The notes under the pieces: generated by a model
Databases searched by the model: none
Told to the model about the DNA's origin: nothing
What the model saw: only the letters and a program-made list of their open reading frames with translations
Shown: in pieces, positions 1 to 64,000 of the stretch
Layout: each line of letters starts with the position of its first letter
How positions within the stretch are numbered: position 1 is the stretch's first letter
From: Odiellus spinosus
Taxonomy: Eukaryota; Arthropoda; Arachnida; Opiliones; Phalangiidae
DNA length: 64,000 nucleotides
Assembly: GCA_963920705.1 (NCBI GenBank)
Contig: CAWUCO010000001.1
Location: 1,201,982-1,265,981, forward strand
Direction: 5' to 3'
Position numbers and translations under genes: made by a program

Positions 1-129
1 ATTCCGATTGAACTGGTTAAAGTTGGACCGAGTATAATCGAAGCTATTATTAAGTTCCAATCGATAAATTAAAATTTTAACATAACCTCTCCATTTGCCT
101 CGATTTTAAGTATACGCAAATACTCAAAA

Positions 130-450
130 TTAAACGTCAAAATAAAAGTCTGGCGCGAATTTCTGACATATCCAATCAGACTAAGCAACTTTATTTTGCG
201 CATACTAATGCACAGATCGAGGCAACCAAGTCGCTTAGACATTTATTGGCGATTGCGCGAGAAATTGCAAACACTAATGAAGAATTTACTGCAAATCCAA
301 CGTTTCTTGTGAATTATACCTGCGCGTACACGCGACATTTTCGCACGAAACACATTCGTAAAGTTCGCAAATGCGCGAGAAAGCAAACACATTTCCGAAG
401 TTTTAGTGCATCCAGCTTAGGACAGTATCGCAAAACAGGCGAGAAATGAA
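130..450. repeat. Interspersed repeat, inverted partner at 53.3-53.6 kb
   Basis: About 320 bases recur in reverse-complement orientation near 53325-53650. Shared blocks include the GAGAAATTGCAAACACTAAT region and the stretch naming 'gatcgaggcaac'. The copies are clearly diverged. Short reading frames through the repeat are not convincing proteins. It is probably an old non-autonomous transposon; I see no ends or target duplications. Confidence 0.6.
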
Positions 451-1014
451 AAAACAAAATTGAAAGCGCGTGCAAAAAACTTGTTTTATGTTCATCCCGG
501 TACATAAAGCTAATTCTCTCAATATTCAGCCGAAATAAAAAAAATAAAATAAAATCATTTTTAATGTCCATGTATACACGCCATAAAATCATAATAATAA
601 TCATCTATATCCCTGTGAACGCGCCTTTATCTCTTATCTAATTATGTCGTTTCTATCATCGATACCAGTGTAAACTGACCTTAATTTAGATTCTTCAATC
701 CGCCCCAAGTTTGCAGCAAGTCTTAGCCTATACTACCCGTTATACCTTTGCTTTTTGACTAAATTATATAAATGGAAAATAGATTAGCGCATGCTGCCAA
801 CTCAAGCTGTTATTAAACGGTCACATTTCTTTCAATTTTTGGACAATTTCTTAAATATCTTCTAAACTATCTCGAATTTTAAATTGATTTTTCAGCTTTG
901 TTATTAATTAGATCCAGTTAAACAATATTATTATTTTAAATTAAAATTTAAATGCATTATACGCTTCAATTCCTTAAAAGATATCGCGGCATAAGGTAAA
1001 AATAGTTAGGGCAT
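451..1014. other. AT-rich stretch with no recognisable gene
   Basis: AT-rich sequence with short homopolymer runs. I see no exon-like frame, conserved motif or repeat boundary. Confidence 0.5.
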
Positions 1015-1020
1015 GGAAAA

Positions 1021-1060
1021 GGGGTATATATAGCTTTCGCGGGCCTTTATTCATCGAGCG
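1021..1060 (+). promoter_or_regulatory. Possible TATA-type core promoter
   Basis: GGGGTATATATAGC is followed about 25-30 bases later by TTCATCG, a plausible initiator position, inside a locally GC-rich patch. No downstream open frame is recognisable: a C-run and unrelated sequence follow. It could be the promoter of an old retroelement leader or a chance match. Confidence 0.25.
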
Positions 1061-2021
1061 AGTAACCGAGAAGAGTTGGGGAACACCCCCCCCCCCCCGC
1101 GCTCAGCGTTTAGACGTTTATCGTAACCCTAGGCATTCGGTAACTGCACCACAAAGACCCGTAGAGGGAGAAGTTGAATGGAGTGGAAGGCTGATGTGGA
1201 CCATATTAGAGTGGGACGCCTCGCTATAGTGTGGTTCGCTGAGATCGGAAACTGGAAGTTGGATCCTGGTGTGGGGATGGTCGGAGGTTATTATCACAGT
1301 GGGAGACGTCCCATTGCGTATAATCTCCTTCAACTGTCCACTTGACCGTAAAGGGAATGATTTAAGTCGATAATAGGCAATTGGAGACTCCCTGTTGTAT
1401 ATAATTGCACGACACCTGAAACACAATGCTAAAAGGTAATTGAACGATAAGCTGGCTTGATTACGTCTCTAGACTTTTTGCTCCACGGATATTGCTCACG
1501 TGATATCAGGTTACACAGGATATCCGCTTACACAGGAAGTGACACACATGACCAATGTAAAACCTCCCCCGGGGAGGTAAAAAGCGTGTAACGTTTAATT
1601 TTCCATGTTATTTTATAACCAAACAAACCGCTAACAATGAATATTAAACATTTCTAATCGTAGAAATTTGAATAATATAATCAGAAAATAACGCTTCAAT
1701 TTTCAAATAAGTACAGTAATTAAACACGAATATATCATTAAAGGGATAGTTCCACGATCTAGTAAAACCTTTAGTTCAATGATAACTTTTACCGGAACAT
1801 GCGGAAGAATTATAAATAAATATATGTGTTCTCCTAGAAATCATCCACCTAGCTCATTTGACCTAATGATTTATTCAACCGTATCCTGTTCCTTCGAATA
1901 ATAGTCAAATTTGTGGGTTTAAAATCATAGTTTATTTAATTAATGTAACTATAAAGACCTTAAGCTTAAACACTTTGTTATACGTTTACTTTGGTAAGGT
2001 GTTAGTTTTTGATCAATTTGG
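1061..2021. other. Gene-less stretch with an old repeat
   Basis: There is a C(13) run near 1086-1098. A diverged interspersed repeat at about 1605-1775 has other copies near 24180-24345 and 26165-26290, all sharing 'aatattaaacatttc' and 'gaatataatcagaa'-like blocks. No coding exon is seen. Confidence 0.5.
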
Positions 2022-2250
2022 TTGCATTGGTTAAATATTTTATTCACCTCTTCAAGCCAAGTACATCGATTAAATATTCTTACATCTTATAATCTAGTGC
2101 ATCGATTAAATATTTTCTTTACATCTTTTAGTATAGTGCATCGATTAAATATTTTCTTTACATCTTATGGTCAAGTGCATCGATTAACTATTTTCTTTAC
2201 ATCTTCTGGTCAAGTGCATCGATTAACTATTTTCTTCACATCGATTAAAT
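2022..2250. repeat. 39-bp tandem repeat, about five units
   Basis: A unit of about 39 bases containing GTGCATCGATTAAATATTTT repeats head to tail. Because 39 is a multiple of three, it opens a frame with a 13-residue period. That frame is a by-product of the repeat, not a gene. Confidence 0.85.
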
Positions 2251-2264
2251 ATCTAGAGACGAGA

Positions 2265-2605
2265 GGCGCCATCCGCTAGACGGGGATAATTTGTTGATAG
2301 ACTCAGAATTCCTTGTCAATTATACGCAAAGCCAGCGCCATCTACCAAAATGGGTAATCGGCCACAAATACATGTTTTTCAAGGCTTAAGAGATTTGAAA
2401 TTCGCGCCTTCATTAAATATGCGCGGAACACGTCATATTTTAGCAAATTAGACCTCCATGCAGTCTACAGGTGGAGTGAAAACGGGTGCTGTCCATGCCA
2501 CGTATTATCCCCTAACTCAGAGATGGCGCTACCCGTGGTTTGTCGACGTCAGAGTGTATGGAAAGAGGCGTATGTCTTAAGCGCAGCGTTATACAGCTTT
2601 CAGCG
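2265..2605. mobile_element. MITE-like repeat copy
   Basis: This stretch matches the reverse complement of about 29390-29760, for example GCGGAACACGTCATATTTTA and GGCCACAAAT. A third, partial copy lies at 35370-35510. One end carries GAGGCGTATGTCTTAAGCGC, the mirror of the ends at 29.4 kb. It looks like a small inverted-terminus DNA transposon of the family also found inside the second IR gene. Confidence 0.65.
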
Positions 2606-2898
2606 TTTGATTGTAGTCATAAATGCTGAAAAATATTTTATTTGTGTTTGAACTGTTAACTCTGTTAAATAAAAGCAAAGCTCACCCTGAAATTTACTCG
2701 CTTCGCTAATGCCACTTTTTTTCTGAAAATTTAAATTCCACCCTCGAAAAAAAAAATTCATCAGCGTGCCAAATTGGTGTATCATCAAAAGCAGTGTAGA
2801 TCTATTTTGCCATCCGCGAGCTGCCTTTTCGAATGCTCTTTACAAAAATCTGTTGAATATTATTGAGCGAAATATGAAGAGGGTTGGACGGAATGTAT

Positions 2899-4799
2899 TT
2901 AGCCGCGCTTGTTTTGATTCGATGGTTTCTTCGAGAAGCGTCTTCTTACTTGAAATAAGAGTATTTCGAAGAATAGGCAGATTGAAGCGACGCTAAATCC
3001 GCATATCCAAATCAAGAATATTAACGACACTTCGTCAATGGTCTGGGCGCTGGCTGAGGTCATGAAAGTGCCTTTACCCTTTGCTAGCCAAGTTCGCATT
3101 CGAAAATCGTAAAATCTCCGTTTTCTTTGATCTTGGCCAGTTTCGAAATATATTCCAATACTTAAAAAAAGAATCTTGAACTTTAAATAGACACGCAACC
3201 CGTTCAGAATACCTTTCTCATTGTATACACCCCTCTAAATAAATGTAAACTTCCTAAAAAGTCTCTCCTCACGCTGTGTGGTGGTTCGTTCGGTAAAGAT
3301 GCGAAACTTATTTAACCACGTATTCGTAATTGTTAGCAAGACGCGCCAATATGTTTTTTTTTTTGACGAGATAAATTTCGTAAAGTCGCCACCACAGCGC
3401 GTTGTAAATGCTAAATTCCCATGCCTTACCTTCCTGTTTTTTCTGATATAGAGGTGTAGTCCGCAAAATACTCGTTAGACCTCGTCAAAAACTAAGTTCT
3501 AATTTGTCGAAAACTTACAGATAATTCACTTCTTCCAAGATTGGCCGCGGTAGTTTCTTATTGTAAATAAAATGTCCATATTGGGTTAAATACGTCTTTT
3601 CTCCGAAATATAGTCTTTTCGCGCCGGGTAGGAAATTTTTCGCCATCGTGGTCAAACGGTAGTAGTGAAAGATCGCGTTTTTCATAGTGGATGGAGTGGA
3701 CACGAAATAGAATCTCGGGGTACCGTTCCGAAACATCTGAAACAATGCAGGGTGGTATCGTCGATAGAAGATCGCTTCCTTCAACATCTTATCCATTAGT
3801 GGAAAAGACTTTCGATTATCCGAAGCATAACCCGCAAAGACTCCATCAGCGTATAATGCGGGGATAGAACCAGGATACATCTTTAAATCTTCGAGTTTGT
3901 CTATTCGAATATTCTTTGAGATCATGAATTCGCTCTTTAAATTGCCCGTGTAAGCTTTCATTATGACCATTGTGCCCAATATCCAACCACTCAGCAGAAG
4001 TTTCGCCGATAGTTGTCGCGCAAAAATATCCGGAGCTATTTTAACATGTTTTAAGTAGTTTTGTTAATAATATTTATTCAAGAATCCATTTAAGACTGTT
4101 CAAGAACTGTAGAATCTCCTCGTAAACTAAAAACACTTGGGGAGGTTAATAAAGATCAATTTCTATCTCTATCTAAAAGGGCACTTTAAGTTTGGGTTAA
4201 TTCTAGTTTCCAAAATGAAGAATTGGAAAAAACCGATAACGATAATACAAATTATAGAAAATTTAAAGATAATTTTTAAAATCGCGTTAAATTTTGTAAA
4301 AACGTACTTAAATGCAAAGCAAAATGCTGTTCCGCGAAGTGGAAAGACTCCAAGAGGGATACTACGCGCTTATCTCTATAAAGGAGTTAAGAACCAAGAG
4401 GGAATACGGGTACAATTCTACCTTCTTACGATCTCGGCCGATCTGAAAGGGTTCTTGGTATATACGATGGCTAGAATGGTTCATGACGGATACTCAACTG
4501 TTCATTAGAAGGTTTGAAGCGTAGTACCAGATGTATTCCAAGCATCGAAAACGATTCGCGAACTTCAAGCGAATGAAGTTCATTTTCAAAATTCCGCAGA
4601 CGAGAGACAATACTAGCAGACTGATTAACAACATCATCCAAACAGATCCTTCAATGCCCGCCAATGAAAATCTTTTGCCATCACTGACCGTGGGTTTTAC
4701 GATGGTTATAATCTTGTATTCTTCGAAAGTAATTTGGGGGGTGAGGTGGATCAAGTCGCAAAACTGGCCTCCGAAAGGTGTAGTAACTGTATCAACAAT
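2899..4799 (-). CDS. Ionotropic receptor (IR) chemoreceptor gene, 3' half
   Basis: Three exons resemble arthropod IRs, ligand-gated cation channels of chemosensory dendrites related to iGluRs. Exon 4799-4499 holds the end of S1 and hydrophobic M1 (IEGSVWMMLLISLLVLSLVC). Exon 4035-3519 holds M3 and the S2 ligand-binding lobe (YTGNLKSEF). Exon 3160-2899 holds M4 (DEVSLIFLIWICGF). The donor at 4498 (GTTGAG, phase 1) fits the acceptor before 4035. The donor at 3518 is a consensus GTAAGT, phase 2. The last exon is odd: its most IR-like reading before M4 (a KIKENGDFTIF stretch) is in a different frame from M4, while the frame that fits the splice phase is open but less IR-like. Upstream S1 exons were not found. 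It may be functional or a recent pseudogene. Confidence 0.72.
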
Positions 4800-4849
4800 C
4801 TGCAAGATGTGTACAATTATAATTTTGATAAACAGTTCTATGTCCATGG

Positions 4850-7800
4850 AACCTGTTTTGGAAATGGCTAAATCTTCTCGATTTACACCTTATCATCTGA
4901 AAGGTATTCCATTATTTATTGGATAGTTTGAAATATCGATGTTTAGCCCTCAAAATCTGTAAATACAAATCTTAAGTCTATTTAAAATTTTTTCAAATAC
5001 TAATCACTGTAAAAATTTGGAGCCATTTCGCTCGTTCATTAGAACGCGAGATAATAGGTATGGAAACGATAAAATTTCGATAAGTTATTTTTAAGCAAGA
5101 TTCGTTTATCTCTCGTGGTATAATTATCAAAATTGCATCTAACTAAAGAAGATTTCAATTTAAGCGAAAACCGCGAACTGTTAGAAATTGCGGTTCGCTT
5201 GATAATTGGTACGGCAGTTGGCAAATGACTTTTTAAAAATCACCATCCTCTCACGGAGCACGAGCGTCTTTTGGTCATGACATTGGCAACAAACCAATAG
5301 TTTGCCACTATTATAGCCGCGTTCACACTAGGCCTTGGAATCAATTTAAATGTTTTCAAAGGGTTTCGCTTAAGTCGCGTGAACGGAAAACCGTCTTTTC
5401 TAGAATCGATTTGATTCGATTTCTCGAAACTGCTTCGGGAACCAGTTTCGTACCAATGCGATTTCAACAACCGATTGATGAATCGATTTTATAAAGATAA
5501 TGCATGAATGCGTGACGCTTAAAACTATTCCTGGCGATTTGAATAACGGTTTGATTTCACCGTTCAAATCGATTAATCGATTAAGAAATGCTAGTCGCCC
5601 TTTCTTCGTAGAAATATAGTATCCGTATTTAAGAAATGTTGATACTTACACCATGATATACAACGTCGAAAATATCGTCATCTAATGTATGAGACGTCTT
5701 ATTGGCTCGTAACGATGCTATGGCGTCTCTCAATTTTACAAATACGAGACTGAAATTTTTTAACATAATGAATTTTGATGACGAAAATTTTCTATCGAAC
5801 ATTTATTTATGACTCGATAACCTATGAATTGAATTTTTTCACTTTTAAAATTGTTACGCAACGCTTAGTTTTTTTAAAAGATTGTTCTGGCCATTTATAA
5901 GGACGGTATTTTAGGGTCAATAGCTAGTATTATAAAAGTTCACTTCGTCCCAACCTTAAAAAGGGCAACATCTTCCATAGAAACGGGTTCTGTTTAACGT
6001 CTCTTTTTGTTATTTTCAACGTTGGAAATAATATAGATATTCCTATACTTAAGGACAAAAAAAGACAAATAAACGCGCTGAAAATCTTGAGACGAAAGAT
6101 GCTTTAAGCGACTAATTAGCGTATAGAATGTTTCCTAAGTACGTGTTGTTTTTACGCAATACTAGCTATTTGGAAAATCAATCAAAAACGTTTTCAGGAG
6201 TGGTGCGGAAATGATTGGTCAGATTTGCATTGAGTTGAGATCCCAAATTTACAAAAGATCGTTATTGGATTTGCTGCATTTGCAAATGTATCAGCTCATC
6301 TTCGAGTATTGATGAATTCGGAATTTCCATTCTCATCAACCAACTTTCAGGGGCTACGGCCATTGGGGGACAAATATTACAAAGAATCATCGCGACAGAA
6401 GGCGTTACCGAGTAATAATAATAACAACGTAATTAAGTTATTAAAGTATACGAACAATTATTCGGTGCCGGAACGATTAAATATATATATAAATTAATCA
6501 AAAGTTTAAATTCAAATGTCATATATAATGATAAATAGATGGCGTGCCTGGCCTCTCTCTTATATAGTAAAACAAGTTTACCTAAAAAACCGGTACTATG
6601 AGAAACGAGTTGAGATAGCGCGAGGGGGCTACCGAGTACCGACGAGTATGACTCTCGCCATAGCTTAGCCAATCAGAATGGGAACTACGAAAGCGTCACC
6701 TCTTAACAGATCCGCGCGTAAAGATGTAATCCAATAGCTTGCTACTTTTTATCTATCCCCCTATTTTCGTGGCTAACTACCAATTGTAGTTGATTTTACC
6801 GTTCTCCGGAAAACTTTATCCTATCCTTTAATGAAATAATGGTCTTACGTGACGTTTGATAAGTTTAATAAAACATATTGCTTGGCCGAATCAATAGATC
6901 TTAATTGTTCCAGACCTCGAAGGAATCCCCTAAGACCGTTCTCTCTCCAATTTTCATTATCCTGACGAAAATTAATTATAATTAATTGTACAACATATTT
7001 TACTACTTTTCTAGCGAAGCCAACCGAGGGTATTGCAATAAAAACAGAATAGATGGCATTGCCGATTGCTTTCGTGTTTAGTCTACGTTGTCCGAACCAA
7101 ATTCGTATTTCTACAATCGCGGGGTAAAGCCAGTTTCCCCTTTAAAACGTTTTCAAACCGGGCAATTTGGTGGGAACTGGTGACACGTCTCAAAGGATAG
7201 TTAAAATAAGATGATAAAGGACATAGCAAAACCTACACACCATTGTAAACACCTGAAGTCTATGGGGTTCCATGTACCATATTTTCCATGTTTGTCACGT
7301 TCATTTGTACTGATGTGCCCATTCACTTGGACTGTTGTGCCTCTTCACTTGGACTGTTCAACCCCTTCATTTCAGCAGTTGGGCCCCTTCACTTATTTAA
7401 ATTTTTCAAGTAATCAAGCGTGACTATTTGTTTTCAGTCTTTAGATGAGATGAATGTATAAAAATTGGTTTTTGAGGGAATTGAATGTTCGGGGATCTAT
7501 GATGTGACTGACTCGCATTACTGGCGTCTCTATTCCAGAATTGTCAGTCAGCTAATCCCTCTATAGTTCTTCCAATTTTTCATTACTTCATTCTCCCTAA
7601 GATTGACCAAGAACTAGCTAGTTTGGATAATCCGCCTGGTTTAAACCAATTTAAAGCGAGTCTGTCCCCATTTGTTTTCGAATGCCTATTGATTTTCTTT
7701 TCTTTTATAATATTATTATAACGCCGTATTCAAAATATTATACTTCTTGGTTGAGGAGTTCTTAAAAAACTTCAAAATGGAAATGTGTCTTTCAGGATTA

Positions 7801-7904
7801 TAAACTTTTATGAAAAATGAAATTTGTATATACATATTTTTAATCATTTTTTATCAATCTTCCGAAAATGCTACTAAGTTTCCATTTGAAATTCGTGAAA
7901 TATC
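4850..7904. other. Gene-less stretch upstream of the first IR gene
   Basis: No exon could be supported. S1 and N-terminal exons of the IR gene may lie here, but none is convincing. A short AAT microsatellite lies near 6413-6428. A repeat at about 6540-6720 shares GCCAATCAGAATGGGAACTA with the reverse strand near 62665-62692. Confidence 0.45.
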
Positions 7905-9410
7905 CGTGATAGCCTCACTTTAATCCTCTTAAAATAAATCTGATTAAAAACTGGCTGTAAATGTTAAGAACCAGAGGAATAAATACAAGGTTTTCATTCT
8001 TTGAACGAGAGACGGGGGTCGGTTCATTTTAAACCTAGAAGTTGTTCTCAGAATGCTTTTTCAGCCACTTACTCCTCACCATGTTGTCCAGCTAGAAAAT
8101 TCATTTAGTGGCCTACAAAGCGACTGTTTTTAAATAGCCGATTTCTTTTTTATAGACTGGACAAATGAAATCATGGTCTATTAACGGTGGATACCTATCT
8201 TAACAGATAATGTTGAATAAGAAAACCCCCTCTCACGGCAAAAGTAGGAACTAACGTAGATGATGTGTATAAAAAATACGCAGACGCGCGTGATTTTCTT
8301 AGTTACGAGTTTTGCCTTCGAGTTTTGCCTACGCTGTTTGCCTCTAGAGGATATTTATGAATAATACCAGGTCTTATTATTCATCCATATCTGGCTATTA
8401 AGATATGTCTATTGTTAATAGACCTAGATGAACTACGTCTAGGAATCGTATTAAAAGTCTGTTTTAATCCAATAAAGTCAACTTTAAACCCTAAAAATCC
8501 AATGGTCTGGATTTTTTCAGCCTTGATTCTTTCCGTAACTCACCGATGTAAATTTAAAAATGTACTTTTCGTATGTTGGAGGCATGATGATGGACGAAAG
8601 ACCCTTAGATATCGAAGATCGCTGTAATGTTTTTAGCACTATTTAGTGAAAACTATTTCCACAAATCAACCACGATGATCTTTAAAAAATATATAAGCGT
8701 TGTAATTTTACTCGAGTTTGTTAAACGCCATATCTGCTCAGAAATTTGCCCCTTTAAAATGCTCTGCCCGTAAGTGCTCAACCTAGATTTGACTGTACAA
8801 TCTGTTACACTCAACTTCGTCCGCTAAGCTAGAAAATAAGACGACTTTAAAGAGGCTAATTTTCCCCAAACGAATTTCGCAGCAAAATCAATAGAAATAA
8901 AAAAAAAATTGCGGTGGGAAATTGCAAATAAAGCTAATAATTCGGAAAGTTTTTTCGCTAGCTTGCTTTTTGGTGCAAAAATTGCCTGATGATAATTAGC
9001 CTTAAAACGAAAAGTAAAATATTCTGTACTGTTGAGCGTTTTCGAATTATGGTCCTTCATATAATTTGTGTAGTTCAAATTTTTCTCTATTTTAGCATAT
9101 TTAATTTTAAAATATTTTCCCATTTTATGTTTTACTAGTATGTGAAAAAAAGAAGAAAAAAATTCGTGAAAGAGCAAATTTTGTAAGGTGCGTAGTGCAA
9201 ATATTTACAAGTTTTGGACGCGCTGTCTCTTCTCTTGTGGCGCGATATGGTTCGAAGCAGCGCCTTTTATTTCGAGTACTGTTGGCCAATCGATCGCGCC
9301 AAAACTAGAAATGTTATTTCTACTTGATATGTAAGGAGGATAAGGAGAAGCAGTACGAAGAAATATATTTGTCTTTACCGGAATTATAGACTTCAATTTA
9401 AGCGAGAGTT
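7905..9410. repeat. Dispersed repeat, diverged direct copy at 24.5-25.8 kb
   Basis: Several blocks recur in the same order at 24470-25800. Examples are TCATTCTTTGAACG with GAGACGGGG and GGTCGGTTCATT; GATACCTATCTTAACAGATA; and TTTCGAGTACTGTTGGCCAA. The copies differ by many substitutions and indels, so this is an old, probably non-coding mobile element or segmental duplication. Confidence 0.7.
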
Positions 9411-9773
9411 TACAGATTAATCAGTAGACTTAATGTAATTAAGTGACCATAGTCACGTACATCAGATAAATAGGTATTTTTGGACCAATTCGCGGATAGA
9501 TCGAGGGCAGTTGATTAAAGTTCGGAACGAGATAGTTTTTTAACGTAAAAATAATCTTAATTTTAACTGATTTAATATCTGGGCTCTAAGTGTATCTAAG
9601 GTCAATAGCTCGTAACTAAACCAATCCGATGAAACCCTTGTTTGAAATACTCCCGGGTCTTGAGGCAAGTTTCAGAGATCCTGATTTGTAAGCCTTCTAA
9701 CGGTAGATATTTTCGGAGCGGGTGTCTAGGTTCGACAGTCACACCAAAACTAGACATGTAGGGAAAGGCTTAG
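9411..9773. other. No recognisable feature
   Basis: AT-rich sequence between the dispersed repeat and the foldback element. Nothing coding or repeated was recognised. Confidence 0.4.
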
Positions 9774-10832
9774 TACCATTGGATCGAAATTCATTTGATC
9801 GAAACAGGGTCCATTAGATCGAAATTCAATGGATCGACATGCAGAACCAAATGATCGACACTTAAAAAAAGAAGACTCAAATGAACGACAGGTAAAAAAG
9901 ATTGAGTGTAATAGACATGCAGTACCATTGGATCGAAATTCATTTGATCGACACAGGGTCCATTAGATCGAAATTCAATGGATCGACATGCAGAACCAAA
10001 TGATCGACAGTTAAAACCTAACGATTTTTAAATCCATGCAATATTAAGTATTTTTAAAATTAATTTAATAGTTCAATTTGAAAACTCCACATTTATACCT
10101 TATAAATATCTAAAGATTCTGCGCAGTATAAAATAAACCACAGGTTCAGTTTAAAAAAAGCCAAAAACTCTTGAAGATTGATCTGATGGGAAGTTAAAAA
10201 ACGCATATATATACAAAAAAATTAGAATGAGGCTGTCATTATTTTAGAATGCCCATGGATTATTTAATTATTATTTACATCTCTGGGTTGGTGTGGCTAA
10301 AAATTGAGGCGGTTGGGTACGTAATGTTTGTACTCGAGTTTATATAGAGTAACGACTTCAAAGGAGGTTTTCATCTACTCCTGTTCAACATTATATATGA
10401 CCTAACCTAACCCTACAAAACCCAATCATTTTATTTATTAACCAAATAATTTCGATTATTTAACACACCATTTTCGCGATGCGGATTCAAACTCAGTATC
10501 TTTTTACAATCCACGCGGGCTACCCTTTCGGGCAACGGGTCACGGCATCTCAATTAAAACGAGAGAGACTGTCGATCAAATAAATTTCGATCAAATTGGG
10601 CTATTCCGTCGATCAAATGAGACACACTGTCGATCAGATAAATTTCGATCCAAAGGACCCTTTGTCGATCGGATGAATTTCTATCTATTGGTAAAAAACG
10701 AGAGAGACTGTCGATCAAATAAATTTTGATCAAATGGGGCTATTCCGTCGATCAAATGAGACACACTGTCGATCAGATAAATTTCGATCCAAAGGACCCT
10801 TTGTCGATCGGATGAATTTCTATCTAATGGTA
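9774..10832. mobile_element. Foldback-type element with GATCGA-rich ends
   Basis: The left end starts TACCATTGGATCGAAATTCA. The right end finishes as its near reverse complement (TGAATTTCTATCTAATGGTA). Each end is a twofold tandem duplication: units near 9774-9900 and 9915-10010 on the left, 10556-10690 and 10692-10832 on the right. Units are built from short blocks containing GATCGA. The unique centre (about 10.0-10.55 kb) holds no open frame. This is the structure of foldback DNA transposons. No target duplication beyond a possible TA is clear. Confidence 0.7.
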
Positions 10833-13468
10833 ATATCCCGTAGGGGCTTACGGTTTGTGGGCAGAGTTTGTAACCCTTCCCGTCCCAATCCCCCTTAAAT
10901 TTTTCGATTTTAATCACTTTTAAACTTAATCCCCTCAATTTAAAGACAAATAGGCCAAAATAGGCGAATAATTTAAAGGTTTTTCACTTTTTTCTGCCCC
11001 TCAACCTTTAAAAACTGTGAGAAAATATAATAGAAACTTTTCACACCTAAGTGTTAAACGACATCCCAAGTCGACCGATCTTATAGAACCTTAACTAAGA
11101 AAAACCTTATCCCTCAGCGACATTATTTAAGAGTCGTACTGACATCAACTTCCAAAATCTGAGAAATGTTTTTTTGGTCACCACGGACCTATTTCCACTT
11201 AAATTAGCTAAGGTACATTTCCCCTCGACAATAGCTAAGAGCCAGTAATCAGGTAGAAAAATGACGTCGCTCTCGGAGTTGACCAATTAGAATAAACGAC
11301 CCCTCCGTCGACAAATACGAACATGGTCAGTTAACCGAGGTTCGAAGTTGAGAAAAACAAATGCGTCACGACCACCTGAGCGAATTCTGGATGGAAAGTT
11401 CTAGAAGCTTCGGCCCGGGCGACAAAGAAATGAGAAGGGTATATATAGACAAAAAGAGGGAGAGAAAAAACTGGGTTCGAGAGCTAAAACTGAGAAAGGT
11501 CGTTGTAAGAAGAGCGGAAGTCAAGTCCGACGGGACGGCGGCTAAGGCCGAAGGAGAAAAGATCAACGCTGGGACATTAAAATATCGCACGGTTGGAACC
11601 CTTCAAAGGACGGAAGATTATAAAGTTAACCCGTAAAATATTAAAATCAAGGAGAATCACTGCTTTCAAAAGGAATCCAATGCCAGAGACTTCGAAAACC
11701 CCGCCTAAAGGACAGAACGAGATTATCCCTCTGGGATCCGAAACCGATCTAAACGTAATCCACCAGGAAGCTGACGAAAAACCCACGTTGAACCCCCCGA
11801 TGACCCTTATCGAGAATCGAATGAGAAGAACGTAATTAATCCAAGAGGAAATCTGAGAAACCGACTGAGAAGCGTAGTCCGTTGTCAACGAAATCTGAGG
11901 AAAAGAAGCCCCCCATTTTTAATTCATCCAAGAGGAAATCCGAGAAACCGACTGAGAAGCGTAGTCCGTTGTCAACGAAATCTGAGGAAAAGAGCCCCCC
12001 ATTTCTAATTCATCCAAGAGGAAATCCGAGAAGCCGACTGAGAAGCGTAGTCCGTTGTCAACGAAATCTGAGGATAAGACTGTATTGTAATCGCCGTTTG
12101 AACCCGTTGTGATGAGTACATTTTGATTTTGCCCCCCTCCCCTCGTGTTTAAGCCAGATTGAATGTCGGGTTATTGTTGAGAAAAGTAGAAAATCCGAGA
12201 GTAAGAAAATAACGTAACCTTAACCCTTTAGAAAAGGTCTAGACAGTTAAAAGTATTGAAATTCACAGAGAAAGTGAAGGTATTTCATGAAACCCCCCCC
12301 CCCGTTTCATTGATGAGAATAATATTTAAAAGTCCCCTCTATATAAAAGTGATCAAAGGTTTTTAATAGAATATTGTTAAAGGATTAAAGTTAAAGTTAA
12401 CAGAGAAAAACTATAATTTCCACGCCATTCTTAGTGAAAAGAACTTGTCGCGTCTTCTGTACGTTTGTAGAATCCCCTCGATTAAAATTAGAATTAACGT
12501 TTGAACTATTTAACGAAGAATTAAAGAGAAAAACTATAGTTAGAAAAAGAGATCGAAAAACCTCTTCCCCCTCATAAAGGGATAGTATCGGACTCTCGGT
12601 ACGAATAGACTTAGTTGTGTTTAAACGTTTATTTCCCCGAGTATATGTTATTATTATTTGTGAATTAGTAGTTGATTTAATAAAGAAGTGTTGAGTTACC
12701 AAATGATACGAGTTTCCATTACTGAATGCTGATCAAGTCCAATTTTCCTCTTCTCCCCGTTAATTAAAAACTATCTATCAAATTTACCCGCCCCCAACAA
12801 ACTTTTTTCTATAACCCTCTTCGGGAAGGATTGTTTCTCTCGATCGTTCGAAATTTCGTCACAACAAATTAAGAGACGAGAAAACCCCGTTCGAGAGAGA
12901 TACCCAAACCGAATAAAAAAGAGATCGGTTATAAGTTCCTTGCCCAGGGTTTATTTCATTAAATACTGTGATTAATATTTATTTTTTTAATTGTTAAAGG
13001 CACGACAGTTGGTTCTATGAGATATGTCCGCTCCGAGCTAGTAAAGATTACACGGATTGCGGCCGATATTATAGATTCACGGGAATTTTCCGAGTGAAAC
13101 GTGGAGTACGTAAACATACCCCTTTTGATTTCGTGTAATACGTAAAAGTTACGACAAATTACGAAAAGAACTATAAGGTTACCAGGAGGACGTAAACATT
13201 AAGCGTAATACACCGAGATTACGTAGATATGTCAAGACAAAGTACTACTGTACCCTGTTCGTTTGATCACTGCGTATCAATGCGCCTCAGTTATGACCGT
13301 TTAGAGTTTGAGACAACATCCCTCGTACAGGATTACGAAAATTGGACATTTTGGGAAAAGTGTGTGAATAATTATGCTTTTATATATATATGAATAATTT
13401 TTACATTTTGGTAGGCTCTCTATTATTCGGAGTTTTGTTTGCGTTATCTACAACCGTATTATTTACAT
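10833..13468. other. Gene-less stretch, possibly an old retroelement leader
   Basis: Purine-rich sequence with C-runs and Lys/Arg/Glu-rich short frames (for example 11361-11636) but no recognisable domain. An 86-87 bp tandem repeat lies at 11839-12086. Composition recalls a gag leader of a non-autonomous LTR element, but I could not find matching LTRs. Confidence 0.35.
11839..12086. repeat. 86-87 bp tandem repeat, three copies
   Basis: Units begin ATCCAAGAGGAAATC at 11839, 11926 and 12012 and are nearly identical apart from a few substitutions and a 1-2 base length difference. Confidence 0.85.
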
Positions 13469-13472
13469 ATAC

Positions 13473-13960
13473 TGTAACCGTCTCCCGTATGGGATCTCTC
13501 TTTATCAGGATGAGAGAATGGTTACAGCTATTTAACCCAGTTAGTGGTTCAACCCCTATCTTCGCTGTTTTTGTTTTTACGCTATTACAATTTTAATTTG
13601 TTATAAATACCTGATTATCTTCTTCCGACGAGGAGGTCTCGCTAGACGAAACGTCTTTCGCCCACCTATGTTCTCTAGACATTTCCAATAAAAGATTCTC
13701 AAATTCTTTTCTTTGAAAGATTTAATTCTTCTGGTTGTAATACAAAATCGACCGTATACTTGACTTAAAGTATTTTTAAAATGAAAAAGCTTTTCCTATA
13801 TTAAACTCAAGGTGGTTCTCTGTTCAGAGAATATATGAGAACTGACCTCTTCTATATCCTTTTAGAAGGATCTCTCAAAACTTTATAATTGTGGCGGTCA
13901 TCACCAGGGGGAGATAATCGGGGGTTCTTTTTCTAGGGTAAACTTTTGGGGCTAGACATA

Positions 13961-14000
<40 letters not shown>

Positions 14001-14011
14001 TGACCGTCACA
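13473..14011 (-). repeat. 3' LTR of the gypsy element
   Basis: 539 bases, nearly identical to 22984-23526. In element sense it starts TGTGACGGTCACA, a near-palindrome, followed by a long poly-A run, and ends GGTTACA. A 68-codon open frame at 13390-13596 runs across its outer edge and is an accident of the junction. Confidence 0.95.
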
Positions 14012-14022
14012 ACCTCCCCCTC
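14012..14022 (-). other. Polypurine tract
   Basis: In element sense the bases just upstream of the 3' LTR read GAGGGGGAGGT, directly abutting TGTGACGG. This is the expected plus-strand priming site. Confidence 0.8.
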
Positions 14023-14106
14023 AAAAAAAAAAGTTAACAAATTATAGGAGCATTTATGCCCCAAAAACAAAATATATAGAGAACAAAATTAGAGTTTTGT
14101 TGACGT

Positions 14107-15261
14107 TTAAATGGGACAGGATGAGCTTCCTCCAGTTGGGGGGTCTTCTGGACCTCGAGGTAGGTTCTTCGGGAGGTTTTTGGTTCTTTTCATTTTTTCC
14201 GCCCTCTTCGATTTTAGCTCTCGAATTCGTTGTCGCAGTTGGTATCGATGTGGGCACCATTTTGCAAAATGTTGTCCGAATACTCCGCATGCTACACATG
14301 GGTCGTTTTTCCCAGGGGTTTTTACTATCGGCCATCCTTTTTCGTCGATAGGGTACCATTGCACCTCTTCTTTTCTCGTTATCCCTGGCCAGACAACAGG
14401 GAAAAATTGTCGACCAATGGGAGCCGTTGACTGCATGGGCGGAGGGTTTCTTTTGGCCTCATTCGATAATATAAGAAATCTGTGGGACGGAACAGGTAGG
14501 GGTCCGTAAGCGCTTGTAGAGGGTGTACCTTGTCCACTTCTAAATTGGTTTTCTCGTGGTGAGAGAGGGACTGTTTCCGGATTTCGATGTCTCTCTTGGG
14601 AAGAACTTATAGTTGGAAGGCTTATGTTTCGTCTTAGAGCTAGACGTCGTTCCGGAAGTGAGTTCTCAGGTGTCGCTATAGACAAGTAAGTATCTCGTGA
14701 TTGCGGGGTAGGTCCCATCATGATTTTTCTTATTTCGGACCGCCCTTCTATTTCCATCTTGGAGGTCTCACTTTCATTGAAAATCGAATAAGTTACTTCT
14801 AATCGTTGAGTTCGTAAGCGTACATCACTTGAATGAATAAGAGTATTCATTTCTTCTCCGGAGTCTGGAATCGTTGAGTTGTAATTGTAGTCCCTTATTT
14901 TTGGACGGGTGGATAAATCCCTTTTTTGTTCTGGATTTAGGTCTATTTCCTTTGACACAGGATTCAATTTCGGCGGAGAAAAAGCGGGGGCCATAGCGTA
15001 AGCTCCTTGTTCGGATTCGATTGCATCTTCGAATTGATCCTGAGTTGTTTGAGGTTGGGCTTCCGGTGCTTCCTTCATTTCGCTGAGGGAGCTCTTTTTG
15101 GTTTCTTCCTGGGTAAATTCTTTATACCAGTCCAATAGAATACCTCTACTCTTGTTGAGTCCCACATCTGGTTTACTTGTTTGAATAGCTTTCCCCCTTC
15201 CTGTATTGGTAGACCATCCTGTCTGCGCGTTATTCGCATCGTTATAGGTAGTTACTTCCAT
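14107..15261 (-). CDS. Accessory ORF with a variant zinc knuckle
   Basis: 384 codons from a true ATG to TAA, in the position where errantiviruses carry env. It has no signal peptide, no transmembrane segment and no fusion-protein features, so it is not an envelope gene. The body is hydrophilic and rich in Ser, Pro, Glu and Arg. Near residues 330-345 lies CVACGVFGQHFAKWC, a CX2CX5HX4C knuckle one residue longer than the retroviral CX2CX4HX4C. A Lys/Arg-rich tail follows. I infer a nucleic-acid-binding accessory protein. The ATG sits exactly after a polypyrimidine-AG splice acceptor, suggesting a spliced subgenomic mRNA. No known family was recognised. Confidence 0.75.
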   Translation of the reverse strand: MEVTTYNDANNAQTGWSTNTGRGKAIQTSKPDVGLNKSRGILLDWYKEFTQEETKKSSLSEMKEAPEAQPQTTQDQFEDAIESEQGAYAMAPAFSPPKLNPVSKEIDLNPEQKRDLSTRPKIRDYNYNSTIPDSGEEMNTLIHSSDVRLRTQRLEVTYSIFNESETSKMEIEGRSEIRKIMMGPTPQSRDTYLSIATPENSLPERRLALRRNISLPTISSSQERHRNPETVPLSPRENQFRSGQGTPSTSAYGPLPVPSHRFLILSNEAKRNPPPMQSTAPIGRQFFPVVWPGITRKEEVQWYPIDEKGWPIVKTPGKNDPCVACGVFGQHFAKWCPHRYQLRQRIRELKSKRAEKMKRTKNLPKNLPRGPEDPPTGGSSSCPI

Positions 15262-15285
15262 CTAAAAAGAAAAGAAACCGTCAAT
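15259..15285 (-). promoter_or_regulatory. Putative 3' splice site feeding the accessory ORF
   Basis: In element sense the sequence reads TTTCTTTTCTTTTTAG and then the ATG of the 384-codon ORF at 15261. An upstream ACATTGACG could serve as branch site. Subgenomic splicing is known for env of gypsy-type errantiviruses. A matching donor near the leader was not pinned down. Confidence 0.55.
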
Positions 15286-15314
15286 GTTGTCTCCTTAATA
15301 GGATAGGGATAAGT

Positions 15315-15908
15315 TTAACAAGCGGTAGGGAGTTGTGATCTCTCCCGAGCTGTTGTAATTTTTTCCCAGGGAGAACAAGCTATATGATGGCGTTTAAAAT
15401 CGAAATTGTCTACTGAAACATTTTCTATATTATGTTTTCTTAAATAAGCTTGAACTTCGTTCGGAGAACGCAATCGTTTCCTAGGAGCTACTGGAGGATA
15501 ATAGTATATATCCATAATTGGCTTTCCGGGGTGTGTTGTGTGCCTGTAGCACACTTCTCGACTCCATCCTTTTCTAAAGGGTAATTCTAAGCGTGTCTCC
15601 ATATCAGGTAATAATTCTGGCTCTCCTGTTTCCAGATGTCCTTCGCTTGAAACGTGACCAATTCTGCTTGTACAAGGCACACTTTCTCGTATTCTTCTTA
15701 AATAAGGAATTTCTTTTCTTTGTCGTTTCCTTTTTAGAATCTCTCGCCCTCTTTGTATAGCGGCTTCCAATTCTGGTGGAGACGAAACTTCTCGTTCACG
15801 TTTCTTCGTTTTGGGTTTCGTGTCACTTTCCCTTGATTTTTCTTTTTCCTTTCTCGTACTGAGCGACGTTGATTCCTGTTCTGAGGAGCTTCGACTCGGA
15901 CTTAAAGT
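15315..15908 (-). CDS. ORF with a methyl-CpG-binding (MBD) domain, downstream of integrase
   Basis: An open frame of about 198 codons in the frame one base upstream (-1) of pol. It begins 3 nt 3' of a frame stop and essentially where pol ends (pol stop 15904-15902). The first part is Ser/Lys/Glu-rich, like the pol tail. An MBD/TAM domain follows at about 15599-15390: LPFRKGWSREV, then MDIYYYPP, RKRLRSPNEVQAYL and a closing NFDFKR. By comparison with MBD1/MeCP2, the arginine before the loop, the Asp and Tyr of D-x-Y-Y and the Arg of R-S, which contact methyl-CpG, are all present. The first ATG of the frame is at 15602, right at the MBD. The N-terminal part is therefore probably made only as a fusion to pol, through frameshifting or a one-base indel in this copy. 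Likely role: tethering to methylated chromatin. Confidence 0.82.
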   Translation of the reverse strand, partial: TLSPSRSSSEQESTSLSTRKEKEKSRESDTKPKTKKREREVSSPPELEAAIQRGREILKRKRQRKEIPYLRRIRESVPCTSRIGHVSSEGHLETGEPELLPDMETRLELPFRKGWSREVCYRHTTHPGKPIMDIYYYPPVAPRKRLRSPNEVQAYLRKHNIENVSVDNFDFKRHHIACSPWEKITTARERSQLPTAC

Positions 15909-18900
15909 TTATCCTTTTGTTTTTCAGAGTTCATTGAAGATGATTCTCTTATCCGTTTTTGAGTTTCTACTCTGTCTAGATCTTTATTGGACTCCTTTCG
16001 AGGTGACTCTAGTAAAGATTGCTTCTCCTTGAGTCGTATATCTTCCTTTCTGAGGTCTTCACTTGTCGAAGAACCTGTGTATAGGATAGGGTATTCTTCT
16101 TCTTCCCATTTTCTTCCTGAGGAAATTTCGCTAGAGCTAAGATCCGGGGTTTTTCGTAAAGTTTTCTTGCTTGATTCAGCAGTTGGCTTTGTTGGTGTAT
16201 CCGTGCTCGTCTTCGGTAAAGGTATGTCCTTTGCTAGCGCTAGTCCTGTTGATGGTAAACCAATTTGTTTTGGTACAGTCTCTTGTTGCTTCTTCAATTT
16301 AGCTATTCGTTTTCCTCCTGAATCATCGTCACTGTCAGTTCCTGATTCTGAACTTTCTTGAGGTCGCCTTAGGAGTACGTTTGGGCTCCTTGGTTGGGGA
16401 ATCCTTGGAGGAGTTTTTGCTTCTTTCCTAATAACAGGTGATGGTATTTCATCTTCTGATGACGAAGAAGATATGTATCGACGAGGTCTCTTTTTCCTTA
16501 GATGTCGACGCATACGTTCGCTTGAATCAGTCGCAGGAGCCTTCTTCTTTTCTTGAGATATTTGTCTTTCTTTTGTAAGTACTCGGACTTGCGATCCCGA
16601 GGATCTTCTGTCTTTGTCTCTGTCAGATATTTGCGGAGGTTCTACTTCATTCTCTCTTGGTAAGTTTTCTTCGGGTGGAAGTACTTCCGGTTCCGGAGCA
16701 GCAGGTAAAGGCTGTTCTATTTCCTCGATTTGAATATCTTTCGCATGATACAATTTTAATTGGGCAATGTTTATTGGTCCAATATTTTTTCCAGTAATAG
16801 CGTCTTCCAAAACATATACCAAAGGATTTCGTTTTTCGATTATCCTATAAGGACCTGACCATTTCGGACATAACTTTGCCATCCTTCCGATATTGGCTCT
16901 TGACAGTGGATGAGTCATTTTCCAGACTAGCATTCCTGGTTCAAATTCGAGATCTGCTCTTCGTTTGTCATAATACTTCTTTTGTTTCGCTTGAGCTAAT
17001 CTTGAGAAGTCTCTTGCTAATTTCCATTGTTCTCGTAGATCTCTTAAGGTGTCGGATCGATCTTCAAACTCCTCTACAGGCATTCCAATATCCAAGTCCC
17101 ATGGAAGCCTGGGTTCTCGTCCCATATTCAAGTAAAATGGAGAACGTTTTGTGGTGTCGTGAGGAGTGGAGTTTATAGCAAAAGCTAACGAATTCAAGGT
17201 TTCGTCCCAAGTGCGATGGTTATTTCCTACGTAAATAGAGATGGTTTCTCCTAGAACTCGATTTACTCGTTCAGTCAGATTCGATTGCGGATGATATGGA
17301 GTGGCATATATAGGAGTTATTCGAAATAATTTGCAAGTATCCTTCCATAAGGTTGAGACGAATTGAGTTCCACGATCACTTAGTATTTGCTTGGGAGCGC
17401 CCCATCGACAGATGACCTTCTTCAGAGCTCTTGCGCATGCGTCAGCTGTCATGGCGACTATAGGAACCAGTTCGACGTATTTGGTCATGTAATCGACGAA
17501 TACGATCAAGTATCGGTATCCCTTTCTACTAATTGGGAATGGACCCATTATGTCCACGCCTATTTTATCCCATGGAGCCGTTGGTTCGGTCGACTTCATG
17601 AGTCCGGGAGTACGAGTGTTCCTTATCTTATACTGCTGACATAGGAGACATTCCTTCACGTATTTCGCTACGTCTGCTCGTAGTGAGGGCCACCAAAATC
17701 TTGCTTCTATTTTTGCAATAGTTTTATCTCTTCCGCGATGACCAGCAAGAGGATGATCATGTAGTAAACGTAGTGTCTCTGGTCGGAGTCTTGTCGGAAG
17801 ATATATTCGTTCAGGATGTCTGCCAGTTTCTTTTCTGTATACGAGATTATTTCGTAAAATATACATTCGATCTCGGGGAGCATTTTCTCTTGATAATCGT
17901 TCGATAATTTCTTCCATGCTTGGATCTTCTCGCTGTGCAGTAATGATTTCATTTCTATTGAAGATGTGGAAATTTGCATGTGGAAACGGAGGTAAAACAT
18001 TCTCCCTTGGATTTTCTCTATTTTCGTCGTTGTCTGAGATTCGTAGAGACTCTTCGGAAGTGGATAATCGGTGAAGTGGCATTACCAAAAGTCCAAGTGG
18101 GGCTCTAGATAAGGCGTCTGCTACGACATTTTCAACTCCTTTCTTGTGTATGATTTTAAAATCGAATGTCTGCAGGTACATAGCCCATTTCACCAATCTT
18201 GAATGGGGTTCTTTGAGGGTGAACAGCCACTGTAAAGCCTTGTGGTCCGTAATTACGGTAAACGGAAGTGTTTCCAAATATGGTCTAAAATATCCAACAG
18301 CCCAATAGATCGCTAGACATTCTCGTTCGGTGTTACTGTAGTTGGATTCAGCTTTGGATAATCTTCGACTAGCGTATGCTATTGGTACTTCAACACTATC
18401 TTGTATTTGAGACAGCATAGCTCCTAATCCTGTACCAGACGCGTCGGTTGTTAGGATACAAGGTATATCCGCTTTGTATGGAGCTAACGACGGAGCTGAG
18501 GCAATGGCGTCTTTTATTTGTTGGAAGGCTTTATCTTGATCTTCTCCCCAACGAAATTGTACATTTTTCTTCTTTAGATGGTTGATTGGAGCTACTATCT
18601 CTGAAAATTTTGGAATAAAGCGATGATGCCAACCGGCCATGCCTAAGAATCTTTGTACTTGTTTTAGAGTTTTCGGCCTTGGAAATTCTTGAATGGCTTT
18701 TATCTTCGATGGGTCGATAAATATCCCATTTTCATTGATGATATGTCCTAGGACAATGGCTTCGGGCTTGGCAAAATGACATTTCTTTAGTTGGAGAGTT
18801 AATCCGGCATTCTTTAGGCGATTCATAACGTATTCCAGAGCGTTTAGATGCTCTTCCCATGTTTCGGACGCGATTAGGATATCGTCGAGGTAGACCACGA

Positions 18901-19456
18901 TGGAAAAAGGTTCGCTGTCTCGAAAGATTTCATCCATTAGACGCTGGAACGTACTCGGAGCGTTACAAAGACCAAAGGCTAATACGTTGAACTCGTATTT
19001 ACCGGCGTGGGTAATGAAGGCAGTCTTTGGTTTTGCTTCAGGAGCCAACTCGACTTGCCAATATCCGCTTTTTAGATCCAGAGCCGTAACATATTTTGGT
19101 TTTCCCATTTTGTTTAGGGTTTCTTCTACACGAGGAATCGGGTAAGGATCTTTTATCGTAACTGAGTTTACTTCTCGGAGGTCAACACAAAACCTTGTTT
19201 TGGTTTTTCCGGTTCCGGATCCATCATCTTGTTGAATAATGACTATAGGAGAAGCCCATGGAGAGGTAGATGGTCTTATGATGCCGTCCTTTAGCATTTC
19301 AGAGATATGTTCTTCGATAATCCGTTTCTTGGCATCGCTGACTCTATAAGCTCTTTTATTTATCGGTTTCGCATCTCCTGTATGGATTTCGTGTACAACG
19401 AGGCTTGTATGTCCTAACTTATCGCTGAAGAGATCCGGAAAGTTTAGCAGGAGATC
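15902..19456 (-). CDS. pol: pol: reverse transcriptase, RNase H and integrase
   Basis: Counting from Met at 19297: RT with ALDLKSGYW near residue 73 and the YLDD active site at 136-139. RNase H has TTDAS (Asp285), Glu about 325, ITDHKAL (Asp351) and VADALS. The integrase zinc finger is His515/His520 and Cys550/Cys553; the catalytic triad is Asp582, Asp641 (SDRGTQF) and Glu676 (NLTERVNR). A GPY/F-like module (WSGPYRIIEKRNPLVYVLED) follows. A Ser/Lys/Glu-rich tail of about 250 residues ends at TAA. The frame is open upstream of 19297 to an amber codon at 19459-19457 that separates it from protease in the same frame. RT copies the RNA and integrase inserts the cDNA. All catalytic residues are intact. 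Confidence 0.95.
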   Translation of the reverse strand, partial: DLLLNFPDLFSDKLGHTSLVVHEIHTGDAKPINKRAYRVSDAKKRIIEEHISEMLKDGIIRPSTSPWASPIVIIQQDDGSGTGKTKTRFCVDLREVNSVTIKDPYPIPRVEETLNKMGKPKYVTALDLKSGYWQVELAPEAKPKTAFITHAGKYEFNVLAFGLCNAPSTFQRLMDEIFRDSEPFSIVVYLDDILIASETWEEHLNALEYVMNRLKNAGLTLQLKKCHFAKPEAIVLGHIINENGIFIDPSKIKAIQEFPRPKTLKQVQRFLGMAGWHHRFIPKFSEIVAPINHLKKKNVQFRWGEDQDKAFQQIKDAIASAPSLAPYKADIPCILTTDASGTGLGAMLSQIQDSVEVPIAYASRRLSKAESNYSNTERECLAIYWAVGYFRPYLETLPFTVITDHKALQWLFTLKEPHSRLVKWAMYLQTFDFKIIHKKGVENVVADALSRAPLGLLVMPLHRLSTSEESLRISDNDENRENPRENVLPPFPHANFHIFNRNEIITAQREDPSMEEIIERLSRENAPRDRMYILRNNLVYRKETGRHPERIYLPTRLRPETLRLLHDHPLAGHRGRDKTIAKIEARFWWPSLRADVAKYVKECLLCQQYKIRNTRTPGLMKSTEPTAPWDKIGVDIMGPFPISRKGYRYLIVFVDYMTKYVELVPIVAMTADACARALKKVICRWGAPKQILSDRGTQFVSTLWKDTCKLFRITPIYATPYHPQSNLTERVNRVLGETISIYVGNNHRTWDETLNSLAFAINSTPHDTTKRSPFYLNMGREPRLPWDLDIGMPVEEFEDRSDTLRDLREQWKLARDFSRLAQAKQKKYYDKRRADLEFEPGMLVWKMTHPLSRANIGRMAKLCPKWSGPYRIIEKRNPLVYVLEDAITGKNIGPINIAQLKLYHAKDIQIEEIEQPLPAAPEPEVLPPEENLPRENEVEPPQISDRDKDRRSSGSQVRVLTKERQISQEKKKAPATDSSERMRRHLRKKRPRRYISSSSSEDEIPSPVIRKEAKTPPRIPQPRSPNVLLRRPQESSESGTDSDDDSGGKRIAKLKKQQETVPKQIGLPSTGLALAKDIPLPKTSTDTPTKPTAESSKKTLRKTPDLSSSEISSGRKWEEEEYPILYTGSSTSEDLRKEDIRLKEKQSLLESPRKESNKDLDRVETQKRIRESSSMNSEKQKDKL

Positions 19457-20161
19457 CTATAGTTCCTTCTTCTGTTCGGGTAGCTCTGTTGCTTCGACAG
19501 CTTCAGTTACATTTTTTACCATGATTGGGGAAGGGGGTCCTTTATCTTTGGACCATCCGATGAACTTTAAAGTTTCTCCTTGAATCAAGCAAGTCAAATT
19601 TTCAAAATCGATTTTCATTCCCCAATCTTCTAAGAAATCCTGTCCAAGAATGGCGTCGCATAATAGAGACGGTACGATATGGAATTCATGGGTGAACATC
19701 CGGTTCCTTTGATTCTCGAAAACAATTTCAAAATCCAAAAGAATGGATCCTTTAGTGAAGGTATATCTTCCATCACCCATGACGATGCATTCGGATATCT
19801 TCTCATAAGGGATATACGATTCGCCTCTATACTGTCGTATTTTCATCCACTGATCAGAACTAATCATGGAGACTTCTGCTCCATTGTCTATCCGGGTATT
19901 TAGTTTTCCATGTTCGAAGATTGTTGTAATAATATGAGGTTTTCTTCTTTGCAAGCCCCGTCTTCGTCGTATTGCTGATAATTGATAGGTTTGGGGCCTT
20001 GAAACAGTACGACGGACTTTTTGTTGGGCTATTGATTTGGCGCGGGAGGGCGTTGGCCCAGTTGGCCTCCCGCTCCGATGTTTTCCGGACGAGTCGTTCT
20101 TGGTACTCTGACTGATGGACAGTCTCTCGAGAGATGACCTCTTCCGTTGCAGGTGAAACAA
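19457..20161 (-). CDS. Retroviral-type aspartic protease, in -1 frame to gag
   Basis: About 234 codons overlapping the 3' end of gag by roughly 130 bases in the -1 frame. The listed start is not an ATG, so expression by -1 frameshifting is likely. The active-site segment reads RIDNGAEVSMIS: the usual D-S/T-G triad has Asn as its middle residue. The second conserved motif (ILGQDFLEDWG) is present, as is a flap-like region. The frame ends in TAG, after which RT continues in the same frame. Asn could be a natural variant or an inactivating change. Function: maturation cleavage of Gag-Pol. Confidence 0.85.
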   Translation of the reverse strand: MFHLQRKRSSLERLSISQSTKNDSSGKHRSGRPTGPTPSRAKSIAQQKVRRTVSRPQTYQLSAIRRRRGLQRRKPHIITTIFEHGKLNTRIDNGAEVSMISSDQWMKIRQYRGESYIPYEKISECIVMGDGRYTFTKGSILLDFEIVFENQRNRMFTHEFHIVPSLLCDAILGQDFLEDWGMKIDFENLTCLIQGETLKFIGWSKDKGPPSPIMVKNVTEAVEATELPEQKKEL

Positions 20162-22380
20162 GTAAGATTTGGTTGTAAAACTGTAGGTCTCGTCGGATAT
20201 GATTGTCCTAGAGGTCGAGTAGATGAAGGAGTAATTATTCTTGGTGACCTCGATGGAATTCTTCGAGCTCCTTGAAGATTTGATTGTCCGGTTCTTCTTC
20301 CAGCGGTGTTCAACTGAGTTTGTCTTGTCCTTTGTTCTACTACTGGATATGTTTGAGGAACTTGTTGTGGTTGAATCATATATCCTGTTTGATATGGAGG
20401 TACTTGTTCAAAGGGACCAGGAGTGGTGGTTCGAGCTTGCTGAAATGTATTCGATAATACAGCCGTAGGTTGTTGTTGTTGATAGTTTAGCCATGATGTT
20501 CCAGGTGTTGGTAGTTGTGGATTTCCAGTAGGAGTATATATCTGTGCTGGTGATCCTGCATGAAGTGAACTTGATTGAAGGTTTCCTGTAACAGGATATT
20601 GTATTTGAGGTGTTCCTTTAGGTAGATATATAGCTGGAGTCGAACTAGGTATAGTTGAAGTAATTATATTCTGCGTCGCTGGAGGAGGTTGAATCGTCGC
20701 CGTTGAATATTGGAGAGTCGTTGGATATTGTTGATGTGGAGACTGTTGAACAGATGGTTGAATGACATGAGCAATCATTTGACCTTGAGATGTCCACTGT
20801 GCTGGATATGTTCCGTGTTGAGGTATCGTTGTTCCATAAGTAAGAGTTCTCGTTAATCCAAGACTTTCTTCTAGCTTGAGACAATGATCATGGAGATCTC
20901 CGACAGTAGCGGCACTCATGAAAGTTAGAAAACCTCTAAATTCTGGACGAATATTTCTTCTTATCATATCTTGCAATTCTTTGTCTGGGATCGGAGGGGT
21001 CAAACTTTGGTTAACTCGTGCATAGTGACTGAAAAATTCTTCTATAGTTTCGTTTGGACCTTGAAATCTGAGATTTAGTTCAGCTTTAGCTAAAGCTTCT
21101 TTCTGTTCGGCTCGATAGTGGCGTTTAATTCTCCCTTCAAATTCACTCCATCCCATTGGTTGGGGTAATCCTCTGTACCAGGTTTGAGCTTGAGCCTTTA
21201 ATACCATAGGCAGGAGTCCCATCTTTTGATTTTCTGTTAGTTCGTTGAACTTTGCGAATTCATCTAGATCTCGTAGGAATTCTGAAACCTTTTCTTGATG
21301 TGTTCCATAGAAAACTAGTCGGGCAGGTGGTTCCTTTAAGCTTCGGCCTTTATTCTCCTTCATGACTTTGGTTATGGTTCTCAGCATCGATGTTGATCGA
21401 GGAGATAAAGGTGGAGATAATTGTCCTTGACCTTGACCTTGTCCTGGTGTTCCTTGTATAGGAGATATTCCTGGTATTCCTGTTGGTTTTGGAGCTGAAG
21501 GAAATTGTGAAGGAGGACCCTGTTGATAATGAGCTTGAGTTGGGAACCATCCCGGTTGTGGCTGAGCTGAATATACTTGTTGTTGAGGTAACGGTACTTG
21601 TGACTGATACCATCCTTGATAAGCTTGTGCAGGAGTAGATGTAGGTGGTCCTTGGTAAAAAGTACTCGATGCTTGAGGATGAAATCCCAGAGGATACGTT
21701 GATTGAGTTGTTATTGGTGGATATTGTGGCTGTGTGACGCTTGGAATTTGGTACTGAGCCTGAGGTGGAAGTTGACCTTGAGGTTGCCCAATTGTTGTAC
21801 TAGTTGAAGGAAATTGTCCATAACTTCCAGCTGGATTAATTGGTTGTGTAATTGATGGTGGTTGGAGAACTTGAGGACCCGAAATTCCAAATGCGCCTTG
21901 AGTCGTCGTAGGAAGAAGTGATATACCGGATGGATGAATTGAAGGCGTGGTCACAATTCCAGTGGCCATAGTAGTTGTAGTGGTTGTAGTTAATATTGTT
22001 TGTAGCGAACCAATAGGGTTGGCATGCCTAGAGGCACTAGGTATTGACATACCTAAACCCAATTGGATGTTCCCTACTGTGCTACCAAAAGGTAATCCCA
22101 TCATGGGAGTTGGAAAAATTGGAGAACCAATACTCCCTGTAGGACTTTTTAAATTTGGATATGATTTAACCCTTATTAAACGTCTATGAATCCTTGGTGG
22201 GGAACTTATAGCCGATATATTTGCTACTGAACTTTGAGGACTTGTTATCCCCACTCCAATTAATGGTGGACTTACTACCGGTGCATGTGGGGATAGTGGA
22301 GGACTTATTACAGGTGTATGAGGGGATATAGGTGTAGGTGTAGTTGGTACAATTGTAGTAGGTGGAGAAGACGTCGCCAT
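20029..22380 (-). CDS. gag: gag polyprotein
   Basis: The first ATG of the frame is at 22380-22378 (ATTATGGCG); the frame stays open without ATG up to 22617. About 780 residues follow. Long Pro/Gln/Thr/Ser-rich stretches flank a central capsid-like region (EFLRDLDEFAKF, then AQTWYRGLPQPMGWSEFEGR), typical of the retrotransposon gag family. A single CX2CX4HX4C zinc knuckle (CFTCNGRGHLSRDC) lies near the C-terminus. It assembles particles and binds element RNA. Gag ends in TAG at 20031-20029, with protease in the -1 frame across the overlap. Confidence 0.9.
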   Translation of the reverse strand: MATSSPPTTIVPTTPTPISPHTPVISPPLSPHAPVVSPPLIGVGITSPQSSVANISAISSPPRIHRRLIRVKSYPNLKSPTGSIGSPIFPTPMMGLPFGSTVGNIQLGLGMSIPSASRHANPIGSLQTILTTTTTTTMATGIVTTPSIHPSGISLLPTTTQGAFGISGPQVLQPPSITQPINPAGSYGQFPSTSTTIGQPQGQLPPQAQYQIPSVTQPQYPPITTQSTYPLGFHPQASSTFYQGPPTSTPAQAYQGWYQSQVPLPQQQVYSAQPQPGWFPTQAHYQQGPPSQFPSAPKPTGIPGISPIQGTPGQGQGQGQLSPPLSPRSTSMLRTITKVMKENKGRSLKEPPARLVFYGTHQEKVSEFLRDLDEFAKFNELTENQKMGLLPMVLKAQAQTWYRGLPQPMGWSEFEGRIKRHYRAEQKEALAKAELNLRFQGPNETIEEFFSHYARVNQSLTPPIPDKELQDMIRRNIRPEFRGFLTFMSAATVGDLHDHCLKLEESLGLTRTLTYGTTIPQHGTYPAQWTSQGQMIAHVIQPSVQQSPHQQYPTTLQYSTATIQPPPATQNIITSTIPSSTPAIYLPKGTPQIQYPVTGNLQSSSLHAGSPAQIYTPTGNPQLPTPGTSWLNYQQQQPTAVLSNTFQQARTTTPGPFEQVPPYQTGYMIQPQQVPQTYPVVEQRTRQTQLNTAGRRTGQSNLQGARRIPSRSPRIITPSSTRPLGQSYPTRPTVLQPNLTCFTCNGRGHLSRDCPSVRVPRTTRPENIGAGGQLGQRPPAPNQ
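20080..20086 (-). promoter_or_regulatory. Candidate -1 frameshift heptamer in the gag-protease overlap
   Basis: In gag frame the codons read GAA AAC preceded by G (GGAAAAC). A one-base slip continues directly into the protease frame. It is not a perfect X-XXY-YYZ site, so other positions in the overlap remain possible. Confidence 0.3.
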
Positions 22381-22966
22381 AATAGAATTTCCCTTATTTA
22401 ATTGTAACCTTGATGGGCGTATAATGTTTTGTATATTGTAAGTAGTTACAAGGGGGGGTATCTCTACCAACTGTTCTTCAGAATCGTTTGGCTGTAGTCT
22501 CTCCCAATTAATACTAGTCTCAGACTCAGATGTCAAGGAAGGATTTTTATCTTGTGGGGTGATAAAAGCTAAATTCCGGTTAGGTGACGTCAGTGTTAGG
22601 CCAAAAAGTATTTTCGTTTATTAAATAAAAGTGTTTGAATAACCTGCTGTTAATAGGAAAATATTTCTCAAAATTGTGTGTTTAATTCATCTAATTAAGT
22701 ATTGTTAAAAAGGTTTATAATTATAAATATCAAAATCAAAAGTAATAGATCAAAATGATAAATTCGTGGAAAATTTCCATTAACAAAATAAGGAATTCTT
22801 CAAAAGAATAGGCGAGATAACGCCTATCACCACCCCCACCAAAAAAGACGGGCCAATGTGGGCGAACGCCGAGAAAAAAAACGAAGCCGAGGTCGGGGAG
22901 GCCAAGATGGCGGACGGGGTAGGCGAAAACAAGAAAAGGCGAAAAATGGCGAAGGGAAAGGGGTAT
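22381..22966 (-). other. Gypsy 5' leader
   Basis: Between primer site and first gag ATG. It contains GC-rich sequence near the primer site and then AT-rich sequence with acceptor-like TTTTCCTATTAACAG. No ATG opens the gag frame earlier, so an upstream gag start would need splicing or a non-AUG codon. Confidence 0.5.
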
Positions 22967-22979
22967 GGTCACGGCACCA
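22967..22979 (-). other. Primer binding site, tRNA-His type
   Basis: On the plus strand GGTCACGGCACCA ends at 22979, four bases inside the 5' LTR edge. In element sense this is TGGTGCCGTGACC, complementary to the 3' end of animal tRNA-His, which ends in TCACGGCACCA. tRNA-His is an unusual primer among insect gypsy elements, where Lys, Ser, Arg, Leu and Trp are common. The match is from memory of tRNA-His. Confidence 0.7.
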
Positions 22980-22983
22980 ATTC

Positions 22984-23471
22984 TGTAACCGTCTCCCGTA
23001 TGGGATCTCTCTTTATCAGGATGAGAGAATGGTTACAGCTATTTAACCCAGTTAGTGGTTCAACCCCTATCTTCGCTGTTTTTGTTTTTACGCTATTACA
23101 ATTTTAATTTGTTATAAATACCTGATTATCTTCTTCCGACGAGGAGGTCTCGCCAGACGAAACGTCTTTCGCCCACCTATGTTCTCTAGACATTTCCAAT
23201 AAAAGATTCTCAAATTCTTTTCTTTGAAAGATTTAATTCTTCTGGTTGTAATACAAAATCGACCGTATACTTGACTTAAAGTATTTTTAAAATGAAAAAG
23301 CTTTTCCTATATTAAACTCAAGGTGGTTCTCTGTTCAGAGAATATATGAGAACTGACCTCTTCTATATCCTTTTAGAAGGATCTCTCAAAACTTTATAAT
23401 TGTGGCGGTCATCACCAGGGGGAGATAATCGGGGGTTCTTTTTCTAGGGTAAACTTTTGGGGCTAGACATA

Positions 23472-23513
<42 letters not shown>

Positions 23514-23526
23514 TGTGACCGTCACA
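22984..23526 (-). repeat. 5' LTR of the gypsy element
   Basis: 543 bases. In element sense it starts TGTGACGGTCACA and ends GGTTACA. A TATAAAG lies about 44 bases before TCAGTT, an arthropod initiator with A at 23354 (13843 in the other LTR), so U3 would be about 172 bases. It supplies the promoter for genomic RNA. Confidence 0.93.
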
Positions 23527-23530
23527 ATAC

Positions 23531-24469
23531 TTACGAAAGTTGGATAACTTCGAAATGAGAGTAAACTAAAATTTATTACGTAATTTTCGATGGCCACGAT
23601 AGTTAATTGGTGTCAATAGACACCCTGGGTAAAGATCAGTCGTATTGGTTTTTAAAGAAGATATTCAACCTGATTCGATTCGGGCCTTGTCAAATTAATC
23701 TCGCGAAAAGGTCGCGTGACGTCGGTTTTACCTTTTATTTCAATGTAACCTGCTTATCAAATGAGGAAAAATCTTTTATTTTCGACAAAACATCGAATGA
23801 AATGACCTGAATTAAACAATTTTAAGATTGGATCCACTTTTGTTGAATTCGGGTGATTTCATTTTCCCTATATTTGATCGAAATCTGTTGGAATTTTCAA
23901 AATTGGACCATTATGGACCAAGTTAGAACATGTTTTCCTCATTATGTAAGCCAATTTCTATCGTTATTCTACGGTAGCACTTTGAAATGAGAAGTAAAAC
24001 CGACGTCACGCGCGTATGTTAGAACAGCTTAAGTATATTTATCGCTTTCTATTCAATTTTGACGCGAGATCAATTTGACAAGGTCCGAGTCTAGTCTGAT
24101 TCCTTGTCTTGTTCAATAACTGGGTTAACTGTCTAGCCTCCCTTTCGTTAAAAAGAAAAGTTCACGATGGCGTGACACGTTCCATTTTCTATGTTATATT
24201 ATAATTATCCAAACACAGAAAAAAATGAATATTAAACATTTCCAATTTTAGAAATTTGAATAATATAATCAGAATATAACGCCTCAATTTTGAAATAAGT
24301 CCAATAAATAAACATAAATATATCATTAAAGGGATAGTACCACGATTAGAGGTCGGAGTTTGGATAAGATAATTTCTGTTTGTTTTATCTTTATTCATAT
24401 TTGGAAATTACCCACGGGAATTCTATGATAAATGCAATGTAATCGCGAATAATTAACCGATTATTCGTG
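23531..24469. other. No gene; old repeat at 24180-24345
   Basis: Sequence beyond the LTR insertion, with short non-convincing frames. The 24180-24345 block is a copy of the repeat at 1605-1775. Confidence 0.45.
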
Positions 24470-25800
24470 AAATATGCGTGACAGCACACTGTAATCCTCT
24501 TAAAACGAATCTGCCTAAAAACAGGCTGCATACGTTAAGTACGTGAGGGATAAATTCAAGGCTGTCATTCTTTGAACGCGAGACGGGGTCGGTTCATTAA
24601 AAGCTAGAAGATTTTCTAAGAACGAATTTTGAGACACTTACTTCTTTCTACGTTGTCTAGCTAGAAAATTCATTTAGTGCCCTATATCCCTACGGTTTTT
24701 AAATAACCGTTTTTTTTTCTTCTGGATTGGACAAATAAAACCAAGGTCTATTTACAGTGGATACCTATCTTAACAGATAATGTTGAAAAATTAAACCCAC
24801 TCTCACGGCTAAAGTAGGAACTAACGAAAGCTCGCGCGTGGATGATGTGTATAAAGAATATGCAGATTTAATTAATTACGACTTTTACCTACGCTGTTTG
24901 CCCCTAGAGGACGCTTATGAATAATTCCAGGTTTTGTTATTCATCCTTATTAAGAGATATTTTCATTGTAACAGTTTTAGATGAACTACGTCTAGGAATC
25001 GAATTAAAAAGTCTGTAACTCACCGATGTGAATTTCAAATTGTACTTTTCGTCTTATATCGGCATGATGATGAACGAAAGACTTTTAGTAATCGAGGAAC
25101 GCTGTAATGTTTTTACCCCTATATGATCTTTAAAAATATAATATGGCTATTATTTCACTCAAGCTTCATAAGTAAAACAAAAATACACGATAGAAAATTG
25201 GGTTAGATCGAGGGTGGAGCTCACGCCCTTGCCATCAAACTCTTTCGACATAGCGAATTCAAGAGTGTCGGACACCTTGGGCTTCGTTGGGGGCTAGGCT
25301 TTATTTTAACAGAAGTTTATAAATGTAATCACTGGATCAAAAGTGTTAAGGTAGATTCGCGTATAGTGAAACTCGGAAATATCTAGAGATGTTGAACAAA
25401 ATGGAAGTTCAGACCCCATGTTCCGTTCCGCTGCCCCTATATGTCAATCCATATTAGGGGTCGGATTACATTTGAATTTTCATTGGTTTCTATTTTATTC
25501 TCGTATCCTTTATATAGAGCTAGACTGGAAAGTTCTAGAATATTCTAGAAAGTGCGAAGTGCAAATATTTACGCGTTTTAGACGCTCCACTTCTTGTCTT
25601 GTGACGCGATATGATTCCAAGCGGCGCTATATTTCGAGTACTGTTGGCCAAACGATACCGCTAAAACTAGAAATATATTTCTTATTTCTACTTGATGCGT
25701 ATTATTTCAAGGGGAAGCAGTACGAAGAAATATAATTGTCTTTTCTGGAATTCTAGGCTTCAATTTAAGCGAGACTCTATAGATTATCGATTCCTTATCG
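24470..25800. repeat. Second copy of the 7.9-9.4 kb dispersed repeat
   Basis: Same order of blocks as 7905-9410. It differs by an insertion around 25150-25540 that contains the heat-shock-element-like array, which the first copy lacks. Confidence 0.7.
25508..25551 (-). promoter_or_regulatory. Heat-shock-element-like array next to a TATA box
   Basis: Five contiguous alternating nGAAn/nTTCn pentamers occupy 25527-25551. On the minus strand CTATATAAAG follows 10 bases downstream, the order seen in hsp promoters. No downstream open frame was recognised, so the array may be a promoter relic of a mobile element or chance. Confidence 0.4.
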
Positions 25801-28723
25801 TTTAAATAGGCCTAATCCACACATAAAAGTTTGCAAAACAAATATTAAACTAGTAATAAATTTAAAACTTACTAGGAAAATAGGCTTAACGGGATTCTTG
25901 GAGATCCTGATTTCCTCGCGTATAAGATCTAGCGACAAATCGAACGTGATTGTAAGTCTCGTGGAGATCTCCAGTGAACGACGGGCCTTTGCTCATTGAT
26001 CGCTAATTTACACGGGTGCAATGCAGGATCTCCATGTATCGCTCTAAGCCTTTTATGATGGTAAGTTTTAAATCTATTCCTAGTTTAATATTTGTTCGTA
26101 AATTTTTTAAATTGCGGATTAGGCATATTATAAACGATAAGGAATCGATAAACACACTTGTTTTTAGGCTGCATTCTCCATTTAATTAATAATAAACCTT
26201 TTCAATCTTAGAAATTTGCATAATGTAAGCAGAAAACGACGGGTCAATTTTTTAATAAGTACAGTAATTAAACCCGAATATATCATTATATTCATATTGC
26301 GTCTAACGTTTCATTTCCAGTTTTATATTAGAATTAAACATAGCGCTAACAATGAAAATTAAACATTTTCAATCTTATCAAGTTGGGAAACCAAAATATA
26401 ACATCCCCGACTCCGACGTTAAGGTAACCTAACCTAACCCTACCTAAAATAAAAGATGAAAAGAAATGTAGAGTATTGGAAGAGCAGAAGAAACAGCGTG
26501 CATTTCAATCACACTTGTCTATTTTACGGAGGATAAGTATTTTCCCTTAAACTCAAGGATTCAGAGAATGCTAAAGAATGTCCTGCGTTACCCTTAATTA
26601 TATGCGCCAGGTCGTAGACTTCTTAATATACACGCCAAATGCAAAATACATGTTCTTGTAATATAAATTAACACTTGAGCATAGGCTGTACTGTGTGATT
26701 ATCTTTGAGATATTCTACTGATTTGATAAAGACGAAGGATTTAGTCTGGGATTGCAAGGAAGACAAGGAATAAAAACGACGAAGATATGGTAGCAAATTC
26801 CTCTTGTAAAAACCAAGAAATATTGTAGACTGAATGTTCCATTTACAACCCATTGATTGGCAATTACTTCCGGTACAGTTTTCGTCTGAAATTCTTGTTT
26901 TGACGTGCTAATAGAGGACCATTACTGATATTTTCATCATGCAAGTGATCCCAGTCATTGGAAGAATCCAAGGATTGAGCTGGTCGAGAGGTTATTTTCC
27001 AAACTGGCTGATAAGACGTTAGCTTCCACTTATACGATGAAAAAAAATAGCTTAAAAGACTGAAAGTAGACTAATTTCCATACCGTTAGTACGCCACGAT
27101 TACAATGGGTCTTGTCTATTGTAAAGGGTCAGAGCTCCCCTTTCTAAGCGGGAGAAAAACATTTTCTTTGTTTTGGAAACACCGTCTACCTCTGGCGGGT
27201 TTTATTCGGAACTAGGACTTCGGGTTAACGCAAAGAATAAAATAGAAGGGTTTATTTCATCGTAAATTTATTGAAAATTAATCAAGCATAATTATCAATT
27301 AATAGCTTAAAAAAAGGTGTGATTTCGATCTATGATCTGAGACTATTTTTATGATGATACAGTATTTAGAAATGAAATTACAGGCCGATAACTTCAACTT
27401 CAATTTTTCACAAAAGTGAAATTTTGACTTTAAACCTAAATATCTTTTAAAGTAATAAAGTTAAAACAATCAAAAAGTACTCAAATCATACGTACAAATG
27501 TTTTGAACAAAATGCCACATTTCTTAGCCCAATCGGTTTGCTAGTTCTTCAAAAAGTTACGCTGAAAGGGAGTCATGTAAGGCCAAATCTTAATTGACCT
27601 TGGATAATTATAACTAATGATCCCGTTATTTCATAAGAAAATCTCTAGCACTAATACATTAAGCGGACATTTGTCTATAATATTTGAAAGCCTGGTATTT
27701 CTAACTGTAATAATCTGTATAAAAAGTTGATATAACCAAAGCACAAAAACGTCGTTTTAAGGGAAAAAGAGCCTTAAAGGGGCTATACGCTAATCATGGA
27801 TACTTTCTTTAACTATATGTATTTGGATAATTAATGATCTTAAATTTATAATTGACGAATACTCGAATACCGACCTTTAAAATCAGTTAAAACTACTTAT
27901 TATTAGTAGAGGCGTTATAATAATTTAGTCAAGGCAATTCGTTTAGTATTACATTATGCGTGCTGAAATAAGGAGTTTATACGGAATAAAAATCCTCCGT
28001 ATTTTAGTTCCAATTTAGGTTGAGAATTTCCATACCCAATCCTTATGTATTTAAGAGTTTTATCGCTAATAAGTGGTCTCTTTTAATCGAATCATAAATA
28101 AAGTTATAAGGGTTTCCGCGAAGAAAAATAAGAACTACGAATAACTTAAAAGCCTTAACTTTTCTGAAATTTGCCCCCTTTAAAATCCTTCTTTGACTGC
28201 TCAATTTGTTACGGTCAACGTCGTCTGCTAAGCTAGTAAACAAGGTGAGCATAAGGGGCTTTAAAAACGCAAAAATCCCCATTCTTATAAACCGGCGAGT
28301 ATTTTTAACGATCTGTTGAAGTACGAGTCGTGACATTCCGGCTTTAAGAAAACAAAAAGTGAACTCGCGTTATACTAAAGAAAAACAATTCAATACACGT
28401 TTTCCCTGAAAAATAATTAAGCCAAATTTAATATCAAGGGTCAATGGGAGAAAATCGCCTGTTATGTTTTTCCTTAAATATTTGCGAGTGAATATAATCA
28501 GTTGTTTTGAAATTAGACTCTAAATCTTGTCAGATTGCGATTATAATTAAATTTTACGTTTAAAAAGAAAATTTAACATATCTGACCCTTCAACCACCCG
28601 AAATCATAACCAGGTCTTTCTGGGTCTTTGTTCACAGAGACATTTTTGATGTTATTATCTTTGAATCACTTTATGAACTTTTGTTACGAAGCTAAAATCC
28701 ACTTTCAATATAGCATGAAAATG
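25801..28723. other. Gene-less repeat-rich stretch
   Basis: Contains a copy of the 1.6-kb repeat near 26165-26290, a CCTAACCTAACCC string near 26430, and a block at 27095-27790 duplicated at 37128-37775. About 28150-28260 resembles 8720-8840 (AAATTTGCCCC, then TCGTCTGCTAAGCTAG). No supported exon. Confidence 0.5.
27095..27790. repeat. Dispersed repeat, direct copy at 37.1-37.8 kb
   Basis: Shared landmarks in the same order include TTTGGAAACACCGTCTACCT, TTCGGAACTAGGACT and TAAAAAGTTGATATAACC. Moderate divergence with small indels. The second copy lies in an intron of the second IR gene. Confidence 0.8.
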
Positions 28724-39099
<10,376 letters not shown>

Positions 39100-42000
39100 C
39101 TTAAAATTAAGTTTTAATCCTAATTTCCAACGTTTGAAAAACTCATTTTACTGCAAAATAATCCTACGTCCAAATACCCGACTCTGAAAATCGCGTGACT
39201 CGCGTGAAAAACAAAAACTAAAAGGCTTTTTTTAAGTACTTGGAAAATCGAACGTGAAGTCATAAAAACGAAAGTCACCAAAAGTGTCAATAAATATATA
39301 GCCCTTGTATATATCAAGAGAAAAGCAATAGAATAAAAGGCAGGAATGATGAGATACGCGCAGCCAACCTTCCATTATAATAATCTGTAAATGCTAAACA
39401 AGAATGAAAATGCCGGCTTTTGCTTGGCTGTTTCAAAAACTTTAAATAAATAGGGTAAGAGCAGCACCGTGCCTTTAATGTAGTAATGGTATACGATAAA
39501 ATATCGTGGGGTGCTCTTTTGCAATTTTTGCGTTCCACCGATCTCAGATTAACACACGCCAGGCTAGCAGCCTAATAAATAGGGAGCTTTACAGCTACAC
39601 TATTTAACAAGATGGTCAAACCCATAGGAATAGCTAGACCCTTGATATTGTAAAAGATTACTTTAAACACGAAGTTGCGGATTTCTCGAGCCGACTATAT
39701 TACCGTGAGCGTTTTTTATGATATATTGGAAAAGACGTACAATCGAATATCCCCGCAGTCATTGCATTTAAATCATGTTTTCCAAATCATGTTTTTGTAA
39801 TTATGTTTTTGTAATCATGTGTTTCAAATCATGTTTTTCAAACCATGATTTTCAAATCATGTTTTTCAAAACATGTTTTTAATTTTCACAACTGACAGAC
39901 TAGAACTCAACAAGCATAAGGTTCCTTATTATCTCGTTCGCGACGACTTGTTCGTTGTTTTTGAGTCTTCATTACTGACAGACTAGAACCGACACATTCA
40001 TAAGCTACCTTTTTATCTCGTTCGCGACAACCCCTTAATAACGACGATATGTTTTCTGTATCGTATACCTCTGAAGATTTAAGGGATTTTTCTCTCGTAT
40101 TATATTAAGTGCCCGTGGTATCGGGGATCAATATCCGACACTCGATCGTATAGCGTGAAGCGGCGAGCGCTACGCGGTCCTGGGAGGGAGACCACCTAAA
40201 AGTCATATATATTAAATACAAGTTTATATTTTAAATTTGAATCGGACATCACGTCGTGACGTCTGGTGGGTAAGAGACGAAGTTTTTTCGATTCGATGAC
40301 GTATTTCGTCTTGTACAAAGCCAACGCGAACGCCATCGCGAACGCCGACGATGCAGTGAATACAGTACCTAGACCCCACTAGGGTTGGGTCTAGCTAAAT
40401 ATTGATTTACTCTATTTTCACAAGCGTGATATGCTCACTGACCGACAAAGTTGGTATAGATTGTACTTAAGCATGTGACCCAAATAACATAACCCAGAGA
40501 GAGCTTACTTTGTTTGCATTCTCTTAAGAGTTTTCTCTTAGTTTTCTCAGTAATTATATTTCACGTTAAGTTCTTTGAAGAAACATCGACTTTTTCCAAG
40601 TATCTCAACCGTATTAAAGGAACACTGACAAACATTGTTATATTTTTTAATTTTTCCTGGTTTTTAATAATTAATTATAAATCTTTAATTTTTTCATATT
40701 TTTATCAATTTCAATTGGAAAAAATAACTATTTTAAACTTTGTAGGCTTACCAGGCTTATATTTCAATGAAGTGCCTTTTCGACCAATCAGAGGCTATTA
40801 TCTAGCGTTATAATATCAACGAACCATAAAAATATATTATAACTTGACTATTTTAAGTTTAATTTGTCTGTAGTTACGATAATAAGTGTAAAATATAACG
40901 GTTTTTACAAGTAAACTCGAAGATGTCGCCACAATAGAGCGGGCCTATTATTCTAGACCCGTTACCGTCTGGTCTACAGCGTGCCTACCAGCTTCCGGGA
41001 GTGGCGGAATACTGGGGGAAAGAAGTAAGAGAGAGTTCAGTAGACTAGGAAATAATTCATTCCCAAACAATTCTTACCCCCAGAAAAACTGAGTTCCCTA
41101 TTAGGAAAATCAGTGCCATCTCGTGTTATTTCATCCGACCAAATAACCCTTTACTACCGCCTTAAGCCACGATGCAATTTATTATATTTTCATAAGAAAA
41201 ACAAAGAAAACACTCGCCGTCTTTTAAGGCGACCGCTGAATGGTCGAGAAGTCCATGTAGCGAAATTGAAACGCATGTTAATTACATAAAACATTGAAGT
41301 TTTTATGCGCAAACATGCCTTATTTTTAGAAGGAAGCTCTGTTTAATAGAAATGTTTTGAATAAAAATAAGTATAAGTCTAATCTCTTCCGAGAAAAGAA
41401 TCATTATTGGTAGTTAAAAGCTATTCTTAATCAAAAGCATTTGTATAAAATAATTAGAAATTAATTTTTGACTTACCACTAGGTCTTGGCAAATGGATAG
41501 GTTGAATAATATTTTTCGGGAAATTTCGCTTGAAATAATTTTTAACAGTACGATGGTGATCATCAATTTTTCGGGCTAACGGGGAAAATATTACTTTGAC
41601 GAATATCTTCAAAATTCCTGGAAAAACTATATATTTTTTTATTAATTTCATTATTAAAATATTTAAAAAAGTTATTTATTTTCATCGAAAACTCGCTTAC
41701 GAATTTGTTAATGAACCACGGATAAACCGGAATAAGCGGTTAATTGCGGATAATCGATTAATTTGGACTAAAATTCTATATAAACCAACTTTAAATGACT
41801 ATAAATGCTGTTATATAAATACAAATATATTCCTTATTGATTTTTTTTTCATGATAACAGTTATATTGACAATTGTCATTTCAAAATAGTCGAAAATGGT
41901 TATTTTTTATCTTAATTGGCACCACCTTATCCAACGGTAAAATTTTGTGCAAAGGTTGAGCCCTACTTACAACGAATTCTTGGAAAAATTCGACCCGAAA

Positions 42001-42518
42001 TGGTTTTTAACCGCAATTTCTACCACATGCAATTTGAACATCCTATAGTTTAAAACCATAATTCAAACGCATCTAATTTTTTTAATTAGAAAGGGAACAA
42101 AAGCTAACACAACTCGCTTGCTTCTGAATCCACGTTGGAAGCTACGCTTTAACCATTTAAATGAGATGACTGCAATCGATTTATTCCTTTACTTCATATG
42201 CAAATTATAACGTGCCCATGTATAATTTCCAATATTCATTGTTTTTGTTTTTTAAATATAGTATGAGTAAACCATTTTTTTGCAAAAAATGTTCAACCAG
42301 AAGTTTAAAAAACATTCAATGATGTGAATTGAATTGATCTGTCCTCTCAGAAATTTTACTAGTCCTAGTCCTATTACTTGGAAAATAGAGCGTGTCTTAG
42401 CTCGAGTAAAATATTTAATATATTTAATAAAAATGTTTAAGAAAAATGTTTAAGAAAAATGTTTAAGAAAAATGTTTAAGAAAAATGTTTAAGTAATATT
42501 GGCTATAGCTGCACCTTT
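39100..42518. other. Gene-less stretch between IR gene and Polinton
   Basis: Contains a 13-bp-type AATCATGTTTTTC tandem run (about 39770-39885), the inverted copy of the TIR element (40860-41165) and a fivefold 13-bp AAGAAAAATGTTT repeat (42425-42496). A frame at 41640-41470 on the minus strand is bounded by CCAG and GTAAGTC and could be an unrecognised exon. Confidence 0.4.
42425..42496. repeat. 13-bp tandem repeat
   Basis: About five copies of AAGAAAAATGTTT just outside the last Polinton gene. Confidence 0.85.
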
Positions 42519-43271
42519 CTAAGTTAGCCGTCCGCCGCATTGTCTCAAGTGTACTACGCAGGACAGTGTCCCGTACTCAAATGGCGCGAGCTCGCCGAGA
42601 TGATCTCTTATATGTACGGTAATGGTGACAAAGTAGCTTTTACCTAACGGCAAATAATAAGGGAATTCCCGTAATTGGTGTTTTCAACTGGAATAATCCT
42701 TAAAAGAGGGACTAAGGAATCACCCACTATTACATTGTCTACAATATCTGTATAAATGTACAATTGAGAAGGGATATGGCAGTCAATACGCGCTTGTTTT
42801 TCGGCCCGTCCGTTTACATGTTCGGAATCCTCGTAACCCATGATATCGGCGATACCGCGAGGGATGGCCAAAACAGGTTCAGCCGCTTTAGTCTTTAGGT
42901 TGATATAACCAGTCGTAGCGTCATGGAGAAAGCACGCTTGATTCTTAAGGCAGATTTCAACGTCATTAATGATGCCTAATAAATGGTCAATCGATTGATA
43001 ATGACCGGGGGGGCACGTCGATCATACCGAGTTTCGTAACGTTACCCCGGGGAGGTTGAGATGTCGAGCGACGTACGACGTTTACTTCAGCAGCGGTGTC
43101 CTTTTTCACGTTGAAAAAACTAGACGTATATATTAGTTCAACCAAAGCGCATTCCTACGACCCCTTGAGGGCAATTGGATTTGGTAGTTTCGTGACGTAT
43201 GAAGCCATTGTGTTGTCGGGGAAAATATCCATTGACGTATCACTTGGGAGCGTTAGGTAAAGGTCTGACAT
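42519..43271 (-). pseudogene. Polinton structural-type protein (capsid/penton family), broken
   Basis: Starts at ATG 43271, overlapping the integrase 3' end by 32 bases in another frame. Family landmarks in order: LPSDTSMDIFPDNT near the N-terminus; CALVEL after an in-frame TAG at 43157-43155 (codon 39); PPGHYQSIDHLL; LYIYTDIVDNVIVGDS followed by VPLLRIIPVE; and a final PFEYGT...VVHLRQ before TAG at 42521-42519. Two frame changes are needed, one at a seven-G run (43007-43013) and one near 42640. This YIYTDIV...VGD...PLLR protein is common to animal Polintons and I take it for a virion structural protein, but I am unsure which (PX or PY). About 250 codons, apparently full length. Confidence 0.75.
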
Positions 43272-44277
43272 TATCGCTACTGACCCAACAATTCTGGTCT
43301 TTAGGTAGGCCAATAAATGAAACAAAATATTCCAATTTCCCTTTTCGTTTCCTTTTCTTCAGAATTTTGTCTATACTGTACAGGTCGGGTTCCTTGGTTC
43401 TAATGAGTTGAAAAGCGTAAAAGAGCCCCGTTATATCTTGACCATTGTAGTCTTGAAGCCTATACAAATGTGGCGTCTTGTTTTCTAGTACCCCAGTTAT
43501 TTTAAATACTTCGACCGAGAAATTGGCTTCGAAACCTTTAGCGAAAACCTAACGAAGTTTACTAATTCTGACATGGTCACCAGTTTTAAATTTAGCGGGC
43601 TTGACTTTAAGTTTTTTAGCAACCCCGTAGATATTACGATAAACTTGTAAGATGTTCCCGCTATGGACTTGATCAGGCGCCATTTTAATCGTTGAATGCT
43701 TGGCCCCGTTATACGCGGAGATTAAAGTTTGAAGAATATCAATGTAACGCCGGGTATTGTTATGCGTGAAATAACGGAACATTCTCCCTTTGATAGTGCG
43801 ATTAAGCCTTTCAATGAAGGGGGCGTGGTGCGGTTCCGATACCATAGCCGTAAATTTAACATTACTTTTCTTTAGCCAGGCTTGCATTTGAGTGTTTAAA
43901 AATTCAGTCCCACTATCACTGTAGATGCCTCGCGGGACGCTATCGGCGAAAATCTCCTTAAGACCTCGAACGACCTCATCTCCGCTCTTCCTCTTTAAAG
44001 GGATACTGTAGGCTTTTTGCGAGAAGCAATCGATACCCATTAGCAAATATTTATAGGAATCATTGTATTTTGCTAATGACTGCATGTCAGCAAGGTCAAT
44101 TTCAAACCTATCGCCAATATTGGTGACGGGAATTTTTCTTCGCTTAAATTTCTTTCTAGCCGTGACGTGAAGCGTATAAGCTTCTGAACTTTCCAGAAAT
44201 TCTTTCACATTCTCCCTCGAAATACCCTTATCTTTAACGGCCTGGTATACTCGAAAATGACGCCGGATTACTTTCAT
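43240..44277 (-). CDS. Polinton integrase with chromodomain, one in-frame amber
   Basis: ATG at 44277, 15 bases after the upstream gene's stop. The catalytic core shows IDLADM (Asp), IYSDSGTEFLN (Asp) and HAPFIERLNRTIK (Glu), the rve-type D,D35E triad. A TAG at 43551-43549 interrupts an otherwise open frame. Beyond it the same frame encodes the C-terminal chromodomain-like module (KGKLEYFVSFIGLPKDQNCW), ending at TGA (43242-43240). Total 345 codons, normal for the family. It inserts the element DNA with 6-bp duplications. The product here is probably truncated before the chromodomain unless the amber is read through. Confidence 0.88.
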
Positions 44278-44292
44278 CAAAATAAATTCCTT

Positions 44293-44880
44293 CTAGGGTG
44301 TTGATTTGGTCGTTTTGAACGTTAGCCATTCTTGGGAGTTGGGGCTTTTATTTGGTAGCCTGAGCCGTTTTCTAATGGTGTTTACAGTTTTGCTGGTAAT
44401 TTTCGTGGGCGGTTTTTTCGCTTTGCGTAATCTTAATTTTAAGGGCGTCGAACGGGTCGGTGTTGCGAGGGGCGACGGACGTACGGGGGTGGTAACGACG
44501 GAGTGTTCCGGTAAAAACGTCTTAACAAAAGGCGCGAATTCGACCCAGCCTACGGGTTGAGTTCCGAGGCTTTTGCCCTCGCTAAGTTTAATCGTATGAA
44601 AAATTAATTCGCTGATATCAGAATCTTTAACGGCGTGACCGTCGATGACGATGTTACCGTTTATTGCAGACCACGTTACTCTGTTATCGCTTTCTGTCAA
44701 ATGATCGAAAATTTTACGGGCGAGCCCCCTATATTTGAGCGGAAATAAATTTAGCCAACGTTCATAGGGTAATTTACTAATTTCTTTCTTGGTTATATTT
44801 TGGGCTCTTTGTAAAATTAGACTGTATTGTCTCCATTTGGTCCTCGCGTCAGGATCGCGATCATCTAATATATTTCGCAT
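44293..44880 (-). CDS. Conserved Polinton protein, 195 aa
   Basis: ATG at 44880 to TAG at 44295-44293. It begins MRNILDDRDPDARTKWRQYS and contains a segment NGNIVIDGHAVKDSDISELI, then PVGWVEFAPFVKTFL, the pattern of an accessory protein conserved in animal Polintons. The C-terminus is very basic. The frame stays open without stop for about 75 bases upstream (to about 44965), still family-like, so the real protein may start earlier. Function is not known to me; its position between the helical protein and integrase is typical. This gene is intact. Confidence 0.7.
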   Translation of the reverse strand: MRNILDDRDPDARTKWRQYSLILQRAQNITKKEISKLPYERWLNLFPLKYRGLARKIFDHLTESDNRVTWSAINGNIVIDGHAVKDSDISELIFHTIKLSEGKSLGTQPVGWVEFAPFVKTFLPEHSVVTTPVRPSPLATPTRSTPLKLRLRKAKKPPTKITSKTVNTIRKRLRLPNKSPNSQEWLTFKTTKSTP

Positions 44881-45030
44881 TACAGACTCGAGGGTATTTA
44901 AAACAGCTTTTTCTTTCGGCAGGGCCCCTCCGCCCAGCGAGGCGAAATTTTCTGAAGGGTTGGCCCGTTAACATTCTCGGAATTTAGGGGAGTCCGGGTA
45001 TAGGGAAAAGATGCATTTTAACGAATTGTT

Positions 45031-45393
45031 TCATTGTCCTACGAGACTCCCAATGATATTGGCGGCGAGCGGTTAAAGTAACGAGAAGAAGCCACTACCT
45101 TTCTAGTTAATTAATAGATGTTTCTTTTTACGCCGATGTATACGTCGATCTCCAATCTGACGTAGATTTTCCTTATGTCGGGCTAGTTGTAAGGTATTTT
45201 TAGGACTTAAATTTAGATTACCACTTAAGGCGTTTAAAGCTACTTCGCTCAGGGCCTCGATCAATTCTTTGGGAGCAGATTTTAATATACTAAGCCTTTG
45301 GCTACGCTTAACACGACCTAAGGCTGATATAAGGTCGGCGTTACGTTTCGCAAGACTCGAGCGAGTTTTCGTTGTTCGCGCTTTGGGGGCCAT
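45031..45393 (-). pseudogene. Small helical Polinton protein, interrupted
   Basis: ATG at 45393 (MAPKARTTKTRSS), overlapping nothing but lying just after the ATPase end. The core ELIEALSEVALNALSGNLNL with a Lys/Arg-rich region matches the small conserved Polinton protein with a C-terminal hydrophobic segment. A TAG at 45105-45103 cuts it after KKHLLIN. The same frame then continues with family-like Gly/Phe/Leu-rich sequence, a TAA at 45075-45073 and more hydrophobic residues to TGA at 45033-45031. Two nonsense codons in the last quarter suggest decay. Confidence 0.65.
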
Positions 45394-45431
45394 ACCACTA
45401 ATGATGGGATTACCTACGGGGCTGAAGAGTT

Positions 45432-45941
45432 TTATTGTTTTCTGGGGGTGTATACTGTTAGAGTTTCGTTGGGGAAAATATTCGTTCTTAATCTCCACTC
45501 TTCGGGGATTGTTTGCGAAAGGTCGTATAAGATATACGTATGAGGTTGGGACGTAGCATCTAAGTAGCTATCCAGAATGAATTTTGAGTTACTAGGACAT
45601 AAATGTCGCGCCAGAATATTGATTTGATTTAAGTCTCGTGTTTGCTTGAAAAGTATTATATAATTCGCGTTTAACGAGATTTCTGGGATACTTTTATTAA
45701 AAAGATTTTGAACAATGAAAAGTACGGACAAAGACTTATGATGCGAATATTTAGTGAAAATATCCGCAATCAACGCCCCTTTATTTTGACTCATAAGATC
45801 ATCGATAACTAACAAGACATTTCGGGAACCATCATAAATTGATACGTCGGGTAACCCTTCTAAAAAATGTACGCCTAATTTCTTGATATCGTCGTAGATT
45901 GGTTGCCAAACAGCGTTTCGCGGCTGTTGTTTACGCGGTAA
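45432..45941 (-). pseudogene. FtsK/A32-like DNA packaging ATPase, 5'-truncated
   Basis: About 170 codons. The Walker B region reads LLVIDDLM, preceded by a VHFLEGLPD segment and followed by SVLFIVQNLF, SLNANYIILFKQTRD and LARHLCPSN, diagnostic of Polinton packaging ATPases. The frame closes upstream with TAA near 45947. The N-terminal part with the Walker A P-loop is absent, so it cannot be an active ATPase. The sequence to the right (45.95-46.58 kb) is unrelated, indicating an internal deletion or rearrangement. Confidence 0.85.
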
Positions 45942-45947
45942 TTAAGC

Positions 45948-46580
45948 CTATACTAATAATTATTATTTAAACATTAAATAATGTTCGTTTTTCGGAGGCT
46001 TGCTATATGACTTTGTAAAACTTTATATTTTCGGTGGGAAAATCTCGGTCTATAGAAATAAGACAACATCTTTCTTTCCTAAAAATGGGAGGAACCTTTA
46101 TCACGATAAATTGGCAATAGCGATCTTAAAAAAGACGGATAGGTAGTTGAACCCCCAAGTCAAAAAAAGGGTAGGAACAACCCGTAATTCAGAAGCCACG
46201 AAGGACCAACCTCGCTGGGCCTTCAAACTAGGTGGTCCATACCATCGGTAAAGAAAACCAAGCTTCAATAGTGGGAAGATAATTGGTCCTTGCTGAAAGT
46301 AGAATGGGTATCGGTGAAATTTTGGCCAGTTATTTCACACGGGGGTAAAGTTTGTAAGCGTTCGCTAACTAAGGTGTGGTAGTTCGTTGGGGGGCGTTAG
46401 GTGAAGATTCTTGAGCCTTAGCTGACCATTGGAGGGTCGCGATGGTCCGGGGACAAGGGGGTAAAATTATCTCGCGGGTTTCCTATACAATTTTTTAGGA
46501 TAAGAACGCCTAAATTTTTAACCAAGACTACCATTCTGCTCTCATCTTACGAACCCTCGCCAACAGAAAAAGAAAATAAA
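45948..46580. other. Polinton intergenic stretch
   Basis: Moderately GC-rich sequence with no recognisable frame. The missing ATPase N-terminus would be expected here in an intact element. Confidence 0.5.
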
Positions 46581-47127
46581 ATGGCTGGCCAACTTCCCGA
46601 TTTGACGTAAGTGGAAATCTTTGAGAAAATCTCGGTACTTTAAGTTGGATATAGCTTTAGAAAATAACTTGGTTTAATTTCGGGACATTTTAGAAATAGA
46701 GTACCCGGGGGCGCTCTGGCCCAAGTCCAGGCTGTCGTACACAACCATCGGGTTTCTACGACGGGCGACAGCCTGGTAGCGTTCGATGTGAACGGCTCCC
46801 GGTATGTAGTTAACGAGCTCTTAATTCAATCGTTCTTAATCAAATATTAATTAAAAAAAAAATACTAATTTTTATTATTTATATGTACAAAGGGTCCTTG
46901 CCGAGCTCTATCAGCTCGCCCGATACAGGGAGTTGGCGGCCCCCCCAATGCCGGACGCCGCCCAACCCGCCTTCGCTGAGAAGGAGGGGTTCCTGATGGG
47001 GGGGAGCGCGCGACATCGTGCGGCGGGCGTCAGCCCCGCCCGAGCTCCTACTGCAGCTGCCCCTTCCCGCTGGTCCTTAGAGCTTTTTTTTTTGTATATA
47101 TATATTTTTTTTTTCGTATTATTATAA
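46581..47127 (+). CDS. Unknown three-exon gene inside the Polinton
   Basis: Exons 46581-46606 (ATG), 46694-46801 and 46893-47127 give about 122 residues. The two introns, 87 and 91 bases, have donors GTAAGT and GTATGT, and phases agree at both junctions (2 and 2). The frame is GC-rich against an AT-rich background. The protein starts MAGQLPDLT, has a VNGSR region across the second junction, an Ala/Pro-rich stretch and ends with a short hydrophobic tail encoded by a T-rich run. That tail might be a membrane anchor or just low-complexity 3' sequence. AATAAA follows at 47127-47132. No similarity recognised. The second acceptor has a weak pyrimidine tract. Confidence 0.5.
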
Positions 47128-47132
47128 ATAAA

Positions 47133-47865
47133 TGTTTTCAAAAGTAATTTTCTTGAATTTGTTTTATTTACTTTTACAGGCCTACCTGCACATAGTCTGA
47201 CCGCATGAACGTAAATATTATTTTAGTTTAATTGTTAGGATATTATTCTATTTAGTTTTGGGGTTTATTTAGATGTCATGGTTTCAGGTTATAAAGTTGC
47301 ACTGTACGCCAAAGGTTCAACGTTCACGAATGGGGGTAGCTTACAGGTCCCCTGTCGACACCTATCGTGAAAATCAGCTACTAGAGTTTATTTAGTCAAT
47401 GTTATTATTTTTTACACCACCACATAATAATAAATTTTTAGTGTCTATTTAAGGTACTTTAATTGCTAGGTTATTATTATTCCATTTAGTTTGGGATTTA
47501 TTACTTAAATTTACTGGTTTCAAATTATACGACAGCTAGGTGGCGCCAATGTTTCAACGTTCACGAATTGTGTTAGCTTACGGGTTGTCCCCTATCGTGA
47601 AAATCAGCTACTCGGGTTTATTCAAGGGACCGCGATAGCGTTCAATGTTATGGCCCCTTCGTTTGTAATACAATTTCCTTAAATCTATGTTGTTTTTTTT
47701 TTTTTTACCCAAATACCTAATAATGAACTAGACGTTATTTAGAGGTTATACGGATTCATATTTGCTCTAGTAGCACTGTGACGCTAATGGAAGGTATAGG
47801 CTTAAGTTCTAAAAATAGGGAAAAACAATTTCAGCGCAGATTTTTAGATTTTATTTAAAAACAAA
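47133..47865. other. Polinton non-coding stretch with paired structured repeats
   Basis: Two diverged copies of a roughly 110-base unit (about 47278-47395 and 47512-47622). In each, TTCACGA pairs with TCGTGAA about 30-36 bases later, followed by AATCAGCTAC. No coding frame. Confidence 0.55.
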
Positions 47866-48719
47866 TTATACAACACGCTCTAAACATTTTTTAAGTTGGA
47901 CAAATTGGCCACTTATTATCGAAAACAAATTGTAGGCCCTAAAGTCGCTTTTCAGGCCTTTATTTTTTAGATTTTCCTCAAAGGTGGAAATAATCGTGAA
48001 AGGGCTCACGAAGCAAGTGTAATATTGATAGACGGCATCGAACTTTTCCGTTTGGTCGTCCTCGAAGAATAGGGACATGGTATTTCTGTCGTTGAACGAC
48101 TGGTCCCGAATTTGAATTAAGTACTCGGCGATTGTATGGTACATCTCCTCGAATACCGTCCGATGGTTATTTAGGTGTCCCAGGTGGGCCGTAACACTGG
48201 GGCAAACCCGGTGTAACTCGGTAGCCTCTGCCGACGTCGGTGTGATGTCTTTCTCCGCTACGGAATAGCTGGTCAGTCGCAGGATATCACTCATGGCCGT
48301 TGCTTTCAGAGTGTTCACGCAGTTGTCACTAATGGTGACTACGAAAGGTGTCTCCTCGCGACCAAGGGTCCATATAGCTAAAGGTCCAAGACGGAGGGCC
48401 AGGGTCGCCCATTCCGCAAGCGTGATACTGAATCCTGACAGAGAATCTTTCGAAATTATTCGAATCTCAATGTCGAAGGTCCCATTGGCAAACCCAAACG
48501 TTAAGTAACGCTGTTCGCTAAGTTGAATCCTATGATTAAGCTTCCTACCACTTGCAAACGCTGGAATTTTGCGCCGGTAGCCGGTAGCCGGATCGACAAC
48601 GACAACTGAAAAAAGAGAGAGGGTCCCGCGTAAATTCAAAGTCTAAAAAACTTTACCAAGTCCTCGGCAGAAAATAGCCTAAGGTACTTACGGGGTAGCT
48701 TGGTTGTTGGTGGGTTCAT
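47866..48719 (-). CDS. Spliced Polinton gene, PC4-like N-terminal domain
   Basis: Exon 1 48719-48692 (ATG AAC CCA...) and exon 2 48605-47866, joined across an 86-base intron with donor GTAAGT and a strong pyrimidine-rich acceptor, phase 1 on both sides; about 255 residues. Residues 42-78 (RYLTFGFANGTFDIEI then GFSITLAEWATL) resemble the single-strand-DNA-binding fold of transcriptional coactivator PC4, with a beta-ridge followed by a S/L-T-L-x-E-W helix. The rest is unrecognised. A TATA box and TCAGTT initiator precede it. I infer a DNA-binding or late-transcription role; the PC4 assignment is by eye. The frame is intact, unlike its neighbours. Confidence 0.6.
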
Positions 48720-48737
48720 CTTGGAATCTTGGGAAGC

Positions 48738-48774
48738 AACTGATAACTCGACCCAGCACGGTCCGCTATTTATA
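48738..48774 (-). promoter_or_regulatory. TATA-Inr core promoter of the PC4-like gene
   Basis: TATAAATAG at 48774-48766 and initiator TCAGTT with A+1 at 48741, 33 bases apart, about 22 bases before the ATG. The spacing is identical to the promoter at 49646. Confidence 0.75.
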
Positions 48775-48869
48775 CCCTTAAAATCGAATGGGGTCGCCCG
48801 AATTTAGACACCCCTAAAAACTCCGGAATTTTAAATTTGAACAAAAGAAAAGAAGCTTCACAAGACCAT

Positions 48870-49058
48870 TTATTTTCTAAGGCTGCCAGTCCCATTCAAG
48901 GCAGACCGCATGCTGATTTTTATGTCGAATTTCTGAAAACATAGATTTATCGTTTCTAAAGCGACCAATACTAAAATTGCACAAAAAACCATAAGAATGT
49001 TCTTGGGTTTCTTCTGTAAGAAACTTATCAGCGAACGGGTTCCGACCTGTCCTTCCAT
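48870..49058 (-). CDS. Small single-pass membrane protein
   Basis: 62 codons from a real ATG. Residues 19-39 (KNILMVFCAILVLVALETI) form one hydrophobic helix between basic flanks. It lies upstream of the PC4-like gene on the same strand, about 95 bases before its TATA box. No family recognised; small membrane proteins are not unusual in Polinton-like viruses. It could be a chance frame. Confidence 0.4.
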   Translation of the reverse strand: MEGQVGTRSLISFLQKKPKNILMVFCAILVLVALETINLCFQKFDIKISMRSALNGTGSLRK

Positions 49059-49645
49059 TGTAAGGTCTACGAGTTTACTATCAGGTCAAACCATTTACGT
49101 GTCAGTATAAGTACCACTATTCAACTCATTTCTAGGTGCGACGAAACTTACGCCCTTATGAGTGACATAAATTGACCCCGTCATGACCTCCGTATCTATT
49201 ATTCATATATTCAACAAAAAGCTCTCACGCCCTTGTGTTGGGGCCTGCTGTGACTTGTTTGAACCTGTTCCTGCCCGGGTTTCCCACGCTCCTGTAGGGG
49301 GCGTTTGGGCCCATTGTACTCGTTTACGCGAGCCTTGAAGGCACGAACATTCCTGAGAACTCTTTGTTGCATCAGCCTGACCGGTCGACTTTACCCCCTA
49401 CATCGAATTTTTCATTCTAGGGAGGGAACTAGAAAAACACATTCCTAAGATCCCTTTGTTGAAACAACATGACAGGTCGACTTCAAGCCTACCCATAGTA
49501 CCTTTCATACCGCGCAACCCAGGGAGTCATGAAAGGTCCTCGTATTTCACCATTGTAATTATTGTGTAGGGTTTATAAAAGCGGTAGAAAAAATCCCACG
49601 CTTGGGTGGTATTTAAAGTTGGGCGGGGCCCGAGGATTTTGTGGG
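49059..49645. other. Polinton divergent intergenic region with a repeated block
   Basis: Lies between leftward and rightward gene sets. A diverged repeat occurs at 49345-49400 and 49437-49492 (ACATTCCTGAG / ACATTCCTAAG, TTTGTTG, GGTCGACTT). CTCGTTTACGCGAG near 49318 is a small hairpin. It is a candidate regulatory or replication region. Confidence 0.45.
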
Positions 49646-49682
49646 TATAAATACGAAGGTCGGTCGAATCCCAAAATCAGTT
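49646..49682 (+). promoter_or_regulatory. TATA-Inr core promoter of the rightward genes
   Basis: TATAAATA at 49646-49653 and TCAGTT with A+1 at 49679, 33 bases apart, about 31 bases before the ATG at 49710. Confidence 0.75.
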
Positions 49683-49709
49683 CAAACTTTAGCATCTACA
49701 CGGCTCATC

Positions 49710-50306
49710 ATGGACGGGGAATCTTTAACATGGTTTCTCGAGGAAATGGCTGTTTCTAGACCGTGGCCCCTGAAGAAAATCTACGAGTTTAATTTCTGAT
49801 TGTGTTTCTTGCTCAACGTCAATCCGACCGATGTTCCCACAACGCTGCCGACCTTCCTCCGACATGTGAGTTTTAACCTCATTGAAACTTTTTTGGATCT
49901 TGCCCCAAAGAGCCCCGAAGAGTGCCAGACCATCGAACAACTGAATCTTTTCTGGAGTCTCCTCCCCGAGCGGCTAAGACCACCATACATGGTCCGAATG
50001 GAAAAACGGACTGAGGAGTTAAAGACCTCCATAAATGAAGAGATCAAGCTCTTGGAAGACTTCATGAGGTCCCAGCACGATCGGGATATGACCCGGTTTT
50101 TGGACGGTCCTGAGAGGGCTATGGACTCTGTGGGGTCTACGGTCCCAGACATAGACCTCCCCCTACCCACGGACTGGGACTATTCAGATATGAGTGAGGA
50201 AGAGGGGGATCAGGTCGGAGGCGGCGGCCCACAACCGCCGGAGTCCATCAATGGCGGTGTACACGACCCCCAACCTCCGGGTCTTGATTCAATACCGGGG
50301 TGTTAA
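49710..50306 (+). pseudogene. Unknown acidic Polinton protein with one in-frame TGA
   Basis: ATG at 49710 starts MDGESLTWFLEEM. A TGA at 49797-49799 interrupts the frame, which then stays open to TAA at 50304-50306. Total about 198 codons. The middle is helical and charged (KRTEELKTSINEEIKLLEDF); the end is acidic and then Pro/Gly-rich. The stop is followed after three bases by the ATG of the PolB frame, in the same reading frame. The two may once have been one protein or be translated by reinitiation. No known domain. Confidence 0.55.
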
Positions 50307-50309
50307 GTC

Positions 50310-52547
50310 ATGAACACAGGTGAAAAGTTCTACGCCAAGTTCAATTTATTCGCCAGTGAAATCACCCTGCAATTAACAGACAATGTCGAAGCCGGGATCT
50401 GTAGAGTGACAGAGGCCGTCTTGGCCCAGTTTGAACCCGATGACCAGGTACAAATTACCCTCCGTAGTCTCGCGCTCCGCACGCGCCCCGAATTGGAACT
50501 ATCGTTCCGTACTTTGAGTCAACTCGACCCGACTCTAATATTCGGCCTAATAGAAGACATTCTCTACGACGATTAGGTCGAGAAATTTTTCCTGGGGCCC
50601 GTAACCATTACCTTCACCGTCGTGAGACTACCACGCGGGAACGGTCTCCCTATAAAACGTGGTATTACGCCCTACAACGTTTTCTCCAAAAGCCGGCGGG
50701 GTATTAAGAGGATAGTAAACAATGACTTGTTATGCCTCCCGCTTGCGCTCTGCGTGGCCATTGCCCACCGAGAGTTCAGCGATGACACTACGGGTGACAA
50801 AAACATTGAAAAACATTATGAATCAGTTTCGAATACGCGACCTAACAACCCCATGCAGCGACGTGAAGCTTTAGACCTGTGCTGCAAAGCCGGTGTCAAG
50901 ACGAGTATAGAGTGCGGGAGCGCGGCTTCATTTGAAAAATTCAAGAGCTATTTAACCCGGGACTCGATACTAGTCTACAAGTTTCAAAACAATATACCGT
51001 TGCTGGTTTTAGGTGAGAACGAACCTGGTGATATGCGGCCCCGCCTATTCCTGTTAAATGAAAAAAACCATTACAGCGTCATAACAAATTTAAAACCGCT
51101 CTTTCCGGCTAAATATTTTTGTTGGAAATGTCTAGAAGCGTACTGGCGGCCCCGCTCTCACAAATGTAACGATTTCTGTTTTCGTTGTATGAGACCGCAA
51201 ACATGTGCTGGCTTGAAAATCACTTGCGCCAGGTGCTTGAGAGACTTTAGGGGTCGTGAGTGTCACGACAGCCTTTTTACCACCCAGGGTTCGAAAAAGA
51301 TCTTTGCGAGCGGCTGCATAATTGCCCTCAGTGCTTCAAGCTAGTTGATTTCGAGCGGCGGCGGGAAGCACACACGTGTGGTGAAATATACTGTACGGTC
51401 TGCAAAAAGTACGTCCCTTCTGACCACCTGTGTTACGTGCAGATAATCAAAGAGCCACCGGCCTTCCCCGTGAAAAGACAGAAAAAAAGCAATATACCCA
51501 GCTACATGGTGGTCTTTTTCGATTTTTGAAACCATTCAAATTAAACGACACCCCAACAAAGTTGGGGTTTTCGAGCACGAGGCGATCCTTTGAGTAAGTG
51601 AGGCGGTTTGCGCGGACTGTATTGATCAGGCCGGATCGGATTTCATCTGCAACAAATGCGGTCAATTTGGACCACGTTTAAATCGGTTCGCGGGCGCGAC
51701 CCCTGTTAGAGGTTTCCTAGACTATCTCCAAAGGTTACACGCGGTTAAAAGCGTCGTGTTGTTATCGCATAACGGGTCGAATTACGACAACCAGCTGTTA
51801 ATCAGAGAAATAATGCGCAGGGACTGGACCCCCGAACTTATTGTAAATGGTACCAAGATTCTGAAAATGAAACTTTCCAACCTCTTATTTCTCGACTCCT
51901 GTAGTTTCATTCCAACAGCTTTATCTAAGTTTCCAACCACCTTTGGGTTGAAGGATAGTGCCAAAGGATATTTCCCCCACTTCCTGTTTAACGTGGTTAA
52001 CCACGAGTATGACCTCAGCCGCCAGGCGGCATGTAACTATATTCTGGAAAAAACGCTCCCACCTCCTGAAGCTTACGGGTACCAATACTTTGACCGCGAG
52101 GGTCAGGCCAAATTTGACCGCGAGGGTCAGGCCCCGGGTGGCGAGTCGGTAATTAAGACGGGTGACTATTTAGGTGAGATGAAGAAAGAGCTTGAGGGTT
52201 ACGGTCCTAGGGCCTACATTAGCGAACTCGTATGCGGCGGACCCAAAAACTACGCTATTCGCATTCACAACCCCGACACCGATGAATTCAATGACGTCAC
52301 TAAGATAAAAGGTTTCAGAATTAATGTATCAAATGAAAAAATCATCAACTTTGATAATCTGAAGCGTTTGGTGGGTGTCGGGGGCGAGAAGGTCGCAGGG
52401 TTCCAGGTTCCGATCCCAAAACAAATTAGGTGATTGAATGACCATACACTAATTTCTAGAGATGAAGCTAAAATTTACCGCTCCGTGGTCGAAGAGGTGC
52501 GAGTACTACCGAACTTAGAAACGGTACCTTACGGTTATGTCGGCTAG
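50310..52547 (+). pseudogene. Protein-primed DNA polymerase B, palm deleted and interrupted
   Basis: N-terminal family region begins at ATG 50310; in-frame TAG at 50574-50576; then RIVNNDLLCLPLALCVAIAH, a Cys-rich segment (YFCWKCLEAYW, CNDFCFRCMRPQTC). A frameshift lies near 51280 and the Cys-rich part continues (LHNCPQCFKLVDF). Exo I VVFFDF is broken by one extra base at about 51534. TGA at 51591-51593. Exo II SHNGSNYDNQLL, then GLKDSAKGYFPHFLFN. The palm with its YxDTDS motif is absent. The frame jumps at a 24-base tandem duplication (52089-52136) to the C-terminal part (LVCGGPKNYAIRI, KGFRINVSNEKIINFD), with TGA at 52431-52433 and a final VPYGY before TAG at 52545-52547. It cannot replicate DNA. 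Confidence 0.9.
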
Positions 52548-52662
52548 ATTACTAATTGTAAATAATATGTATTAATTGTCAATAGTCTGTCATAACTTTA
52601 AATGTTTTGAATGCAATTGTAAATAACCTGTATTGATCGTAAATAACCTGTGATAACTTTGA

Positions 52663-52668
52663 ATAAAA
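52663..52668 (+). terminator. Polyadenylation signal after PolB
   Basis: AATAAA about 115 bases beyond the PolB stop, in AT-rich 3' sequence. Confidence 0.55.
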
Positions 52669-52670
52669 AA

Positions 52671-53324
52671 ATTGATTTTTGTGAGACTTTGTGTTTGAAA
52701 CTACGTCTGTTATTTACTAGCTCAAGCCTAACTTTTAAGCCCATCTTTTTCTAGCCGCAGACTTACAGGAGCTTGTATAGCTGAAGCCGATTTTAAAACT
52801 TTTTCTAGGACACCTCTAGGTCGAGACACAGTAGAAGCCGGCGGGTACCGGAATGCTACCCTTTGGCAGATTTTAGGGGGGGTAGGGGGAGGGGGTAGGT
52901 CGAGTGCTCCCGGCTGGCGGATTTTAAGGGGGGTAGGGGTGGGGTGAAATTTGTAGGGGGGAGGAAAAGGGGGAAGGGACGGATTCGAAAATCCGCCAAA
53001 GGGTAGCCCCTTCTCTAACGCTCTTTGAATTATAGTAGTTTTCTTTAGTTTAAAAAACCAACAATGATGTAGATGTTATTTTTACCTTTTGAAAATTGAC
53101 GGATCGTGTAAAGCACAACTTTTTTATCATGTACTAAGCCGATTCAATTCCCTCCTCTCAAATAATATTTAATAGAAAATATTTTTTGGCCGAAGCGGGA
53201 AAATTCCCGATTAGCAAAAAAATTCTGAGAATGGCGAAATCTGATTTGTGCCCGGTCTCGATGGTTCCAATTTTGGCCACTCAGCCGAGGTGGCGCTGAC
53301 TAGGAATAAGGCTAATTTCAATTT
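52671..53324. other. G-rich flank of the Polinton
   Basis: Contains runs of GGGGGTAGGGG type near 52875-52980 flanked by GGGTACCGG/GGGTAGCCCC and related CCCTTTGG/CCAAAGGG inverted pieces. These could be remnants of a Polinton terminus or another element. No gene. Confidence 0.4.
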
Positions 53325-53650
53325 TTTTAATTTCTCGCGTGTTTGCGATACTGCCGAAAGCTGCATGCACTGAAACTTCGCAAATGAGTTCTATTTCTTG
53401 CGCATTTGTGAACTTCACGAATGTGTTTCGCGCGAAAATGTCGCGTGTACGCAAGGGTATGATTCATGAGAAACGCTGGATTTGCAGTAAATTCTTCATT
53501 AGTGTTTGCAATTTCTCGCACAAAACGCCAATAAATGTCTAAGACTTAAAGCGACTACGTTGCCTCGATCTGTGCATTAGTAAGCGTAACACTTGCCTAG
53601 TCTGATTGGATATGTCATAAATTCGCTCCAGACTTTTTTTTGACGTTTAA
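53325..53650. repeat. Inverted partner of the 130-450 repeat
   Basis: Reverse complement of the window-start repeat; see the entry at 130. Confidence 0.6.
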
Positions 53651-54364
53651 TTTCGACCAGTTCAAGGGGAATTGGTATATAAGATTTTAAGCTGAGGCGG
53701 ATTGATACAAAATGTTAAACTTCTTAAGAAAAAATATTGTCGTGAAAACTCTCCTTGAACAGAAGTACAGTAGGTTTCCCGTGTATTTGTGACACGCGTG
53801 AATTCGAGTTCGCCAGCACGCGAGTATGTGTAGCCCACTAAATTTGAAGTCGGAAACCACTTTACGCATGCAAAATATCAAAGCGATTTTGATATTCTTG
53901 GGATTGGGAGAATCAACTTTATGTACGGGGAAATACTGTAATCTTCTGGCAGACTTGCGAACAGTAGCGTAAGAATTGGTTTTAATGTAGACCAAGTGGG
54001 AAAAAGAATCACGTGATAGGATCTCTTAATAACTGCTAGTTTTTTTTCACACTTTTCCCCACATGAATTTAATGTTAATCCCAATTAAGTATTGTAGAAC
54101 CAGGTTTTTAATACCTACTGTCGTGCATTTCCGGTAACGTTTAAGCTAGTGCGGAGTCACGTAAAATGACGTTTGCTTCACAACTTGGTATATTTTTACT
54201 CAGGTTCGCAGTGTCTGAAAAAATGATAAAAAATTGATGGTGGGGCCAAAAGAGAGACCTCCCTTCTTCACTCACAGCATTATTCTACAAATAAACGTGT
54301 TTTAGAAGTGGGCTTATATATCTAAAATTTACTCTACAGCTTTCTAGGGTATCTGTAGCAGGGC
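53651..54364. other. No recognisable feature
   Basis: Short open frames on the minus strand lack any domain or splice context. Nothing else seen. Confidence 0.4.
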
Positions 54365-54893
54365 GTAGGAACGTTTTTCAGATTGGAGGGGGCAAAATCC
54401 GCAAATGTCATAATTTTTTAGCAATTTTTTCCTATATAGAAATTTATTTTCAAATCCATACCTTTTTCAGATGAGAGGGCAGATATCATAATTTTATTTT
54501 TACACTAAAAGGTATTTTCATTTTTCAAATACATCAGGGGAGTAGGAACGTTTTTCAGATTGGAGGGGGCAAAATCCGCAAATGTCATAATTTTTTAGCA
54601 ATTTTTTCCTATATAGAAATTTATTTTCAAATCCATACCTTTTTCAGATGAGAGGGCAGATATCATAATTTTATTTTTACACTAAAAGGTATTTTCATTT
54701 TTCAAATACATCAGGGGAGTAGGAACGTTTTTCAGATTGGAGGGGGCAAAATCCGCAAATGTGATAATTTTTTGCATTTTTTCCTGCATAGAAATTAATT
54801 TTCAAATCTATTCCTTTTTCAGATGGGAGGGGGGGGGGGTGCAGATATCATAATTTTATTTTTACACTAAAAGGTATTTTCATTTTTCAAATA
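54365..54893. repeat. 177-bp tandem repeat, three copies
   Basis: Units start GTAGGAACGTTTTTCAGATT at 54365, 54542 and 54719. The first two are essentially identical; the third has several changes and a G(10) run, so the duplication happened in two steps. Confidence 0.95.
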
Positions 54894-55751
54894 CAATTCT
54901 GTAGACTGAGTAGCACCAGAAAGCGAAATTGTACGTCACAGTCCTTAGTTTAGCGTGGTATGCGGAAGGCTAATGCGTTAATTGTTTATTGAATATTATT
55001 ACGAATGTATAGACCATGTCGAGATCATAAGTTGATTTTGAACTAAAAACATTTCCACTGGCGTTTTTTGGTCAACAAGTACTCTAGAGTTTTCTAAACG
55101 CCGATATGTTTTACTGAGGGACCTTGAACTTGCTTATCTAAATTTTATTTTATTGAACTAAAAATCAATTCATTCTTTTGAAATCTTTGACGAAACTAGT
55201 TGTCTAGAAATTTGGCTCGTTGATTTTAAATTAAGTTTGAATCGTTTGAATACAATTTATTGGTAAGGTAGTAATTTTGAATTTTAATTATTTGTTTGAT
55301 GTGTTTATTATTTGTTAGAAATATTTTTATTTGGGAATTTTTGGTATATTTCATTGACTTGAATTCTAATTTTATTTTTATTACTGAGTTGTGGCTGAAA
55401 TATTTGTTTGAAAATCAAAAGGTTTTTCTGATTCGTTTTTCCAGAAGAAAATAGAGGAAGTGGGTTGCTGGGCTTTAATCGCGAGCGCCATTTACTAGCC
55501 CTAAGGGTAGAGACAGACTGGGGATTTTATCGCGCATTAACACGCGAGTGACGTAACATATAAGGGGCTACGCCGCTTCGCGTCTTCCAATCTTCGACAT
55601 TGTCGAGGTGTAAATCGGCTGGTAAGTAGTGATTAATTAATCTTATAATTTTATACGATTTCATTATTAAATAAAAACTTACTAAGAATTTCTAGTTTGA
55701 AAATGAATTTGTCAGAGGTTTTGGTTACGTAAAATAGAATATGGTACTAAT
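54894..55751. other. AT-rich stretch without a gene
   Basis: No exon, domain or repeat recognised before the helicase fragment. The 5' part of the Helentron protein is not visible here. Confidence 0.4.
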
Positions 55752-56880
55752 AGAAATGGAGGTCAATTTCCGCCTAGAGTTTGGGTCGAGTTTGATGACC
55801 AAAATGTTGGGAAAAATTTATAGCAAAGAAGCTACGGGTTGTATAGGCTAAATAACTTCAGTACGTCTTGGACGCCCGTTGAAAAGGTAACCAAAACATT
55901 TGCAAGAAAATGGAGGCAGAACAATGTTACGGTGTCCAGGAAACAATTTCCCTTGGTAATTTCCGAAGCCATGACTATACATAAAAGTCAGGGAGATACG
56001 TATTCCTCGGTGGTGGTTAATTTTAAAGCGTCAAAGAAATAAGAAAAAGCCTCCTTGTATGTCGCATGCAGTAGAGCGAGGTGAGCTTTCGGTTTGTATA
56101 TTGATGGCAATTTTCAAGTTCCAAATCCCCCTAAAAATAACGTCGTAGATTTGGAACTCAAAAGATTGCGAGATACAAAAAGAATTGATCTTCCTTTCTT
56201 CAAAAAACCAGTGTCCATATTTGGTCAGAATGTGCAGTCTTTAAATGCCCATTGGAAGATCTTTTAGCTGACAAAGTACTACTATCGAGTCAATTATTAT
56301 GTTTCATTGAAACATGGAAAAAATAGTCTGATAATTTTACTCCTCCAATCCTTTAGGGAGCTGGGAAATATTTTCTTACCAAGAACAGCGCGTAGAATTG
56401 CTTTTGGATCATCGATTTATTTAAAAGATAAGTCGGAAAACACATTTAAAGACATAGATAACAGAGTCTTACGAACAGATATTCCCTTCAAAAATTCTCA
56501 TATAGAACGTTGCTGGTTGGACGTTTCAATAGAGAATTAATCCGTGTCTGTGATTCTGTTTTACAAATCTCCATGTGCAAGTTTGCGAACTGTTTTTGAA
56601 GATTTTAATCCTTTATTTGACATTAAATATGATAGTTCAGTTCCAACAGTTGCGGTTGGAGATTTTAATATTAACTTTTTAAAAAGTAAGACAGCACTTA
56701 CAAGGTTTTTCGGAACTTTCGATGTCTCTATTGCCTGGTCTAGATGATAAATATTCTACCAATTATTATTGTCAATTAGATTTAGCGTTTAGGAACAAAC
56801 TATTTCGAGACCGATATGAAGTATTTTATCGAGAGACATATTATTCATATCATAAGAGTTTATGTATTTGTAAAAAGGAA
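55752..56880 (+). pseudogene. Helentron/Helitron-type helicase-endonuclease, decayed 3' part
   Basis: A first stretch with FPPRVWVEFDDQNVGKN precedes a TAG at 55821-55823. The same frame continues with SWTPVEK and SRKQFPLVISEAMTIHKSQG, the C-terminal motif region of PIF1-type helicases. It stops at TAA 56040-56042, then reads LYVACSRAR and GLYIDGNF (interrupted by TGA). An endonuclease-like part follows: FGQNVQSLNAHW, VAVGDFNINFL and a final YETYYSYHK-like segment in shifted frames. Helicase plus apurinic-type endonuclease is the signature of Helentron RepHel-EN proteins. It is inactive, with many breaks; element termini were not identified. Confidence 0.75.
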
Positions 56881-57341
56881 TAGTTTCCGATTTGTTGAAA
56901 CGTTAAATGGGCAATAGAGACGAGCTAGATTTCCCAAGAGGTTGGGTACGATTTATATCGGACAAAGGTTTCCGTAGACATAACGGATCGGTAAACAAAG
57001 ATGTATATTCCAAGGTCGTAAAAGTTACCTCTGATGTGGTATTTGCGCATGAGACGTGCAATCCATACGTCGTGTATGGAAAAAAAAAATGTTAAGAAAG
57101 AGTATGGAATTCAAATAGACTGGGACCGAGGGGTTAGTTACTCAGATAATCAGGTGTACACTTTCCAGAAAAATAATATTTATGCAAATAATCACAAAAA
57201 ATAAAATAATCACGAAAAAAATCAAAATCTTGACAAAAAATTCTAATCCTGAAAAAACAAAAAATCGAAACATCACATATCAGGTGTACATTATTTTGGC
57301 GGGTGACTAGCCCCTCGACTTGGACTAGTAGTTGTGTGAAG
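56881..57341. other. Short frame and AT-rich sequence
   Basis: A 62-codon frame at 56907-57095 (with GWVRFISDKGFRRHNGSV) has a protein-like composition but no recognised domain or splice context. It could belong to the Helentron or to an unknown exon. Confidence 0.35.
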
Positions 57342-57769
57342 CCTGGACTATGATTAGTACTAGTAGTGTTTAACCCGGATTACAATTCGTGCTAGTAGTG
57401 TTAAACCTGGATTACCATTCGTGCTAGTAGTGATTAAGCCTGGATTACCATTCGTGCTAGTAGTGTTAAACTTGGATTACCATTCGTGCTAGTAGTGTTA
57501 AACCTGGATTACCATTCGTGCTAGTAGTGTTAAACCTGGATTACCATTCGTGCTAGTAGTGTTAAACTTGGATTACCATTCGTGCTAGTAGTGTTAAACC
57601 TGGATTACCATTCGTGCTAGTAGTGTTAAACCTGGATTACCATTCGTGCTAGTAGTGTTCAACATGGATTACCATTCGTGCTAGTAGTGTTAAACCTGGA
57701 TTACCATTCGTGCTAGTAGTGATTAAACCTGGATTACCATTCGTGCTAGTAGTGTTCAGCCTGGATTAA
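57342..57769. repeat. 32-bp tandem repeat, about thirteen units
   Basis: Unit CCTGGATTACCATTCGTGCT followed by AGTAGTGTTAAA. Inner units are nearly identical; the first two and the last diverge. A minisatellite; no spacers. Confidence 0.97.
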
Positions 57770-60302
57770 TGGCCGGGTATTGGCTACACGAGTTGGCTGG
57801 GTATTGGCTTCACGACAAGGCAGAAAAACGTTTTCTTTTTCTTTTTTAAAATGAACAAAAAACCAAATTTATATATAACCGTGTGACGATCTAAGCCAAT
57901 AAAGCAATGAAACACCGTATGATTTTCCAAGCTGGTAGACTACTTGTACAGATGTAAATGTTTACTGTACCAGCTGTAAGATCTCAGCATACATAATGGT
58001 AATTAATCACTATTTTGTTAAACATTATATTTAAGATTGTGTAGATCGTTTAGCATTGTCAGGCTGTAGAATTGTTTTCTTTTTAATAAGAAAGTAAGTT
58101 TGTTTTTCAAGGTTCCCGAATTTGGTGAATGCACGAAGATAAATAATAGTATAGGAATATCAATTTTTCAGTATGTACAAAAACCAAAGCTAATCTTGAA
58201 GTACAATTACAGACCGGCGTATTAGTAGTGTTTTTTTAGAAATATTCTATCTTCTGGGTCAAAAACTAAGTCAGACGATTATCTTGGTATAAAGAATAGT
58301 TGAACCATATTCAAATCATTTGTCGTACACTAATATATTTCTAATGTTCGTTTTAAAGGTGGCCCATCGAGAACCACATCTCTTTAAAAGGCAATCAACC
58401 ACCATCAACCGATCAGCCCATCCGCACTTCTGTAACCGGATTTACGACTCTGAAATGCCCACTTTTGAAGTGTGTAGAACATTATTTGCCTAAATTTTTG
58501 TAAGTGTCAAAACTTTTTGTTCTGGAATGCAATTGATCAAAAAACAGGTTCACTAAGTAAGGTTGCATTCGAGTTAAAAATAAAGCATGTTTTGAAACAA
58601 TTTTTTCAGACATCCAACTGCTACATCCCTTGAAAGGCCGCCAACAAACAACAACATTACAAGAAAGCCCCAACAACAACTCATCCATTCTAAAACTTCC
58701 ACCGACAACAACATTCTTGCCGGGAGTAGTGGCGTATTCCTGTAAACTTAGTGGCAGAGTGTTGGTATTGTCCTTTTCAAACCGCAGGTCCCTTACGAAT
58801 TGGCCCTTCATATCATCCGTTGCGAGGGCAATTCCAAGTACTCCTTCCTGTTTAGTCACGTATCTGACTAATCGCAGTACAATTCACAATACAAGTCTAC
58901 AGGGGCGTCGGAAGCGGGGGGGGGGGCAGGGTGGGCTCAAGTTCGGGTTGGTTCGAATCATTCGACAGCCGATAGAGTCGCCCGAATCAAGACTCCTCTC
59001 TTTTAAAGTGTCTTCCCGCTTTCTTTCAGCCCCGTTTCTCCTCGTCTCAAGGTGTTTGTACGTAAAATTTAACCGTCATGTTTCTTCAAGTAGATATCAT
59101 AATAATCAAATTTGCGGCAGTAAAAGAACTACCCATGGTCAATGAAGTAATTATAATTATATTTTAAACGTGTCAATTGCGGTTGACAATATTTGACAAG
59201 TTGACCGTCGAATTTTGACGGACCTTCAAGAATTTGGACCCGGGCGGCTAACAATAGTTCATGCGTAATCGTTTACCCACTGGCCGGTGATGTTTTAGTC
59301 AATGATCATATGTTTTTCGCTAAATGATTATATTTATTTTAAATTTAACGTTACATGATTTTATCTATTTGAAATTAAAATGAAAATAAAAGTTTAACGC
59401 TAGATAGTTGAACTTATTTTAAATTTTAATTAAATACCATAATTAAAGGTCTAACACTAGATGGTTGTATTTATTTTAAATTAAATTAATATTAAATCAA
59501 ATAATTTGGAGCACTACTCTGAATTATTGTTTTTATTACGGATTGATAAACACCATCGATTATTAATTTTATATTGTCATCTTAATTAAAATTAAAATGG
59601 TTATTTAATCCAATGTTATATTCAAAACCATATAAACAAAATTAGTCTGAAATGATCATTTTATTTAATCGGTTATTGAATTAAAACCCTTAATTTCAAA
59701 TGAGCATACTCTCAGTTTCTAAAATTTTTAAATAACTAAGAGGCATATTCATAATTTCATTAATATATCCAAAACTAAATTATTTTAAAAATTTAAATAT
59801 ATTTTAAATATTCCAGCCCGAATTGTGATCAATAGGGAAAAATAATACCTCGCGATCTCGTACTTTCTCGAAGCAAAAATGACGTACATTATGATTCGGG
59901 ATAGGGCTCGAAGGGATCCGAATCACCATTCCAGTTTAGCTTAGAGAATATGATTTTTGTACCCAACCCGAAAGATTCGAACCCTCCAAATTCGAATGCT
60001 TTCCTAGGTGAGAGGCGTTATTAGGTCTTCATGGCTGGTGTCATCTGCCAGGTTTCTTTCCGCTTGCCCGGTTTACCATTTGCGTAGTTAGCCATTTCCG
60101 CCGGATCCCATTGGAACGAAACCAATAGACCGAAGCACACGCGGGTTTCGATTAATTAGGACAGTGAAATTGCTCCTGCATCATAAGGTCGTTTTTCAAT
60201 TAGTCGAATCCCATCGACTGATTTCTCATTCAAGCGTCGAGTATCATTCGACTGTCGTATATTATTCCACTGTCGAATACCATTCGACTGAAAAACCCGC
60301 AC
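57770..60302. other. Gene-less stretch with repeat-family fragments
   Basis: 58780-58900 is nearly identical to 62800-62895 (TTCATATCATCCGTTGCGAG). Around 58360-58420 and 58610-58700 lie degenerate relatives of the 31-bp repeats at 61.9 and 63.4 kb. The rest is AT-rich and holds no supported exon. Confidence 0.5.
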
Positions 60303-60660
60303 TTAAGCAAATATCTCTGATGGGATTAAAAAAAATCCCGGTGACGCAGATATTAGTTTTGTTAGCGGAAGATCTTGCGAGACTTATAATAATTTAGTAG
60401 TTAGTAAATGAGCACCACATCCTTTCATATTTTAAAATATGATTTAAAATTTATAGTTTAGAAGATAAAAATATTCTTAAATTAAGCAAATATCTCTGAT
60501 GGGATTAAAAAAAATCCCGGTGACGCAGATATTAGTTTTGTTAGCGGAAGATCTTGCGAGACTTATAATAATTTAGTAGTTAGTAAATGAGCACCACATC
60601 CTTTCATATTTTAAAATATGATTTAAAATTTATAGTTTAGAAGATAAAAATATTCTTAAA
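60303..60660. repeat. Exact-looking 179-bp tandem duplication
   Basis: 60303-60481 is followed directly by an apparently identical copy at 60482-60660 (start TTAAGCAAATATCTCTGATG), indicating a very recent duplication or an assembly effect. Confidence 0.95.
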
Positions 60661-61900
60661 TTACCGAAAAAAACTTTATAAAGCGAATTGCCGATTTCTA
60701 TTTTGAGAAATATTAAAATCAGGCTGATTTCAAACTGCCAGCCTAACTTCTAATATAACAAGAGGGACAGGCTAACCTAAATTAACCTTCAAATGAAGGC
60801 TGCGCAAAAGAAAACTGAAGAATGTAAAACTACACAAAATGAAATGCGCTTGTGCGTACTGCGCAAAAAGGAACTACGCATTTGGAACCTTACCAAATAT
60901 ATATGCCTTTTTTAATTTCTGTATATTTGTTGAAATTTGATAAGTAAAATCCTATATTTATGATAGTTTTGGTCCTATATTATCCTATAAAACCAAATCT
61001 TGAGTCTTGGATAATCCTTTTATTTAAAAAAATAATTCTATAAATCCTAGAAAGAATTTAATTTTTCCCTTATAGCAAGAATAGATTTAAATCTTTTCCG
61101 GCTAATAGTGATATAAATACGGTATTAGTTACATATTCCATCCGTAGCAATTATTATATGTCCCCCTCATCTACTTCTTTAATTACGTCTGAAATTTTTT
61201 ACCGCAACTATGTTGAAAAGATATTTAAATAAAGTGTTCATTTATAGTTTCAAATACGTTTCGTATTAATAATAAATATATTTCTAGACCATGTAATTTT
61301 TGAATTTAAAAAATGCTACTCTGTTTCCAAGCTTAATGCCTTTCAAAAATTAGTTTCAAATTTTCCCCCAAGCATTCCACCTGAAACCTTTGTTGCTGCT
61401 ATCTATATTTACTGGAGGAACTTCTCGAAGTTACTGCCACCGACTATTGATAAAGTACTTTGCGATGAGCAGATCTTACGTGAGAATGAATGTATTAATC
61501 GATATATGTATGAATGTATATATGTATACGTATATATTTGTATATATATGAATATATAGTATATTTGTTCAATAATTCACAACTCAATGAATGAAAAGAG
61601 GCTATTATTTTTGCCTTCGTCTAATTTACTCAGCGCACCCACTTAAAAATAACTTCCGACAACCCTGCAAGTCTAAAAGGCGGCCCACAGAAAACAACCT
61701 GTCAACCATCACGAAACAATCATCAGTTAACACAACAAAACAATCTTCAACCGCTCTAACGGCATCTCTTCAGCCACATTTTTCAAAAGACGACATGCCT
61801 TCAAGGTTCCACTAAAAATGTCCAGTTATAATATGTGTAGAGCACAGTAATTGTTAGGTTTCGTACAAAAACGGCCCACCGAGTACAAGATCCCTTCAAA
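60661..61900. other. AT-rich stretch without a gene
   Basis: No supported exon. ATAT-rich microsatellite-like sequence near 61500-61565. A short frame 61591-61815 belongs to the 31-bp repeat family flank. Confidence 0.45.
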
Positions 61901-61903
61901 AGC

Positions 61904-62110
61904 GGCACATATAGACAATATCTCTTCAACCCCTTTCACCAAGAGACAACATCTCTTCAACCGCTTTCTTCAAGAGACAGCATCTCTTCAACCCCTTTCT
62001 TCAAGATACAACATCTCTTCAACCCCTTTCATCAAGAGACAACATCTCTTCAACCACTTTCTTGTAGAGACAGCATCTCTTCATCCCCTTTCTTCAAGAG
62101 AGAACATGCC
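61904..62110. repeat. 31-bp tandem repeat, about six units
   Basis: Units of the type AACATCTCTTCAACCCCTTT followed by CTTCAAGAGAC, each slightly different. Its flanks recur near 63000-63060 (AGTTTTAATATGTGTAGAGC). Confidence 0.9.
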
Positions 62111-62799
62111 TTCCAGCCTCCAGTGAAAAAACTTCCTTTCCAAGGCGGTCAACAACACTATTGCAGCTCACCAATGACAATAATTTCAAAGTCAACTAAT
62201 AACATCAAGGTTAACCTTCCAGGAAGAACTATCCCTTCAAACTAAGTCTACCAGCAGCATCAACTCCATTAAAAAATACCACATATAACAGTGCCTATTG
62301 ATTTAAACTCAAATTTAATTAGTGTAAAAGTTCTGAAAAACCGGAGCGAACAAAAATGGTATTCAACAAATTGATAATCAGCTTTGGTTTTGCATCAAAA
62401 TATTTGAAAATCACGGTAAATAAAATTAACTTTGAAACGAGCGAAATGTTTAATAATCTAACGTTGAAACGAGCGAAATGTTTAATAAATTAACGAGCGA
62501 AATGTTTAATAATTTAACGAACGAAATGTTTCATAATTTAACGAGCAAAATGTTTTTAATAACTTACGAAAGAATAATAGACAAAATCGAAATGGAATAT
62601 GAACTTCCAGGGGCACAAAGCTATTGAGGTACCAACTGTACGTGCCGATCTGTAAAGAGATAGCGCTTTCGTAGTTCCCATTCTGATTGGCTAACACCGA
62701 AGCGTTTCAAAGAGCGCGAATCCTCTACATTTCGTCTTTCTATATTTTACATATACTACATTTTATATATAATTCTATTTATATAATTAAGGTAGGGTT

Positions 62800-63475
62800 A
62801 GGTTCATATCATCCGTTGCGAGGACAATTCCAAGTACTCCTTCCTGTTTAGTCACATATCTGACTAATCGCAGTACCATCCACAATACAAGTCTAAAAGG
62901 CGGCCCATCGAAAACATCCTGTCAACCATCACGAAACAATCATCAGTTAACACAACAAAACAATCCTAACCCGCTCTCTAGTAACGGCCCTTCAAAAGCG
63001 GCATCTCTTCAGCCACATTTTTCAAGAGACAACATGCCTTCAAGCCTCCACTAAAAATGTCCAGTTTTAATATGTGTAGAGCACAGTATTTGTTGGGTTT
63101 CGTCCAGAGCAAAAATAACAAAAAACCGGTTCTGTATGGAACTTTTTCTCTAAGCAAGATTGGATTAAAGTTTACTAATTATGCGCGTCTCGCAGCATGA
63201 TTTCAGATCGGCAACAGCAACATCCCTTGAAAGACCGCCAACAAACAACATATCTACAAAGTCCTAATAAAGGGTTCCGCCGACGACAACATCCTTAAAA
63301 GGTCTAACAACATGAACAAGATAACTACAAAAACGACCCACCGAGTACGAGATCCCTTCAAAAGCTCTCCACCGAGAACAAGATCCCTTCAAAAGCGGCC
63401 CACCGAGTACAAGATCCCTTCAAAAGCGGCCCACCGAGTACAAGATCCCTTCAAAAGCAGCCCACCGAGTCAGGC
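62800..63475. repeat. Repeat-family copy ending in 31-bp tandem units
   Basis: The start matches 58780-58900. The end (about 63340-63475) has four to five units of CCCACCGAGTACAAGATCCC followed by TTCAAAAGCGG. The same elements occur at 58.4-58.9 and 61.6-62.3 kb, so this is one dispersed family with variable internal tandem arrays. Confidence 0.85.
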
Positions 63476-63599
63476 GGATGCACACATATTTTCGCGTGTT
63501 TTAAACTCGTCTGCGCTCAGAAGTACAATTACCGCACTAACAAAAATGTATCTGCGTGCATCGCCTTTAAGCCCCCTCGCGAGTATTTTAAATACTATT

Positions 63600-63770
63600 A
63601 TACAGGGTGGAAAAGATCAGACCAACACCTACCTTTGTGTACGTCACTATACTATAATGTACAGGGTGGCAAAGATCAGACCAACACCTACCTTTGTGGA
63701 CGTCCCCCAATAATGCCGTCAGATGACGTCACTATACTATAATGTAGACCTCGTATACAGGGTGTAAATA
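63600..63770. repeat. TACAGGGTGG-containing tandem repeat
   Basis: A roughly 59-base unit starting TACAGGGTGG with AAGATCAGACCAACACCTAC occurs twice (63601, 63660). A third TATACAGGGTG lies at about 63754. GTCACTATACTATAATGTA recurs between them. This is a fragment of a dispersed element. Confidence 0.8.
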
Positions 63771-64000
63771 AGTGCAATTGTAACCAAATGTGATTTTTCT
63801 ATGGGTTTAATAAGATAAAATGCCTGATGGCTAGAAACATTGCAGTTGCACAGATCAAGCGTAGTGATTAACTAGATGACTTAACTTTGAGACAATTTAT
63901 TTAACAACTTTAATAATTTTTAATTGAATTGAATTGGCCTGAAACTCCAAAGTTGAATCTGTACGGTAATCAAATTAGCCTAAATGTTCCATGTGTCTGC

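What the first reader, a model, noticed from the sequence alone, without database searches (positions are those of the whole stretch)
15390..15908. Methyl-CpG-binding domain encoded downstream of a Ty3/gypsy integrase
The frame directly after integrase carries a recognisable MBD/TAM domain (GW-S-REV, DIYY, LRS, NFDF). Seen: the Arg, Asp, Tyr and Arg residues that contact methyl-CpG in MBD1/MeCP2 are all kept. Known: chromovirus integrases carry a C-terminal chromodomain that targets histone marks. Inferred: this element may target or bind methylated DNA through a pol-MBD fusion. I do not know of a described gypsy lineage with this arrangement.
Basis: partly seen in the sequence, partly recalled or inferred. 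Interest (0 to 1): 0.93.

Follow-up and report, generated by a model that had tools for sequence, protein, structure and literature searches.

The report
Retrotransposon integrase with methyl-CpG reader
A family of LTR retrotransposons in an arthropod-like genome carries, at the end of its polymerase-integrase protein, a domain of the type that animals use to read methylated DNA, so these mobile elements may choose or recognise their landing sites by DNA methylation.

Summary
Window 15390-15596 (minus) encodes an MBD domain: Pfam 45.6 bits, cut-off 21; confident MBD/TAM fold; all four methyl-CpG contact residues. It lies in a young, complete Ty3/gypsy element (13473-23526, minus). In this copy pol is interrupted and the MBD is in another frame; in sibling copies it ends one open PR-RT-RNaseH-IN-MBD frame. 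It is no private insertion: at least 96 of 117 scored integrase copies have an MBD within 3.5 kb downstream. RT-IN and MBD trees show the same three clades; the domain is under purifying selection. Ty1/copia elements of the same genome carry an MBD2-like MBD between integrase and RT, probably a separate capture. The host has DNMT1-like exons. Best reading: an integrase-tethered reader of methylated CpG, analogous to the chromodomain of chromoviruses. Binding and targeting are inferred: my small insertion-site test gave no support, and the gypsy MBD is closest to TAM domains, which are not methyl-selective. No precedent was found in an open-access paper library.

The parts
22984..23526 (-). 5' LTR (TGTGACGG...GGTTACA)
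   Evidence: pair alignment, ends; 1 mismatch and one 4-nt length difference at the A run against the 3' LTR
13473..14011 (-). 3' LTR
23527..23530 (-). target-site duplication GTAT, upstream copy
13469..13472 (-). target-site duplication GTAT, downstream copy
22967..22979 (-). candidate primer-binding site TGGTGCCGTGACC
   Evidence: position after the 5' LTR; the matching tRNA was not tested
20029..22617 (-). gag frame with CCHC zinc knuckle
   Evidence: zf-CCHC 8.4e-6 (over cut-off), Retrotrans_gag 8.9e-4 (below cut-off)
19457..20407 (-). protease-containing part of the pol frame; ends in TAG here
   Evidence: RVP 0.034, below cut-off; position; stop codon; the frame continues in sibling L015
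15902..19456 (-). RT, RNase H, integrase (H2C2, rve, SH3-like) frame
   Evidence: RVT_1 1e-33, RT_RNaseH 1.3e-35, Integrase_H2C2 1.1e-21, rve 1.3e-13; SH3_Tf2-1 below cut-off
15597..15908 (-). Arg/Lys/Glu/Ser-rich linker part in the MBD frame
   Evidence: the linker is 26% identical between copies against 44% for the MBD
15390..15596 (-). MBD domain core
   Evidence: PF01429 45.6 bits; AF2 pLDDT 89.4
15315..15389 (-). short conserved tail after the MBD (SPWE here; PPWE/PPYE in many siblings)
15259..15277 (-). pyrimidine tract + AG directly before the ATG of ORF3 (splice-acceptor-like)
   Evidence: sequence; splicing not tested
14107..15261 (-). ORF3, 384 aa, C-x2-C-x5-H-x4-C knuckle-like motif, no Pfam match
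14013..14022 (-). polypurine tract GAGGGGGAGG

Best explanation
The MBD is a C-terminal reader module of the integrase. After cleavage of the pol protein it stays on integrase through a fast-evolving linker. It holds the integration complex at CpG sites carrying 5-methylcytosine, biasing where new copies land or what chromatin the complex engages, as a chromodomain does in chromoviruses. Shown: the domain, its predicted fold, its contact residues, its fusion to the pol frame in siblings with open frames, its spread, its purifying selection, and DNMT1-like exons in the host. Inferred: the cleavage product, methyl-CpG selectivity, and effects on target choice.
For: MBD above the Pfam cut-off in 7 of 7 sibling gypsy pol frames and in L036, in each case after integrase in one frame. 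Contact columns: R 31/31, D 31/31, Y 29/31, R 29/31, all four in 27/31 rows (30 gypsy + 1 copia), 16/17 after 80% redundancy reduction; 28 of 100,000 random column quartets are as conserved. MBD 44% identical between 16 pol frames, preceded by a 26% linker. dN/dS of the MBD 0.14-0.17 in the four pairs with MBD dS between 0.1 and 1. RT-IN and MBD trees of 14 frames share three clades. Copia elements of the same genome carry a different MBD at the equivalent place after integrase: probably two captures onto the same enzyme. Chromodomains at the integrase C-terminus specify target preference (PMC3605345, passages read). DNMT1-like exons (read by eye).
Against: The gypsy MBD is nearest to BAZ2 TAM in sequence and fold, and TAM domains are not methyl-selective. 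The tyrosine alone does not guarantee selectivity: MBD4 keeps it but is much less selective (PMC5240623, passage read). 10 insertion neighbourhoods (6 gypsy, 4 copia) had CpG o/e 0.985 on average against 0.911 for 10 random places (p=0.79), and the window insertion lies in CpG-rich DNA (1.36 and 1.46), not in a CpG-depleted region. One close copy lost the MBD and persists as an insertion. [quoted passage not shown] No methylome, expression or binding data.
Confidence: 0.5

Rival explanations
1. The domain works as a TAM-like nucleic-acid clamp: it binds RNA or duplex DNA without regard to methylation, helping integrase or pol hold element RNA or cDNA, or tethering it to chromatin generally.
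For: Closest fold and profile hits are BAZ2A/BAZ2B TAM; BAZ2A TAM binds RNA and BAZ2A/B TAM have no methyl preference.
Against: The host gene L041, which I read as BAZ2-like, has E and C in place of D and Y, while these residues are kept in nearly all element copies aligned; the copia MBD is MBD2/MeCP2/MBD4-like.
Confidence: 0.22
2. Counter-silencing: the MBD binds the element's own methylated DNA or CpG-methylated host sites to compete with host MBD proteins, or to protect or recognise methylated cDNA, rather than to choose targets.
For: Retrotransposons that carry DNA methyltransferases show that elements exploit the methylation pathway (PMC5890265, passages read); the window element is somewhat below its surroundings in CpG o/e (0.90 against 1.20).
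Against: Fusion to the integrase C-terminus in two superfamilies points to integration rather than to a free competitor; no evidence that element copies are methylated.
Confidence: 0.13
3. Private host-gene insertion or passenger fragment without function in the element.
For: In the window copy the MBD is out of the pol frame; one close sibling lacks it by deletion.
Against: At least 96 of 117 integrase copies have an MBD within 3.5 kb downstream; single open frames in several families; purifying selection; matching trees.
Confidence: 0.02

Closest known systems
Chromoviruses (Ty3/gypsy with integrase chromodomain)
   Same: Chromatin-reading module at the C-terminus of integrase in a Ty3/gypsy pol (for the known case; here)
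   Different: Reader is an MBD, not a chromodomain; no chromodomain match in the gypsy pol frames scanned; an ORF3 follows pol in most stretches read
BAZ2A/BAZ2B TAM domains
   Same: Best sequence-profile and fold match of the gypsy MBD
   Different: TAM domains lack methyl-CpG residues; the element MBD keeps R, D, Y, R
MBD2/MeCP2/MBD4 methyl-CpG-binding domains
   Same: Same fold and contact residues; best match of the copia MBD
   Different: Here part of a retrotransposon polyprotein; binding untested
Retrotransposons carrying cytosine methyltransferases (de Mendoza et al. 2018, PMC5890265)
   Same: Element captured a part of the host DNA-methylation system
   Different: A reader instead of a writer; no methyltransferase match in the frames scanned

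Membership tests
Ty3/gypsy LTR retrotransposon | two LTRs with TG..CA ends and target-site duplication | tested here: met
Ty3/gypsy LTR retrotransposon | domain order RT-RNaseH-integrase in pol | tested here: met
Ty3/gypsy LTR retrotransposon | recognisable aspartic protease before RT | tested here: inconclusive
   window 14.9 bits, below cut-off; sibling L024 passes for Asp_protease at 29.4 bits against 26 and L019 for RVP at 21.7 against 20.7
Chromovirus | chromodomain at the integrase C-terminus | tested here: not met
   no chromodomain match in the gypsy pol frames; an MBD is there instead
Chromovirus | reader-directed target choice | tested here: inconclusive
   10 insertions against 10 random places, CpG proxy only
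MBD domain family (PF01429) | Pfam gathering score | tested here: met
   45.6 bits against 21 in the window; 8 of 8 gypsy pol frames with integrase and 5 of 5 copia frames pass; the divergent L082 scores 17.2, below cut-off
MBD domain family (PF01429) | methyl-CpG contact residues R, D, Y, R | tested here: met
   (window row has all four)
MBD domain family (PF01429) | selective binding of methylated CpG | not testable with these tools
   needs a binding assay
TAM domain (BAZ2) | extended MBD fold | tested here: met
TAM domain (BAZ2) | methyl-CpG residues replaced | tested here: not met
   residues kept
TAM domain (BAZ2) | RNA binding | not testable with these tools
   needs a binding assay
DNMT-carrying retrotransposon | cytosine methyltransferase domain | tested here: not met
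   no match in the frames

The most novel reading that the evidence does not exclude
Two LTR retrotransposon superfamilies in one genome independently fused methyl-CpG readers of different origin (TAM-like in Ty3/gypsy, MBD2-like in Ty1/copia) behind their integrases, and use DNA methylation as an address label for integration. These would be natural methylation-guided integrases.
Probability: 0.4. Interest if true: 0.92.

Novelty: new variant of a known kind. Interest (0 to 1): 0.82.

Why it matters
Known integrase-linked targeting modules recognise histone marks or chromatin proteins (general knowledge); a DNA-methylation reader would be a new class of address for retroelement integration. 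In most invertebrates 5mC concentrates in stably transcribed genes, and in some species on transposons (PMC11292947, passages read), so such an element could home to active genes or to other elements. The co-occurrence of two apparently separate MBD captures makes the idea testable by binding assays and by comparing insertions with a methylome. It also warns that counts of MBD matches in such genomes may be dominated by transposons.

Tried and rejected
Private insertion: rejected (95 of 117 integrase copies by matching places, plus C1:51008 read directly in L082). Frameshift translation between pol and MBD in the window: considered; siblings have one frame, so the window copy is read as interrupted. 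MBD-less sister family: C1:51008 looked MBD-less by list but has a divergent MBD, below the Pfam cut-off (17.2 against 21), yet 47.4 bits with a profile of the 30 gypsy rows of A1 against a best of 6.2 among 2000 shuffles. Three other long frames (C17:12249289, C2:26913130, C2:26843282) were not read, so I have no confirmed MBD-less relative with a long frame to root the capture. Insertion-site test: no signal (10 of 30 sites listed, 6 gypsy and 4 copia, 800 bp each, against 10 random places; two random samples had CpG o/e of 0.06-0.07). Relatives elsewhere: none in IMG/VR, none in the protein collection, none in phage records; these collections may hold few animal genomes, so the taxonomic range is unknown. 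Rfam and tRNA scans of the window: nothing. Host identity: COX1 on a 16 kb contig and the gene order suggest an arthropod (judged by eye); species not identified. DNMT3: not seen; PF00145 gave two places, which I read by eye as DNMT1- and DNMT2-like. Paper searches for a precedent; I saw the listings (titles and starts of abstracts), none of which describes an MBD in an LTR element; the library holds open-licence papers only. I have an uncertain recollection that database annotation joins MBD to copia-type polyproteins in some arthropods; not checked.

Full report
What was checked. The 197-aa frame 15315-15908 matches Pfam MBD at 5.4e-12, 45.6 bits against a cut-off of 21, over residues 105-173, which are window 15390-15596. 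A PDB sequence search finds BAZ2B and BAZ2A TAM domains, and weakly MBD5.

The element. It is a complete LTR retrotransposon on the minus strand, 13473-23526 (10,054 bp). The LTRs are 543 and 539 bp and differ by one mismatch and one 4-nt length difference at an A run, so it is a recent insertion. Ends are TG..CA, the target-site duplication is GTAT, the candidate primer-binding site is 22967-22979 and the polypurine tract 14013-14022. Frames: gag with zinc knuckle, protease region, RT-RNaseH-integrase, MBD, and ORF3 with a CCHC-like motif whose ATG directly follows a pyrimidine tract and AG. In this copy pol is interrupted twice: an in-frame TAG before RT, and a change of frame between integrase and MBD. 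Copies with an uninterrupted frame exist elsewhere in the genome.

Siblings. The window lies in a 443-Mb genome of 286 contigs. The MBD query gave 150 scored matches out of 284 candidates, 31 of them in frames listed at over 1000 aa, a few with a stop inside the match. In 14 of the 15 stretches fetched around other MBD places (L014-L028), integrase and MBD share one open frame (1257-1706 aa); in L014 a stop lies between them, and in L016 the frame runs on past the MBD. Pfam finds RT, RNase H, integrase zinc-binding, integrase core and then MBD above its cut-off in 7 of 7 chosen pol frames (22.1-41.0 bits) and in the partial frame L036 (26.2 bits). A further frame, L021 43-1104, shows an MBD (40.7 bits) and no other Pfam family. 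These are chosen representatives, not a random sample.

Is it general? An integrase query gave 117 scored matches (window and fragments included) out of 2,324 first-look candidates. Matching places by contig, strand and distance (at most 3.5 kb downstream; frame not checked), 83 had an MBD in the lists, and 95 after a second MBD query. One more, C1:51008, was read directly and carries a divergent MBD: 17.2 bits in Pfam, below the cut-off, but 47.4 bits with a profile of the 30 gypsy MBDs against at most 6.2 among 2000 shuffles. So at least 96 of 117; the MBD lists were capped, so this is a lower bound. Of the 21 left, 5 are at least 90% identical in integrase, 8 are 70-90%, 2 are 55-70% and 6 are 40-55%. 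One of them, at C17:6464285-6473317, has the family's LTRs at 95-96% identity but lacks about 1,004 bp spanning linker, MBD and the start of ORF3, with a 4-bp overlap at the junction: a secondary deletion.

Contact residues. In an alignment of 31 MBDs (30 gypsy including the window, 1 copia; the truncated L002 left out of 32 distinct segments) the positions of MeCP2 R111, D121, Y123, R133 (numbering recalled) are R 31/31, D 31/31, Y 29/31 (1 F, 1 gap) and R 29/31 (1 H, 1 L). All four occur in 27 of 31 rows and in 16 of 17 after reduction at 80% identity; 28 of 100,000 random column quartets are as conserved. In 17 copia MBDs (of 20 hits; the host gene L041 and the truncated L042 and L044 left out) they are R 17, D 17, Y 16, R 14, all four in 13, 70 of 100,000. 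PMC5240623 (passages read) states that the two arginines contact the guanines and the tyrosine gives methyl selectivity, but also that MBD4, which keeps the tyrosine, is much less selective.

Selection and ancestry. Mean identity between 16 pol frames: RT 0.62, integrase 0.54-0.57, linker 0.26, MBD 0.44. In the four pairs with MBD dS between 0.1 and 1 (two of them share L021), dN/dS of the MBD is 0.14-0.17, of the linker 0.16-0.34, of RT-RNaseH 0.02-0.07. Of the other 12 pairs, five with MBD dS of 1.5-1.9 gave 0.12, 0.12, 0.18, 0.36 and 0.45, five were saturated, and two were too close (0.33 and undefined). RT-IN and MBD trees of 14 frames show the same three clades; one of them has support of only 0.67 in the MBD tree, with weak order inside it. 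This fits one old capture followed by co-inheritance, with some exchange of 3' parts: synonymous divergence in the MBD exceeds that in RT several-fold in some pairs.

A second MBD. Copia-type pol frames of the same genome have an MBD between the integrase SH3-like domain and RT: 5 of 5 scanned, 48.1-57.2 bits, one of them a 1450-aa frame with gag, integrase, MBD and RT. Their profile prefers MBD2 (69.9 bits) and MeCP2 (61.2) over BAZ2B (35.7), and their model (pLDDT 83.5) matches MBD4, MeCP2 and MBD2 first and BAZ2 from rank 26. The opposite preferences of the two groups argue for separate captures; this is an inference from profiles, not a rooted tree. The two profiles are related to each other at hhalign probability 99.6.

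Host. The methyltransferase family search gave two places, which I read as DNMT1-like and DNMT2-like exons. CpG o/e is 1.20 outside the element in the window, 0.71 at the DNMT1-like locus and 0.77 at the DNMT2-like one. With only two genic loci this is a hint of gene-body methylation, not proof.

Mechanism. I favour an integrase-bound methyl-CpG reader (0.5). [quoted passage not shown] Rivals: a TAM-like, methylation-blind RNA or DNA clamp (0.22), since BAZ2 TAM domains lack methyl preference and BAZ2A TAM binds RNA (PMC10783490 and PMC4446428, passages read); counter-silencing (0.13); passenger (0.02). My own test does not help: 10 insertion neighbourhoods (6 gypsy, 4 copia; 5.5 kb past the MBD, 800 bp each) had mean CpG o/e 0.985 against 0.911 at 10 random places (p=0.79), and the window insertion flanks are CpG-rich.

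Novelty. Six paper searches (listings seen) showed no precedent; PMC5890265 and PMC6338049 (passages read) discuss methyltransferases and other accessory domains, with no occurrence of the term MBD. The library holds open-licence papers only, so a precedent may exist elsewhere.

Noticed in passing
L045 418-4767 (+), L046, L049, L053, L056 and others; G000 places: Ty1/copia elements of the same genome carry an MBD2-like MBD between integrase and RT, many in open frames of about 1330-1480 aa.
   Followed up: partly
L024 5924-7252 (+), L021 2760-4040 (-), L025 2770-4098 (-): ORF3 after pol-MBD in one gypsy clade encodes a TatD-like DNase (105.5 bits in L024, 78.2 in L021, cut-off 27); L025 is a close homologue of L024. 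A captured nuclease in the env position.
   Followed up: partly
window 14107-15277 (-); L015, L017, L019, L026, L028: ORF3-position proteins with a CCHC-like motif (6 of 12 read), and a splice-acceptor-like tract before the ATG in the window; pairwise search gives three separate ORF3 groups and two unmatched proteins.
   Followed up: partly
G000:C9:892292-893323 (-): An integrase copy 99% identical to that of L015 lies in an open frame of 3823 aa, far longer than the others listed; not explained.
   Followed up: no
L015/L016/L028, L021/L022/L023, L024/L025: Synonymous divergence differs several-fold between RT and MBD or integrase in the same pair: elements look mosaic, as if parts were exchanged.
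   Followed up: no
G000:C17:1112807-4393978: Several partial COX1 matches on a nuclear-size contig, probably nuclear copies of mitochondrial DNA.
   Followed up: no
window 42647-52430: Frames that read like a Maverick/Polinton (integrase-like, ATPase-like, DNA polymerase-like); by eye only.
   Followed up: no
window 3518-4889 (-): Frames that read like an ionotropic receptor gene of an arthropod; by eye only.
   Followed up: no
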